64,000 nt of DNA from Gammaproteobacteria bacterium (lineage in GTDB: Bacteria > Pseudomonadota > Gammaproteobacteria > S012-40), in NCBI GenBank assembly GCA_015487785.1, contig WFPC01000055.1, positions 62,001 through 126,000 on the forward strand, given 5' to 3'. The translations under genes were made by a program, and so were the position numbers. Position 1 is the stretch's first letter. Every line of letters begins with the position of its first letter. Under the pieces are notes generated by a model. The model was not told where the DNA came from and made no database searches. It was given only the letters and a program-made list of their open reading frames with translations. Below are positions 1 to 64,000 of the stretch, one piece after another.

Positions 1-155
1 CATTGCTGCTGGAGCCAGGGGATGCTGGCCGTATCGCTCTCCGCAACCCAGGCGAAGACGCCGCCCGTGCTGTGTTGTGACAGCCACTGGGTGAGCTGCC
101 TGGCCTGTTCGGGCTGTGCGGGTCGCTGGAAGAATTGCACTGCTTCGGGAGCCAT
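1..155 (-). CDS. N-terminus of a CDS truncated by the window edge (hypothetical)
   Basis: Open minus-strand frame from ATG at 155 to the window start: MAPEAVQFFQRPAQPEQARQLTQWLSQHSTGGVFAWVAESDTASIPWLQQQ... Confidence 0.4.
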   Translation of the reverse strand, partial: MAPEAVQFFQRPAQPEQARQLTQWLSQHSTGGVFAWVAESDTASIPWLQQQ

Positions 156-233
156 GGCATCACCTCGCTGCCCGTGGCGGTTGGAATCGCCGTGTTGGTT
201 GAGCCCCGATTGTATGCCTTTTTGGTGGCAGGG

Positions 234-1382
234 TCAGTTTATTTTTCCAGGACGTAAATCGGATGGTTGCCTGTCACCACCATGGCGGTGCTGATGCAGG
301 TCGCTCAGCAAGCGATGCCATCGCTCCACGTTGACCTCTATGGAATAAGGCTGGGCGCTTTCCGCAGCGCGCCGGGCCAGTTTTTGGTACGTCGCTGCAT
401 CGAGTTCGAGCATTTGTTGCAGACGTTGCTGGAAGGCGACATGGTCGTCGACGGGCACCAGAAAACCGTTTTGGCCGTCACACAGGTAGTTGCCAATGCC
501 ACCGGCAGCGGTGGACAATACCACCTTACCACTGGCCATTGCCTGTAACACAGCGCCGGCGATGCCTTCCGAGCGCGAGGCGAACACGAAATAGTCGGCT
601 GCCTGCAGCAGTTGTTCCACGTCGTTGCGAAAGCCCAGGCCGAGGACGCGCTGTTCCAGCCCCAGTCGGGCAAGGGTATCGCGAGCCTCGGGTGAATCGG
701 TTTGCTGGCCTACCAGCAGCAGCTTGCATTCACCCGGCAGTTGCCGGAAAGCTTCCAGTAGCAGATCCTGTCCCTTGCGCCAGGGCTGCCAGTTGGCCAC
801 GTTGATGAAAACCCGCTCTGTTTCAGCCAGCCCCAGCTCCTGTCTTTTGATCTGGCGGTATTCATTGCCAGGGCGGAAGCGCGACAGATCGATCCCGCTG
901 GGAATGGAAACCAGTTTCCCGGGCCAGAAACCGTGTTGTTTCAATTGCGCGGTGACCTCGTCGGAAACCACCACGATCTTGTCGGCAAAGCGGTATTTGA
1001 GATGCTTAGAGAAGGCATTGGGCAGGTAACCTGAACGGCGCATGGCGATCACCAGGGGGCGGCGGGACAACCATGGCAATACACCCAGAAGTTGCTGGTA
1101 GGATCTGGCGGAATTGGCCACCACGGCGTCAAAACGACCCTGCTGAAGAATGTGATACAGGCGTCGGCCGATGCGCAGGCGGGTCAGTGGGTTGCGGCGG
1201 TCGCCAGGTTGCTCGTATTGATGAATGGCCACGATGCCCTGCAGGCGTTGGCGCATCTCGTGTTGCTCGCTGTGCAGGGCAATCTCCACCTGGTGGCGCT
1301 GGCTCAATCCGCGGGTGACGAGATAGGTCTGTTCCTTGGTGCCGCACCAACCGGGCCCGTCGATCAATTCGAGTATTTTCAT
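234..1382 (-). CDS. Glycosyltransferase family 4 (group 1)-like
   Basis: 382 aa; GT-B features: 'VNVANWQPWRKGQDLLLEAF', 'ASRSEGIAGAVLQAMASGKVVLSTAAGGIGNYLCDGQNGFLVP'. Confidence 0.9.
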   Translation of the reverse strand: MKILELIDGPGWCGTKEQTYLVTRGLSQRHQVEIALHSEQHEMRQRLQGIVAIHQYEQPGDRRNPLTRLRIGRRLYHILQQGRFDAVVANSARSYQQLLGVLPWLSRRPLVIAMRRSGYLPNAFSKHLKYRFADKIVVVSDEVTAQLKQHGFWPGKLVSIPSGIDLSRFRPGNEYRQIKRQELGLAETERVFINVANWQPWRKGQDLLLEAFRQLPGECKLLLVGQQTDSPEARDTLARLGLEQRVLGLGFRNDVEQLLQAADYFVFASRSEGIAGAVLQAMASGKVVLSTAAGGIGNYLCDGQNGFLVPVDDHVAFQQRLQQMLELDAATYQKLARRAAESAQPYSIEVNVERWHRLLSDLHQHRHGGDRQPSDLRPGKIN

Positions 1383-1522
1383 GCATTACAACCTGGGAGT
1401 GAGAGCGATATTATACGCTCAAGAAGAGCTTTGATATACCCATGAGATTCCGGCCTGGCGCCAGGCTGTGCTATGGTTGGCCTAGGGTGGCCACCGTGCC
1501 ACGGGATTTCACGAGGTTGCGC

Positions 1523-1825
1523 ATGTATATCGCCATGAACCGGTTTCGCATCGCGCGTGGGCGCGAGCAGGATTTCATCGACATCTGGAAGAACCGTGAC
1601 AGTCATCTGGAGCAGGTGCCGGGGTTCAAGTCGTTTCATCTGTTGCAGGGGCCCAGTGACGAGGAGGCCACCTTGTTCGCTTCTCACAGCCAATGGGAAT
1701 CGGAGCAGGCCTTCATCGACTGGACCCACTCCGAGGCCTTTCGCAAGGCTCATGCCCAGGCCGGCTCGGCTAAAGACATTTATTTGGGGCCGCCCCAGTT
1801 CGAAGGTTTCACCGTGGTGTTGTGA
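1523..1825 (+). CDS. Antibiotic biosynthesis monooxygenase (ABM)/IsdG-like domain protein
   Basis: MYIAMNRFRIARGREQDFIDIWKNRDSHLEQVPGFKSFHLL...; ABM dimeric alpha-beta barrel pattern; start chosen at internal ATG. Confidence 0.8.
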   Translation: MYIAMNRFRIARGREQDFIDIWKNRDSHLEQVPGFKSFHLLQGPSDEEATLFASHSQWESEQAFIDWTHSEAFRKAHAQAGSAKDIYLGPPQFEGFTVVL

Positions 1826-1859
1826 ATCATCGTCGCAGGGAGGCGGGGGTGCAGGGAGC

Positions 1860-4391
1860 ATGATCCGAAGGCTCTGGTTGCTTTTAATCTTGTGCACACT
1901 GTTGCTGGGCAGCCAGGGCTTGCGGGCGCAGGTGGAGCGGGAGATTCCCTACGCCCTCACCATCAGTGGTGGCATCAGCCTGGGAGCCTACGAGGCCGGT
2001 CTGAACTGGACCTTGCTGCGTTATCTGAAACAGGGCAAGCAGGGGGCTGGCGACAGCGGGGTCTATCCCCGGCTGGTTGCGGTGACAGGTGCCTCCGCCG
2101 GCAGTATCAACGGCCTGCTCTCGGCGCTGAGCTGGTGCGTGGACGAAACGCGCTTGCCGCGTGAGGCTGATTTCGCCGACACGGTGACCCGCAATCTGTT
2201 TCGCGACATCTGGGTGGAGGTGGGTTTCGATACGCTGTTGCCTGGCGAGGCCAAGGGGGCCTATGGAGACGGCGATGGTCTGCTCACGCGCAAGGCCTTC
2301 GAGCGCCAGATCGCGCGTATCAAGGCCCTGAGCAAGCGCAGGATCTACCGTCCGGACTGTCGTCTGCCGCTGGGCCTGGTAGTAACCCGCGAGACACCTT
2401 ACAGCATCACCGTGGCTGGCCTGCAGGTGCAGAGTCAGCGGCATTTCATTCCCCTGTGGCTGCGGGGGAGAGCGGACGGCTCACTGAGTTTCGTGTCCCG
2501 CCCGCTGGCAGCGCAGGGCGGTGATTGGGGCCGGGTGATCTACCTTCCTGCTGCACGGGCCGACGCAATGGGGCCTGAATACCCGGTGGCGGTGGACGAC
2601 GTGATCGATGCCGTGCTCACCTCCAGTGCATTTCCCTTCGCCTTTGGACGCAAGCGCCTGGCCTATTGCTACGAGCCCTGGCGTGAAATCCGCCCGCTGG
2701 CGTCGGTGGCTTCCTCGCATCATTGTCCCGCGCCGCTGCTGGCCGCCGAAGACGTATTTCTGGATGGTGGCGTGTTCGACAATGTTCCGCTGGGTTCTAC
2801 CCGGGCCCTGGCCGAGCGTGAGCGGGGGAACAGCCTGCGCCGGATCAACTACGTTTTCATGGATCCAGGCAAACGCCGCGCGTTGCAAAACGGCGAGGCG
2901 GAAACAGCGCCTGCGGAATCCGTGGCGCCGGAGAGGTTGAATTTCGATCTGGCCAGTCAGGCCCGCTTCATCCCCGGTTTTTTCGATACCGCACAGGGCT
3001 ACGAGCTCTACAAGGTGCTGACCGGTGGGGCATGGGACAACACGGTGTTTACGCTGGTGCAGCGCATGAGTGCGCGCTTGGACAGCGGTGCCGGGCCGCT
3101 GCCCGTGCCGGATTGTCTGCGCCCCTTGCCCGAGGGAAACCTGGCTGCAGGTGCGGCGCTTGCCTATTTGCGGCGTTGCCTGGCGGAATTGGAGCATGCC
3201 TATCAGTATGTGCCCGAAAGCGAGGCTCACCTGCGCTCGCGCCGCACGGCCCTGTTGGACAGCATGGCGCGTATTGCTGGTGAGCGAGGCTGGGAGGGAC
3301 TCGCTGCCCGTGTGGAACAGGCCCGGCGGCACACGCCGCTGGGTGATCGGCGTATTCTGTTGTCCTCTCGCTTCTATCCCATCAGCGGGCAGTATCTGGG
3401 GCATTTCGGGGCCTTCTTTGAACGAGGTTTTCGTGAGTTCGACTATTACGCCGGCGTGTATGATGCGGTCAACGATATTGCCGCCTATGCTTGTCGTTTT
3501 CGCCAGACATCGCCCACCTTCATGGATTGCCAGAAAGGAGAAGTGGCTCAGGAATTGTTCCGACGCCTCGGCTTGGCAGCGGATGCCAATGCCCGTTTCG
3601 TCTTTGCCCGTCTGGGGAGCCTGGAGCATGGTACGGCCCCGGATTGGCGCTGGCTTGCCGAGTTGTCTGTGGCGCACGCCGATGCGCGGGTGCAGGGCGT
3701 GGCGCAAGCCCTCCGGCAGGTGTCGAGGCTCGGGCCCGACGGAGTGTTTCAGGCGCGGGGCTTCGATGCTTTCGTAGAGGCCCTGCGTCAGGCTGGGTAT
3801 CCCGGCGAGGGTGAGTATTACCGATATCTGTTGGCTAACGACGATACCTGGTGGATGTTACTGGCCCAGCGCTCCGTGGACCGGTTGGTGCAACTGGAAC
3901 AGGATTATCGGCAGACGGGGGGCGAGAGTTATTTCTATCGGTCCTTGAAGCTGGTCTCCCGCGCCCTGCACATTCGGGCCGGCGACGAGGTCTTGTGGCA
4001 GTGGCAGCCCCGGTCCTTCGAAGTGGGGCTGGGTTACAGCGCGCGCGGCGACCTGTTCGCGGCCTGGCGCCCCCGCTTCCTTGTGCTCGATCGTCCGGTA
4101 TTGGCGCTCAATCTTGGCTGGTGGCGCCTGAGCGGAAACCAGCCGGCACGGGATTTCCTGCGCCTGGGAGGCGAGCTGAATTTCGGTGCCCGCCGCAACC
4201 TGGGACTGTCGCTGGATGTCTACCGTGCTCTGCGTGCCGCCGGGGCCTACGATCGTGGTGGTTTCGGGCTCGCACTGCATCTGGATATCAGCCGGATCAG
4301 GCTGCGTTTCGGTGTGCGTGACGTGAGCGATACTTTGGTGCAGAGCAATGCTTTTGTCAGTGTGTCGTATCTAGGCGCTTTTCGGATTTAG
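1860..4391 (+). CDS. Patatin-like phospholipase family protein, exported, with long C-terminal extension
   Basis: Signal peptide MIRRLWLLLILCTLLLGSQGLRAQ; 'SGGISLGAYEAG' oxyanion region, 'TGASAGSING' nucleophile elbow, 'DGGVFDNVPLG' catalytic Asp motif. Confidence 0.88.
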   Translation: MIRRLWLLLILCTLLLGSQGLRAQVEREIPYALTISGGISLGAYEAGLNWTLLRYLKQGKQGAGDSGVYPRLVAVTGASAGSINGLLSALSWCVDETRLPREADFADTVTRNLFRDIWVEVGFDTLLPGEAKGAYGDGDGLLTRKAFERQIARIKALSKRRIYRPDCRLPLGLVVTRETPYSITVAGLQVQSQRHFIPLWLRGRADGSLSFVSRPLAAQGGDWGRVIYLPAARADAMGPEYPVAVDDVIDAVLTSSAFPFAFGRKRLAYCYEPWREIRPLASVASSHHCPAPLLAAEDVFLDGGVFDNVPLGSTRALAERERGNSLRRINYVFMDPGKRRALQNGEAETAPAESVAPERLNFDLASQARFIPGFFDTAQGYELYKVLTGGAWDNTVFTLVQRMSARLDSGAGPLPVPDCLRPLPEGNLAAGAALAYLRRCLAELEHAYQYVPESEAHLRSRRTALLDSMARIAGERGWEGLAARVEQARRHTPLGDRRILLSSRFYPISGQYLGHFGAFFERGFREFDYYAGVYDAVNDIAAYACRFRQTSPTFMDCQKGEVAQELFRRLGLAADANARFVFARLGSLEHGTAPDWRWLAELSVAHADARVQGVAQALRQVSRLGPDGVFQARGFDAFVEALRQAGYPGEGEYYRYLLANDDTWWMLLAQRSVDRLVQLEQDYRQTGGESYFYRSLKLVSRALHIRAGDEVLWQWQPRSFEVGLGYSARGDLFAAWRPRFLVLDRPVLALNLGWWRLSGNQPARDFLRLGGELNFGARRNLGLSLDVYRALRAAGAYDRGGFGLALHLDISRIRLRFGVRDVSDTLVQSNAFVSVSYLGAFRI

Positions 4392-4420
4392 GGATATCCT
4401 GCCGCACGGCAGGATATCCC
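4391..4420. repeat. Perfect 14-bp inverted repeat (2-nt loop) at patatin stop codon
   Basis: GGGATATCCTGCCG-CA-CGGCAGGATATCCC. Confidence 0.85.
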
Positions 4421-4629
4421 CGATTTCTCGCTAAATAAACCCACCATTCGTCTTGAAAGCAGGAATATTTCGGCCTGTTCGGCCACCCGCTCGCTACGAT
4501 GGTCTGTATCCGACAGACTCCTTGGATATCGATCCGGAGAAATGGTCGGATCGATCGCCGGGCATGCGCTGACCCGCCAATGGCGACGAAGCTGCTTGCA
4601 AGTCCGGGGCGTGTTTTTCCAAAGAGAAG

Positions 4630-4654
4630 AACCCGCCCCTGCAAGAGGCGGGTT
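4630..4654 (-). terminator. Rho-independent-like terminator for the minus-strand nickel locus
   Basis: AACCCGCC-N9-GGCGGGTT; on the minus strand followed by T-rich TTCTTCTCTTT; just past the stop at 4666. Confidence 0.6.
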
Positions 4655-4665
4655 GTGGATTGCGG

Positions 4666-5259
4666 CTATTTACTCTGGTGCAGGAAGGCCGCCATGAGGG
4701 CAGCTTCTTCGGCCAGTTTTTCGGCTATGAAGCGGCTGGGTTTATCGCCGTCGTGTGACTTGGCTGCCTGGGCCAGCTCGGCGACGGTCTTGCCGGCGTA
4801 GCCACTGAGTATGCCCTTGCCCACGGTGCCCTCGAAGTCGGGGATGTATTTTTCACTGATGCCCTGAATGACGGCGCCGGTGAGTTTCTGCTCGGCGTCC
4901 ACGCCAACGCCGAGCATGACGTCACCGTGACGATAGCTGAATTTCATGATGATGGCGCCGGCCAGGGTTTTGCCGCTGTTGCGGTCGCGGGCGAGGAAGT
5001 AGGTATGGATGCGATTGTCCAGGTCGATGCCGAAGGTGCTCTCGGCCCACTCGGTGCTGTCGTCGGACAGGCGCGATTTGCGCTTGACCACCTTGGCGCC
5101 CTTGGGCAGCAATGCCTTGAGAGCGGCCTTGGTTTTCATGAACTTGACCATGGGGCCGCCGTGGCCCTTGTGGGCTTCGACAGTGGGTGACCAGAGGCTG
5201 CCCAGGCCGAGCGAGAGCGCTACGAGCAGGGGGGTGGTGAAACGGATGCTACGATTCAT
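4666..5259 (-). CDS. Exported FMN-binding-domain-like protein associated with metal transport locus
   Basis: Signal peptide; 'GVGVDAEQKLTGAVIQGISEKYIPDFEGTVGKGILSGYAGKTV' resembles the RnfG/FMN-binding fold; start at ATG 5259. Confidence 0.5.
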   Translation of the reverse strand: MNRSIRFTTPLLVALSLGLGSLWSPTVEAHKGHGGPMVKFMKTKAALKALLPKGAKVVKRKSRLSDDSTEWAESTFGIDLDNRIHTYFLARDRNSGKTLAGAIIMKFSYRHGDVMLGVGVDAEQKLTGAVIQGISEKYIPDFEGTVGKGILSGYAGKTVAELAQAAKSHDGDKPSRFIAEKLAEEAALMAAFLHQSK

Positions 5260-5300
5260 GTCAAGACTCCTTGGTTGATGGCTCCAAAAGCGGGTTGATC

Positions 5301-5981
5301 TCAATGGCTGGGCCGGGGGCCCCAGAGTTCCCAGAGGATGCGCAGGATCATGAAGGCCAGGCACACGCCCACGGTGATGCCGGCGATCATGGTCATCCAG
5401 GCAAAATTGTCGGATACGAAACGGGTGAGACTGAGTCCGGCGATGTCGCTCAGGAAGGCGAGAAACAAGGTGGTGACCAGTGCGGTCTTGACCCCTTCCG
5501 ACAAGCGGGTGAGGCAGGTCAGTCCGCCTATGGCGAGCAGCAGCAGGGAGAAGCTGAGCAGGTGGATGTGGGATACCTGGGCGAATATCTGTGGTGGCAG
5601 GGAGTCGTCACCCATCATATGGTCCATGCCGCCCATGTCGTGATCCATGGCTCTCATGTCGTGTCCCATGGTGGACATGTCGTGCTGCATTGCGCTGGCG
5701 TCGTGTTCCATGTCCATGCTGTCCATGTTCATGTCGTCCTCCTCGTCGTCGAGGGAGAACTCTTCTTCCACGAAGCCCTGTTTTTCCATGATGGCGGCTT
5801 CTTCCTTGTTGAGGCTCTTGTCACCGTAGTGGTCGGCGATGGCTTCCACCGACAGCCCCACCGAGAGGGTGGCGTTGATGACTGCGGAAAGATAGCCGAT
5901 GCCGAGGATGAGCACGAAACCGGTGAAAAGCATTTTCCAGGAAAGGGGCAGGCGCCCCAGATCGACAGTGTTGTTGAACAT
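5301..5981 (-). CDS. Membrane protein with Met/His/Asp-rich extracytoplasmic loop (putative metal-binding accessory protein of nickel importer)
   Basis: TM helices flank 'MNMDSMDMEHDASAMQHDMSTMGHDMRAMDHDMGGMDHMMGDD'. Confidence 0.65.
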   Translation of the reverse strand: MFNNTVDLGRLPLSWKMLFTGFVLILGIGYLSAVINATLSVGLSVEAIADHYGDKSLNKEEAAIMEKQGFVEEEFSLDDEEDDMNMDSMDMEHDASAMQHDMSTMGHDMRAMDHDMGGMDHMMGDDSLPPQIFAQVSHIHLLSFSLLLLAIGGLTCLTRLSEGVKTALVTTLFLAFLSDIAGLSLTRFVSDNFAWMTMIAGITVGVCLAFMILRILWELWGPRPSH

Positions 5982-6020
5982 GGCGTTACTTCCTCAATGT
6001 GTTAGGCTTCTCGGGCCGTT

Positions 6021-7028
6021 TCATGACTTATGATCATAGTCGTCGTGCGTATGGGGCAGGGTGTCGTGGCCATGGCTGTGGCCATGGTCGTGCTGGTGCT
6101 GCGGGTGTGAGTGAAAGTGTTCTTCGTCCACTTCTTCATGCAAGTGGGAGTGGTCGTGGCTGTGCACATGCAGGTGGACGTGTTCATGGCCGTCGGGGCC
6201 GTGCGCGTGGCGATGGGCATGGAGGAACTTGGAAATGATCTGGCGATGCTCGTCGTCCATGTCCTCGGTGTAGAGGATGCCGTGCAAGAGTTCGTGCGTC
6301 ATCAGGGCCAGGGGCAGTTCCAGCTTGTTTTCCTCCAGCAGTTGGCGGTCGTAGAGGATTTTCTTGCTGGGGCCATCGGCGATGATGCGGCCATCGGTGA
6401 GCATCATGCAGCGTTCGCACACTTCCAGCGCGATATCGAGGTCGTGGGTGCACAGCAGAATGGTCTTGTCGGATGCCTTGAGCCAGTTGATGAGCTTGCG
6501 CCGGTTCATGGGGTCCATGTTGGTGGAGGGTTCGTCGAACACCAGGATCTCCGGTTGATAGGACAGCACCGTGGCCAGCGCCAGGCGCTTGCGCTCACCG
6601 AAGGACAGATGAAAGGAAGAACGCTCCTCGAAGCCTTCCAGGCCTACCACGTGCAGGGCTTCCTTGACCCGGGCCTCGATTTCGGCCTTGTCCAGGCCGA
6701 GATTGAGGGGGCCAAAGGCCACGTCGTCGAACACGGTGGGGCAGAACAACTGGTCGTCGGGATCCTGGAACACGATGCCCACCTTGCGGCGGACTTCCCG
6801 CAGGGTGGTTTTGCCGACCTCGATGCCGTCGATTACCACGCGTCCGCTGGTGGCCAGTTGTACCCCGTTGAGATGACTCATGAAGGTGGATTTGCCGGCG
6901 CCATTGGGGCCGATCAGGGCGACTTTCTCGCCCTGGCGGATCTGGCAGGACAAGCCCTTGAGCACGGCATGGCCGTCGGGGTAGGTGAAGCTAATGTCAT
7001 CCACGTCGATCATGATGCGTTCGTTCAT
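6021..7028 (-). CDS. nikO: ECF-type nickel/cobalt transporter ATPase (NikO/CbiO) with His-rich C-terminus
   Basis: Walker [10 protein letters not shown], signature [12 protein letters not shown], Walker [10 protein letters not shown]-terminal [28 protein letters not shown]... Confidence 0.9.
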
Positions 7029-7048
7029 CTGAAAGTCCTGCCTCGTGT

Positions 7049-7837
7049 TTAGAACCAGCCGTGTTCGGCCTGGCTGAACAGGCCGCTGAAGTCACCCGCC
7101 ACCAGGGCGCCGGCCAGGGCGATGGCCAGCAAGGCCTTGAGATAGTCCGCGGGGGTGCTCTGGAAGCTCACCATGCTGTGCAGGGTACCCTGGTAGCCCT
7201 TGGACAGCATGGCCTTGTAGACCCGTTCGGTGCGTTCGAAACTGCGTACCAGCAAGGTGCCCACGAAGTGGCCGAAGACCTGCAGGGTGCGCAGATCGGA
7301 GCGTGGTACGAAACCACGTGCCAGCATGGAGGTGTGCATGCGCTTCATTTCATCGAGAAAGGTGAAAGTGTAGCGGTAGGTGAAGAGCAGCATTTGTACC
7401 ACGACCTTGGGGCAGCGCAGATGTTGCAGGGCGAGCATGGAAACATCGAAGCGGCTGGAGCCGAAGATGGCGAAACTCACCATGACGATGGCCAGGGCCT
7501 TGATGAAGATCAGGCTGGCCAGGCGCAAACCCTCCCAGGCGAATCCCAGGCCCAGCACGGTGAAGGCCGGTTCGCCGGGATAGCTCAGGGGCATGACGAT
7601 AAAGAAGGGCAACAAAAAGATCAGCACGAAACTCAGGCCGTGGGAGATGAATTTGACTGGCAGGTTGCTCACGCGCAGCAAGGCCGTGGCGAGGGCAAGC
7701 GCCAGCAGGGCCATGGGCAGGGTCTTGAGCAGGGCGATGGCGACGATGACAAGCCCCATGGAAACCAGCTTGAAGCGGGCATCCCAGCGATTGATGGCGG
7801 AGCCGACATGGGCATAGCGGTCGATATCCAGGGCCAT
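7049..7837 (-). CDS. nikQ: ECF nickel/cobalt transporter transmembrane protein NikQ/CbiQ
   Basis: MALDIDRYAHVGSAINRWDARFKL...; CbiQ family pattern; start at ATG 7837. Confidence 0.85.
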   Translation of the reverse strand: MALDIDRYAHVGSAINRWDARFKLVSMGLVIVAIALLKTLPMALLALALATALLRVSNLPVKFISHGLSFVLIFLLPFFIVMPLSYPGEPAFTVLGLGFAWEGLRLASLIFIKALAIVMVSFAIFGSSRFDVSMLALQHLRCPKVVVQMLLFTYRYTFTFLDEMKRMHTSMLARGFVPRSDLRTLQVFGHFVGTLLVRSFERTERVYKAMLSKGYQGTLHSMVSFQSTPADYLKALLAIALAGALVAGDFSGLFSQAEHGWF

Positions 7838-7844
7838 GGGGAGG

Positions 7845-8465
7845 TCAGTTGCCTGTGCCGGGCGTGTTGCCGGCGAGAATCTCGGGTTTGACCCTGGACA
7901 GGAACTGGGCGCTGACGCCCACCACCACGGCCTCGATGAACATGATGGGAATATGGGCGGCCAGCACGGTGGCGGCGATGGCATTGAAGGCCTCGCCGGT
8001 GGTCACCAGGGCCAGGGCCAGGACGATACCGGAACTGATGGTGCCCACGGCGCCGGCCAGGGCGCCGAAAATCAGTTCGCGGCGCTGGATGTCGAAGCGG
8101 TGGCGCAATTGCCACACCATGTAGGCCACCAGGGCGCCTCCGCCCAGCATGATACTGTTGATGCCGATGACGGTAATGCCGCCGTGACCGAATATGATGG
8201 CCTGCAAGATGATACCCAGCATAATGGCGGGGAAGGCCCGCCAGCCGAGCACGATGCCCGCCAGGCCGTTGAGTATCAAGTGAATACTGGCGGGGCCCAG
8301 GGGGACTTTGATCAGTGAGGCAACGAAGAACACGGCGGTGATCACGGAGATCTTGGGAATTTCTTCCATGTCCATGTTGCGCATGGTCACGGCGGCCAGG
8401 GCGGCGGCTCCGGCATAGCCGGCCACCCATACGGGTGTGCTCAGAATACCTTCGGAAATATGCAT
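7845..8465 (-). CDS. nikM: Nickel/cobalt transporter substrate-binding membrane protein NikM/CbiM
   Basis: MHISEGILSTPVWVAGY N-terminal metal-site motif; 'LGPASIHLILNGLAGIVLGWRAF'. Confidence 0.93.
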   Translation of the reverse strand: MHISEGILSTPVWVAGYAGAAALAAVTMRNMDMEEIPKISVITAVFFVASLIKVPLGPASIHLILNGLAGIVLGWRAFPAIMLGIILQAIIFGHGGITVIGINSIMLGGGALVAYMVWQLRHRFDIQRRELIFGALAGAVGTISSGIVLALALVTTGEAFNAIAATVLAAHIPIMFIEAVVVGVSAQFLSRVKPEILAGNTPGTGN

Positions 8466-8525
8466 GGCTGTTGCCTTCTGTGGTTACGGGTCTGGGCGCA
8501 ATATCGGAAACTCATGGCGGGTTCT

Positions 8526-9134
8526 TTATGCGTCGGGTCGGTCGCCCTTGGCCTGGGCCAGCATTTTGCGCGCCTTCACGTAGAGAAAAATACCGCCGAT
8601 ACCCATGATGATGCCGATGCCGCCGACGATGTCACTGAAGCCCCGCTGTTCCTTGAGTTCGGACAGCGAGCGCATGACCGGCCGCAGCGCCTGTCCCACC
8701 GCCTTGCGCACCAGGGCCTCGATCTCGGCCTGTGGAATATCCGTCGTTGTACTGTCCGCCGGCTTCGTGGTGACGGCGCTGCTGGTGGCGCCATTCTTTT
8801 CATCGCCCAGGCCCAGTTCCGTCGCGCTCAGTTCGTATTCCGCCAGGTGGCCCTGGCCGGCGTTGAGCGTGATGCGAATGGGACCGGAATCGGGCAGGGC
8901 AAACTGAAAAGTGCCTTCTTCATCGGTTTGGCCCTCGACGATGACGTTGCCGTCGGCATCGTAGACCTGCACCGGACTGTTCTTGGGTTTCTTGCCGTCA
9001 GTGAAATAACCCTCCACGAACACATCGTCACCTTCGGCAAAGGCGAACATGTTGATCTTGTGTGCCTGGGCCGGCGTGACCATGGCCATGAGCAGGCTGA
9101 TGAAAAGCAAGGTCTTGAACAGGGCTGCTGGCAT
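8526..9134 (-). CDS. NikL-like exported protein with carboxypeptidase-regulatory-like fold and C-terminal TM
   Basis: Signal peptide ending AQAHKINMFAFAEGDDVFVEGYFTDGKKPKNSPVQVYDADG...; adjacent to nikM. Confidence 0.7.
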   Translation of the reverse strand: MPAALFKTLLFISLLMAMVTPAQAHKINMFAFAEGDDVFVEGYFTDGKKPKNSPVQVYDADGNVIVEGQTDEEGTFQFALPDSGPIRITLNAGQGHLAEYELSATELGLGDEKNGATSSAVTTKPADSTTTDIPQAEIEALVRKAVGQALRPVMRSLSELKEQRGFSDIVGGIGIIMGIGGIFLYVKARKMLAQAKGDRPDA

Positions 9135-9158
9135 GGTCGGTGTCCTCGTGTGGCGCTC

Positions 9159-9956
9159 TTATTTCATCTCGTAGGCCTTGACCCAGATCACCGCGCCCAG
9201 CTCCACCGGGTAGGCCTTGCCGGCGTGCTCCATGGTACGGTCGTCGGTGCTGATGGCGGCGAAAGTCCACCAGCCGGCGCGGGGGATGGCGTAGGTGAAT
9301 ATGCCATTGGCGTCGGTCTTTACCACCTGGGTGATCAGCGGATCGGCCTCGGCCTTGAGCGAACCATCCTGGTTGTAGTATTCGATCTCCACCTTGCTGA
9401 AGGCTTGGGGCTTGCCGTCGACCTTGACGATACCCTGGAATACATTACCGGCGTAGAGACCATAAGGGCGGGTAAGGGGGACGATTTCGGCGCGCAGGCC
9501 CAACTCGCGGTCCCAGCCTTCCTCCAGGCCGAAGCCGTTGACCACTACTTTGGTGTACTGGATGAGGAAGGATTCCTCGGATTCTTCCCAATAGGGTTGC
9601 GGCTCGGTGTAGAAAATGTGGTCCCCGGGTTTACGCAGCGTGTAACGCAGGGTGAAGCCATCGTACACATCGCCGGCCATGTCGCGGTAGCGAACCGGTT
9701 GCAGCTTGTCCAGCAGGTCGTGCTTGCGGCCGCTGATCATCACGCCGAACTGGCGGGGTTTTGCCATGTTGATGCCGAAGCCCTCGAAGGGGTGCCAGAA
9801 CTTGATCTCCAGGTCGAGCTGGCGCGATTCGCGCTGTTTGACCATGTCGTCGGAAGGGATGATCATCTGGAAATGGGCCTGGGCCTGGCCGGCGAACAGG
9901 ACGGCCGCGCCGACGATACCGGTGATGCTGGCTTTCAAGCGTGTGCTGCGGTTCAT
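9159..9956 (-). CDS. DUF4198 (NikK-like) exported protein
   Basis: [39 protein letters not shown]...; DUF4198 pattern; nik gene order. Start at MNRST, near 9956, inside the 9159..9977 frame. Confidence 0.75.
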
Positions 9957-10068
9957 GACACTACCTCGAACGGACAATCAAAACGGGTTATCGGTCATCA
10001 CCGTGACATCGTGAACGCCGGAGGCTTCGGACGGCTTCACACGACACGGAAAATAATATTACCAAATA

Positions 10069-10095
10069 TGTGATACAAAGTAAATCAATGTCACA
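10069..10095. promoter_or_regulatory. Imperfect inverted repeat upstream of nikK-like gene; candidate metalloregulator operator
   Basis: TGTGA-N17-TCACA in an AT-rich intergenic region between divergent nikK-like gene and lolC. Confidence 0.35.
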
Positions 10096-10167
10096 CCTCT
10101 TGGGTGAGGATTGTCTCTCTACCCATTGGAGGATGAGAAATACGGGCCAGTGTGCTTTAATGCGCCC

Positions 10168-11415
10168 ATGTTTAGACCCCTGGAACTGTTCATAGGCCTG
10201 CGTTACACCCGGGCCAAGCGTCGCAACCATTTCATTTCCTTCATCAGCCTGATTTCCATGTTGGGTCTGGCGCTGGGCGTGGCGGCGCTGATCACGGTGA
10301 TTTCGGTGATGAACGGTTTCGAAAAGGAACTGCGCGAGCGCATTCTCGGCATGACCGCCCATGCCACCATCCGGGGCGACGGTGGGCGCCTGGACAACTG
10401 GCGGCAGGTGGCCGAGCTGGCCGCGCAACATCCGCGGGTGATCGGCTATGCGCCCTATATTCAGGCCGAGGGGATGCTCAGCCATGGCCAACAGGTCCAG
10501 GCCAGCCTGATTCGTGGCATCCTGCCGTCCCAGGAACCCCAGGTGTCGGATGTGGGCAACAAGATGTTGTTCGGCAGCCTGCAGGACCTGCGGCCCGGGG
10601 AATTCGGCATCATCCTGGGCAAGGATCTGGCCCGCATGCTGGATGTGATGCGCGGTGACCGCATCACCCTCATCGTGCCCCAGGCCAATGTCACCCCGGT
10701 GGGTATCATGCCGCGTCTGAAGCGTTTCACCGTAGTGGGCGTGTTCGAGGCTGGCATGTACGAGTACGACAGTGCCCTGGCCTTCATGCACATTGAGGAT
10801 GCCCAGCGTCTGTTTCGCATGCCGGGCGAGGTGAGTGGCATTCGCCTCAAGCTGGACGATATGTTCCAGTCCATGCAGGTGGTGCGTGACCTGATCGCGC
10901 AGCTCTCAGGCGACTACTGGGTCAGCGACTGGACTCGTCAGCATGCCAATTTCTTTCGCGCGGTACAGATTGAGAAAACCACCATGTTCGTCATTCTCAC
11001 CCTGATCGTGGCGGTGGCGGCCTTCAACTTGGTATCCACCTTGGTGATGGTGGTGGTGGACAAGGAGGCCGACATCGCTATCCTGCGCACCCTGGGGGCT
11101 TCGCCCGGCAGTATCATGCAGGTGTTCATGGTGCAGGGTGGACTGATCGGTGTCATTGGCACCTTGCTTGGCGCGGTGGGCGGGGTGGCCCTGGCCACTC
11201 ATATCGAAACCATCGTTCCGGCTATCGAAAACATGCTGGGCACCCAGTTTCTCTCGGCCGAAGTCTACTACATCAGCGAGTTGCCATCGGACATGAAATG
11301 GCACGATGTGTTCACCGTCAGTGGTATTGCCCTGGGCCTGTGCCTGCTGGCCACCCTTTATCCGGCCTGGCGGGCCTCGCGCATCCAGCCGGCGGAGGCC
11401 TTGCGCTATGAGTGA
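10168..11415 (+). CDS. lolC: Lipoprotein-releasing ABC transporter permease LolC/E
   Basis: [42 protein letters not shown]...; '[18 protein letters not shown]'. Confidence 0.92.
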
Positions 11416-12115
11416 GCCGGCTGCAGACGTGGTCATCGACTGCCGGGGCCTGGGCAAGACCTTTCGCGATGGCAAGCTGGAGGTCAGCGTGTTGCGCAGT
11501 ATCCATCTGCAGGTGCGCGCGGGCGAGCGGCTGGCCATCGTCGGTGCCTCGGGATCCGGCAAGAGTACCCTGCTGCACCTGCTGGGGGGGCTGGATTTGC
11601 CCAGTCGTGGCGAGGTGCGGGTGATGGGCGAGAACATGGCTCGCATGAGTGAACGTGCCAAGGGCGCATTTCGCAACCGCAATCTCGGTTTCGTCTATCA
11701 GTTTCATCATTTGTTGCCGGAGTTCACGGCCCTGGAAAATGTGGCTCTGGCCTTACTGATCGGCGGTGTCTCCGTCCAGCGGGCGAGGCGGGCAGCCGCC
11801 GACATCTTGCAACGGGTGGGCCTGGGGCATCGGCTCGATCACAAGCCGGGTGAATTGTCCGGTGGCGAGCGTCAGCGCGCTGCCATCGCCCGCGCCTTGG
11901 TCACCCGGCCACGCTGTGTGTTGGCCGACGAGCCCACTGGCAATCTCGATCATCAGACCGCCGACCAAGTCTACCGCATGATGCTGGAACTCAATGCCGA
12001 GCTGGAGACCAGTTTCGTGGTGGTCACCCATGACCGTGGCCTGGCCCGACGCATGGATCGGGTGCTGAGTTTGGCAGACGGCTGCCTGCACGAGGAAGCA
12101 CTCAGCGATGTTTGA
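11408..12115 (+). CDS. lolD: Lipoprotein-releasing ABC transporter ATPase LolD
   Basis: Walker [36 protein letters not shown]; overlaps lolC stop. Confidence 0.93.
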
Positions 12116-12740
12116 CGCCGCCTGTCGCCGTTGTCCGCGCCTGGCGGATCTGCTCCAGCGGGTGCGTGAGCAATATCCGGACTATCACGCCGCGCCGGTG
12201 CCCCCCTTTGGCGTCGAGGATGCCGCGCTGCTGGTGGTCGGTCTGGCGCCGGGCATGCACGGCGCCAATCGCACCGGGCGGCCGTTCACCGGTGACCACG
12301 CCGGCATCATGCTGTACCAGACCCTGTTCAAATACGGTTTCGCCACGCGTCCCGAGTCTCGCGCCGCCGACGATGGCCTGGAACTGCTCGATTGTCGCAT
12401 TACCAATGCAGTGAAATGTCTGCCGCCGCAGAACAAACCGGTGGGCAGGGAGATCGCTGCCTGCAACGATTTTCTGCGCGAGGAGTTGGCGCGGGTACCC
12501 GCCGGCGGCGTGGTGCTGGCCTTGGGCAGCATTGCCCACAACGCGGTGCTCAAGGCCCTGGGGCTGAAACTCAGCGCCCATGTTTTCGGTCATAACCAGT
12601 GTCACCCCCTGCCCGGCGGTCGTTGGCTGCTGGACTCCTATCATTGCAGCCGCTACAACACCCAGACCCGGCGCCTGACAGAGACCATGTTTCATGACGT
12701 GTTCCGGCATGCCCGAGAATTGCTCCAACAGCGCGCCTGA
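12108..12740 (+). CDS. Uracil-DNA glycosylase family protein (family 4/5-like)
   Basis: '[25 protein letters not shown]' and '[14 protein letters not shown]'. Confidence 0.85.
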
Positions 12741-14565
12741 AACGGCAGGGTTCGATCATCAGGCCTTTCTCAAGACCCTGAGCGGCCAGCCCGGTGTCTA
12801 TCGTATGCTGGATAAAAACGGACGCGTGCTCTACGTGGGCAAGGCGCGCAATCTCAGAAAACGCGTGGCCAGTTATTTCACCCGTGCCGACCAGAGTATC
12901 AAGACGCGCGCCATGGTGGCGCAGGTCCGAGCCATCGAGGTCACCCTTACCCACACCGAGAACGAGGCCCTGATCCTGGAAAGCAACCTGATCAAGCGCC
13001 TCAAGCCGCCCTACAACATCATTTTTCGCGACGACAAGAGTTATCCCTACATCTATTTGTCGGCCCACCAGCGTTTTCCGCGCCTGAGCTATTATCGTGG
13101 GGCGCGACGTGAGGCCGGACGGTTTTTCGGTCCTTATCCCAGCTCCGGTGCGGTGCGCGAAAGCCTGGACCTGTTGCAAAAGCTTTTTCCGGTGCGCCAG
13201 TGTGAAGACAGTTTCTACCGCAACCGCACGCGCCCCTGCCTGCAATACCAGATCAAGCGCTGCAGCGCGCCCTGTGTGGGGCTGGTGAGCGAACAGGACT
13301 ACGCCGAAGACGTGCGCCACGCGGTGATGTTTCTCGAGGGCAGGAACAACCAAGTGATCGACGAACTGGCAAAGCGCATGGAACAGGCCGCGGCGCAACT
13401 GGAGTTCGAGCAGGCTGCGCGCTATCGCGATCAGATAGCCGCCTTGCGCAAGGTGCAGGAAAAACAATATATCAGTGGCAGTGGCGGCAATCTCGACGTG
13501 ATAGCGGCCCTGATTCGCGACGGCCTGTCCTGTGTGCAGGTATTCTATATTCGCGATGGCCACAATCTGGGCAACAAGACCTTTTTCCCCCGTCACGCCC
13601 ATGCCGGTAGCGAGGCCGAATTGTTGTCGGCCTTCATCGCCCAATACTATCTCGGTGACAGCGGCCACCGTATTCCCGGCGAATTGTTGCTCAACGCCGA
13701 GCCCGCCGATGCCCCGTGGCTGGCCCGGGTACTGGCGGAGCAGGCCGGGCACCAGGTGCGGCTGAGCCATCGCCTGCGTGGCGAACGCGCCCGTTGGCTC
13801 GAACTGGCCCGGCGCAATGCCGAGCATGCGCTCAATGCCCGCCTGGCCGACAAGAGCAACATGCTCCAGCGTCTGGCTGCCCTGCAGGATGTCCTGGAAC
13901 TGGACGAGATACCGCAGCGCCTGGAATGTTTCGATATCAGCCATACCCGAGGCGAGGAAACCGTGGCCTCGTGCGTGGTGTTCGACGCCAGCGGACCACT
14001 CAAGTCCGACTACCGGCGCTACAACATCGAGGGTATCACCGGTGGCGATGACTACGCCGCCATGCGCCAGGCCCTGGAACGCCGTTATAGGCGACTGAAG
14101 ACAGGCGAGGGCAAGCTGCCCGAGGTGTTGCTCATCGATGGAGGCAGGGGACAGTTGCGTCAGGCCGCGGATGTGCTGGAGGAATTACAGATCACCGGTG
14201 TGACACTCGTGGGAGTGGCCAAGGGCGAGACTCGCAAGCCGGGGCTGGAAAGCTTGTTCTTGCTGGGCCGGCAACAGCCGCTTATACTGCCCGCTGACGC
14301 TCCGGCCCTGCACCTGATCCAGCAGATTCGCGACGAGGCGCACCGTTTTGCCATCACCGGACACCGGCTGCGCCGTGGCAAGAAACGCGCTCGTTCCAGC
14401 CTGGAAGATATTCCGGGGCTCGGTCCCAAGCGGCGCCAGCAGCTCTTGCGTCAATTCGGCGGCCTGCAGGGCATTGCGCGCGCCGGGGTGGAGGATCTCG
14501 CCCGGGTCAAGGGGATCAGTCGTACCCTGGCACAGAAAATATATGACCGCTTTCACGCAGAATGA
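12694..14565 (+). CDS. uvrC: Excinuclease ABC subunit C
   Basis: 'LSGQPGVYRMLDKNGRVLYVGKARNLRKRVASYF', UVR motif, 'ECFDISHTRGEETVASCVVF', C-terminal HhH. Confidence 0.97.
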   Translation: MTCSGMPENCSNSAPETAGFDHQAFLKTLSGQPGVYRMLDKNGRVLYVGKARNLRKRVASYFTRADQSIKTRAMVAQVRAIEVTLTHTENEALILESNLIKRLKPPYNIIFRDDKSYPYIYLSAHQRFPRLSYYRGARREAGRFFGPYPSSGAVRESLDLLQKLFPVRQCEDSFYRNRTRPCLQYQIKRCSAPCVGLVSEQDYAEDVRHAVMFLEGRNNQVIDELAKRMEQAAAQLEFEQAARYRDQIAALRKVQEKQYISGSGGNLDVIAALIRDGLSCVQVFYIRDGHNLGNKTFFPRHAHAGSEAELLSAFIAQYYLGDSGHRIPGELLLNAEPADAPWLARVLAEQAGHQVRLSHRLRGERARWLELARRNAEHALNARLADKSNMLQRLAALQDVLELDEIPQRLECFDISHTRGEETVASCVVFDASGPLKSDYRRYNIEGITGGDDYAAMRQALERRYRRLKTGEGKLPEVLLIDGGRGQLRQAADVLEELQITGVTLVGVAKGETRKPGLESLFLLGRQQPLILPADAPALHLIQQIRDEAHRFAITGHRLRRGKKRARSSLEDIPGLGPKRRQQLLRQFGGLQGIARAGVEDLARVKGISRTLAQKIYDRFHAE

Positions 14566-15155
14566 AGACCATGAGCATACCCACTGTTCTCACCTGGGGA
14601 CGCATCGCCCTGATTCCCGTGTTCGTGGTGGTGTTCTATCTGCCGTTCAGATGGGCCAATGAGCTGACGGCCTTGATCTTTCTGCTGGCGGCACTCACCG
14701 ACTGGCTCGACGGCTACCTAGCCCGGCGTCTCGATCAGACCTCGGCCTTTGGTGCCTTTCTCGATCCGGTGGCCGACAAGCTGATGGTGGCTACTGCCCT
14801 GGTGTTGCTGGTGCAGACCCATCCGAGTCCCCTGGTGGCCATTCCGGCCTTGATCATCGTTGGACGTGAGATAGCCGTTTCCTCGTTGCGCGAATGGATG
14901 GCCGAAATCGGTGAAAGCGCACAGGTTGCCGTGTCCACCATGGGCAAGGTCAAGACCACCGTGCAGATGATTGCCATTTTGATGATGCTCTACCGCGATC
15001 CCATCCTCGATTTCCCAGTGATGGAGACCGGCGTGTTCCTGCTCTACCTGGCGGCGGTGCTCACCTTGTGGTCCATGATTCTCTACCTCAGAGCTGCCTG
15101 GCCCAGCCTCACCCGTGATCAGGCACGGGATTGTCGAGGCAAAAGAGAGGCTTGA
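14562..15155 (+). CDS. pgsA: CDP-diacylglycerol--glycerol-3-phosphate 3-phosphatidyltransferase
   Basis: CDP-alcohol phosphatidyltransferase motif 'LTDWLDGYLARRLDQTSAFGAFLDPVADK'. Confidence 0.95.
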   Translation: MKTMSIPTVLTWGRIALIPVFVVVFYLPFRWANELTALIFLLAALTDWLDGYLARRLDQTSAFGAFLDPVADKLMVATALVLLVQTHPSPLVAIPALIIVGREIAVSSLREWMAEIGESAQVAVSTMGKVKTTVQMIAILMMLYRDPILDFPVMETGVFLLYLAAVLTLWSMILYLRAAWPSLTRDQARDCRGKREA

Positions 15156-15198
15156 CAGCCCCAGGCCAATCAGTACAATACCAGCTCGCTCAAGCGAC

Positions 15199-15274
<76 letters not shown>

Positions 15275-15281
15275 AATTCCA

Positions 15282-15307
15282 AACCTCGGCAAAGCCGGGG
15301 TTTTTTT
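15282..15307 (+). terminator. Rho-independent terminator after tRNA-Gly
   Basis: AACCTCGGC-AAA-GCCGGGGTT followed by T-run. Confidence 0.85.
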
Positions 15308-15358
15308 GTCGCCCGGCACGACATGGGCGCACCAAGACGCTATACTGACGCACCTCCT

Positions 15359-15432
15359 GGCTGGGTGGCAGAGTGGTTATGCAGCGGCCTGCAAAGCCGT
15401 GGACCTCGGTTCGATTCCGGGCCCAGCCTCCA
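15359..15432 (+). tRNA. tRNA-Cys (anticodon GCA)
   Basis: GGCTGGG...CCCAGCC acceptor, CTGCAAA anticodon loop, encoded CCA. Confidence 0.96.
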
Positions 15433-15436
15433 TTTC

Positions 15437-15883
15437 CTATTTCCCAAAGAGTCTTTGCCACCAGCGCCGGCGGTTACCCGCGGGCGGGGCGGGGGTCTCG
15501 ATCGGTGTCGGCTTCAATCGAGAGATCACCCAGCCCGGCAAGGGCGGGCTTTCACTGTAGCCGCATACCACGCCAAGATTATTGGGATCATAGATCTTCA
15601 CCAACTCGGGCTTTTCCCTGTCGTCCACGTAGACGATGCCGCAATAGTCATGCTCGTGCTCGCGGTGCAGCAGTTCGCTGATCTCATCCAGGAAACGACG
15701 AAACGCCTCGGGACTTGCCGGGGTTTCGGGCGGCGCCTCGCCGATGGCATAGACATACCAGCCCTCGTTGGCGCGTTGTGCCAGCGCTTGCCAGGTCTGG
15801 TCGAATTGTTCCCATTTCAGCAAGGCGACGAAGCTGCCGTGCAGGCGGGAGGCGAAATCGGACGCTGGGCGGGTATCTGGCAT
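15437..15883 (-). CDS. Hypothetical protein
   Basis: MPDTRPASDFASRLHGSFVALLKWEQFDQTWQALAQRANEGWYVYAIGEAPPETP...; codon-like frame between tRNA-Cys and arsR. Confidence 0.65.
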   Translation of the reverse strand: MPDTRPASDFASRLHGSFVALLKWEQFDQTWQALAQRANEGWYVYAIGEAPPETPASPEAFRRFLDEISELLHREHEHDYCGIVYVDDREKPELVKIYDPNNLGVVCGYSESPPLPGWVISRLKPTPIETPAPPAGNRRRWWQRLFGK

Positions 15884-15965
15884 GGTGCTCGGTCTCCTTC
15901 GCAAGGCTGGGCTTGATCGACAATAGTGCCCTGTTCGGTGAGGCGTGTAAATATATGCTTGACCG

Positions 15966-15987
15966 AATATATCAAAAAACATATATT
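15966..15987. promoter_or_regulatory. Inverted repeat, candidate ArsR operator
   Basis: AATATAT-CAAAAAAC-ATATATT directly upstream of the arsR ATG. Confidence 0.6.
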
Positions 15988-16347
15988 ATGTGCATGGCGC
16001 TCACACCGTATCAATTGTTTCACCTGCTGGCCGATGCCAGTCGTCTGCGCAGCGTGGTGCTGCTGGCGCGGGAAGGTGAGTTGTGCGTCTGTGAATTGAC
16101 CCATGCGCTGGAGTTGAGCCAGCCCAAGGTTTCGCGTCACCTGGCGCTGTTGCGCCGCGATGGCGTGGTACAGGACCGGCGCGCGGGGCAATGGGTGTAT
16201 TACCGTCTGCACCCCGAGCTGCCGGCCTGGGCGCGGCAGGTGATCGACGCCGCCTTACGGGCCGCTGTGGACCAGCAGCCCTTCCATGAAGATGCGCAGC
16301 GTTTGCGGAGTATGCCGGAGCGCCCCGCCGCCCGCTGTTGCACCTGA
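15988..16347 (+). CDS. arsR: ArsR-family metalloregulator
   Basis: wHTH; 'GELCVCELTHALELSQPKVSRHLALLRRDGVV'; C-terminal RCCT; followed by arsC and acr3. Confidence 0.9.
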   Translation: MCMALTPYQLFHLLADASRLRSVVLLAREGELCVCELTHALELSQPKVSRHLALLRRDGVVQDRRAGQWVYYRLHPELPAWARQVIDAALRAAVDQQPFHEDAQRLRSMPERPAARCCT

Positions 16348-16362
16348 TGTCAGGGTATTCCC

Positions 16363-16812
16363 ATGCGTGAAAACAAAACGAGTCTTCTTTTTCTGTGTAC
16401 GGGCAATGCCTGCCGCTCGCAGATGGCCGAGGGTTGGGTGCGGGCCCTGGCGGGTGACAGCATACGGGTGCAATCGGCGGGTATCGAGGCCCATGGCAAG
16501 AACCCTCGCGCCATTGCGGTAATGGCCGAGGTGGGGGTGGACATTTCCCGACAACAGTCCACGCGCCTCGAGCCGGAAATGCTGGAGGGTGTGGATCTGG
16601 TGGTGACCGTCTGCGGACATGCCGACGAGCATTGCCCCAGTCTGCCAGAGGGAATCACCCGTGTGCATTGGCCATTGGAGGATCCCGCCAAGGCCGCCGG
16701 CAGCGAGGACGACATCATGGCCGTGTTCCGCGCCTGTCGCGATGAGATACACGCGCGGGTCCAGGCGTTGCTGGACGATCTGGCGCAGAATTCTGCACGG
16801 GCAGGCGAGTGA
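16363..16812 (+). CDS. arsC: Arsenate reductase, low-molecular-weight phosphatase (thioredoxin-type) family
   Basis: 'LLFLCTGNACRSQMAEGW' P-loop; 'WPLEDPAKAAG'; 'TVCGHADEHCP'. Confidence 0.93.
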   Translation: MRENKTSLLFLCTGNACRSQMAEGWVRALAGDSIRVQSAGIEAHGKNPRAIAVMAEVGVDISRQQSTRLEPEMLEGVDLVVTVCGHADEHCPSLPEGITRVHWPLEDPAKAAGSEDDIMAVFRACRDEIHARVQALLDDLAQNSARAGE

Positions 16813-16819
16813 CGCGGGC

Positions 16820-17905
16820 ATGAATCTCTTTGAACGCTATCTCACCCTGTGGGTGCTTTTGTGTATCGTTGCCGGTATTAGCCTGGGGCATGCCTTCCCC
16901 GAGATATTTCAGTTTCTCGCCGGCATCGAGCTGGCCCATATCAATATACCGGTAGCGGTTCTGGTGTGGTTGATGATCGTCCCCATGTTGCTCAAGATCG
17001 ATCTCAAGGCGCTCAAGGGTGTGCAGCAACACTGGCGGGGTGTAGGTGTGACCTTGTTCGTCAACTGGGCCATCAAACCCTTCTCCATGGCCTTGCTGGG
17101 CTGGTTGTTTGTCGGCGTGTTGTTTCGTGACCTATTGCCGGCAGAACAGATTTCTTCCTACATTGCCGGCCTGATCATTCTCGCTGCTGCACCCTGTACT
17201 GCCATGGTCTTCGTGTGGAGCCATCTCATGCGCGGCGAGCCGCATTTCACCCTCTCGCAAGTGGCGCTCAATGACGTGATCATGGTGTTCGCCTTTGCGC
17301 CCATCGTTGCCTTGCTATTGGGCTTGTCGTCTATCAGTGTACCCTGGGATACTCTGTTGCTTTCGGTGGTGTTCTACATTGTGGTGCCACTTGTGGTGGC
17401 CGCATTATGGCGTGCGCATGTCCTGCGCCAGGAACAGGGGTATGCCCGCCTGGCGGGTCTGATCAAACGCCTGGGCCGGGTTTCGTTGTTGGGATTACTG
17501 GCAATACTGGTTCTGTTGTTTGGTTTCCAGGGGCAACAGATCATTGCCCAGCCGCTGATCATTCTGCTGCTTTCCGTGCCCATTCTGATCCAGGTGTTCT
17601 TCACTGCCACCACGGCCTACTTGCTCAACCGTGCGGTTCGCTCGCCCCATTGCGTGGCCGGGCCCTCGGCGCTGATCGGTGCCAGCAATTTCTTCGAACT
17701 GGCCGTGGCCACGGCCATCGTCCTGTTCGGTTTCGAATCGGGCGCGGCGCTGGCCACGGTGGTGGGCGTGCTCATCGAAGTGCCGGTGATGCTCGTGGCG
17801 GTGCATGTGGTCAATGCCACGAGGGAATGGTATGAACGACGTGAAGGAGTGATGCCCCACGAGCAGTGTTGCCCGGAGGATGTTCACCTGCATGCGGGGC
17901 ACTGA
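16820..17905 (+). CDS. acr3: Arsenite efflux permease ACR3
   Basis: 'AAPCTAMVFVWSHLMRGEPHFTLSQVALNDVIM' ACR3 motif; Cys/His-rich tail. Confidence 0.94.
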   Translation: MNLFERYLTLWVLLCIVAGISLGHAFPEIFQFLAGIELAHINIPVAVLVWLMIVPMLLKIDLKALKGVQQHWRGVGVTLFVNWAIKPFSMALLGWLFVGVLFRDLLPAEQISSYIAGLIILAAAPCTAMVFVWSHLMRGEPHFTLSQVALNDVIMVFAFAPIVALLLGLSSISVPWDTLLLSVVFYIVVPLVVAALWRAHVLRQEQGYARLAGLIKRLGRVSLLGLLAILVLLFGFQGQQIIAQPLIILLLSVPILIQVFFTATTAYLLNRAVRSPHCVAGPSALIGASNFFELAVATAIVLFGFESGAALATVVGVLIEVPVMLVAVHVVNATREWYERREGVMPHEQCCPEDVHLHAGH

Positions 17906-17908
17906 TAC

Positions 17909-18514
17909 TCAGGGTCGCTGGAATACGGCGCGCGCCTGTTCCACCGCCTGGCGGGTGACGCAGCTCTCCGCATGATCGTTGATCAGTCCCATGGCCTGCA
18001 TGAATGCGTATACCGTGGTGGGGCCAACGAATTTCCAGCCGCGTTTTTTCAGGTCTTTCGAAAGTGCAATGGACTCGGCCGAAGTGGAGACGCTTTGTGG
18101 TGGCGGCAGGCTGGCCGGGTCGGGTTCGTAACGCCAGATGAAGCTCGCCAGCGAGCCTTCGGTATCGACCAGTTCCACGGCCCGTTGTGCATTGTTGATC
18201 ACGGCCTCGATTTTACCTCGGTGGCGCACGATGCCCGTATCGCCGAGCAGGCGTTGTACGTCCTTGTGGTCGAAGCGGGCGATGCGCTCGAAGTCGAAAT
18301 CCTGGAATGCGGCACGAAAATTTTCCCGCTTGGCGAGAATGGTTCGCCAACTCAGGCCAGACTGGAAGCTCTCCAGGCACAATTTCTCGAAAAGGCGTTG
18401 GTCGTCGCCCACTGGAAACCCCCACTCCTGGTCATGGTAGGCGAAAAATTCGGGTGCGGCACTGCACCAGTGACATCGCGGCCTGCCATCGGGGCCGGGA
18501 ATGGTATCACTCAT
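17909..18514 (-). CDS. tag: DNA-3-methyladenine glycosylase I
   Basis: 'RCHWCSAAPEFFAYHDQEWGFPVGDDQRLFEKLCLESFQSGLSWRTILAKRENFR'. Confidence 0.95.
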   Translation of the reverse strand: MSDTIPGPDGRPRCHWCSAAPEFFAYHDQEWGFPVGDDQRLFEKLCLESFQSGLSWRTILAKRENFRAAFQDFDFERIARFDHKDVQRLLGDTGIVRHRGKIEAVINNAQRAVELVDTEGSLASFIWRYEPDPASLPPPQSVSTSAESIALSKDLKKRGWKFVGPTTVYAFMQAMGLINDHAESCVTRQAVEQARAVFQRP

Positions 18515-18527
18515 CGTTGCACCTGTT

Positions 18528-19010
18528 CTATTGTTTCTGTTTACGCGGGTCCATGATACGCCCGATATCGACGAGATCCCAGTTTCCCGTGTTTCTATAC
18601 AACCGCTTTCCCTGGTGTGGATAGTCCGCCACATCCTGTTCCAGGCGCTGTCCCATGACTAGGCAGATCAGTGTTCCCTCTCCGGTGTTTTTCAGGGAAT
18701 GAGCGGCGGTGTTGGCGGGAAAGCCTACGAAGTCTCCCTCTCCGAAAGGAAAAGACTCGCCCTCTATGACCAGTGTCCCCTCCCCGGAGAGAACATAGAT
18801 GCATTCTTCCTCGTAGTAATGCTTGTGGTATTCGGTGGTATCCTTCCCGGGCTCGACATAGATTAGATGAACACCTATTTTGCTGAGTCCTATGGCATCC
18901 CCCAGTGATTTGCGTATTCTGTCGGCATTGGGGTTCAGAAAATGGACGCGGCGCTCGCCCGCCATGTTCTCGATATCCTTTGCCGTGAGGATCAGTTTGC
19001 GTGCATCCAT
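18528..19010 (-). CDS. Cupin domain protein
   Basis: 'EYHKHYYEEECIYVLSGEGTLVIEGESFPFGEGDFVGFPANTAAHSLKNTGEGTLICLV'. Confidence 0.85.
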   Translation of the reverse strand: MDARKLILTAKDIENMAGERRVHFLNPNADRIRKSLGDAIGLSKIGVHLIYVEPGKDTTEYHKHYYEEECIYVLSGEGTLVIEGESFPFGEGDFVGFPANTAAHSLKNTGEGTLICLVMGQRLEQDVADYPHQGKRLYRNTGNWDLVDIGRIMDPRKQKQ

Positions 19011-19087
19011 GTTTGCCTCCTTGATTTGTTATTGGTCCGGCTCATAGTGTTCCAGGTAATATCGTGAATTCGGCGACTCGAGTCTTG

Positions 19088-19396
19088 TCAGGCCCTTGCA
19101 ATCATGCTGACGCCGGCTCCAAGCATGAAGCATACAGCAACTCGCTGCATGAATCTTATGTAAGGCAGGTTCCGGCCCAGGGTGACAAATCGCCTTGCCG
19201 CGAGGGCATAGGCTGTTTTGATGCCCCCAACGGCGGTAATGACGACAAACACAATGATGCCGATATCCAGCGTATTCATTGGGCCAGTGCCGATAAACAA
19301 GGGAAACAGGCTGGCATAGAAAACGAGGGCCTTGATATCGCCGAAAGTCACGAGCAGGCCTGCCAGAAGACTGGTCGACAGAGACCTGGGACGCAT
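19088..19396 (-). pseudogene. C-terminal remnant of a LysE/RhtB-type exporter (N-terminal half absent)
   Basis: 'SLLAGLLVTFGDIKALVFYASLFPLFIGTG' matches the mid-protein LysE NPKA..F...FP.F region; only ~102 aa, and nothing N-terminal upstream before ftsH. Confidence 0.5.
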
Positions 19397-19469
19397 GGCG
19401 GAGTCGATGGTTTAATACGCGGGCCGGGACCCATTTACGAGGCCTAGGCCCGGCCCATTGGTCTGTTGC

Positions 19470-21389
19470 TCACTCTTCGGTGTGTTTTTCCTTGCAGGCA
19501 TTTTTTCCCAGTATGGCCGTGACGTCTTCACCGCTGAGAACCTCGCGGCGCTCCAGTTCGGCCGCCAGTTTGTCCAGCAGAGTGCGGTTGTCGCGCAGTA
19601 TTTTTTCTGCCCGCCGGCGTCCCTCCTCTACCAACGCCCGGGTTTCGGCATCGATGAGGCGGGCGGTTTCCTCGCTGTAGTTGCGTTCTTCGGTGCTCTG
19701 GTTCAGGAACTGGAGCTGTTGGCGACGTCCCCAAGTGAGTGGGCCCAGCTTTTCGCTCATGCCCAGTTGAGTAACCATGCCGCGGGCGATTTCGGAGGCC
19801 CTCTCCAAATCGTTGGCGGCGCCACTGGAGATATTGCCCAGTACGATTTCCTCGGCGGTGCGTCCCCCCAGCAGAATGGCAATCTGATCTTTCAGTTCTT
19901 GTTCTGTGGAAAGAAATTTTTCCTCCACCGGCAGTTGCAGGGTATAGCCCAGTGCGGCCACCCCGCGTGGAATGATGGAGACCTTGTGCACTGGCTCCCC
20001 TGTGGGGACACATTCGGCCACCAGGGTATGCCCGGACTCATGCACCGCAACACGGTGTTTTTCTTGTGGGCTGAGGCCGCGATTCTTTTTCTCGGGGCCG
20101 GCGATGACACGGTCGATGGCGGCCTCGAAGTCGGCCATGGTGATGGCGTCGTGCTTGTGACGAATAGCCAGGATGGCCGCTTCATTGGCGATGTTGGCCA
20201 GGTCAGCACCAACGAAGCCCGGTGTACGTTGCGCCACCACGCGCAGATCCACGTCATTGGCTAGTTTCATTTTGCGCGTGTGCAATTCGAGAATGGCGAT
20301 GCGCGCCTCCAGGTCGGGTTTGTCCACCACGATCTGGCGATCGAAGCGCCCGGCGCGCAACAGAGCCTTGTCGAGAATTTCCGGGCGGTTGGTGGCCGCC
20401 ATCACCACCACGCCGACTGAAGGATCGAAGCCGTCCATTTCGGTGAGCAATTGGTTGAGTGTCTGCTCACGCTCGTCGTGGCCACCGCTCATGGCCGGAG
20501 CTATGCCCCGTGCACCACCAATGGCGTCGAGTTCGTCGATGAAAACGATACAAGGCGCTTTCTGCCGGGCCTGTTCGAACAGTTCGCGCACTCGCGCCGC
20601 GCCCACGCCGACGAACATTTCGATAAACTCGGAGCCGCTGATATTGAAAAAGGGCACCTTGGCTTCTCCGGCCACTGCGCGGGCCAGAAGGGTCTTGCCC
20701 GTACCGGGAGGGCCCACCAGCAATACGCCCTTGGGGGCATGGCCGCCTAGGCGCTGGATGGTGGAGGGGTCACGCAAAAAGGCAATGGTTTCACCCAATT
20801 CGATTTTGGCCTCTTCGTTGCCGGCAACATCCTTGAAAGTGACTTTCACATCGCCTTCGGCATGGATGCGAATGCGATTGCCGATATTGAGGAAACCCTT
20901 ACCGGCACCGCCCATGCGTCTGGCCATCCAGCCCCACAGCAGAAACAGCAGGCCAAAGGGCAGCACCCAGTTGAAAAAGAAATTGCTCAGCCAGTTGTGG
21001 CCGGGTCGTACGATGTACTTGACGCCTTTCTCCTCCAGTTCCTTGGCCAAATCCGTATTCCACAGGGGAACGGTGACGAAGCGCTTGGGCTGGCCGGTAA
21101 GCGGATCGGTCTCGGTGAGCGTGCCGGTGATGACCTTTTCGGTTACCAGGGCCTCTTGTACCTCACCCTTGTCCACCCGCTGCAGAAACTCGCTGTAGGG
21201 GATTTCTTCCTGGGGGGGGACGTCTTGCAGCCCCTGCCAGGTGAATAGAGACAGCAGGATGAACACGAGATAGAGCCACAGCAGCGACCCCGGGCTCTGC
21301 CAAAACGAGGGCTTGCCCTTGCCCGGTGGCTTGTTGATCTCTATTTCGGGCTTGTTCGGGGACGTTTCAAACTTGGTGGTTTCTTTCAT
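19470..21389 (-). CDS. ftsH: ATP-dependent zinc metalloprotease FtsH
   Basis: AAA+ Walker [17 protein letters not shown] zinc site, N-terminal TM segments. Confidence 0.95.
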
Positions 21390-21735
21390 GATAATGCTCC
21401 CGCCTGTTGTGTGCTTTCCCATTGGTGGCAGAAAGTGAGTATCCTATTCCCTCGATATAGGTCCATTGTCAGGCATTGCAAGGCTTGCACATGGCCCTGT
21501 CCGGAATGGAGACGGTAAAAGAGCCAGACAGTGGAAAAGCTTGCTTGCAGAAGTATTTTGCGTTGTTCAAAATGTGCCAGGTGGCTCACCGGCTCACCTG
21601 AATAAAGCGATAAGTCACCAAATAATGAATGGTTATGGATGAAGCATGCCCAAGCGACTCAAGCCACTGTATCCCGACAGCCTGAAAAACATCAACAAAA
21701 TAACCAGTAGGGCATTGTTCCTTTGTCGTGTTTCC

Positions 21736-24006
21736 CTATTTGGTCAGCGAGATGAACAGTTGGGGCAGTTTTTCCGGTAGTCGTTCCACCCGGTCGATCA
21801 CGGTATAGTGTTGGCCGAAGATGTCGGCAACATAGTCGTCGGCCTTGGGGTCCAGGTTGATGCAGTGGATGTAGACGCCCTGCTGGTCCAGTTCCTGAAC
21901 GGCCTTGTGACAGTCATGAATGAGGTGGCGATCGTCGTCCACGTCGATGTCGGAGGGTTCACCATCGGTAAGAACCAACAATAGCTTTTTGTCGGCCTTG
22001 CGGGCCTTGAGATAATGGCCTGCATGGCGGATGGCGGCACCCATGCGGGTGGAGTAACCCGCTTCCATGGCCGCCAGCCGGGCCTTGACTTCGGCGCCCC
22101 AGTGTTCACTGAACCCCTTGATATGCTGGTAGCGTACTTCGTGTCGGGTATTGGAGGAGAACCCGGCAATGGCGAATTCGTCGCCCACGCCTTCGATGGT
22201 GTGGGCGAGCAGGGAGACGGCTTCCTGGCTGAGTTGCAGGATGGTTTGTTCGCACCCGGGTGGGGTGTCGTCGAGCGAGGCGGAGAGATCGAGCAGCAGG
22301 GTGACGGCGATATCACGGCCGTCGTGGCGGTGACTCATGTTGATGCGCGGATCGGGGGTATGTCCGCTTCTGAAGTCGATCAATGAGCGGATGGCGACGT
22401 CGAGATCGAGTTCGCTGCCGTCTTCCTGATAGCGTATACGCACGTATTGTTGAGGCTTGAGCAACTCCATGAGTTGTTTGAGCCGGCGGGCGAGGATGGC
22501 GTGCTTGTTCAGCAGACGGTCTATCAGGTCGGGGTCGCCGCTGGGGTGAAGGCTTTCGTAGAGGCTGACCCAGTCAGGGCGGAAGGTTTTGCTGTGGTAA
22601 TCCCATTCCGGGTAGAGCCTGGGTGGCAGGGTTTGCATGTCTTCTTGTTGCTGGGTCCGCTGTTTGGGGTCGTCGAAGCTTTCTTCCTCGTCGCCGGATT
22701 CGATGAAGCGCCAAAGGTGACGGTTGTCATCACGATAGCCGACTTCGGTGTTTTCAAAATGGATGTTGGGTAGTTGGTCGGATTGGCGCCGGGTTTGGGC
22801 TACGAAGGCCAGGGCGAGGGTGGCGATGGTGCGGGTGTCTTGCGCGCCTTCGGCCATGAGCTGGTGAAAGCGCTGGCTGAATTCGACCACGAAGGGATTG
22901 AGGTAGCCGTGGCCGTCGGCATCGAGCATGGCGTAGGAGACCATGGCCAGGCGATGCCGAATGCAGGACTGTGTTTCGGGGTTGCAAGCGTTTTCGTCCG
23001 GTCGCGGGTGCAGGGCGAGAAGAATGCGCCGCAGGCCCGGGTAGCGTTGGCAGGCCAGGTGGTCTACGCGGGCGTCTTCGAAGGTTTCGATGGCGAGGCG
23101 CTGAAAAGGGCTGAAGTTGTCGGCAATGATGGCCTCGCTCCAGCGCTGGTGGGCGGCACAATGGGCCAACAGCGCCCGGTATCGGTCGATGCCGCTGACA
23201 CCGTGGCTAGCATCGTAGGCGTCGGGCAGGCGGATACCGAGCGCATCGTAATAGGGGCGTGGCTTGCGCAGTTCATCGAAGGCTTCGGAATAGGGAACCA
23301 GGAAGGTCTTGCTGTTCCACAGAGCCTTGAGGTAGAGGTTGAGTTTGCGTTCGTTGTCGATGAACAGGGTGCCCTGGCGCTCACGCTGCATGATGGCGCG
23401 GCTGTCGGCCGATTGCAGGCCAAAGTAGTCGCGTTGACGCTCGGGGTGCTTTGCATGGTTGCGGATGCCGTAGTCGATCCAGTTTTTCAGGCCTTCCAGC
23501 GAGAGCTGGCGCAGCAGCAGGGGCATGTTCTGCAGCATGTCGATGGCGCCAGGGCTGGGGTGGGTGGCATGAAATCCGTGGATGGAAACGGTTGTGCGCT
23601 CCATCATGTCGAGAATCAGCTCGACATAGTGGCGCAGCAGTTGTTCGCTACCCAGGCGGCGGGCGGCCTCGGCAATGGTCTGCAGAAAAAAAGGTATGGT
23701 TTTGCCATTGGGGGTGCGTGAGATTTGCCATACCGTTTGGGCGATCAGCGAGAGGCTGTTTTCGCCTATGCGGGCTGCTACACGAGGCATCTCCTCCAGG
23801 TAGGTGAGCACGGGCTCGAAGCCGCGGCCGATCATGCAGATCAATGAGGCGCCGTCGAGATAGTCCTTGAGGCCGGCCTCGGAGAGCAGGCTCACGGCTT
23901 CTTCCATGCAATCGGGGAAAACCTGTTCCAGTTCGGCGAAATTACAGTTGAGACGTTCGCGGTAATGGGCCAGTTCGTCCTTGGGGATGCACAGTTTCAT
24001 GCTCAT
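21736..24006 (-). CDS. cbbO: RuBisCO activase-associated VWA-domain protein CbbO
   Basis: C-terminal VWA/MIDAS 'DLSASLDDT'; order cbbM-cbbQ-cbbO; NorD/CbbO-like N-terminus. Confidence 0.9.
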   Translation of the reverse strand: MSMKLCIPKDELAHYRERLNCNFAELEQVFPDCMEEAVSLLSEAGLKDYLDGASLICMIGRGFEPVLTYLEEMPRVAARIGENSLSLIAQTVWQISRTPNGKTIPFFLQTIAEAARRLGSEQLLRHYVELILDMMERTTVSIHGFHATHPSPGAIDMLQNMPLLLRQLSLEGLKNWIDYGIRNHAKHPERQRDYFGLQSADSRAIMQRERQGTLFIDNERKLNLYLKALWNSKTFLVPYSEAFDELRKPRPYYDALGIRLPDAYDASHGVSGIDRYRALLAHCAAHQRWSEAIIADNFSPFQRLAIETFEDARVDHLACQRYPGLRRILLALHPRPDENACNPETQSCIRHRLAMVSYAMLDADGHGYLNPFVVEFSQRFHQLMAEGAQDTRTIATLALAFVAQTRRQSDQLPNIHFENTEVGYRDDNRHLWRFIESGDEEESFDDPKQRTQQQEDMQTLPPRLYPEWDYHSKTFRPDWVSLYESLHPSGDPDLIDRLLNKHAILARRLKQLMELLKPQQYVRIRYQEDGSELDLDVAIRSLIDFRSGHTPDPRINMSHRHDGRDIAVTLLLDLSASLDDTPPGCEQTILQLSQEAVSLLAHTIEGVGDEFAIAGFSSNTRHEVRYQHIKGFSEHWGAEVKARLAAMEAGYSTRMGAAIRHAGHYLKARKADKKLLLVLTDGEPSDIDVDDDRHLIHDCHKAVQELDQQGVYIHCINLDPKADDYVADIFGQHYTVIDRVERLPEKLPQLFISLTK

Positions 24007-24027
24007 GACGAGGTCCTCGTGGCGTGT

Positions 24028-24837
24028 TCAGCCAAATACACTGTCGATGGCGTGGTTCAGGGTGTCGCAGATGTCGGGGTCGTCGGTGATGGGGCGCACC
24101 AGGGCGGCCTGACAGGCTTCGGCGGGCGGCATGCCGTTGCCGATGAGGGTGGCCGCGTAGACCAGTAGGCGGGTGGATACGCCCTCGTCCAAGCCATGGC
24201 CCTTGAGATTGCGCGCCGTGGCGGCCAGTTGAACCAGTTTCCCGGCGATTTCGCCATCGATGCCGGTTTCCTGCTGTAGGATACCGCGCTCCAGTTCGGC
24301 CGGGGCATAATCGAAGTCCAGGGCGACAAAACGTTGTTTGGTGGACTGCTTGAGATCCTTCATCAGGCTTTGGTAGCCGGGGTTATAGGAAATCACCAAC
24401 TGGAAGTCGGGGTGCGCTTCCACCAGTTCGCCTTTCTTGTCTAGGGGCAGGGTACGGCGATGATCGGTGAGCGGGTGAATGACCACGGTGGTGTCCTGGC
24501 GGGCTTCCACCACTTCGTCGAGGTAACAGATGGCACCGATGCGGGCCGCGGTGGTCAGGGGGCCGTCGAGCCAGCGGGTGCCATCGGCATCGAGCAGGTA
24601 GCGGCCAACTAGATCCGAGGCGGTCATGTCTTCATTGCAAGCCACGGTGATCAGTGGTTTTCCCAGTTTCCAGGCCATGTGCTCGATGAAGCGCGACTTG
24701 CCACAGCCGGTGGGGCCCTTGACCATCACCGGAAGACGAGAACGGTAGGCGGCTTCATAGAGTGCGATCTCGTTGCCCTGGGGATGGTAGAAAGGTTCGC
24801 TGCTGATCTCAAACGGGGTGGTGTCGATGTCTGTCAT
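24028..24837 (-). CDS. cbbQ: RuBisCO activase AAA+ ATPase CbbQ
   Basis: Walker A GPTGCGKS; 'LDEVVEARQDTTVVIHPLTDHRRTLPLDK'. Confidence 0.94.
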   Translation of the reverse strand: MTDIDTTPFEISSEPFYHPQGNEIALYEAAYRSRLPVMVKGPTGCGKSRFIEHMAWKLGKPLITVACNEDMTASDLVGRYLLDADGTRWLDGPLTTAARIGAICYLDEVVEARQDTTVVIHPLTDHRRTLPLDKKGELVEAHPDFQLVISYNPGYQSLMKDLKQSTKQRFVALDFDYAPAELERGILQQETGIDGEIAGKLVQLAATARNLKGHGLDEGVSTRLLVYAATLIGNGMPPAEACQAALVRPITDDPDICDTLNHAIDSVFG

Positions 24838-24862
24838 GGAAATCACCTTTATGCATGGGGAA

Positions 24863-24890
24863 AAAAAGCCCCTGTGCACAGGGGCTTTTT
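24863..24890. terminator. Perfect 28-nt palindrome between cbbM and cbbQ; candidate attenuating terminator
   Basis: AAAAAGCCCCTGTG|CACAGGGGCTTTTT; on the minus strand the arm ends in a T-run. Confidence 0.75.
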
Positions 24891-24915
24891 GGGATGATGC
24901 CAAGTAGCGGATGTA

Positions 24916-26295
24916 TTACTTGTGCACGCCCAGCTTTTCGCGCCAGCCGGGGTACAGGGCATCGGCATCGTGCGGGAAGGATTCGAACGCACGGGCGAAT
25001 TCCTTGTGCTCCTTGGCCCATTCGATGGGGTCGGCGCCGGCCTTCCAGCACTCGTAAGCCTGGCGCAGGGAGATGGCGCCGGCCGCCGGGCTGTCGATGT
25101 GGCCGTAGGAACCACCGCCTGCGGTGTTGATGACATTGCCGTGGCCCAGGTTTTCGAAGAAGCCAGGCAGGCGCAGGGCGTTCATGCCACCGGAGATGAT
25201 GGGCGTGGTGGGTTTCATGCCATACCATTTCTGGTAATAGGCAGGGCCCTGGTATTCGTCGCGCTCGATGATGTAGGCAATGGCGCGGTCGTCCTTGTCG
25301 CCTTCCATCTTACCGTAACCCATGGTGCCCACGTGGATCCCGGAAGCACCTTGCAGTCGACTCATCTTGGCCAGTACGTAGGCGGTGTAGCCACGCTTGG
25401 AGGAGGGTGAAGTCACGGCACCGTGACCGGCACGGTGATAGTGCAGGTATTGGTTGGGAAACCAGCGACGAGCGGTGGTGACCATGCCGGGGCCGCCTAC
25501 GTAGCCATCCACCAGGAAGGCCACCTTGTCGGCGTCGGGACCGAAGGTTTCCAGGATGTATTCGCCGCGGGCGATCATCTCGCTGTGATCATCGGCGGTG
25601 ATGTTGGCCGAGAACAGCTTGGCCTGGCCGCTTTCGTCCTGGGCGCGTTTCATGGCATCGGCCACCAGGGGGATGACCTTCTTCATGGGCGCGAACACCT
25701 GGTTGCCCTGGGGTTCGTCGTTCTTGATGAAGTCGCCGCCCAGCCAGAACTGGTAGGCTGCCTCGGCGAAGGGCTCGGGGCGCAGACCCAGCTTGGGCTT
25801 GATGATGGTGCCGGCGATGTAGCCACCATCCTTGACGGGACGGCCGAGGATGCGCCACAGGTCGGAGATGTCCTTGGAGGGGCCGTCGAACAGCTCGATG
25901 GCGCGACGGGGCATGTAGAAATCGTACATCTTGGCGTGTTCGATGTCGCCCATGCCCTGGTTGTTGCCGATGGTCAGGGTCAGAAAGGAGACGATCATCA
26001 TGCGTCCGTCGGTGATGTTGCGGTCGAACAGATCGATGGGATAGGCGATGCGCATGTCCTCATTGGCTTCATCGATGTGATAGACCAGGGCGTCGACCCC
26101 CTTGGTGAATTCGTCGGTGGTGGATACTTCCACGTTGGTGCCGGTGGAGGACTCGGCGGCAAAGTGCGCCGCAGCTTCCAGGTAGCCATAGCCGGGTTTG
26201 GGCTTCATTTTGTAGGCAACCAGGATGTGTTGGCCGCCGGCGATCAGGTCTTCTTCTTTCAGGCTCAGATCGGCGTAACGATTGGATTGATCCAT
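24916..26295 (-). CDS. cbbM: Ribulose-1,5-bisphosphate carboxylase/oxygenase, form II
   Basis: 459 aa; '[43 protein letters not shown]' and '[42 protein letters not shown]'. Confidence 0.98.
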
Positions 26296-26431
26296 GGGGT
26301 TTCTCCTGTAGTGGTCATATGTCGCCGGTCTGACTCATGGCGCCCGGCGTGATTGATTCGAGGGTTCCGAATCGACCGGCCGAATCATATGCGAACAGAA
26401 CCATCATTAATAATCAATCTTAATCATAAAA

Positions 26432-26484
26432 ATGATAAGTATTGACTTATGGTTCATATATTTATCATGTCCCGTGTCCATAAG
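26432..26484. promoter_or_regulatory. Cluster of inverted half-sites in the cbbM / GGDEF-EAL divergent region; candidate CbbR operator
   Basis: ATAAGT-ATTG-ACTTAT (26435-26450), CTTATGG (26446-26452) with CCATAAG (26478-26484), ATGATAA (26432-26438) with TTATCAT (26462-26468). Confidence 0.5.
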
Positions 26485-26628
26485 TTTACTGAAGTAATGG
26501 GTTTCGGTTGCCGACAAAGGGAAATCGAAAGCATGGGGATTGCCGAGGCGGAACCCTGTTTTTTGCGGCAATTTTATTGCCTTAAGGTGTGTGTGGTATT
26601 CAGGTTGCGTCTACATGACTAATACACT

Positions 26629-28812
26629 ATGGTTTGCGTGTTATTTCCATCGGTTCGAGTGGCGCGCATGAGCATGAGGGAAGCCGTCGATATCCCGTCC
26701 GTACCGTTTTCTGCTAGTGATGATCTGGCTCCAGGTCTTGAGAGACAGCTCGAGGGTGTGTTGCGGACCATTATCCAGTTGCCTTGGCTGGGGGCCAATG
26801 CCGGTGGCATTTTTCTGGCCGATCCCGAATCGCGTCGGCTGGAGCTGGTGAGCCAAATCAATTTCACGCCTTTTATACGCGGCACTTGTGCCCAGGTGGC
26901 CTATGGTCATTGCCTGTGTGGTCGGGTGGCGGAGTCGCAGCGCTTGTTGTATGTGTCTTGCGTGGATGAGCGCCACGAGGTGCATTACGAGGGGATGAGC
27001 GAGCATGGCCACTATGTGGTGCCCATTCAGGATGCCGGTCGGCTGTTGGGGGTGATGACGCTGTACGTGGCGCCCGGTCATGTCTATAACGAAGCCGAGG
27101 CCGCCACGCTGGAAAACTTTGCCAGCACCCTGGCTGCCATCCTGCTGGCTGCCCGCCAGCGGCGCAATCACGACCTGTTTTCTCTGATCGTGGCCAATAG
27201 TTCCCATGGAGTGATGATCACCGATCGCGAGCGGCGCATACTCTGGGTCAATCCCGCATTCGAGAAAACCACCGGTTACACCCTGGACGAGGTGCGTGGT
27301 GAGACACCGGCCCTGCTGAGTTCGGGGCGTCACGACAAAGCCTTTTACCGGCGCATGTGGGATCGCATCGGGCGTGAGGCGTGCTGGCAGGGGGAGGTCT
27401 GGAACCGGCGCAAGAGCGGGGAAGTGTATCCGGAATGGTTGAACATCATCGCCCTGCGCAACGACGAGGGTGAGGTGGTCCGTTACGCGGGGATGTTCGT
27501 CGATCTGAGCGAAATACGCCAGGCGGAGGAAAAGATCTGGCAGTTGGCCTATCACGACAAGCTCACCGGTCTGGCCAATGAGGAGCGCTTGCGTGATCGG
27601 CTCGATGAGCAACTCGGGCAGTTGGGAGCATCTGTCTCGTCGCTGGTGTTATTGGCTTTCGATCTTGATTACTTTCACGATATCAACGAAGGTCTGGGGC
27701 GGCGCATCGGTGATCATGTGTTGCGGGAAGTTGCCGGGCGTTTGCGCGAGGCCTTTCCGGGCGCCATTGGCGCGCGCACCGGCGCCGATGAATTCATGCT
27801 GGCCGTGGCCGCGGCCGATAGTGTTGCCTTGAGCGAGCTGGGGCAGGCGTTGCAGCGATGTCTTGCCCGGCCCTTCGAGATCGAGCAACAGCGTTTGCAA
27901 CTGGACTGTACCGTGGGTGGGGCGCGGGCGCGCAAGGGCGATGATGCCGAAGCGTTGATACAGCGGGCCAATATGGCCTTGCGCCAGGCCCGGGACGAGG
28001 CGCTTGGCAGCATGCGGGAATTCGACGAGGAGGTGGGCCGTGAAATGGCCTTTCAGCGTTACGTGGCCACCCAGGTGGGACGTGCCGTGGCGCGGGGCGA
28101 ATTGATACCAGTGTACCAATTTCAATATGGGCGGGAGCGTAATCTGGTGGGTGCCGAAGTGCTGAGCCGGTGGTGCAGCCCGGAACACGGCTGGATTCCC
28201 CCCGACCGTTTCATTGCTCAGGCCGAGGTGCGCGGCAGCATTGCCGGTATCGGAAACTGGGTGTTCGAGCAGGCCATGGCGCAATGGCTGCGCTGGGTCG
28301 AGGAGGGGCGGATCGAGCGGGATCGTTTTACCATGGCGGTGAATGTGTCGCCGGTGCAGCTCATGATGCCGGAGACGGTGGGGAATTTTTTCGAACTCTG
28401 TCAGCGTTATGGCGTGCCGCCGGATCAGGTGGAAATCGAGTTGACAGAAACCGGCATCATGCGCTCGGGGCGTCATGTGGAGCGGGAACTTGCTGCCCTG
28501 GCGGAACGGGGATTCCGGGTAGCCATCGACGATTTTGGTACCGGGCATTCCTCCCTGGCGCGGCTGCATCGTTTTCCTCTCCACCGGCTGAAGGTCGACC
28601 GCGGCTTTGTCAGCCTGCTGGATCAAAATACCAAGCATCGCACCCTGGTGCGTACCATCATCAATCTGGCGCATGACCTCGGCTGCGAGGTGGTGGCCGA
28701 AGGTATCGAGACCGAGGCGCAGTGGGATATCCTGCTCGAGCTGGGGTGCGATTTCTTCCAGGGTTATCTTCTGGCGCGGCCGCTGGAGGCCGAGGCCTGT
28801 CGTTTCTACTGA
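26629..28812 (+). CDS. GAF-PAS-GGDEF-EAL cyclic-di-GMP signalling protein
   Basis: GAF 'GHCLCGRVAE...HGHYVVPI'; PAS; degenerate GGDEF 'RTGADEF'; EAL domain 'GAEVLSRW...NVSPVQL...ELTETGIM...IDDFGTGHSSLARL...KVDRGFV...VAEGIET...FFQGY'. Confidence 0.92.
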   Translation: MVCVLFPSVRVARMSMREAVDIPSVPFSASDDLAPGLERQLEGVLRTIIQLPWLGANAGGIFLADPESRRLELVSQINFTPFIRGTCAQVAYGHCLCGRVAESQRLLYVSCVDERHEVHYEGMSEHGHYVVPIQDAGRLLGVMTLYVAPGHVYNEAEAATLENFASTLAAILLAARQRRNHDLFSLIVANSSHGVMITDRERRILWVNPAFEKTTGYTLDEVRGETPALLSSGRHDKAFYRRMWDRIGREACWQGEVWNRRKSGEVYPEWLNIIALRNDEGEVVRYAGMFVDLSEIRQAEEKIWQLAYHDKLTGLANEERLRDRLDEQLGQLGASVSSLVLLAFDLDYFHDINEGLGRRIGDHVLREVAGRLREAFPGAIGARTGADEFMLAVAAADSVALSELGQALQRCLARPFEIEQQRLQLDCTVGGARARKGDDAEALIQRANMALRQARDEALGSMREFDEEVGREMAFQRYVATQVGRAVARGELIPVYQFQYGRERNLVGAEVLSRWCSPEHGWIPPDRFIAQAEVRGSIAGIGNWVFEQAMAQWLRWVEEGRIERDRFTMAVNVSPVQLMMPETVGNFFELCQRYGVPPDQVEIELTETGIMRSGRHVERELAALAERGFRVAIDDFGTGHSSLARLHRFPLHRLKVDRGFVSLLDQNTKHRTLVRTIINLAHDLGCEVVAEGIETEAQWDILLELGCDFFQGYLLARPLEAEACRFY

Positions 28813-28911
28813 GTCTTGCCTCCGCAGGCCACATCCCGGTGGCTGGAAAACCGCCGTTTTTCGCAGTGCTGTGAAATGTTCAGGGCAGGGCCAATGGTGG
28901 TTTTTCTGGTA

Positions 28912-28945
28912 TTGACTTATGCTATTATTGCGGATTATAAGTCAA
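28912..28945. promoter_or_regulatory. Inverted repeat and probable promoter upstream of cbbR-like gene
   Basis: TTGACTTAT-N16-ATAAGTCAA; includes -35 TTGACT and a -10-like TATAAG. Confidence 0.55.
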
Positions 28946-28961
28946 ACCTTATGGTTTCGGT

Positions 28962-29873
28962 ATGCATCTCACTCTGCGCCAATTACAGGTCTTCGAGTCG
29001 GTGGCGCGGCACCTTTCCTTTACTCGTGCGGCAGAGGAATTACATCTGAGCCAGCCGGCGGTATCCATGCAGATCAAACAACTGGAAGCCCAGGCCGGTC
29101 TGTCCCTGCTGGAGCAATATGGCAAGAAGAATGCGCTCACCGAGGCCGGGCGGGAGTTCTATCAATACAGCAAATCCATTTTGCAGCAGGTAGATGAGCT
29201 CGACGGCATCCTCCAGGAGCTGAAAGGGCTGCGCCGGGGTTGTCTGGATGTGGCGGTGGCCACCACGGCCAATGATTTTGCCACTCGTCTGCTGGCGGCC
29301 TTTGCGCGGGAGCACGAGGCTCTGAACTACCGTCTGGAGGTGAGTAACCGCGAGACCTTGTTGGCGCGCCTGGAAGCCAATGAAATGGATCTGGTGATCA
29401 TGGGGCGCCCGCCGGCCGACAAGCCGCTGGTCTCGGAACCTTTCATGGAAAATCCTCTGGTGGTGATTGCGCCACCGGAGCATGCCCTGGCCAATGAGCG
29501 CCAGATTGCCCTGGACAAGCTGGTGCGCGAACCCTTTGTGGTGCGGGAGAAGGTTTCGGGTACCCGCATTGCCATGGAGCGTTTTTTTCATCAGCACGGT
29601 TTCGAACTGGCCTCGCAGATGGAGCTGACCAGTAACGAATCCATCAAGCATGCCGTTCAGGCTGGGTTGGGGCTGGGTGTGGTATCTCGTCATACCTTGA
29701 GGCTGGAGCTGGAAACCGGCAGACTGGCCATTCTGGATGTGGAGGGGTTTCCCATCGTGCGGCATTGGTACCTGGTACATCGCCAGGGCAAGCGTCTGTC
29801 GGCGGTGGCGCAGGCCTTTCGGGAATTCGTGTTGAACCGGGGGGCGGCTTTCGCGCCGTTGCCCCGGGTATGA
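28962..29873 (+). CDS. cbbR: LysR-family transcriptional regulator, CbbR-like
   Basis: MHLTLRQLQVFESVARHLSFTRAAEELHLSQPAVSMQIKQLE...; near cbbM. Confidence 0.88.
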   Translation: MHLTLRQLQVFESVARHLSFTRAAEELHLSQPAVSMQIKQLEAQAGLSLLEQYGKKNALTEAGREFYQYSKSILQQVDELDGILQELKGLRRGCLDVAVATTANDFATRLLAAFAREHEALNYRLEVSNRETLLARLEANEMDLVIMGRPPADKPLVSEPFMENPLVVIAPPEHALANERQIALDKLVREPFVVREKVSGTRIAMERFFHQHGFELASQMELTSNESIKHAVQAGLGLGVVSRHTLRLELETGRLAILDVEGFPIVRHWYLVHRQGKRLSAVAQAFREFVLNRGAAFAPLPRV

Positions 29874-29882
29874 GGAGAAGGC

Positions 29883-30350
29883 ATGAAAATGACGCGCATG
29901 TTGACGGCATTGACCCTGGGGCTGGCGGTGACGGCCTGTGACCGGGGAGCTGGCACGCCCATGACCGCCTCATCCACGCCCCAGGCGCGGGTGAGCGATC
30001 CCGAGTTGTTGGCTTTGGGCAAGCAGGTGTTCATGGACAATTGTGCTCGTTGCCATGGCCGCCGGGCCGAGGGGGCGCCCGACTGGCGCACGCCCAATGC
30101 CCAGGGGCATTATCCACCGCCACCGCTCGATGGCAGCGGACATGCCTGGCATCATCCCAAGACCATGTTGCGCCAGGTGATTCGCGAGGGCAGCCCACCG
30201 GGGCCACAGGCGCGCATGCCGGCCTGGAAGGATCGTCTCTCGGAGCGGGAGATTCAGGCGGTGATCGCCTGGTTCCAATCCCTGTGGCCGGAACAGGTCT
30301 ATCAGGCATGGCAGCAGATGGATCGGCGAGCGGGGCAGAAAAATCAGTAA
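29883..30350 (+). CDS. Monoheme class I cytochrome c, probable lipoprotein
   Basis: lipobox-like 'AVTACD', 'CARCHG', 'ARMPAW'. Confidence 0.85.
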
Positions 30351-30421
30351 TTCATGATATAGTGAACACTGTTGGCCCGTGTTTGGCCCGAACCCATGAA
30401 CATTGCTTGAGGAGACGCGTT

Positions 30422-30808
30422 ATGTACGGATTTAGCACTCGATTGAACTGTTCCTACGACGAGGCCGTGGCAAAGGCGCGGGAAGCCTTGCAGGGCGAAG
30501 GTTTTGGCGTGTTGACCGAGATCGATGTGAAGGCCACCCTGAAGGCCAAGCTGGGCATCGACAAACGGCCCTACATCATTCTTGGTGCCTGCAACCCGCC
30601 GCTGGCCAACCAGGCCCTGGATGCCGAGCCCGATATCGGTCTGTTGCTGCCGTGTAACGTAGTGGTGCGCGAGGAGGAAGACGGTTCCATCACGGTAGCC
30701 TTCATGGACCCGGAGGCCGTGCTGGGCATGGTGGACAATCCGGCGGTGGGCGAGGTGGCCAAGGAAGTGCGCGCCAAGCTAAAGCGGGTGTGCGAGGCGC
30801 TGGGTTGA
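30422..30808 (+). CDS. DUF302 domain protein
   Basis: '[47 protein letters not shown]...YIILGACNP'. Confidence 0.9.
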
Positions 30809-32947
30809 GCGTAGCCGGCGCCACAACAAGCCGGCACCCAGCAGCAGCCCGAGCAGGCCGGCCAGGCTCGCCAGCGGGTGGGCCAGGATCACGACCAACG
30901 GGGTGAGGGCGAGACGGACGAGCCCGCGCAGCAGTGCATGGCGGGCGATAAACTCGGCCAGCGGAGGGGAGTGACGGTAGTAGCGCTCCACCAGCCAGCG
31001 CCCCCAGGCATGGGGCAGGAGTGCGCGGTCGCGGAATTCGCGCAAGACCCGCACCCCCGGCGCCAGGTAGGAGCCGTAGGCGGCAGTGGCGATGAAACAC
31101 CCTTCGCGCTTGACCTGGGTGAGTAGGGTCTGGCTGTTGTTGGCTTGTGTGGCAGTGGGCTCGCCGCCGAACACGGGCCGGATGTCTTGCAGGGTTTCCT
31201 CGGTGGCGACTACCGTGGCCTTGGTCTGCACCAGGCGGTCGGCCAGCAGTTGGCGGGGCTCCACCCGTATCCGCACGGTGATGCGCTGGCCCACGTCGAG
31301 GCGCGGAATGTCGCAGTTGACGTCGATTACACTGGTGCGACAGCTCACGCCATCGGTGTCGGCGCTGGCATCGAGAAACGTGAAGCCGCCAGGGCGCTGG
31401 CGGCTGTTGCGCGCGGGGTCTTCCAGGTAAATGGAACTGGCCAGGCTGAGCTTGAGGCAGGTGGCGTAATCGTTCTGGCCGGCATCGGGATTGTCGAGGT
31501 CGCCGTTGTTGTAAAGTTGTACCTCGATGGTGAAGACTTGGCCGGTTACCACCTCGCTGCGGTCGGCGTGCATACTCAGGCCCACGTCCAGGCGCTTGAT
31601 GCCGGGGCTGAGCAGGTAGCCGGTGGAATCCTGGCCGCCGATGGTGCCCGTGGCCAGGATCAGGTTGGCATTGCTGTTGACGATATTGCTGATGTAGTAG
31701 GCGGCATCGAGCACGGTGCCGTCACCGAAGGGCGTGATGAGCAGGTCGTTGAGATCCTGCTGGCCGCAGCGCCGGGTGAAATAGCTGGCATGGTAGGCCG
31801 GGTCGGCGGGATTGCTGCCGGTGGCCAGGCTGGCGACGGTCTCGCTGCCATTGGTGCGCAACAGCTTGCCGCGATTGTCGTCGCCCAGGCCGGGCAGTTC
31901 GAAGGGGACGATGAGGGCGCGGCCCTCGCTGTCGCGATCTTCGAACAGCCAGGCGAGTTGGCGGGGCTGACCGTTTTCCAGGTACCAGCCGGTGGCCACA
32001 TTGCCGTTGAAAGAGGTGGGCCAGGCTTCGTCGCTGTAGTCGTCGTTGGAATTCTGGCTCTTGATCAGCTTGTCCGGGCCCTGGAAATCACTGGCGTTGA
32101 CACCGGTCCACAGTACCGGGTAGGGGCGTGCGGCGGGATCGTCGTTGTTGAACAGGATGCCCACGATGGTATTGGCGCGGTCGGCGATGGCCAGAGGGCG
32201 GCCGGGCCGGCTGCTGAACTGGCCGTTGGCATCCAGCTTGCCGGTGAGATCGATGGCCAGGTATTGGGCGGGCTGGTCCGGCTGGTTGTCGTCGCCGGCC
32301 TGCTTGACCCAATATACCGGGCGCTCGATCAGTTGGCCGTCTTCCTCCCGAAACGAGCTGCCGATGATGAAACCGTTGTCGTTGACGCCCACGGCGATGC
32401 TCTGGGTGTCGCATTCCACCACCCAGGGGTCGCCAAAGCTCCATCCCGTGTTGTAGGCGGCACAGCCGCCGTAGTCACGCACCAGTTCATCTTCCGTGTT
32501 GTAGCAGTTGCCGGTGATGCCGGCCTCTGGATCGCATTGGGGGATCTTGCGAATGTAATGGGGCAGCAGGTGCGCCTGGTAAAGGTTGGTGGCGGCATCG
32601 CTGAGCTGCCAGTAGAGGGCCTGACGGCTGTTGTCGCTGGTTTCCCCGTAGCCAACGACGATTTCACTCAGGCCGCCTTCACTGTTGGGATTGTTGATAT
32701 CACTGGCCCGCGAGCTGACCAGTTCGCTTGGGAGCAGGGCGTGCAGGTCGATGGCCTCGTAGTCGCCGGCGGGATTTTTCTGCCACAAGCGGGCCTGGCC
32801 GCTTTCCGAGCCCACCAGCTTGCCCTGGTTGTTGACCGCGAGGATGTCGCTGGCCGGCAGGGGCTGGGCTTGGTAGCGGGCGGCCAGGGTCTGGCCTGCC
32901 GACAGCAGCAGGATGCAGGCCAGGGCCGTGACCGGTGAACGGAACAT
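30779..32947 (-). CDS. Exported DUF3466-like protein with C-terminal CFI-box/TM region
   Basis: Signal peptide; '[51 protein letters not shown]' then TM helices; start at ATG 32947. Confidence 0.75.
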
Positions 32948-33402
32948 CACCAATAATAGCGCCCGTAACCGGCCACAGTGGCCACAATGAGACCGAGGCT
33001 GAGGTTGACGGCGATGATCTTGCGGATGCCCGCCAGGGATTTGCCGGCGCCGGGCCAGTCGCCGGCCGCCACATGAAGCAGCAGGGGGCGGTAATGGGCG
33101 AAGAACAGATGGATATAGAGCAGCACCATCAGCAGGCCCAGGCCGTTCATGATGTGGATGTGCATGCCCACGGCGCCGAAACCGCCCATGGTGCCCACCA
33201 TCCAGTAGCCGCTGAGGGGCAGGGCGAGCACTGCAACCCACACCCAGGGAAAGAAACGCCGGAAGGTGGCGGCCCACAGATTCAGTCGCTGGGGTGGTTC
33301 GAGCTGGCTGGCGGCGACCGGCCGCAGGGCGACATAGGCGAAGAACATGCCGCCTATCCAGATGATGGCGCAGAGCAGGTGGATGGTGATGGCGATGGAC
33401 AT
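32947..33402 (-). CDS. CopD-domain-like integral membrane protein
   Basis: [28 protein letters not shown]...; 4 TM; conserved His residues. Confidence 0.7.
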
Positions 33403-33417
33403 GAAACCCTCTCGATC

Positions 33418-34344
33418 TTATTCGATGGTGGCCTGGATACCCGCGGCATAGCGCTGAATCCAGCCGCGGATGAGTTTCACCAGTGTATCAGATTGGTTGC
33501 GGAAGAAGGCGTCGCTGCCCTGGATCTCCATCTGGCGATAGCGCAGGTTGCCGCTCTTGCGTCGGGCCAGACTCTGCACCCGGGAGCTGACATCGGTGAG
33601 CCTGAGCGGCTGATCGAACAACTGGCCGGCGAGATGGGCGGCCTCCAGGCGTCGTGGCAGATCGGTCAACACCTCTTCGCGGTCGAGTTCGGCGTAGAGA
33701 TCCAGCAGCGGCAGCTTGAGCCGTTCCAGTTGCCGGCTGGCGTCCAGCCAGGCGGCCCGATGGGGATAGCTGGGCCAGCCGATGGTCACCAGGGCCTGCA
33801 CGCTGGGGTTGGCCAGGGCAGTTTCGGTGACGAAGGCCACCGCATAACTGGCGGACAGTCCCTGGCCGATGATGACGATGTTCTGGATGCTCTCCCGGTT
33901 GAGGAAGTTGACCGCCGCGCGCAGCCGGGCGGAACTCTCCTGCAGGGCCTCGTCCAGGGGGGCGTCGGCCCGGTTGATGTGCAGCTCCGGCATTTGCAGC
34001 GACAGGGTTGTCCAGCCGAAGCGGGGCAAGCGGCGGCGCAGCTCGTGCACCGGGCCGGGGTAGTCCAGATGCTGGCCCGGCGGGTGCAGGATGATAGCCG
34101 CTCCCTGGGTGTCGGCGCGCCGGGTCTTGCGGTAAAGGGCGGGCAGTGGGGGATGGGCGGGAATCTGCAATTCCACCAGCTCGCGCTCGGGCAGCAGAGG
34201 ACGCAGGGCATCGAGGCGGGTCTTTTCCTGCCACAGATCCAGGGCAGCGGCTGTGGCCGGAATGAGCAACAGGCCCAGCAATCCGCAGAGGCTGAAAAAA
34301 AACGCCCGTTGCGGTAAAGTGCGCGCACTCGGATTCGGATTCAT
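33418..34344 (-). CDS. DUF3530-like alpha/beta hydrolase
   Basis: Signal peptide; '[17 protein letters not shown]', '[17 protein letters not shown]'; start at MNPNPSA. Confidence 0.75.
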
Positions 34345-34398
34345 TCGCTTTTCATTATCCGCTGATGACAATTTAACGGAGCTTTAGAGGCCAAACTC

Positions 34399-35088
34399 AT
34401 GCCAGATTACAAAATTGCACCTTCCATTCTGTCCGCCGATTTTGCCCGCCTGGGCCAGGAAGTCGAAGATGTGCTCAAGTCCGGTGCCGATATCGTGCAT
34501 TTCGACGTCATGGACAATCACTATGTTCCCAATCTGACCATTGGACCCTTGGTGTGCGAAGCCCTGCGCAAGCATGGCATCACCGCCGAGATCGACGTGC
34601 ATCTGATGGTCAAGCCGGTGGACCGTATTATTCCCGATTTTGCCAAGGCCGGCGCCAGTTATATCACCTTTCACCCGGAAGCCTCCGAGCACATCGACCG
34701 TTCCCTGTCGCTGATCCGCGACTGCGGCTGCAAGGCTGGCCTGGTGTTCAATCCGGCCACGCCACTGGATTATCTCACCTATGTCATGGACAAGGTGGAC
34801 ATGGTGTTGCTGATGTCGGTCAACCCCGGTTTCGGCGGGCAGAAATTCATCCCCGCCACCTTGCAGAAGCTGCGCGAGGCGCGCAAGTTGATCGATGACA
34901 GCGGCTACGATATCCGCCTGGAAATCGACGGCGGCGTGAAGGTGGACAATATTCGCGAGATCGCCGAGGCCGGGGCCGATACCTTCGTGGCCGGTTCGGC
35001 CATCTTCGGTGCCGCCCGGGCCGAGGATCCCAACACCTACGACACGGTGGTCGCGGCCATGCGCGCGGAGCTGGCCAAGGCCGGTTGA
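34399..35088 (+). CDS. rpe: Ribulose-phosphate 3-epimerase
   Basis: '[45 protein letters not shown]'; '[12 protein letters not shown]'. Confidence 0.97.
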
Positions 35089-35105
35089 TTCTGCCGGGCC
35101 TGGGC

Positions 35106-36167
35106 ATGCTGCGGTTGTTGACCCTGGGCCTGCTGGTGCTGGGGGCGAGCGGCTGTGCCCTGCGTGGCGGTGAGGCGCCGGCCAGGGTCTACTGGCCCAA
35201 GCCGCCGGCCGAGCCTCGGCTGGTGCACGAGATCACCCTCTATTCGGTGGCCGACCTGGAGTCAAAGGGTGCACTCGAGCGCCTGCGGCGGCTGGGGTCG
35301 GGCGAGGGCGTGCGTGGTGGCGGCATGCGCAAGCCCTATGACGTGGCCGCGCGCCAGGGCCTGGTGGTGGTGTCCGACAGCGTGGCATCGCGGGTCTACG
35401 TGTTCGACATGCTGCGCCGGCGCGGCTTTGCCATCGGCTGGCGCGGGCGTGGCCGCTTGTTGCGTCCCCTGGGCGTGGCAGTGGACGGGCGGCGCAACAT
35501 CTATGTGGCCGATGCCGGCCTGGGACGGGTCATGGTCTACAGCATGCTGGGGCATTTCAGCCGCGAGATCGGTCGGCCCGCCGATTTCGATCGTTTGAGC
35601 GACGTGGCCGTGTCGGTCGACGGTTCCCGCATCTATGCGCTTGACCGGGGCGGGGTGGCGTCCAAGCGTCATCGTGTACTGGTTTTTTCCGCCTCGGGTG
35701 AGAAACTGGGCCAGATCGGCCGGCGCGGTATCGAGCCGGGTCAATTCAATCATCCCCTGCAACTGGCCCTGGGGCCCGATGGTCGGCTCTATGTGCTGGA
35801 TGCAGGCAATTTTCGGGTGCAGGTATTTTCGCCCGCGGGCGAATTCATTCGTGCCTGGGGCCGGCCAGGGCGCCTGCTGGGGAATTTCGCCCGGCCGCGG
35901 GGTATCGCGGTGGATGGCGATAACCATGTCTACGTGACCGATGGCGCCTATCAGAACTTCCAGATCTTCGATGCCAGCGGGCGTCTGTTGTTGCCGGTGG
36001 GCGGACCGGCGGCAGAGGACGGTCCGGGACATTATGTGCTGCCGGCCGGTATCGCCACCGATGAGACGGGGCGTGTCTACGTGGTGGATCAATTTCGCGC
36101 CAAGCTCGAGGTGTTGCGCCTGCTCGATGAAGAGGAGCGGCGGCGCCTGGCGGGGAGCCCCCGCTGA
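35106..36167 (+). CDS. NHL-repeat beta-propeller lipoprotein
   Basis: lipobox LLVLGASGC; repeated 'P.GVAVDG..NIYVADAGLGRVMVYS' blades. Confidence 0.88.
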   Translation: MLRLLTLGLLVLGASGCALRGGEAPARVYWPKPPAEPRLVHEITLYSVADLESKGALERLRRLGSGEGVRGGGMRKPYDVAARQGLVVVSDSVASRVYVFDMLRRRGFAIGWRGRGRLLRPLGVAVDGRRNIYVADAGLGRVMVYSMLGHFSREIGRPADFDRLSDVAVSVDGSRIYALDRGGVASKRHRVLVFSASGEKLGQIGRRGIEPGQFNHPLQLALGPDGRLYVLDAGNFRVQVFSPAGEFIRAWGRPGRLLGNFARPRGIAVDGDNHVYVTDGAYQNFQIFDASGRLLLPVGGPAAEDGPGHYVLPAGIATDETGRVYVVDQFRAKLEVLRLLDEEERRRLAGSPR

Positions 36168-36360
36168 CAAGCGAAGGGTGGCTGGCATGCTTGCGAAAAG
36201 CACGCGTGTCGTCTACAGTAAGACCTTTGTTTTTTACCGCCGGGCGATAATCAAAGCCGGCTCTGCGTAGGGTCTTTATGGGAGAGGACAGGGGACTGCG
36301 CCGGGCCACAAGACGCGGCGGTCGGGGGCGTTGACGCCGAAGAGACTCGAAGGGGGGGAG

Positions 36361-37242
36361 ATGAACAACAGCCACCGTGGTGTTTCCGGCAGGTATTGGC
36401 GGCTCGTCGTGGGCCTGCTCTGTGGATTGTCATCGTCCATGGTCCTGGCCGGGATAGCCGAATCCGTACACAATCTGGGTATGACGGGGACCGGGCCCAG
36501 TGCCAATGGCGGTCAGCGCAACCAGTTTTCGGGCACGGCGGAGATCTGTGTGTTCTGTCATACACCGCACGGCGGTGATGCCCGTGCCGCGGTGCCGTTG
36601 TGGAACCGTCGCCTCAACAACCCTTCCAGCTATGCCACCTACGACGATCTGGGCACCAGCACCTTCGATGCCGAGGTGGCGCCGGTGGGCTCGGTGTCCA
36701 TCGGTTGTCTGTCCTGCCATGACGGCACCATGGCCATCGACAGCATGATCAACGAACCGGGTTCCGGTGCCGACAATCCCGGTTTCTCCGCCGGCACTTG
36801 GACCGGCAGCGATATCCTCGGGCCGGACGACGGCAAACTGGCGGTGGGTATCGTGCAAAACCTGGGCACCGATCTCACCAACGACCACCCCGTGGGCATG
36901 CAGTATGCCGGTGGCGGAATCTCTGCCTCCACGCCGATTCTGCCCCAGGGTGATACCACCGACCCGGACTTTGCTCCCGTGCTCTACAAGATTCGCGATG
37001 GCCGTTACCTGTGGTGGGTGGACAAAGACTGGCGCACCGGTGGCGATGGCGAGCGTAGCAAGACTGATGTGATCCTCTACACCCGTGATGCCGCCAATGG
37101 CTATCCGGGACAGACCCAGCAGGAGCCCTTCGTCGAGTGTGCCAGTTGTCACGATCCGCATACCACGGAGAACCCCACTTTCCTGCGCATCAGCAATACC
37201 GAGACACCCAGTGGCTTGTGTCTGACCTGTCATGTGAAATAG
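36361..37242 (+). CDS. Exported tetraheme c-type cytochrome, OmcE-like family
   Basis: 4 CXXCH: CVFCHTPH, CLSCHDGT, CASCHDPH, CLTCH; 'NLGTDLTNDHPVG'; signal peptide. Confidence 0.82.
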   Translation: MNNSHRGVSGRYWRLVVGLLCGLSSSMVLAGIAESVHNLGMTGTGPSANGGQRNQFSGTAEICVFCHTPHGGDARAAVPLWNRRLNNPSSYATYDDLGTSTFDAEVAPVGSVSIGCLSCHDGTMAIDSMINEPGSGADNPGFSAGTWTGSDILGPDDGKLAVGIVQNLGTDLTNDHPVGMQYAGGGISASTPILPQGDTTDPDFAPVLYKIRDGRYLWWVDKDWRTGGDGERSKTDVILYTRDAANGYPGQTQQEPFVECASCHDPHTTENPTFLRISNTETPSGLCLTCHVK

Positions 37243-37267
37243 CAGACCAGGGAGTGCGGGCAGGCCA

Positions 37268-38266
37268 ATGGTGTTGTTTCAATTCAAGCTCAAACGGCTG
37301 ACGGGCCTGATGGTCGCCGGCATGGCCCTGTTGTGTGCTTCCGCCAGTTACGCGGTATCCGAAACCCAGCAAAGGGTGCTGGGGCCGGAGGATTTCGCCA
37401 TTGTGGGTGACGAAATCATCAGCATGCGCGAATTTCAGGCCGCCTACCATGCGGGAATCCGCAAGCGCTTCTACCATGGCAAGGTGCCAGAAGAGCGCCT
37501 GCAAGCCTTCCGCAAGGAGATTTCGCAGACCCTGATCGACCGCAGCCTATTGTTGCAGGAGGCGCGTCGGCGTGGCCTTGCGCCCGACGAGGCCCAGGTG
37601 AAGGCCCAGCTGGCTCGCTACGAAGCCCGTTATCAAAAGCAGCCGCATTGGCAGGAGAACCGCGAGACCATTCTCGCGGGCCTGCGTGCCGCGCTGGAGG
37701 AGGAAAGTCTGCTCATGGTGCTGGAGCGGCAGGTCAAGGCGATGCCCGAACCCTTGCCGCAAGAGGTGCGCGAATACTACCAGGCGCATCCCGAGCTGTT
37801 CACCACGCCTGAGCAATTGCGTCTGTCGCTGATTCTGCTCAAGGTGGCGCCTTCGTCCACCGCCGAGGTGTGGCAGGCGGCCCACGAGGAAGCCCTGCGC
37901 TTGCGCCAGCGTCTGCAGAAAGGCGCCGATTTTGCCCAGATGGCGCGGATCCACTCGGGTGATGCCAGTGCCGCGGCTGGGGGTGACATGGGTTTCGTGC
38001 ACAAGGGTATGCTGGCCGCGCCGGTGCAACAGGTGGTGGATGGCCTGCAGCCGGGGCAGGTGAGCGAGCCGGTGGTGTTGCTCAGTGGGGTGGCGCTGTT
38101 TCGCCTGGAAGAGCGGATCGCCGCACGGCTGAACGATTTCGAAGCCGTGGCCGAGCGGGCCCGGCAATTGTTGCAGCGCGAGCGCAGCCAGGCGGCCTGG
38201 GAGGGTTTGCTGGCCAGGCTGCGTTCCACGGTGCAGGTTTCGGTCAATACGGCAGCCGTGGACTGA
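37268..38266 (+). CDS. Exported parvulin-type peptidyl-prolyl isomerase (PpiC/SurA-like)
   Basis: signal peptide; 'LSLILLKV...GADFAQMARIHSGDASAAAGGDMGFVHKGML...VVDGLQPGQVSEPV'. Confidence 0.9.
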   Translation: MVLFQFKLKRLTGLMVAGMALLCASASYAVSETQQRVLGPEDFAIVGDEIISMREFQAAYHAGIRKRFYHGKVPEERLQAFRKEISQTLIDRSLLLQEARRRGLAPDEAQVKAQLARYEARYQKQPHWQENRETILAGLRAALEEESLLMVLERQVKAMPEPLPQEVREYYQAHPELFTTPEQLRLSLILLKVAPSSTAEVWQAAHEEALRLRQRLQKGADFAQMARIHSGDASAAAGGDMGFVHKGMLAAPVQQVVDGLQPGQVSEPVVLLSGVALFRLEERIAARLNDFEAVAERARQLLQRERSQAAWEGLLARLRSTVQVSVNTAAVD

Positions 38267-38345
38267 TACGCTACCACGGTGCGGTCCGCTTCCTCGATGG
38301 AGCGGGACAAAAACAATGAAATAAAACAATTCTGGGAGATTACCG

Positions 38346-40124
38346 TTGAGGCAATCTGGGGGGGCACAAGGTGTCATGGCGCGGGCGGGCAGGCTGGCCT
38401 GCGCCCTGGGTCTGGCCATGGGCGTGTGCGCGCCGATGCTCCAGGCTGCCCAGGCACCGCTCAAGCTCTACGGCGACGTGGGTTACTTCTATACCCTCAG
38501 CGAAGCCGATGGCGGTGCCCAGACCGAGAACACCTATCTCATCGGCTCGCTCAACCTCAACAGCTACCTGTGGCGGCCCTGGTTCGCCACTTTCGATGGG
38601 GGGGGGGTCATCAGTACCTCCAGCAACCGGACCAAGGCGGTGGAAACCAACACCGAGGTGCTCTCCAGCCGGCTCAATCTGGAATTTTTGCCACTGAGCC
38701 GTTTTCCCTTGCGTCTGAGCTACACCAGCAGCGACAATACCGTCGACCGCTTGAACAAGGACGAGACCATCGCCGACTTCGGGCAGTCCTTCCGCACCCG
38801 GGATTTTCTCGCCAAGCAGAGCTTCATCGGGCGCTCCGGCAAGCGCCTGGATGCCTGGTACAACTGGAAGATTCGCGGCTCCGATAATTTCGGTGAAATG
38901 GAAGACACCAACTACGGGCTCAAGTACGACAGCCGCTCGCGTACCCAGAATTTCTACGCCAGCGCCATCCGCCAGGTACAGGGGCGTTCGCTGATCGACA
39001 GTGTTTCCACCAATACCCGGCTGGATCTGACTCACAATTATTTCCCCACCAGCGAGTTCTACATCAAGTCATTGCTGAACCAGACCCGGGTCGACAACGA
39101 AATGCAGGTGGGCAATGGCAGTTTCTTCCAGCAGAGCACCACCGACATCACCCAGGCCATCAGCTTTTTCTACTGGCGCCCGGTGTACAAGCCCTACACC
39201 ATGACCGGGGGCGCGCGGGTGCTGCGGCGGGCGGTGGACCTCACCACCGCGCAGACCGACCAGCGCAGTTTCAATGCCAATATTGCGGCCAATTATTTCG
39301 TCAACCGCAAAACCCGCATCACCGCCACGGCCAATGTGGCCTCGCTGGACTCCGAGGTCAACAACAGTCTGGGATCCAAGCAGACCCTGTCGGCCCTCTA
39401 CCAGTCCGACCGGCATCTCTTCCGCGGCATAAACTACTACTGGTATGGCAGCGCGGAAGTGGGCAACGATATCAGCGCCCAGTACGAAACCACGCAAAGC
39501 CGGCAGACCGGGAGCGCCACCCTCGGTCACAGCGTCAGCCGCCAGTGGGTCACCGGCAACCGCTCGGTGTTGCGCCTCAATGCCCAGCAGTCGCTCAATC
39601 AACTGGTGGAGATCGGCGGGCGCAACGACAAGCCCCTGAGCCTGGTGGATACGGCCACCCTGGCCTGGACCGAAAACCTGCGCAAGGGTTCGTCCTATGC
39701 CCAGTTGACCTTGATGGATTCCCGGCGTCTGACCGAGCGGGGTGAGACCCAGTTCCTGAATTTCCAGCTCTCGCGTACCATGCCGCTCAGCCGTGTGAGC
39801 AGCTGGGGGGGCAATGTGTCGATACAGAGTACCCGGCGGGATGCCGGCGATGGCAGTGACACCAGCTTCCTGACCACATCCACCGCCCAGTTGAACTACC
39901 AACACGCACGGTTGTTTGGTATATATAGGCTGAAACTGAGGACCAAACTCGACCTTCTCAGCATCGCCAACCGTGGAGGCGCCAACCGCAAACAGGCTGA
40001 CTGGCAGGCCAGGTTCAGCTACATGGTGGGCAAGCTGACCACGGCGCTGTTCTTGCGGGTGGTGGAGAGTGACTCCGGACTGGGAAGCCGGATGGCCGTT
40101 TTCCAGGTCAATCGCGGCTTTTAG
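38346..40124 (+). CDS. Outer-membrane beta-barrel protein (putative porin of cytochrome conduit)
   Basis: signal peptide, alternating amphipathic strands, C-terminal '...VFQVNRGF' with terminal Phe; lies between PPIase and triheme cytochromes. TTG start, or ATG at 38376. Confidence 0.8.
   Translation: MRQSGGAQGVMARAGRLACALGLAMGVCAPMLQAAQAPLKLYGDVGYFYTLSEADGGAQTENTYLIGSLNLNSYLWRPWFATFDGGGVISTSSNRTKAVETNTEVLSSRLNLEFLPLSRFPLRLSYTSSDNTVDRLNKDETIADFGQSFRTRDFLAKQSFIGRSGKRLDAWYNWKIRGSDNFGEMEDTNYGLKYDSRSRTQNFYASAIRQVQGRSLIDSVSTNTRLDLTHNYFPTSEFYIKSLLNQTRVDNEMQVGNGSFFQQSTTDITQAISFFYWRPVYKPYTMTGGARVLRRAVDLTTAQTDQRSFNANIAANYFVNRKTRITATANVASLDSEVNNSLGSKQTLSALYQSDRHLFRGINYYWYGSAEVGNDISAQYETTQSRQTGSATLGHSVSRQWVTGNRSVLRLNAQQSLNQLVEIGGRNDKPLSLVDTATLAWTENLRKGSSYAQLTLMDSRRLTERGETQFLNFQLSRTMPLSRVSSWGGNVSIQSTRRDAGDGSDTSFLTTSTAQLNYQHARLFGIYRLKLRTKLDLLSIANRGGANRKQADWQARFSYMVGKLTTALFLRVVESDSGLGSRMAVFQVNRGF
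38598..38607 (+). repeat. G10 homopolymer inside the beta-barrel coding sequence
   Basis: TTCGATGGGGGGGGGGTCATC. Confidence 0.95.
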
Positions 40125-40229
40125 AGGGGGTTGGTGCCGAAGCGCGTCGCATGGGGCAGGGAAACTGTGTACAATCCAGGCTTTATGCCTGCTCGGCGAG
40201 GGCGGCACCGTCAAAAACTGGGGATATGA

Positions 40230-40262
40230 AAACCCGTGTATGGGCATGGCCATGACGGGTTT
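40230..40262. repeat. 8-bp inverted repeat with nested palindrome, upstream of triheme gene
   Basis: AAACCCGT-gtatgggCATGGCCATG-ACGGGTTT (outer arms 40230-40237 and 40255-40262). Confidence 0.7.
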
Positions 40263-40308
40263 CGTGGTGGTTTAGCTATTCGATGTATAAAAAAACGGAG
40301 AACGTAAC

Positions 40309-40749
40309 ATGAGAGCCAAAACGGAGCGCACAGCTGTTTGGAAAATCGCCCTCTTCGGGGTGCTGGCATGGGTGGGAGGACTGATGATGCCGCAACCGGC
40401 CCAGGCCGAGTATGCCGACGTGGTCATCAATAACTATGCGGACGCGGCGGGTATGCGCCCGGTGGTGTTTCCTCACTGGTATCATCGCATTCGTTTCCGT
40501 TGCAAGGTTTGCCACGCCGACCTGGGCTTCAAGTTCAAGGCAGGCGGTAACAAGATCACCATGGCGAAGATCATCGACGGCAAGTTCTGCGGTGCCTGCC
40601 ACAATGGCGAGATTTCCTGGTCGGTGGAAAACTGCGGCATGTGTCACTCGGGGATTCCGGGGACCCCGACCCACATCAGCGGCAGTACCGTACAACGCCT
40701 GGTAGCGCCGGCCTACAAAGCGCTGGACAAGAACAAGCAAGTGCAATAA
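40309..40749 (+). CDS. Periplasmic triheme c7-type cytochrome
   Basis: signal peptide; CKVCH, CGACH, CGMCH; 'VFPHWYHRIRFRCKVCHADLGF'. Confidence 0.9.
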   Translation: MRAKTERTAVWKIALFGVLAWVGGLMMPQPAQAEYADVVINNYADAAGMRPVVFPHWYHRIRFRCKVCHADLGFKFKAGGNKITMAKIIDGKFCGACHNGEISWSVENCGMCHSGIPGTPTHISGSTVQRLVAPAYKALDKNKQVQ

Positions 40750-40768
40750 TAACTAAAGGAATTCCAAG

Positions 40769-41467
40769 ATGAGAGATACAATAAAAGGTTTTGCGATCGC
40801 TGTTTCTCTGTCGGTGATGTCGACCGCCGCATTTGCGGAAGGTGGCGTTCCCTTGGTAGCCGCCGCCTCCAAACCCGTCACCTCCGCAGAGATCACCGGC
40901 TCGGTGCCCGAGAAACTGAATATTTCCAAGGCCAATGTATTCAACCGCCTGTTGAAGAAAATCAAGGATCCCAACGCGCCGCCACCGGAAGACGGCATCC
41001 ACGACACGGCCAACGAGGCCACTTTCGCCCTGCAACCGCCCAAGGTGGCCTACGAAGGCTGGCCCCGCACCGAATACGGCAATCACGTGGACTGGGTGAA
41101 GGCACTGAACGATGGTTTGATCAATCCGCGCTACGACCGGGTGGACCCGGAAGTGGAACCTTTCGTGATGGACCTGGATATTGTGCGCCCGGTCAAGGCC
41201 TCGGTGCCGGATGTGGTGTTCCCGCACAAGCCGCATACCCAGTGGCTGCATTGCTCCAACTGCCATCCGCGCATCTTCGTACCCCAGCGTGGCGCCAACC
41301 AGATCAACATGTCGGCCATCATTCTGGGTGAGAAGTGTGGTGTGTGCCACGGCAAGGTCTCCTTTCCGATTACCACCAAGTCGTGCAAGAAGTGTCACTC
41401 CAAGCCCAAGCCGGCCGATTGGACACCGCCGCTCAGCGAAGCGAGCGTGAAGAATCCCTGGCGCTGA
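40769..41467 (+). CDS. Periplasmic triheme c7-type cytochrome
   Basis: signal peptide; CSNCH, CGVCH, CKKCH; 'VVFPHKPHTQWLHCSNCHPRIFVPQRGANQINM'. Confidence 0.9.
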   Translation: MRDTIKGFAIAVSLSVMSTAAFAEGGVPLVAAASKPVTSAEITGSVPEKLNISKANVFNRLLKKIKDPNAPPPEDGIHDTANEATFALQPPKVAYEGWPRTEYGNHVDWVKALNDGLINPRYDRVDPEVEPFVMDLDIVRPVKASVPDVVFPHKPHTQWLHCSNCHPRIFVPQRGANQINMSAIILGEKCGVCHGKVSFPITTKSCKKCHSKPKPADWTPPLSEASVKNPWR

Positions 41468-41478
41468 GCCTGGCGTTC

Positions 41479-41547
41479 GGGCGCCGCGCAAGCGGCGCCC
41501 ATAAACAAAATACATCTTGCCGCGGGCGGGTGTATTTTGTTTATGGG
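41479..41547. repeat. Composite double inverted repeat (9-bp GC hairpin with GCAA loop overlapping a perfect 17-bp AT-rich IR)
   Basis: GGGCGCCGC-GCAA-GCGGCGCCC (41479-41500) and CCCATAAACAAAATACA-N16-TGTATTTTGTTTATGGG (41498-41547). Confidence 0.9.
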
Positions 41548-41607
41548 AGTTCCGTTTTTTGATTTTCCAATTCGAGGCCCGGGCCGCTTGCAGCAGGTGG
41601 CGGGGTA

Positions 41608-43167
41608 ATGCAAGGATCGATATTGATGACAAGAGCAATGGGCCATCTGGGTGTGGCGATCGCGCTGGCAGCCCTGCTCAGTGGTTGCAGCGTGATGGAG
41701 CGCTTGCGCGGGGAAGAGACGGAGACGTCTACGCCCGCAGCCGAGACCGCGCCGGAGCAACAGAAGCCCAAGGCGGCCAAGGACAAGGAGCAAGTTGCGC
41801 CCGACATGGAAGTTCTGGCAACGCCGGTGACACCTCCCGCTCCGGTGGAAGATCTGCAGCCCCTGGCACCCGAGCCGGTGGAGGAGCGTGGGGCAGTGGA
41901 GCAGGAAGTTCCCGCAGCGAAACCACAGCCGGAAGAGCCTGTCAGCAAGCTGACGGATGCGCCGCCGAATACCTTTGTGGTGGAGGTGCGGGAGAAGACC
42001 GATCAGCATCCCTACTATGGCAAGGGCAGTCGCTTGGGCTTCGTGGTCGACGGCCTGCCGGGCAAGGCTATCGTGGTGCAGCGGGGCAAAACCTACACCT
42101 TTCGCGTGCGCACCAATATCAAGCACGATTTCTATCTCAGTCGCAAGGATGTGGGCTGGGGCTCGGCGGTGTATTCCCGAGGGGTCGAGGGACAGTTCAC
42201 CTATAAGGGGGACGTGAGCTTTACTCCCGATGAGCAGACGCCCGACACACTCTATTACGAGTGTCGTAATCACCAATACATGGGCGGGCGTATCGTGGTG
42301 GTGGATGCGGGAGCCGACGTGGAAGCGGTGAAGGCGCGCTTGCTCGAGGAGCGCAAAGCGGCCCTGGCCAAGCGGGCAAAGGCTGTGGCTACCGGGGTGA
42401 GTGAAACCCAGGCCAAGCAAAAGCTGGCCTATGTGAAAATGCTGTTGCGGCTCAAGACCGAGACGCTTGCGGCGTCTGTGCAACAGGGCATCGAGAGCAA
42501 GTTGCAAGCTGCGACGGAAGCCATGGCAGCGCAGGATTTCGCCATGGCCTATGCCCTGGCGGACGAGGCAGGACGGGCGTTCGCCCCAGGGCCCGGGACA
42601 CGGGGGCCCAGTGATGCCGAGCTGGCCAAGCAAAGAGACGATTATGAGCTGAAACTGGAGACGGTGCATAGTTTCCAGAAATCCCACCAGCGGGCCTTCG
42701 ATGAGGCGCAGAAATCCGGTGGCGAGATAGAGCCGGTGGATTATGATCACGCCAAGGTCGACAGCCTGGTAGTGGAAGCCGCCCGGCTGGCGGAGCAGAA
42801 CAAATATCCCCAGGCGACGCGCAAGCTGGCCCGTGCGGAGCGGGAGATCACCGTTGCTCTCAACGGGATGCTGGGATCGCGCACGGTGGTGTTCGAGCTG
42901 AAATTCGATACCCCCGCCGATGAATACCGCTATGAAGTGGATCGTTACAAGAGTTACCTGGTATTGATTCCCAAGGCGATCGAGGTGCGCAAGCCCAGCC
43001 AGGGTGCCATCAAACTGGCACAGACCTATGTGGACAAGGGCAAGTTCTTCGCCGAGAAGGCAGAGGAATCCGCCCAGGCCGGCCGTTATGCCGAGGCTAT
43101 CGTCATCGTCAAGGATGCTACCAAGGAGGTTCGGCGCGGCTTGATGATTCTCGGAGTATCCATGTGA
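41608..43167 (+). CDS. Lipoprotein with cupredoxin-like (putative type 1 Cu) domain and long helical C-terminal region
   Basis: lipobox AALLSGC; 'TYTFRVRTNIKHDFYLS...TPDTLYYECRNHQYMGGRIVV' (H...C-X2-H-X2-M); coiled/TPR-like C-terminus. Confidence 0.78.
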   Translation: MQGSILMTRAMGHLGVAIALAALLSGCSVMERLRGEETETSTPAAETAPEQQKPKAAKDKEQVAPDMEVLATPVTPPAPVEDLQPLAPEPVEERGAVEQEVPAAKPQPEEPVSKLTDAPPNTFVVEVREKTDQHPYYGKGSRLGFVVDGLPGKAIVVQRGKTYTFRVRTNIKHDFYLSRKDVGWGSAVYSRGVEGQFTYKGDVSFTPDEQTPDTLYYECRNHQYMGGRIVVVDAGADVEAVKARLLEERKAALAKRAKAVATGVSETQAKQKLAYVKMLLRLKTETLAASVQQGIESKLQAATEAMAAQDFAMAYALADEAGRAFAPGPGTRGPSDAELAKQRDDYELKLETVHSFQKSHQRAFDEAQKSGGEIEPVDYDHAKVDSLVVEAARLAEQNKYPQATRKLARAEREITVALNGMLGSRTVVFELKFDTPADEYRYEVDRYKSYLVLIPKAIEVRKPSQGAIKLAQTYVDKGKFFAEKAEESAQAGRYAEAIVIVKDATKEVRRGLMILGVSM

Positions 43168-43820
43168 GCGGCATGTCTGAAACACAAACGATGCGGCATG
43201 ATCGGAGTCGGGGTTTGGCTATGAAGGAGCGAGCGCGCCTTGGGCGCAGGATACGGGTGGTGCTGGTGATGGCAATGTTGGCCACGATGTTGCCGGCCTT
43301 TGCCTTGGACAAGAACAAGCCGGGTGTCTACGAGGAAAGTCGCGGGCATTTCCAGCTCCAGGGGGATATTGTTCCCATAGCCGAGGACGGTATTCATGAT
43401 CCCACCAATGAGGCGGTGCAGGTGCTGCAGCCGCCGGCCGAGGCCATGCTGGATTTTCCGCGTGACGACCGCGGTGTCATCAACTGGGTGGAGACTCTAG
43501 ACAAGGGATTGATCAACCCCCGCACCGGACTCACCGGGCATGAAAAGATGCATGCGGTGGATTTCGATGTCATTTTTCGCAATACCGCCTCCATGCCCTA
43601 TGTGCGTTTTCCGCACCGGCCGCATACCGTTTGGCTGACCTGCAAGAACTGTCATCCGGGTATATTCATTCCCCAGCGGGGTGCCAACCCGGTCACCATG
43701 GCCGCCATCATGCAGGGTGAATACTGTGGTGTGTGCCATGGCAAGGTAGCCTTTCCGCCCTACGAGTGCAAACGATGTCACAGAGTGCCGCGAGAAAGCG
43801 TCGGACTGCGCTACAAGTAG
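43164..43820 (+). CDS. Triheme c7-type cytochrome, paralog of the 40769..41467 gene
   Basis: CKNCH, CGVCH, CKRCH; shares 'EDGIHD.TNEA..LQPP', 'GLINPR', 'IF.PQRGAN..' with the upstream paralog. Start may be internal, at MKERARLGRR. Confidence 0.9.
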   Translation: MSGMSETQTMRHDRSRGLAMKERARLGRRIRVVLVMAMLATMLPAFALDKNKPGVYEESRGHFQLQGDIVPIAEDGIHDPTNEAVQVLQPPAEAMLDFPRDDRGVINWVETLDKGLINPRTGLTGHEKMHAVDFDVIFRNTASMPYVRFPHRPHTVWLTCKNCHPGIFIPQRGANPVTMAAIMQGEYCGVCHGKVAFPPYECKRCHRVPRESVGLRYK

Positions 43821-44794
43821 TTTTCGCGCTGTTGCTAGGCGCGGTACTGGCGGGATGTGCCAGTGCGCCGCCGTTGTCGCAGGAGCCTCATTCCAGCTCC
43901 GGAGAGCAGGCCAAGACCCTGCGTTTCCGTGCCATGCTCGATGTCGTGGATCTGGGTTCGCAGGATTTTCTCAAGCGCTTCCTGTTCGGGCGCGCCCGCT
44001 ATGATCTCAAGCAGCCCACGGCGATCGATGTGCGTGACCGCTGGATGTATATCGCCGATGCCGGCGAGGGCATGGTTTTCAAATACGACATGCAGGCCCG
44101 GCGCCTGGAGCCCATTCTGTGGGCAGGTGACCGGGTGGCAGGCGAGATTTCCGACATCTATATTGCCAAGGATCTGTCCTTCTATGCCACCGATGTACTG
44201 GGTAAGCGGGTAATACACTTCTCGCCCTCAGGTCGGGTGTTGCAGGTGTTCCAGGATGCGCCCAATATTTCACGACCCATCGCCATTCATGTGGATGAAC
44301 AACGCAAGCTGCTCTACGTGGCCGATGAGGTCTACAGCAAGATCGTGGTGTTCGGTTTTGATGGCCAGCCTCTGCGTGGCTATGGCAGGCGTGGAGAGGG
44401 TGAGGGCCGGTTTCGCATCATCACCGACATGATCAAGGCGCGTGAAGGCGGCTTCTATGTCAGCGACCGCATCGAGCTACCGGTGCAACTGCTCGACGAG
44501 CAGGGTCGGTATGTGACCCATTTCGGCGAGACGGAACTGGTTTTTCCCACCGCCCTGGCCGAGGACAGGTTCGGGCGGGTGTTCGTCAGCGACAAGTCCG
44601 ACAGCCTGATCAAGGTGTTTCGGCGCGGCAAGTTGATCGACAGCGTGGGGCGCAATGGCTATGGTGCCGGCGAGTTTCGCTATATCAGTGACATGAAGCT
44701 CAAGGGTGACACGCTCTATGTGGTGGACAGCCTCAATGGCCGGATCCAGATCTTCGATGTGCTTGCCGATGACCTGCTGACAGTCAACGATTGA
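43775..44794 (+). CDS. NHL-repeat beta-propeller lipoprotein
   Basis: lipobox AVLAGC; 'RPIAIHVDEQRKLLYVADEVYSKIVVFGFDGQPLRGYGRRGEGEGRF'. Confidence 0.88.
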   Translation: MSQSAARKRRTALQVVFALLLGAVLAGCASAPPLSQEPHSSSGEQAKTLRFRAMLDVVDLGSQDFLKRFLFGRARYDLKQPTAIDVRDRWMYIADAGEGMVFKYDMQARRLEPILWAGDRVAGEISDIYIAKDLSFYATDVLGKRVIHFSPSGRVLQVFQDAPNISRPIAIHVDEQRKLLYVADEVYSKIVVFGFDGQPLRGYGRRGEGEGRFRIITDMIKAREGGFYVSDRIELPVQLLDEQGRYVTHFGETELVFPTALAEDRFGRVFVSDKSDSLIKVFRRGKLIDSVGRNGYGAGEFRYISDMKLKGDTLYVVDSLNGRIQIFDVLADDLLTVND

Positions 44795-45873
44795 GCATGC
44801 GTTGTTTGCCGGCCTTGCTGATGGCGCTGCTCCTGCTGGGTGGTTGTGCCAGCCAGCCTGCGGTGATGCGCTATCATGTTCCGGCCGAGCCCCTGGTGTG
44901 GCCACAGGCGCCGGAGCCTCCCCGTTACCGGCTGAGCGGTATTCTGACCGGCGAAGACAATTTTCACCGGCCACCTTCCTCTGCGCAACCTTTCAAGCAG
45001 GCGTTGGCCTGGGTGGTGGGCCTGGTGCTGGGAGAGGAAGTCCCCAGGCGGTTGCAGAAACCCATTTCCGGCTTGTTCGATGCGCGCACGGGGCGTATCT
45101 ACGTGGTGGACATGGGACAGCGGGCGGTCTTCGTGTTCGATCCTGTCGTCGGGCGAGTGAGTATTTGGCGCCATGCCTCGGTCGATGCCGGTTTCGTGGC
45201 GCCGGTGGCCATTGCGCCGGGTCCGGCGGGCGAATTATGGGTGACCGATGCCGAGCGAGGGCGTATCACCCGCCTGGATGCGCAGGGCAACGTGCTGGGA
45301 GAGGTGGGTGCCGGGGTGTTGCAGAGGCCCACCGGCATCGCCCGGGACGAGGAAAATGGCCGAATCTTCGTGGCCGATACACGGGCCCACGATATCAAGG
45401 TGTTTGCCGACGATGGTCGTTTGCTGGCCCGCTGGGGAAAACGTGGGGAGCAGGCCGGTCAGTTCAACGGGCCGACCCACCTGGCCTTCGCCGATGGGCG
45501 GCTCTATGTGGCCGACACCTTGAACTCACGGGTACAGGTGTTCTCCGGCGCGGGCGAGTGGTTGCGCAGCTTTGGCCGGCGCGGACTCTATTTCGGCGAC
45601 ACGCCGCGGCCCAAGGGGGTTGCGCTGGACGGGGCCGGGCGGGTTTACGTTGTAGAATCCTACTATGACTATCTGCTAGTATACGACGCGGAGGGGCGCT
45701 TGCTGCTGCCCTTGGGAGGGACCGGATCCAAGCCCGGTCAGTTCTATCTGCCTGCTGGCGTGTGGACCGATGGTGGCAACAGGGTGTTTGTCGCCGATAT
45801 GTTCAACGGGCGGGTGGTGAGCTTCGAATACATTGGAGAGGACGCGACGGCCTCTGGAGGCGGCGGACAATAA
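44791..45873 (+). CDS. NHL-repeat beta-propeller lipoprotein
   Basis: lipobox LLLLGGC; 'RPTGIARDEENGRIFVADTRAHDIKVFADDGRLLARWGKRGEQAGQFNGPTHLAFADGRLYVADTLNSRVQVF'. Confidence 0.92.
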   Translation: MSMRCLPALLMALLLLGGCASQPAVMRYHVPAEPLVWPQAPEPPRYRLSGILTGEDNFHRPPSSAQPFKQALAWVVGLVLGEEVPRRLQKPISGLFDARTGRIYVVDMGQRAVFVFDPVVGRVSIWRHASVDAGFVAPVAIAPGPAGELWVTDAERGRITRLDAQGNVLGEVGAGVLQRPTGIARDEENGRIFVADTRAHDIKVFADDGRLLARWGKRGEQAGQFNGPTHLAFADGRLYVADTLNSRVQVFSGAGEWLRSFGRRGLYFGDTPRPKGVALDGAGRVYVVESYYDYLLVYDAEGRLLLPLGGTGSKPGQFYLPAGVWTDGGNRVFVADMFNGRVVSFEYIGEDATASGGGGQ

Positions 45874-45895
45874 TTACAATGATCGGGCCTGAGCA

Positions 45896-48355
45896 ATGAG
45901 AAACCTGTCAGTGCGCCACATTATCGGCTGGGTCGCCTGTTGCTTGGTGTTGGGGACACCGGTGGCGCATGCCGCCAGCACGGCCTTGGCGCCCGATCGC
46001 ATTGCCGACGTCAGCAATACCAAGCACAATTTCTCCGCCGACGCACCGGATCTGCTCACCGGTGAGACCCGTGAGGTCAAGGCGCAGTCACAGAAGGAAG
46101 TCTGTGTGTTCTGCCATACGCCTCACTTCGCCAACACCGAGGTGGCGGCACCGCTGTGGAACCGCGCCCTGTCCAGTGAAACCTACACGGTCTACGATTC
46201 ATCCTCCATGGATGCCGACATGTCGGCATCGCCGCAGCCGGGGACCAGTTCCAAGCTGTGTCTGTCCTGCCACGATGGCACCCTGGCCATCGGCTCGGTG
46301 AACTCGGCCGGTGGCGGGGCCGATCTGCAGGTGGATGCCAACGGCGTCATCACTGGCATCAATCCCACCAGTATCGACATGCTCAACGGGGTGACTACCA
46401 TGCCCGCGGGTGAGGGGGTCGATACCGGGTTTACCCGCAATCTGGGTACCGACCTCTCCAACGACCACCCCATTGGCTTCGAGTACGATGCCACCCTGGC
46501 CAGCAACGATGGCGAGCTGGCCGATCCCACCACCGCCAGTGAAATCGATTCCCGCCTGGGACGGCAGGCGGCAGGGGCTGGAACCCAGACCAAGACCCAT
46601 ATCGCTGTGCCGTTGGAAAACGGCAAGCTGGAATGCACCAGCTGCCACGACCCGCATATTCGGGGCACCAATGGTGACGAAGGCAAGAATATCAAGTTTC
46701 TGCGTCTGAACCGTTTCCAGAAGGCTCAGGCCAGCGACGATGGTTTTGCCATCGATACCGACATGAATTGCCTGGCCTGTCACCGCAAGCCGGGTTGGGC
46801 TCAATCGGCCCATGCCCATCCACTGGTGGCCGATGAACGGTATACCCAGGATGCGGCTCAATTACGCGAGTTCCCGCTGGACACCCAGGTGTGGGAAGCC
46901 GGTTGCCTGAACTGCCACGATTCCCACACGGTGCCCGGTGCCCCGCGCTTGTTGCGCGAGGCCACTGACAGTACCGAAAGTCCCAAGCAGGCCGGCAATG
47001 CCGCCAGCGAAGAGGCCTGCTATCAATGCCATTCCTCCACGGGCGTATTGCAGGATCTCAGTACCGTGGCGGACGTGGAGACGGCCTTCAAGAACAGCGC
47101 GGTGAGCATGCCCATCGGCGGTGACGAGGTACACGATGTCAGTGACGCCAATCTCAACGAAGCCCAGGGATTGCTGGGCAAGGTGAGCGAGGGGGGGGCG
47201 TTGGGCAATCGTCACGTGGAATGCAGCGACTGTCACAATCCTCACCGCATGATCAAGAACACGGTATTCAATGGTGATGCCGCCACGCCAGACGCTTCCG
47301 GCACCCATGTCCATGCTGCCGGCACCGAGCATTCCAATATCGCCTCTGGGGTGCTGCGTGGTGGCATCGGGGTGGAACCCACTGGTTATGCCAGTGACGC
47401 CTTCACTGCCAAGCCCACGGGTTTTCTGGTCAAGCAGGGAGACCCTGGTGCCAATGGCTCCAGTGACATCAACGAACCCTATGTGACGCGGGAATACCAG
47501 GTTTGCCTGCGCTGTCATTCGGAGTACGCCTATGATACCCCTCCCAGTCTGGGGTTGAGTGACAGCGGTACGCCGTCGGGTACCAACGGCCTGACCCAGT
47601 ATACCGATCAGGCCATGGAGTTCCAGGCGCCCACGGGGCATCAAGGCGATGGTACCTCGGCCACCGATCCGGGCGTGGGGGCGGCCTATCAGACCAATAA
47701 TCATCGCAGTTGGCACCCGGTAATGGCGGCCACGGGCCGTACCGCGGGTCTGGATGCCTATCTGACGCCCTTCGACCAGGGGGTGGGCAACCAGACCATG
47801 TACTGTTCCGACTGTCATGGCGCAGCCACCTCACCCGGTACCGTCGAGCCGGGCACCGGCCAGACCTGGGGTCCCCATGGCTCCAACAATCCCTTCCTGC
47901 TCACGGGCAAGTGGAACGGTTCCACGGGTACCGGGCAGACCGATGGTCTGTGTTTCCAGTGCCATGACTACGATCAATACGCCAACCCTGCCACCGTTTC
48001 TGCCAGCGTGGTGGCCAGCGGTTTCGCCTGTGCCGACACGAGTTGCATCACCAGTGGCGACACGGGCCTGAGCAAGAACCTGCACATCTTTCATGCCACC
48101 GCGGCGGGCGGAGGCAATGTGCGCTGCATGGACTGCCATACCAGCGTGCCCCATGGCTGGAAGAACAAGGCCTTGCTGGTCAATCTGAACGATGTGGGTC
48201 CCGAGGCCGGACAAGTCGCGGGTACCCCGGCGCCCAGTTACCCCTATTCGCAGGAGCCCTACTATCTCGAGGCCAAGCTGAAGGTCAACGCCTTCAAGGC
48301 CAGTGGCAACTGGCAGAAATCCGACTGCGGCAGCTCGGGTTGTCATCTGCCTTGA
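45896..48355 (+). CDS. Exported 12-heme c-type cytochrome with OmcE-like N-terminal tetraheme module
   Basis: 11 CXXCH (CVFCH, CLSCH, CTSCH, CLACH, CLNCH, CYQCH, CSDCH, CLRCH, CSDCH, CFQCH, CMDCH) plus C-terminal CX4CH (CGSSGCH); signal peptide. Confidence 0.9.
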   Translation: MRNLSVRHIIGWVACCLVLGTPVAHAASTALAPDRIADVSNTKHNFSADAPDLLTGETREVKAQSQKEVCVFCHTPHFANTEVAAPLWNRALSSETYTVYDSSSMDADMSASPQPGTSSKLCLSCHDGTLAIGSVNSAGGGADLQVDANGVITGINPTSIDMLNGVTTMPAGEGVDTGFTRNLGTDLSNDHPIGFEYDATLASNDGELADPTTASEIDSRLGRQAAGAGTQTKTHIAVPLENGKLECTSCHDPHIRGTNGDEGKNIKFLRLNRFQKAQASDDGFAIDTDMNCLACHRKPGWAQSAHAHPLVADERYTQDAAQLREFPLDTQVWEAGCLNCHDSHTVPGAPRLLREATDSTESPKQAGNAASEEACYQCHSSTGVLQDLSTVADVETAFKNSAVSMPIGGDEVHDVSDANLNEAQGLLGKVSEGGALGNRHVECSDCHNPHRMIKNTVFNGDAATPDASGTHVHAAGTEHSNIASGVLRGGIGVEPTGYASDAFTAKPTGFLVKQGDPGANGSSDINEPYVTREYQVCLRCHSEYAYDTPPSLGLSDSGTPSGTNGLTQYTDQAMEFQAPTGHQGDGTSATDPGVGAAYQTNNHRSWHPVMAATGRTAGLDAYLTPFDQGVGNQTMYCSDCHGAATSPGTVEPGTGQTWGPHGSNNPFLLTGKWNGSTGTGQTDGLCFQCHDYDQYANPATVSASVVASGFACADTSCITSGDTGLSKNLHIFHATAAGGGNVRCMDCHTSVPHGWKNKALLVNLNDVGPEAGQVAGTPAPSYPYSQEPYYLEAKLKVNAFKASGNWQKSDCGSSGCHLP

Positions 48356-48610
48356 AGGCAGAGGCCTGGCCGCTACCGATCTCCCTCGTTTTTTTGTGTG
48401 TCTAGGCCGGTTTTTCCTAGTGTCGAGCTCGTCGGGCTATGGTCTCATCCTACTGAATTAAAAGGCATCGTTTCCTTTTTGTGTTGGCTTCTCCGGGATC
48501 TGGCCAGGCTAGAGTCCGCGGTCGCTTGCTGCTAGAATGCGGCTTTTGTTTTGCGCCGAGGCGAATCCCATGACGGGGAAACACAGACAGCATCCAACAA
48601 GGGGGCGCGC

Positions 48611-49246
48611 ATGTTAGAAGCCGAAGGGCTGGTCTGCGAGCGCGGTGACCGGATTCTGTTTGCCAATGTGGGTTTTCGGTTGAACGCGGGGGAACTCCTG
48701 CACGTCAAGGGGGTCAATGGCAGTGGTAAGACATCCTTGCTGAGGATGTTGTGCGGGCTCGTGGCTCCGGCAGCCGGAGAAATTCGCTGGCGAGGCGAAA
48801 ATATCCGCAAACAAAAAGAAGAGTACAACCGGGAACTGCTCTACATCGGCCATCAGGCCGGCATCAAGGCGGAGTTGACGGCGCTGGAGAATCTCAAGCT
48901 TTCCTGTGCCCTGAACGATGCCGGGATCGATGACGACCAGGCCTGGCGGGCGCTGGGGGACATTGGTCTTGGCGGGCGCGAGGAGCTGCCCAGCAAGGTG
49001 TTGTCCCAGGGTCAGCAACGGCGGGTGGCGCTGGCGCGGATGCTGGTGAGCCGGGCGCCGCTATGGATCCTGGACGAACCTTTCACCGCGCTGGATGTGA
49101 AGGCGGTGGCGCAATTGGAGCAGGTTCTGGGAGCGCATTTGCAACAGGGAGGCTACATCGTTCTGACCACACACCAGAATTTCACCCTGAGCCAGGGTCG
49201 TCTGCGCATGTTACACCTGGGGCCCAGCCCGGAGTCTGGCCCATGA
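48611..49246 (+). CDS. ccmA: Heme exporter ATP-binding protein CcmA
   Basis: ABC ATPase 'GVNGSGKTSLLRMLCGL', 'LSQGQQRRVALARMLVSRAPLWILDEPFTALD'; followed by ccmB. Confidence 0.95.
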   Translation: MLEAEGLVCERGDRILFANVGFRLNAGELLHVKGVNGSGKTSLLRMLCGLVAPAAGEIRWRGENIRKQKEEYNRELLYIGHQAGIKAELTALENLKLSCALNDAGIDDDQAWRALGDIGLGGREELPSKVLSQGQQRRVALARMLVSRAPLWILDEPFTALDVKAVAQLEQVLGAHLQQGGYIVLTTHQNFTLSQGRLRMLHLGPSPESGP

Positions 49247-49911
49247 TGGGCGTGCTGCGCTGGTTGTTGTGGCGGGATCTCACCCTGGCCATGCGGCGCA
49301 AGGCCGAGGTTTTGACGGCCTTGTTCTTTTTTGTCATTGTAGTGAGCCTTTTTCCGCTGGGGGTGGGTCCGGAAATGGATACCCTGAGCGAGATTGGGCC
49401 CGGTGTATTATGGGTGGCGGCCTTGCTGGCCTCCATGTTGTCGCTCAACCGCCTGTTTGCGGATGACTATGCCGATGGCACCCTGGAGCAACTGTTGCTG
49501 TCGAGTCAGCCGTTGCCCATGGTGGTCCTGAGCAAGGTTCTTGCCCACTGGCTGGTCAGCGGCTTTCCCCTGGTGCTCATATCCCCGGTATTGGGTATGC
49601 AGCTGGGGCTGGATTGGGAGAGTCTGGTGATCCTGGTTGTCACCTTGTTGCTGGGTACACCGGTGCTCAGTCTGATCGGGGCGGTGGGGGCAGGGCTCAC
49701 CCTGGGGGTGCGTGGCGGAGGTGTATTGTTGTCCTTGCTGGTGTTGCCCCTGTATATTCCGGTGCTGATCTTCGGCGCCGGCGCGGTGGAGGCCGCGCGT
49801 TCGGGTTTGGGAGCGGATGCCCATGTATCACTGCTGGGCGCGTTTTTGGTGTTGGCATTGCTGTTGGCACCCTGGGGAGGGGCTGCGGCCCTGAGAATCT
49901 CATTAGATTGA
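49243..49911 (+). CDS. ccmB: Heme exporter membrane protein CcmB
   Basis: 'LWRDLTLAMRRKAEVLTALFFFVIVVSLFPLGVGPE'. Confidence 0.95.
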   Translation: MMGVLRWLLWRDLTLAMRRKAEVLTALFFFVIVVSLFPLGVGPEMDTLSEIGPGVLWVAALLASMLSLNRLFADDYADGTLEQLLLSSQPLPMVVLSKVLAHWLVSGFPLVLISPVLGMQLGLDWESLVILVVTLLLGTPVLSLIGAVGAGLTLGVRGGGVLLSLLVLPLYIPVLIFGAGAVEAARSGLGADAHVSLLGAFLVLALLLAPWGGAAALRISLD

Positions 49912-49913
49912 TT

Positions 49914-50666
49914 ATGCAACTGTTTAGCAAAGCATTCTGGCTACAGTTTTCCTCGCCCAAGGCGTTCTATCCTTTTGCAGGAAAACTGATTCCCTGGTTC
50001 ACCGCGCTGGCTGCCGTATTTGCCGTGGTGGGCTTGTACTTGAGCTTCTTCGTGGCACCCACCGACTATCAACAGGGAGAGAGCTATCGCATCATGTTCA
50101 TCCATGTGCCGGCGGCCTGGATGTCCATGTTCATCTACCTGGTGATGTGCATCTATGCCGGCCTGGGGCTGGTGCTGAATACCCGCCTGTCCAACATGAT
50201 GGCTGCGGCCCTGGCGCCCACTGGCGCCATGTTCACCTTTCTCGCCTTGTGGACCGGTGCTCTGTGGGGCAAGCCCACCTGGGGGACCTACTGGGTGTGG
50301 GATGCCCGCCTGACCTCGGAACTGATTCTGTTGTTTCTGTATTTCGGTTACATCGCCCTGCAGGCGGCCATCGATGACCCGCAGCGGGCAGCCCGCGCCA
50401 GTGGTTTGTTGGCCATCGTCGGTGTGATCAATATTCCCATCATCTATTTTTCCGTGCAGTGGTGGAACACCTTGCACCAGGGTGCCTCGGTGACGGTGAC
50501 GCAAGCGCCCACCATGGCGGCCACCATGTTTGCGGCCATGATCGTAATGACCTTGGCATTCTGGATGTATACCATTGCCGTGGCCCTGGTGCGGGTGCGT
50601 CAGTTGATTCTGGAGCGTGAGCGTCATGCGGCCTGGGTGTTGGAGTTGGCGGAGGCCGAGAAATGA
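49914..50666 (+). CDS. ccmC: Heme transporter/lyase CcmC
   Basis: WWD-type 'ALWGKPTWGTYWVWDARLTSELILLFLYFGY'. Confidence 0.96.
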   Translation: MQLFSKAFWLQFSSPKAFYPFAGKLIPWFTALAAVFAVVGLYLSFFVAPTDYQQGESYRIMFIHVPAAWMSMFIYLVMCIYAGLGLVLNTRLSNMMAAALAPTGAMFTFLALWTGALWGKPTWGTYWVWDARLTSELILLFLYFGYIALQAAIDDPQRAARASGLLAIVGVINIPIIYFSVQWWNTLHQGASVTVTQAPTMAATMFAAMIVMTLAFWMYTIAVALVRVRQLILERERHAAWVLELAEAEK

Positions 50667-50857
50667 ACTGGGGATCGTTTGCAGATTTCCTCGCCATGGG
50701 AGGTTATGCCTTCTACGTGTGGGGGTCCTATGGGGTGACAGCCCTGTTCCTGCTGATCGAGGTGGTGTTGTTGATGAAACGCCGCCGGACCCTGATGCAG
50801 CGTTTGCTGCGTCTGGCGCGGATAAATAGAGAGGGCGGATATGAAAGCAAGACATAA
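50663..50857 (+). CDS. ccmD: CcmD
   Basis: 64 aa, '[29 protein letters not shown]' between ccmC and ccmE. Confidence 0.93.
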
Positions 50858-51302
50858 GAGATTGGCCTTTATCGGTGTCGGCCTGGCGGGTCTGGCGATC
50901 ATTGCCGCCTTGTTGCTGAATGTATTCAACAGCAACATGGTATTCTTCTTCAGCCCCACCGATGTGAAGGAAGGCAAGGCGCCGGTGGATCGTGAGTTTC
51001 GCCTCGGAGGGCTGGTGGAAGAAGGTTCCCTCAGCCGGGAAGACGATGGATTGACGGTGAATTTCAATGTCACCGATGGGGCCGAGACCATTCGCGTGAC
51101 CTATACCGGTATTCTGCCGGATCTGTTTCGCGAGGGACAGGGTGTGGTGGCCCAAGGCAAATTGGAGGGCGGTGTGTTCATGGCTTCCGAAGTGCTGGCC
51201 AAGCACGACGAAAACTACATGCCGCCGGAAGTGGCGGAAGCCTTGGAGAAGGGCAAGGCGCGGGCCGCCCAACAGAGTGGAGCGGGAGGTGTCGCGCAAT
51301 GA
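50841..51302 (+). CDS. ccmE: Heme chaperone CcmE
   Basis: '[20 protein letters not shown]', '[14 protein letters not shown]' heme-binding HXXXY. Confidence 0.97.
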
Positions 51303-53302
51303 TACCCGAGATTGGACATTTTGCCCTGATCATTGCCCTGGGGCTGGCGATGGTGCAATTCGTGCTGCCCCTGGTCGGGGCGCACCGGGGCAACCAGAGC
51401 TTGATGGCGGTCGCCCGCCCGGCGGCCCAGGGACAGTTCGTGTTCGTGGCCATTGCCTTTGGGGCCCTGGTGACGAGCTTCGTCAACAACGATTTTTCCG
51501 TGCTCTACACAGCCAATCACTCCAATTCCATGCTGCCCCTGTTGTACCGGGTGTCGGCCGTATGGGGTGGCCATGAGGGATCACTCTTGCTGTGGGTGTT
51601 GATGCTGACGGCTTGGGGCGTGGCGGTTTCGGTGTTCAGTCGCCGCCTGCCCCTGGATATGGTGGCTCGGGTATTGGGGGTGTTGGGTTTTATCTCCATA
51701 GGTTTCTATCTGTTTATGCTGATCACCTCCAATCCCTTCGAGCGCCTGATTCCACCGGTGCCGGATGGCCGCGACCTCAACCCCCTGTTGCAGGATCCGG
51801 GGCTGGCCATTCATCCGCCCATGCTCTACATGGGGTATGTGGGTTTTTCGGTGGCTTTCGCCTTTGCCATTGCGGCGCTGCTGAGCGGCAAGATGGATGC
51901 CACCTGGGCGCGCTGGTCCCGCCCCTGGACCACCATTGCCTGGGTATTCCTGACCCTGGGCATCGCCCTGGGTAGCTGGTGGGCCTATTACGAGCTGGGC
52001 TGGGGTGGCTGGTGGTTCTGGGATCCGGTGGAAAACGCCTCCTTCATGCCCTGGTTGGTGGGCACCGCCCTGATGCATTCCTTGGCAGTGACCGAGAAGC
52101 GGGGCAGCTTCAAGAACTGGACCGTGTTGCTGGCTATTTTCGCTTTCTCGCTCAGCCTGCTGGGGACCTTCCTGGTGCGTTCCGGTGTGCTGACCTCGGT
52201 GCATGCCTTCGCCTCCGATCCATCCCGGGGCATGGCGATATTGATTTTCCTGTGTGTGGTCATCGGTGGCTCCTTGCTGCTGTATGCCTGGCGGGCGCCC
52301 AAGGTGGGACTGGGAGGCAGGTTCGCCCTGGTCTCGCGGGAATCCATGTTGCTGGCCAACAACGTGTTGTTGGTGGTGGCCTGTGGCGCGGTGTTGCTGG
52401 GCACGCTCTATCCCCTGGTGCTGGATTCCCTGGGGTATGGCAAGATCTCCGTTGGTCCGCCCTATTTTAACGCCGTGTTCGTGCCTCTGATGACGCCGTT
52501 GATTTTTCTCATGGGCGTGGGGCCACTGGCGCGCTGGAAAAAGGCTAGCGTGCCGGAATTGGCCGAACGCCTGAAATGGGCGGCAGGTGTCAGCGTGGTG
52601 ACCGCGGCCCTGGTGCCCATGGTGATGGGTGAATGGTCGTTCATGGTCAGCCTGGGCATTCTGATGGCGGCCTGGATCGTGGCCAGTGTGTTTGCCGGCA
52701 TCAGCCAGCGCATTCGCCAGCGTGCCAAGGCCGGCGTGGCGGCGCGGGGCAGCATCTCGCGCAGCTACTACGGCATGCAGCTGGCGCATCTGGGGGTGGC
52801 CGTGTTCATCGTCGGTGTGACCCTGGTGATGGGCTATGAGGAAGAGCGCGATGTGCGCATGGAAGTGGGTGATACGGTGACCGTGGGAGGGTATGTGTTT
52901 CGCTTCGATGGCATCACCGAGGCACAAGGGCCCAATTATATTGCCGAACGCGGGCGTATCACGGTGACCCTGGACGGTCGCGAGGTCAGCGTGCTGTATC
53001 CCGAAAAACGTTATTACAACGTGCAACAGCAGGTGATGACCGAAGCCGCCATCGATACGGGATTCTTCGGCGATCTGTATGTTTCCCTGGGCGAGCCTGC
53101 CGGCCGTGGGGGGTGGAGTGTACGGGTGTACTACAAGCCCTTCGTGGACTGGATCTGGGGTGGCTGCGTATTGATGGGGCTGGGTGGCCTGTTTGCCGTC
53201 AGCGACAAGCGTTACCGCATTGCCGCGCGGCGTGAGAAGCGCCTGGCGGCGGAGAAATCCCGTGACGCCATGGGTGCCACGGCATCGAAGGTGAATGCCT
53301 GA
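51299..53302 (+). CDS. ccmF: Cytochrome c synthase component CcmF
   Basis: '[11 protein letters not shown]', '[20 protein letters not shown]'. Confidence 0.97.
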
Positions 53303-53823
53303 TGTTACGATTCATTGCACCGTTGTTGATTTTCGGCCTGATCGCGGCGTTTTTCTTCGTTGGCCTGGATCGGGATCCCACCAAGTTGCCTTCGGCCCTG
53401 ATCGACAAGCCGGCGCCGGCGTTTACCCTGCCGCAACTGCATCAGCCGGAGCAGAGTTTCTCGCCTGAACAGATGAAGGGCAAGGTCTGGCTGCTCAATG
53501 TATGGGCCTCCTGGTGTGCGGCCTGCCGTACGGAGCATCCCCTGTTCATGGAGCTGTCGCGCAAGGGCGTGCCATTGTACGGCCTCAATTACAAGGACAA
53601 GCGCAAGGATGCCCTGCAGTGGCTGCAGCAACTGGGTAATCCCTATCGGGTGAGTGTTTCCGATTTCACTGGCGACGTGGGTATCGATTACGGTGTCTAT
53701 GGGGTGCCGGAAACCTTCGTTATCGACAAGCAGGGCATTATTCGCTACAAGCATGTGGGCCCGATTTCCCGTCAGGACTGGGAAAACACCATTGAACCCA
53801 TCATCAAGGAGTTGCAGGGGTGA
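53302..53823 (+). CDS. ccmG: Thiol:disulfide interchange protein CcmG/DsbE
   Basis: 'WLLNVWASWCAACRTEHPLF', 'GVYGVPETFVIDKQGIIRYKHVGP'. Confidence 0.95.
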   Translation: MLRFIAPLLIFGLIAAFFFVGLDRDPTKLPSALIDKPAPAFTLPQLHQPEQSFSPEQMKGKVWLLNVWASWCAACRTEHPLFMELSRKGVPLYGLNYKDKRKDALQWLQQLGNPYRVSVSDFTGDVGIDYGVYGVPETFVIDKQGIIRYKHVGPISRQDWENTIEPIIKELQG

Positions 53824-54287
53824 AACGTATTCTACTCGCTGTGGTATTCGCGGCCACCGTGACGCCGGTGACGGCCAAGGAAGCCGAACCCTTGGAAGAT
53901 CCAGTCTACCAGGAACGCTTCGAGGCCCTGACCAAGGAGCTACGCTGTCTCAAGTGCCAGAACCAGACCATCTTCGATTCCAAGGCCGGCCTGGCCGACG
54001 ACCTGCGCCGCCAGATCAGGGAGCAGATGTACCAGGGCAAGAGCGACGAGGAAATCGTCGACTACCTGGTGGCGCGTTATGGTGATTTCGTGCGCTACCG
54101 GCCGGACTTCAAGGCCTCCACCTTGTTCCTGTGGGTGGGCCCCTTCCTGTTTCTCGTCATCGGCATCGCCATGCTGGTGCACCAGATCCGCAAGCGCCGC
54201 AGCGTGGAAGACGTTGCCCCCCTGAGTGAGGAAGAGGCCAAGCGCGTGCGGGCGTTGATCGATACTCAAGGCGGAGAAAAGAATTAA
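53820..54287 (+). CDS. ccmH: CcmH
   Basis: 'LRCLKCQNQTIFDSKAGLADDLRRQIREQMYQGKSDEEIVDYLVARYGDFV'. Confidence 0.96.
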   Translation: MKRILLAVVFAATVTPVTAKEAEPLEDPVYQERFEALTKELRCLKCQNQTIFDSKAGLADDLRRQIREQMYQGKSDEEIVDYLVARYGDFVRYRPDFKASTLFLWVGPFLFLVIGIAMLVHQIRKRRSVEDVAPLSEEEAKRVRALIDTQGGEKN

Positions 54288-55543
54288 TGCTAGTTTTTGG
54301 ATCGATTGCGGCGGCGTTCATCGCCGTTGCCCTGGCTTTCGTGTTGCCGCCCTTGTTGAAGAAGCGAGTGGACGACAAGGTGATCGCCCACAAGGAATTG
54401 ACCGTGACCGTCTACCAGGACCAGCTCCGAGAGCTGGAGAACGACCTGAAGAACGGTACCATCAGTGAGGAACAATACCAGCAGGCCAAGGCCGATATCG
54501 AACATAACCTGCTGGCCGACGTGGAACTGGCCGAAGAGCGTGCCGCCGAGGCGGGCAAGACCCGGCCCGGCAAGGGGGTGGCCATCGCCGTGGCGGTTTT
54601 TCTGCCCTTGATGTCGGTGGGGCTGTACAGCCTGTGGGGGGCTGGTGCCGCCGGGCTGGACCCCGAGAGCGCCGTGCCCGAGGTGCAGGCCGAACAGCAC
54701 CAGCAACAGGACATCGAACAATTGTTGCAGCAATTGCTGGCCCGCTTGGAACAACAACCCGATGACCTCGAGGGCTGGTACATGCTGGGACGCACCTACC
54801 AGTTCCTGCGCCGTTTCCCCGAAGCAGTGGAGGCTTTCGACAAGGCGGTAAAGCTGGGAGGGGATCGCAGCGCCGATGTGCTCTCCAGCTATGCCGATGC
54901 CTTGGCTATGGCCAATGGCCGGCGTCTGACACCCGAGGCGGAGAAACTGCTGGAGCAGGCCCTCAAAGCCGATCCCTTCCATGCCAAGTCGCTTTGGCTG
55001 GCGGGTACCGCGGCCTACCAGAACCAGGACTATCCCAAGGCGTTGCAATACTGGGAACGTCTGCTGGGTGTTCTGCCGCCGGGTTCGGAAGATGCCCGGC
55101 AGATTCTGGCCAACATCAACCAGACTCGCTCCTTGGCCGGCATGCCTCCGCTGACGGCGGAGGCGGCGGGTGTGGTCGGCAACCCGCCGGCGGTTGGTGC
55201 GGAAATCACCGGGCGGGTGAGCCTGGACCCGGCACTGGCCGGCGAGGTGGATCCCGAAGCCACGGTATTCGTGTTTGCTCGTGCGGTCCAGGGCCCCCGC
55301 ATGCCCCTGGCCATCGTGCGCAAACAGGTCAAGGATTTGCCGTTCGAGTTCGTCCTCAACGATTCCATGGCCATGAACCCTCAAATGACCCTGTCACGCT
55401 TTCCGCAAGTGGTGGTGGGCGCGCGTATTTCCCGTAGCGGTGATGCCATGCCCCAGCCGGGTGACCTGGAAGGCTACACCGGTCCTGTCAGGATTGCCGA
55501 GAACCAGCCGATACGTATAGTGATCGACTCACGGGTGCAGTAG
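54287..55543 (+). CDS. ccmI: CcmI (TPR)
   Basis: two TM, TPR region 'GWYMLGRTYQFLRRFPEAVEAFDKAV', C-terminal CcmI domain. Confidence 0.9.
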   Translation: MLVFGSIAAAFIAVALAFVLPPLLKKRVDDKVIAHKELTVTVYQDQLRELENDLKNGTISEEQYQQAKADIEHNLLADVELAEERAAEAGKTRPGKGVAIAVAVFLPLMSVGLYSLWGAGAAGLDPESAVPEVQAEQHQQQDIEQLLQQLLARLEQQPDDLEGWYMLGRTYQFLRRFPEAVEAFDKAVKLGGDRSADVLSSYADALAMANGRRLTPEAEKLLEQALKADPFHAKSLWLAGTAAYQNQDYPKALQYWERLLGVLPPGSEDARQILANINQTRSLAGMPPLTAEAAGVVGNPPAVGAEITGRVSLDPALAGEVDPEATVFVFARAVQGPRMPLAIVRKQVKDLPFEFVLNDSMAMNPQMTLSRFPQVVVGARISRSGDAMPQPGDLEGYTGPVRIAENQPIRIVIDSRVQ

Positions 55544-55586
55544 ACGCGGCCATTGTTTGTGTTTGTTTGACAAAACGCTCTCTCGT

Positions 55587-55612
55587 GTATAACATCGTTT
55601 GCATTGTTATAC
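55587..55612. promoter_or_regulatory. 8-bp inverted repeat overlapping -10 region; candidate autoregulatory operator
   Basis: GTATAACA-N10-TGTTATAC downstream of TTGACA (55567-55572). Confidence 0.55.
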
Positions 55613-55643
55613 ATTGTTTGCCGGCCAGCGGGCCAAGGGGGAG

Positions 55644-56096
55644 ATGATGAACAGACGGGCACGATCCATGCCGCGACATGCGCAGGCCATGCGGGACAAG
55701 GCCATGGCCACAGCCATGAAACGCAAGGAGGAGTACCTGGGAGCACGGGTTCCCAGGGCGCTCAAGGAACGGGTCATTGCGCGCGCGGATGAACTGGGAA
55801 TCTCGGTATCTCTGCTGATTCGAAAGGTGCTGGAGGAGGTTTTCCTGGGCGAGGGCGAGGCCTCGGCCAAGGCCGCCATGGTGCCGATGCCTGCAAGCGA
55901 ATCTGCGACGAAGACCCTTCCCAAGGTGCTGGGCTGGAAGCTGCTGGAACTCAATCAGCAGCAGCGCTGTGCGCGTTGTGGACGGGACATGTCTCCCGGC
56001 AGCGAGGCGGTGATGGGGATTACCGTCGCCGACGATGAATGGGTGATCATCTGCAAACCATGCAAGCAGCAGTTGGCGCAATCACATGCACAATAG
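55644..56096 (+). CDS. Ribbon-helix-helix-like protein with C-terminal zinc ribbon
   Basis: 'EYLGARVPRALKERVIARADELGISVSLLIRKVLEEVF' then 'CARCGRDM...VIICKPCKQQL'. Confidence 0.7.
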   Translation: MMNRRARSMPRHAQAMRDKAMATAMKRKEEYLGARVPRALKERVIARADELGISVSLLIRKVLEEVFLGEGEASAKAAMVPMPASESATKTLPKVLGWKLLELNQQQRCARCGRDMSPGSEAVMGITVADDEWVIICKPCKQQLAQSHAQ

Positions 56097-56163
56097 GGTG
56101 GGATCAGCCTGAGAGCGACCGGCTGCGGCATGGTACGTATCATCACTTTCCACGGGTTGTCTG

Positions 56164-57711
56164 ATGCCGGATGCGGCGGCGGGTGCAAAGTGTCGTTTGC
56201 GGATTCTGGTCCGGCCGCGTCTGGATAGTCGTTGTAAGCCAGGATTAAGGGGCGCTGCGTTATTCTGTCTGCTGGTACTCTGGGCGCCGTGGGTGCTGGG
56301 CGAAAACGGTCAGGAGATCAGCCTGCCGGCCGACCTGGACGTGTTGCTGGCCGAGGAGACGGCGGGCTTGCGGTTCGACTGGGGTGGTTATTTCAAGAAC
56401 GAAACGGCCTATCGCTTCGATGAGCCGCGCTCCTTCACCAAGATTCGTAACATCCTGTCGCTCAATAGCGAGGTGGGTTTCGGTCGCCGTGCCCAGTTCT
56501 ATGCCTCGGGCTGGGCCTATTACGACCTGGTCTACGATCTGTTCAACTACGAGACCATAGCCGCGCGCACGGTGCGGGAGGAGAAAGAACCCCTGGTGTT
56601 CCTCGAAACCCTCAAGCAGGAAAAGGATTCGGAGGTGGTGGAACTCAGGGAGTTTTATCTGGACCTGTTTCTGCCCAATCTCGATGTGCGCTTGGGCAAA
56701 CAGTTCATCATCTGGGGCGTGCTGGAGGGCATTCGGGTGGTGGATGAGATCAATCCCATGGATTTTCGCGAATTGATCTTGCCCGAGCTACTCGATTATC
56801 GCATTCCCCTGTGGAGTCTCAAGGCCGACCTGTACTGGGGCAAGTCCGAATACGAATTCATCTGGATTCCCGATCTCAGGTTTCACAAGCCGGCGCCGGC
56901 GGGTTCGGAATGGGAGTTGTTCCAGGTGCTGGACAAGACCACCAAGCCGGAAAGTTTCAATCCCGCGTTTTCCGAATACGGACTCAAATGGACCCGGGAG
57001 GTATTCGATACCGAGATATCGCTGAGTTATTTCTATACCTGGGACGATTATCCCACCTCGTTTCGGGTGATTTCCGCCGCCGATGTGCGCACGGTGGATC
57101 CCGATTCCGAACTGGCCATATTGCCTACCTATACGCGCATGAGCATGTATGGCAGCACGTTTACGCGCGAGATCGGCGGCGCCATTCTCAAGGGCGAGTT
57201 TGCCTATGTGACGGGTAAGTACTTCGCCATCGTCGACCGGGACGACAATGGCGACGGTTTTCTCGACAACGACGGCGAACTCAAGCGTGACCACATCCGC
57301 TGGGGCTTGGGCTATGATTTCAGCCTCTGGGGTATCGAATGGTCACCGGCCATCGCTCAGTGGGTGATTCTGGGTTACAACAGCAACATCCTCACCGACG
57401 AATTCGATACCACGTTCAATTTATTCCTGCGCAAACCGTTAAAGAAGCAATCGGCGGTTTTCACTTTGTTGGGTATTTACCTGGTGAATTTCCGTGAGGT
57501 CTACCTGAAGCCGAAATTCACTTTCAACCTGGGTAATCATTTCCAGTTGATGGCGGGTATGGACTATTTTGCCGGTTCACGTAGCCAGTTCGGTCGTGCC
57601 TTTTCCGCCAGCGATCCCGGTGGGCTGGTGGATGTGGAGCAGCGCGCCCAGTTCTTTGGTAACTTTCGTGACAACCGGCGTATCTTTGTTGAATTCAAAT
57701 ACAGTTTTTGA
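56164..57711 (+). CDS. DUF1302-like outer membrane protein
   Basis: 'LDVRLGKQFIIWGVLEGIRVVDEINPMDFRELILPELLDYRIPLWSLKADLYWG'; beta-rich; C-terminal 'FVEFKYSF'. Confidence 0.82.
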   Translation: MPDAAAGAKCRLRILVRPRLDSRCKPGLRGAALFCLLVLWAPWVLGENGQEISLPADLDVLLAEETAGLRFDWGGYFKNETAYRFDEPRSFTKIRNILSLNSEVGFGRRAQFYASGWAYYDLVYDLFNYETIAARTVREEKEPLVFLETLKQEKDSEVVELREFYLDLFLPNLDVRLGKQFIIWGVLEGIRVVDEINPMDFRELILPELLDYRIPLWSLKADLYWGKSEYEFIWIPDLRFHKPAPAGSEWELFQVLDKTTKPESFNPAFSEYGLKWTREVFDTEISLSYFYTWDDYPTSFRVISAADVRTVDPDSELAILPTYTRMSMYGSTFTREIGGAILKGEFAYVTGKYFAIVDRDDNGDGFLDNDGELKRDHIRWGLGYDFSLWGIEWSPAIAQWVILGYNSNILTDEFDTTFNLFLRKPLKKQSAVFTLLGIYLVNFREVYLKPKFTFNLGNHFQLMAGMDYFAGSRSQFGRAFSASDPGGLVDVEQRAQFFGNFRDNRRIFVEFKYSF

Positions 57712-57765
57712 CGCGTTTGGTGGATACTACACCATGGCGCATGGCAGTAGAGGAAAGAGAGCAGC

Positions 57766-60486
57766 ATGATCAAGAAAATCTCGTCCCTGGGAATCCGTTT
57801 CCCCAAGCTCACCGTCTTGTTGAGTCTGTTGGTCACCGTGCTTCTGGCCATGCAGCTTGACAATCTGCGCTGGGAAACCGATGCCCGCGTCTACCTTCCC
57901 AAGGGCCATCCAGCCATCCTCTATGATGAAAAGGTCGACGAAATCTTCGGTGTCAAGGATACCGTCATCGTCGGTATCGTCAATGAAGAAGGCTCCATTT
58001 TCAATACCGAGAGTCTGGCGCGCATCAAGCGCATCACCGACAAGATCGCGGCTCTCGACGGTGTCGAAGCCAGTCGACCCATCGATGTGGCCTCGCTGTC
58101 TAGTGCCATCGTGTTCTATGGCGATGAACAGTCCATAGGCTCCCGTCCCCTGATGCCCAAGGTGCCGCAGAACGAGGAAGAAATCGCGGCATTCAAACAG
58201 CGGGTCTACGACAATGCCGAGCTTTTCGTGGGCAATATCGTCTCTGCCGATGGCTCGGCCGCCATGATTCGCGCCAAGCTCAAAGAAGGCATGGTCAATC
58301 GCTACATGACCTATTTCCAGATCAAGGGCATTCTTGCCGCCGAGAGTGGCGAGGGCGCCGGCTGGAACATGGGAGCCTGGAGCGGCGGAGGTGACTGGCA
58401 GCAGGGCGACTGGGGCGGCGACTGGAACAAGCAGAAACAGGCCGCCGGCAGCGATGCCCGGCAGCCGGCGAACGAGGCCCGGCAATGGCCGGCCCAGGGC
58501 GAATGGGAGGCCGCCACCGCGCCGCTGGAAGAGGCTGGTGACAAACCGGCCGGTGACGGCACCGACTGGCCTGGCAAGGGGCAATGGCCGGCCAAGGAAG
58601 CGAGCGGCGACCCTTCAGGGAAAGATGCCCAGCAGGCGGGTGGAGGCAAGACCTGGCCCAAACAGCAGGCCTGGCCCGGGCAGGCTTCGCAGCAGGCAGC
58701 GACAGGCGATGCCGAAAATGCCAGCGGGAAAGTGCACGACAAATTCTATCTTGCCGGTCGTCCGGTGGTGGAGGTTACCTCGGGCATCTTCGCCATGGAC
58801 GACATGAAGACCATGATTCCGGCCATCATCGCGGTGATGGCCGTGGTGCTGTTTGTCATCTTTCGCACCTTGCGCGGAGTGATGCTGCCCTTGCTGGTGA
58901 TGGGGGCTGCCATCGTCTGGACCATGGGCATCATGGCGCTGCTGGATGTGCCCATGTATACCATTTCCACCATGCTGCCGGTGATTCTGGTGGCAGTGGG
59001 CATTGGTGATGCGGTGCACATGATGAGCAATTACTACGACCATGTGCTCAAGGATCCCCATCGTCCCGGCAGCGAAGTGATGACAGATACGGTGGAAAAA
59101 CTGGGAGCGCCCCTCATCACCACCTCGGTGACCACGGCGATCGGTTTCCTTGCCCTGTTGTTCGCCGAAATGCCGCCATTCAAGGTGTTCGGGCTGTTCG
59201 CCATGCTGGGTATTCTGTTGTCCTGGCTCATCACCATCACCGTATTGCCGGCGCTGTTGACCCTGATGAAGCCCAAGATCGGCGGCTACTATGCCAAGCG
59301 TCGCGCCATGCGCCTGTACGAGGAGCAGAGCCGCCTGGCCTGGATGTTGACCCGCATGGGTGGTTGGCTCGACAGCCACAAGGGCAAGGCCGTGGCGGTG
59401 GTGGCCCTGCTGGCCGCCGTCGCGGGTCTGGGTGCCAGCCAGGTCTATGTCAATTCCAGTTGGCTGAGTGATTTCCCGGAGGACAGCGAGGTCTTTCTGT
59501 CCAACAAGATGCTCAACGAGAAGTTCAATGGCACCATGTTTCTGCATGTGGTGATCGAGGCGGAGCAGAAAGATGCCCTCAAGCAGCCGGAGTTGTTGCG
59601 CAAGATGGCGGCCCTGCAGGACTATGCGGAGACCCTGCCCCATGTGGGTGGCAGCCTGTCGGTGGTGGATTATCTGAAGAATATGAACATGAACCTGCAT
59701 GCCGGCGACAAGGCCTACAACGTATTGCCTGAGACTCAGCAGCAGATTGCCGAATACCTGTTTTTGTTCTCGGTCTCGGGGCGTCCCCAACAACTGGATG
59801 AAGTAGTGGATTTCGACTACAAGACCGGCCTGATCAGCATTGCGCTCAAGACCGACTACACCCGTGAACTCAAGACCACCATCGATGCGGTGCAACAATT
59901 CATCGATCGCGAGTTCAGGGACAGCGGCGTCGCGGTCAACCTGGCCGGCTCGGCCAACAATTCCTATATCTGGGGCAAGCTGCTTATCGGCAGTCAGACC
60001 GATGCCATCATCTTGTCCAAGCTGGGCATCCTGCTCATCGCCAGCCTGATTTTCGCCTCCTGGGTGGCGGGGCTGTTCGTGGTGGCGCCGGTGACCCTGT
60101 CGACCTTGGCGGTGGCTGGTGTGGCAGGTTTTGCTGGTATTCCGTTGGATGTCTCCACTGCCCTGGCGGCGGGCATCGCCATTGGTGTGGGGGTGGACTA
60201 TGCGGTGCACTACATCTTCCGCTACCGCGCCGAGCGCCGTGGGGGTAAGGACCACGAGCAGGCCACGGCCGAGACCCTGCGCACCGCGGGGCGCACCATC
60301 GTGCTCAATGCCACCGTGGTTACCGCCGGTTTCGCCGTCTTGTTCTTTTCCCAGTTCCCGCCTCACGTGAAGCTGGGCTATTTCGTCGCAGCCTACATGG
60401 TGGTGAGCTGCCTGGTGGCGATCATCCTGTTACCGGTGCTGTTTTCCTATTTCCGGCCCAAGTTCGTCGACTCCGCCAGGCAATGA
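57766..60486 (+). CDS. RND-superfamily (MMPL) exporter with Trp-rich low-complexity insert
   Basis: 12-TM MMPL architecture: 'VVLFVIFRTLRGVMLPLLVMGAAIVWTMGIMALLDVPMYTISTMLPVILVAVGIGDAVHMMSNYYD', second copy 'AAGIAIGVGVDYAVHYIFRYR'. Confidence 0.92.
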   Translation: MIKKISSLGIRFPKLTVLLSLLVTVLLAMQLDNLRWETDARVYLPKGHPAILYDEKVDEIFGVKDTVIVGIVNEEGSIFNTESLARIKRITDKIAALDGVEASRPIDVASLSSAIVFYGDEQSIGSRPLMPKVPQNEEEIAAFKQRVYDNAELFVGNIVSADGSAAMIRAKLKEGMVNRYMTYFQIKGILAAESGEGAGWNMGAWSGGGDWQQGDWGGDWNKQKQAAGSDARQPANEARQWPAQGEWEAATAPLEEAGDKPAGDGTDWPGKGQWPAKEASGDPSGKDAQQAGGGKTWPKQQAWPGQASQQAATGDAENASGKVHDKFYLAGRPVVEVTSGIFAMDDMKTMIPAIIAVMAVVLFVIFRTLRGVMLPLLVMGAAIVWTMGIMALLDVPMYTISTMLPVILVAVGIGDAVHMMSNYYDHVLKDPHRPGSEVMTDTVEKLGAPLITTSVTTAIGFLALLFAEMPPFKVFGLFAMLGILLSWLITITVLPALLTLMKPKIGGYYAKRRAMRLYEEQSRLAWMLTRMGGWLDSHKGKAVAVVALLAAVAGLGASQVYVNSSWLSDFPEDSEVFLSNKMLNEKFNGTMFLHVVIEAEQKDALKQPELLRKMAALQDYAETLPHVGGSLSVVDYLKNMNMNLHAGDKAYNVLPETQQQIAEYLFLFSVSGRPQQLDEVVDFDYKTGLISIALKTDYTRELKTTIDAVQQFIDREFRDSGVAVNLAGSANNSYIWGKLLIGSQTDAIILSKLGILLIASLIFASWVAGLFVVAPVTLSTLAVAGVAGFAGIPLDVSTALAAGIAIGVGVDYAVHYIFRYRAERRGGKDHEQATAETLRTAGRTIVLNATVVTAGFAVLFFSQFPPHVKLGYFVAAYMVVSCLVAIILLPVLFSYFRPKFVDSARQ

Positions 60487-61403
60487 CATGTAAACGGCTC
60501 GTTCATCTGCTGTCGCTGTTGCTGTTGCTGGGCAGCGGCAGTAGTTGGGCGCAGCCGGATGAGCGTGGCTGGGTGTTCTCGCCGCTGACCGGTCTGAGTT
60601 CGCCCCGTCTCGGCATGCTGTATGACGAGGTGTTCTATGCGCCTTTCGCGGGGCAGTCGGAAATCGTCGCCGACCTGCCCGAGGATGCGGCGGGGGAAAG
60701 CACCTATCCGGTGGAAGACTTCCTGTTCGAAAACAACCTCCCCCGTATTGGTGTGGGCCCGGAGGCGGGGTTGGAATTCCGCCGGCGCCTTGGTCGCCGT
60801 GACGATTTCTTCATCGGTATCAGTGCCTGGGAAATCGGTGCCACCGGCCGGGTCAGCGTGGTGTTTCCCCTGCAGGGTGAGTTGAACAACGGTGCCATCT
60901 ATGAGCGCCGGGCCAAGTTTTCCTATACCCAGTATTTTCTCGGCTGGCGGCACTACCTGGGTGATCGCAGCCGGCGCTTCAAGCTCTTCACCAATTTTGG
61001 CCTCAACGAGGTCTTCGATATCGACTACAAGGAGACGCATGTGTTCTCCTTCACCAGTGGAGCGCCGGCGGGTTTCAAGCGGGTGGTAGTCTACCGTGCC
61101 CAATCCACCGGGCTGTTGATGTTGCAACTGGGAGGGGGCGGCGAGCTGCGTATCAACGACCGTTTTTCCCTGAGCCTGGAGGGTGCTTATGCCTTTGGTC
61201 TGCGCGATGTGACTCTCAAGGGGGTGGAGGTGAAGAGCGACTTCAACGAGGGCGATCGCCTGGCCACCATGCCGGCACCGCTGGATAACGAGGCGGTGAC
61301 CAACAATGCCAGTGTGCTGTCGCGGGATGGCCTGTCTCGCAGCACGGTCTATCTCAATCTGGACGGCTGGCGCCTGGCTGCCAAACTCAATGTGATTTTC
61401 TGA
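60483..61403 (+). CDS. Putative outer membrane beta-barrel protein
   Basis: signal peptide; amphipathic beta strands; ends '...LDGWRLAAKLNVIF'. Confidence 0.65.
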   Translation: MTCKRLVHLLSLLLLLGSGSSWAQPDERGWVFSPLTGLSSPRLGMLYDEVFYAPFAGQSEIVADLPEDAAGESTYPVEDFLFENNLPRIGVGPEAGLEFRRRLGRRDDFFIGISAWEIGATGRVSVVFPLQGELNNGAIYERRAKFSYTQYFLGWRHYLGDRSRRFKLFTNFGLNEVFDIDYKETHVFSFTSGAPAGFKRVVVYRAQSTGLLMLQLGGGGELRINDRFSLSLEGAYAFGLRDVTLKGVEVKSDFNEGDRLATMPAPLDNEAVTNNASVLSRDGLSRSTVYLNLDGWRLAAKLNVIF

Positions 61404-61405
61404 CC

Positions 61406-64000
61406 ATGGATTTGCGAAGCGCGTTGGGCCTGAGTGTGCGGCAAGGACAGTATCTTAGCGTCCTGTTGCTCTGTGGCCTGATGTTTGGCGGCCAGAGCCA
61501 GGCCGCCAATGATGCCCTGCAGCGCATCATCGACGAAGGAACTCAGCAGATTCGCAACAAACAGTTTGCGGCGGCCTTCGAAACCTTCCAGGAGGCCCTT
61601 CTGGTGGATGCTGACAATGCCGAGGCCAATTTTCGCATCGGCCTGTTGTATCTGCAGCGCAGGGAGGCGGGCAAGGGCTTGGAGCATATTCTCAAGAGCA
61701 CTCGCCTGGATCCGGAGAATGCCGGTTACAGCCTCTACCTTGGAAGGCTCTATGAACGCCAGGGAAAACTGCAAAAGGCGGTGGACGAATACAAGCGTCT
61801 GCTGGCCACCGGCAGCCGCCATCCACGAGTGCGCGAGGTGGAGAAACAACTCTCGTTGCTCACCGGCAAGATGATGCTGGGCAATCGTGAGTTCAAGGCC
61901 GCCTTGCTGATTTTCAATGGCCTGTTGCTGGATTACCCCGATGACGACGAGGTGCTCTACAATCTTGGACGGGCCCAGTTGTCGTCCGGCGACCTGCAGG
62001 CGGCGGAAAAGACCTTTCTCAAATTGCGCGCGATCAAGCCCAAGGCGGTGTCGGTCTATGTGAATCTGGCCAAGATTTATGAGCGTACCCGGCAAGTGGA
62101 CCAGGCCATAGAACAGTATCGCAAGATCATAGAACTCAACAAGACCCCGTCCAGTGTGCGTGAGGCCCGCATCAAGCGGGATCTTCTACTGGCCAGGAAA
62201 CACATGGATGCGGGTGAATATCGGCAGGCCATCGAGCTCTACGACCAGGTACTGCAACTGGACTCCAAGCGTACCGAGGCCTTGTTCAACAAGGCGCTGG
62301 CCCTGCTTAACCTGGGTGACTGGCGGGCGGCGGAGAAACTCTTCCTGGCCGTGATAGAGATCAACCCCATGGATTTTTCCACCCGGCTCAATCTGGGGGG
62401 GTTGTATCTGGATACAAGGCAATATGACAAATCCAAGGAACAGTTCCAGTTCATCATCGACAACGACCGCAGCGGACGTTTTGCCAAGCAAGCCAAGATT
62501 CGCATGAATGTGGTCTACATGCAGATTGCCGACAATGCCCTGCAGGCGGGTAACATCGAGGAAAGTCTTCGCCAGTACAAGAAGGCGCTGGATTTCTACA
62601 GTGGGAATGTCAAGGCCAGTTTCAATCGGGGCCTGCTGTTGGTGCAACAGCGCAAGTTCGTCGAAGCCAGGGCGGCCTTCGAGAACGTAGTGAAACTGGC
62701 ACCGGACAATATCGGTGGGCGCATCAATCTGGCCAATGTCTATGAGCAACTGGGGCAGTTCGACAAGGCGGCAGAGCAATACGAGGCCATCATGCGGCTC
62801 AAGCCGGACAGCGAAGAGGCCAATACGGCCAGACGACGCTGGCGCATCAGCAAGGCGAGGGCGCTGTGGGCCGACAAGCGCCTGAGTGATGCCGAGCAAT
62901 TGCTGGAGAAGATCGTTACCGAAGAGCCGGACAATTTCGAGGCCTATCTCTATCTTGGCATCATCCAGTCGAGCAAGGGCAAGTCGCGCCAGGCGGCGAA
63001 ATCCTTTCAGACCGTGCTCAATGTGATGCCGGCAAACCAGGCGGTGCGCCTGTCACTGGGCAAGGTATATGAACAGCTTGGCATGGACGATCTGGCAGCG
63101 CAGGAGTACCGCATCATCATATTTTCCGGGGCGCCTGCGGCGGTGCTGGAGGAGGCGAAACAACGGCTGGATATCGTGGAGAGCCGCTTGAGCGGTTTTT
63201 CCAAGAATCTGGTCTATCAGGCCCAATACGACAACAATCTCAACCTCAACGACGACAATCCCATCGACGAGGTGCGCACCGACCTGGCCTTCAATATCGT
63301 CTATGGCTACAAATTCAAACGTGACCTGTCATTCAACCTGAGCTGGAGTCCCACCTATTCCAACTATCATTTGTCGCAGATCGACTATCTGTCCTCGGTA
63401 TTCAATACCAGCCTGCGCAGTGGTACACCGGACAGCAACTGGCTGGTGCAATACGGCCGCCAGGATCAGCAGTCCCTGATCAATGAACAGTCAGTGAGCG
63501 AGAGTAATTCACTCAACGTGGGGCGCAGCGCCAAACTGTTTCTGCCCGCTTTTCTCGGTCTGGCGCCGGAGGGCTTCGATCGCAAGGAAGGCGTGCCCAC
63601 CTCACTGGCCGGCTTCGTGTCGCTGCGCAATATCACGTCTTTCGGTGCCTTTCCCCTGGATGCCCTCACCGGAACCCTGGCGCTCAATGTCAGCCAGACC
63701 TTGCGGGGCGGGTTTTCCGGCTCGCTGGGTTATTCTCTGTCGCTGTTTCGCAGCCTGTCCACCAAGGAAGTGGTGCAGCGCCAATATGTGGTCGATCCTC
63801 TTTCAGGGCAGCAGAGTGATACACCGGTGACCACATTGCTGTACGATTCGAGAGACTATGAATACAACAGCTATGCTCTGAACATGTCCCTGTCGAAGAT
63901 TCTCGCGCCGGGTCTGAGTGCCTCTCTGGGCGGGCTGATCAGCTATTCCGGCTATATCAACCCGGACTCGGGGGCGCGCACCCGCGGTCAGCCGGCGGCA
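61406..64000 (+). CDS. TPR-repeat protein with C-terminal outer-membrane beta-barrel-like region (truncated at window end)
   Basis: Open frame from ATG 61406 to window end; many TPRs ('AEANFRIGLLYLQRREAGKGLEHILKSTRLDPENAGYSLYLGRLYERQGKLQKAVDEYKRLL'), then beta-rich 'LVYQAQYDNNLNLNDDNPIDEVRTDLAFNIVYGYKFKRDLSFNLSWSPTYSNY...'. Confidence 0.82.
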   Translation, partial: MDLRSALGLSVRQGQYLSVLLLCGLMFGGQSQAANDALQRIIDEGTQQIRNKQFAAAFETFQEALLVDADNAEANFRIGLLYLQRREAGKGLEHILKSTRLDPENAGYSLYLGRLYERQGKLQKAVDEYKRLLATGSRHPRVREVEKQLSLLTGKMMLGNREFKAALLIFNGLLLDYPDDDEVLYNLGRAQLSSGDLQAAEKTFLKLRAIKPKAVSVYVNLAKIYERTRQVDQAIEQYRKIIELNKTPSSVREARIKRDLLLARKHMDAGEYRQAIELYDQVLQLDSKRTEALFNKALALLNLGDWRAAEKLFLAVIEINPMDFSTRLNLGGLYLDTRQYDKSKEQFQFIIDNDRSGRFAKQAKIRMNVVYMQIADNALQAGNIEESLRQYKKALDFYSGNVKASFNRGLLLVQQRKFVEARAAFENVVKLAPDNIGGRINLANVYEQLGQFDKAAEQYEAIMRLKPDSEEANTARRRWRISKARALWADKRLSDAEQLLEKIVTEEPDNFEAYLYLGIIQSSKGKSRQAAKSFQTVLNVMPANQAVRLSLGKVYEQLGMDDLAAQEYRIIIFSGAPAAVLEEAKQRLDIVESRLSGFSKNLVYQAQYDNNLNLNDDNPIDEVRTDLAFNIVYGYKFKRDLSFNLSWSPTYSNYHLSQIDYLSSVFNTSLRSGTPDSNWLVQYGRQDQQSLINEQSVSESNSLNVGRSAKLFLPAFLGLAPEGFDRKEGVPTSLAGFVSLRNITSFGAFPLDALTGTLALNVSQTLRGGFSGSLGYSLSLFRSLSTKEVVQRQYVVDPLSGQQSDTPVTTLLYDSRDYEYNSYALNMSLSKILAPGLSASLGGLISYSGYINPDSGARTRGQPAA

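Follow-up and report, generated by a model that had tools for sequence, protein, structure and literature searches.

The gene at the F position of a gammaproteobacterial uet cluster codes for a lipoprotein, UetF, with a predicted cupredoxin domain. This protein is probably a type-1 copper relay tethered to the outer membrane between heme proteins (probability of the whole explanation roughly 0.6). Besides its hemes, the uet wire probably includes a copper step. The gene occupies positions 41608..43167 (+) of the window, the whole stretch of 64,000 nucleotides, and its lipoprotein, linker, cupredoxin and helical parts were delimited from the sequence and its homologs. The architecture is conserved, the four candidate ligands are invariant, the gene is syntenic with heme genes, and the cupredoxin domain was gained or lost once among the clusters compared.

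The uet Locus and Its Gene Order

Gene order and heme counts identify the locus as the known uetABCDEFGHIJ (undecaheme electron transfer) cluster, whose heme proteins presumably conduct electrons through the outer membrane. The published cluster codes for a tetraheme UetA, an isomerase UetB, a porin UetC, triheme UetDEG, NHL proteins UetHI and an undecaheme UetJ (PMC10734462, PMC12575090). These two papers describe it from Tenderiales and some Gallionella and attribute its name to Eddie 2022. The window has the same order and heme counts, all genes being on the + strand: uetA (36331..37242), a tetraheme cytochrome with 4 CXXCH; uetB (37268..38266), a PpiC/SurA-type peptidyl-prolyl isomerase; uetC (38346..40124), a candidate beta-barrel porin; the triheme c7 cytochromes uetD (40309..40749) and uetE (40769..41467); uetF; a third triheme c7 cytochrome, uetG (43164..43820); uetH (43733..44794), an NHL-type beta-propeller lipoprotein; uetI (44791..45873), an NHL-repeat lipoprotein; and uetJ (45896..48355), an undecaheme cytochrome with 11 CXXCH. 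The triheme genes feature c7 and nanowire_3heme domains. UetC (592 aa) is assigned by its position; it matches no porin or other family model of Pfam or NCBIfam, but each of the sampled type-1 clusters (defined below; 22/22) has a homolog of it in the corresponding place. The placement of uetF among c7 genes of a multiheme locus, proposed in a reading of the sequence alone, is borne out by its two triheme c7 neighbours.

In 'Ca. Tenderia electrophaga' the trihemes are Tel_16515, Tel_16520 and Tel_16530 and the undecaheme protein is Tel_16545 (PMC5371394). Between Tel_16520 and Tel_16530 lies Tel_16525, reported in 2017 as a 'tetratricopeptide repeat' (TPR) protein, apparently co-transcribed with the trihemes and detected as peptides; the trihemes beside it are among the most highly expressed genes, and the co-transcribed TPR protein was proposed to align the cytochromes as a 'TPR bridge' (PMC5371394). 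Spacing is the same in the window, with the F gene between the second and third trihemes and the 11-heme gene three genes after the third triheme. The window gene has the cluster position of Tel_16525, and the two are matched by position and gene order. The window itself probably belongs to the order Tenderiales. The sequence-only reading had held that no described conduit has this component, which does not stand as worded, the cluster being published and its F-position gene having been reported. A cupredoxin at F is nevertheless unmentioned in PMC5371394, PMC10734462 and PMC12575090, where F is described as a TPR protein or left unlisted, without a copper domain; the paper that named the cluster may differ.

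Directly 3' of uetJ (48611-55540) are found ccmA, ccmB, ccmC, ccmE, ccmF, a dsbE/ccmG-type gene, an nrfF/ccmH-type gene and ccmI. The cytochrome c maturation (ccm) genes code for the heme-attachment machinery. The interval between uetE and uetF holds two strong hairpins (41478-41547; fold z-score -4.4), the second of which is a perfect 15-bp inverted repeat, CATAAACAAAATACA/TGTATTTTGTTTATG, that occurs once in the genome. They are possibly an attenuator or a processing site inside the operon. Further upstream, a RuBisCO large chain is coded at 24919-26295 (-) and matches PRK13475 (form II type); its neighbours, identified by eye, are a MoxR-like ATPase and VWA genes. The large chain and its neighbours are consistent with an autotroph.

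Organization of the UetF Protein

The open reading frame starts with the ATG at 41608, ends with the stop codon 43165-43167 and codes for 519 aa in an exact frame. An alternative ATG at 41626 has a better Shine-Dalgarno sequence (AAGGA, 9 nt upstream) and would give 513 aa, a difference of six residues. The lipoprotein signal peptide, recognized from the sequence and its relatives, spans 41626..41688 (+). Its lipobox LLSGC, found exactly as first read, ends in the lipidated Cys27 (codon 41686-41688), which is followed by Ser, a non-Asp residue. The tether of about 90 residues that comes next (residues 28-118; 41689..41961, +) is unconserved in the alignment and rich in Pro, Glu and Ala (17% P, 18% E, 13% A over residues 28-117), in agreement with the Pro/Glu-rich linker first noted there.

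The cupredoxin domain, delimited by Pfam, AlphaFold2 and fold search, covers residues about 119-236 (41962..42315, +) and is PF25489-like. Its motif NIKHDFYLS...YYECRNHQYMGG provides the candidate copper ligands His173 (42124..42126, +), Cys219 (42262..42264, +), His222 (42271..42273, +) and, as candidate axial ligand, Met225 (42280..42282, +), the last three with the spacing C-X2-H-X2-M. Cys27 and Cys219 are the only cysteines of the protein, Cys219 being the sole one that is not lipidated. CRNH was considered as a heme-binding motif and rejected, as it is not CXXCH.

The helical domain (residues 240-519; 42325..43164, +) was delimited by family searches, locus comparison and modelling. It is rich in A/E/K/L, has no Cys and matches no Pfam or NCBIfam family; its counterparts are separate genes in type-2 clusters. 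The helical part of about 280 aa noted at the outset is reproduced by the single-sequence model of the full-length protein, whose pLDDT of 40 makes it usable only as an indication of 'mostly helical'. The designation as a TPR protein was rejected, no TPR model of Pfam or NCBIfam matching this helical sequence.

Fold of the Cupredoxin Domain

PF25489 (At5g54830-like) scored 30.0 bits with the domain alone and 25.6 bits with the full protein, the gathering cut-off being 27. The other Pfam copper-protein families had no match to UetF, and a single member of its family touched Cu-oxidase_3 (E 0.098). Sequence searches of the PDB gave no significant known cupredoxin, only chance matches to antibodies and marginal cupredoxins at E > 0.1.

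The fold was modelled with AlphaFold2 from an alignment of the window domain and its viral relatives. The domain is predicted as an eight-stranded sandwich (pLDDT 86.4, pTM 0.80), in line with the Greek-key beta sandwich of type-1 cupredoxins. In it H173 immediately precedes strand 5 and C219 is the end of strand 7, with H222 and M225 in the 7-8 loop. Blue-copper proteins have the same placement, with a His upstream, the Cys at the end of strand 7 and His and Met in the 7-8 loop, and the C-X2-H-X2-M loop has the spacing of amicyanin. Among PDB structures, the best fold matches (Foldseek) include CueO and further laccases, rusticyanin, and a pseudoazurin into which an amicyanin loop was engineered; the probability versus blue-copper proteins is 1.00 and the TM-scores are moderate (0.45-0.61). 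The model gives the UetF domain a cupredoxin fold with its candidate ligands at cupredoxin positions, and both the cupredoxin-like segment and the candidate H, C, H, M ligand set that had been read from the letters are supported by it.

The eight-stranded fold, the upstream H and the C-X2-H-X2-M loop are shared with amicyanin, pseudoazurin, plastocyanin and rusticyanin. UetF differs from these classical type-1 cupredoxins in that it has no significant sequence match to them, belongs to a different Pfam family (PF25489) and unites its candidate copper-site domain with a lipid anchor and a helical part in a single tethered polypeptide.

Conservation of the Candidate Ligands

A UetF homolog is present in 13/13 genomes searched within the order of the window. 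They come from a separate genome search; the related-locus search of genome contigs with the window protein alone gave no match. No substitution of H173, C219, H222 or M225 occurs in the homologs of the same order (13/13), among the full-length homologs, which represent at least 11 gammaproteobacterial families (29/29), or in the relatives that have the cupredoxin alone (5/5). Full-length cupredoxin-helical proteins were found far outside the order by a profile search of a class sample. Mean column identity is highest in the cupredoxin domain (0.67 versus 0.56 in the helical domain and 0.31 in the linker). The invariant ligands (13/13, 29/29) in the best-conserved segment of the protein argue that the cupredoxin motif is not due to chance. 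The lipobox Cys is found in 18/22 UetF relatives, in none of which it is followed by Asp, and the four relatives that lack it also lack the long linker.

Relatives are also found outside the uet cluster. Two genomes of one family (L054:9263-10069 and L055:9585-10478) code for a secreted cupredoxin that resembles UetF and continues into a short helical tail; in both, the gene adjoins the same pair of genes. UetF-like proteins with the helical part only, several of them bearing a lipobox, occur alone in L058, L059, L076, L077, L078 and L079; they have no multiheme genes nearby and their genomes also have a type-1 cluster. In addition to a cupredoxin-bearing UetF (L005), genome G003 has a mini-cluster (L056:8201-10223) in which two trihemes accompany a helical-only lipoprotein that lacks the cupredoxin.

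Viral Relatives of the Domain

A pattern scan of viral contigs yielded at least 78 domains. Cupredoxin-like domains with the motif YYYCxNHxxMGG and an H/C/H/M set are very numerous in marine viral contigs (L081-L160), many of them in large structural proteins. The 78 viral domains extracted among the matches listed all match the UetF cupredoxin profile (best E 5e-17). Note that their C, H and M are present by construction since the scan pattern contains them; the upstream His is not in the pattern and is invariant in a 26-row alignment. The fold search also matched tail proteins of Prochlorococcus and Synechococcus phages and giant-virus 'beta-sandwich' proteins. By profile and fold, PF25489 and the phage domain with the YYYCxNHxxMGG motif are of the same family as the UetF domain and have the same four ligands. 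The viral copies are in tail fibres and other virion proteins, away from hemes, whereas UetF is coded inside a heme operon. Because the domain is not special to conduits but common in marine phage structural proteins, its conserved ligands suggest that a metal is bound, not necessarily that electrons are transferred. Electron transfer by the viral copies is unlikely, and the conservation of the ligands may reflect a structural metal site.

Two Types of uet Cluster

The comparison set comprised the window and 31 sampled clusters picked from profile matches, so that the 22:9 ratio of the two types is no estimate of their abundance. Type 1 (22/31 and the window) has a single gene for a cupredoxin-helical protein, located between trihemes E and G, and lacks an additional D-like triheme. 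Type 2 (9/31) has helical-only genes at F, two in 8/9 clusters and one found in L042, with no cupredoxin, and a fourth triheme gene that codes for a second D-like triheme. The UetE of four type-2 clusters (L037, L039, L052, L080) and of the partial L041 is a fusion of an amino-terminal monoheme class-I-like cytochrome c to the triheme (4 CXXCH), an organization found in none of the sampled type-1 clusters. Strict absence of the NHL gene H was dropped as a marker of type 2, L037 having a weak H-like match.

One branch with 100/100 support parts the two types in the tree built from UetB, UetD, UetE, UetG and UetI. This single, fully supported branch implies one gain or loss of the copper domain; being one event, it leaves the anti-correlation of the copper domain with the extra triheme without independent statistical weight. 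Since that event, all four candidate ligands have been retained in at least 11 families. The type-2 clusters, which have no cupredoxin, indicate that copper is not essential to this type of conduit. A tentative reading, on balance doubtful, is a copper-for-heme swap: the tethered copper site would perform the relay step for which the sister lineage uses a fourth triheme, in some cases with the monoheme cytochrome c fused to UetE. It is likened to the exchange of plastocyanin and cytochrome c6, but with a covalently tethered copper site.

A Proposed Tethered Copper Relay and Its Alternatives

The explanation preferred here places UetF as an outer-membrane lipoprotein on the periplasmic side. 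By the Lol rule, a non-Asp residue after the lipobox Cys directs a lipoprotein to the outer membrane, and the UetF anchor with its non-Asp second residue suggests the inner leaflet of that membrane. Through about 90 disordered residues the anchor would hold both a type-1 (blue) copper domain, carrying one electron at an H-C-H-M site, and the carboxyl-terminal helical domain, which would dock or hold the periplasmic trihemes UetD/E/G. The tethered domain may swing between heme proteins, the linker supplying the reach, and would relay single electrons between UetC/UetA/UetJ at the outer membrane and the trihemes of the periplasm, inward during uptake. The location of UetF at the outer membrane, its binding of copper and its redox activity are inferred, as are a direct exchange of electrons with hemes and the direction of their flow. 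The order and heme counts matching uet, the invariant ligands, C219 as lone free Cys, the predicted fold with its blue-copper matches, the constant place of the gene between trihemes E and G in type 1, the ccm genes 3' of the cluster and the apparent co-transcription and the peptides reported for Tenderia were counted in favour of the relay. The same domain in phages, the moderate TM-scores, the lack of a significant sequence match and type 2 without cupredoxin were counted against it.

The main rival is a scaffold with a structural metal site, in which the helical domain aligns the trihemes and the cupredoxin is a structural or interaction domain whose metal stabilises the fold. It would account for the helical domain occurring alone in type-2 clusters and elsewhere, for the frequent occurrence of the same domain and ligands in tail fibres of phages and beta-sandwich proteins of giant viruses, and it agrees with the alignment role that the authors of 2017 had in mind for their co-transcribed TPR protein (PMC5371394). 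Yet none of the sampled type-1 conduits has lost the cupredoxin or changed a ligand, and an exposed Cys/His/Met loop would presumably be costly in the periplasm unless a redox-type metal is bound; a scaffold role alone is considered unlikely.

Two other roles, copper handling and the direct oxidation of Fe(II), have a lower probability. Cupredoxin-like proteins that face the periplasm can take part in delivering copper, and UetF might be a copper chaperone, buffer or sensor outside the electron path, for example to supply a terminal oxidase. However, uetF invariably lies within the heme operon, flanked by two triheme genes, and its site is a closed H-C-H-M type-1 set, whereas copper chaperones usually have an open Met/His-rich site, which renders this role improbable. 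A catalytic role is also improbable; here the copper domain would take electrons directly from a soluble donor, for instance Fe(II) or Cu(I), and pass them on to the trihemes. One of the fold matches of UetF, rusticyanin, is a copper protein from a chain that oxidises Fe(II), and cupredoxin proteins of Sideroxydans increase during magnetite oxidation (PMC12016527), but UetF has one mononuclear site and shows neither a further metal motif nor an oxidase motif, and its lipid anchor points to the periplasmic side, remote from insoluble donors.

Relation to Known Conduits and Significance

MtrCAB, MtoAB and PCC3 resemble the window cluster in coding for a candidate barrel and multiheme proteins in one operon. 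They differ from it in having one long periplasmic multiheme protein where uet has several small trihemes, and as described they have no copper component. A copper protein beside c-type cytochromes is found in the outer-to-inner chain Cyc2/rusticyanin/Cyc1 of Acidithiobacillus ferrooxidans (for example PMC5982212). Rusticyanin is a soluble separate protein, while the putative copper domain of UetF is covalently tethered and encoded in a porin-multiheme operon.

The uet cluster itself and copper proteins beside cytochromes in iron oxidation (rusticyanin) were already known. As far as the uet descriptions in PMC5371394, PMC10734462 and PMC12575090 go, a candidate copper domain in a subunit of a porin-multiheme operon, predicted from sequence and model, is new. 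By the same descriptions, the split of uet into conduits with and without the copper domain is new as well. Porin-cytochrome conduits are currently treated as heme-only wires. If the conserved subunit does hold type-1 copper, a copper step would have to be added to models of how electroautotrophs and iron oxidisers take up electrons, and it would bring its own potential, copper requirement and regulation. The natural versions of the conduit with and without the copper domain allow a direct comparison of the role of such a step.
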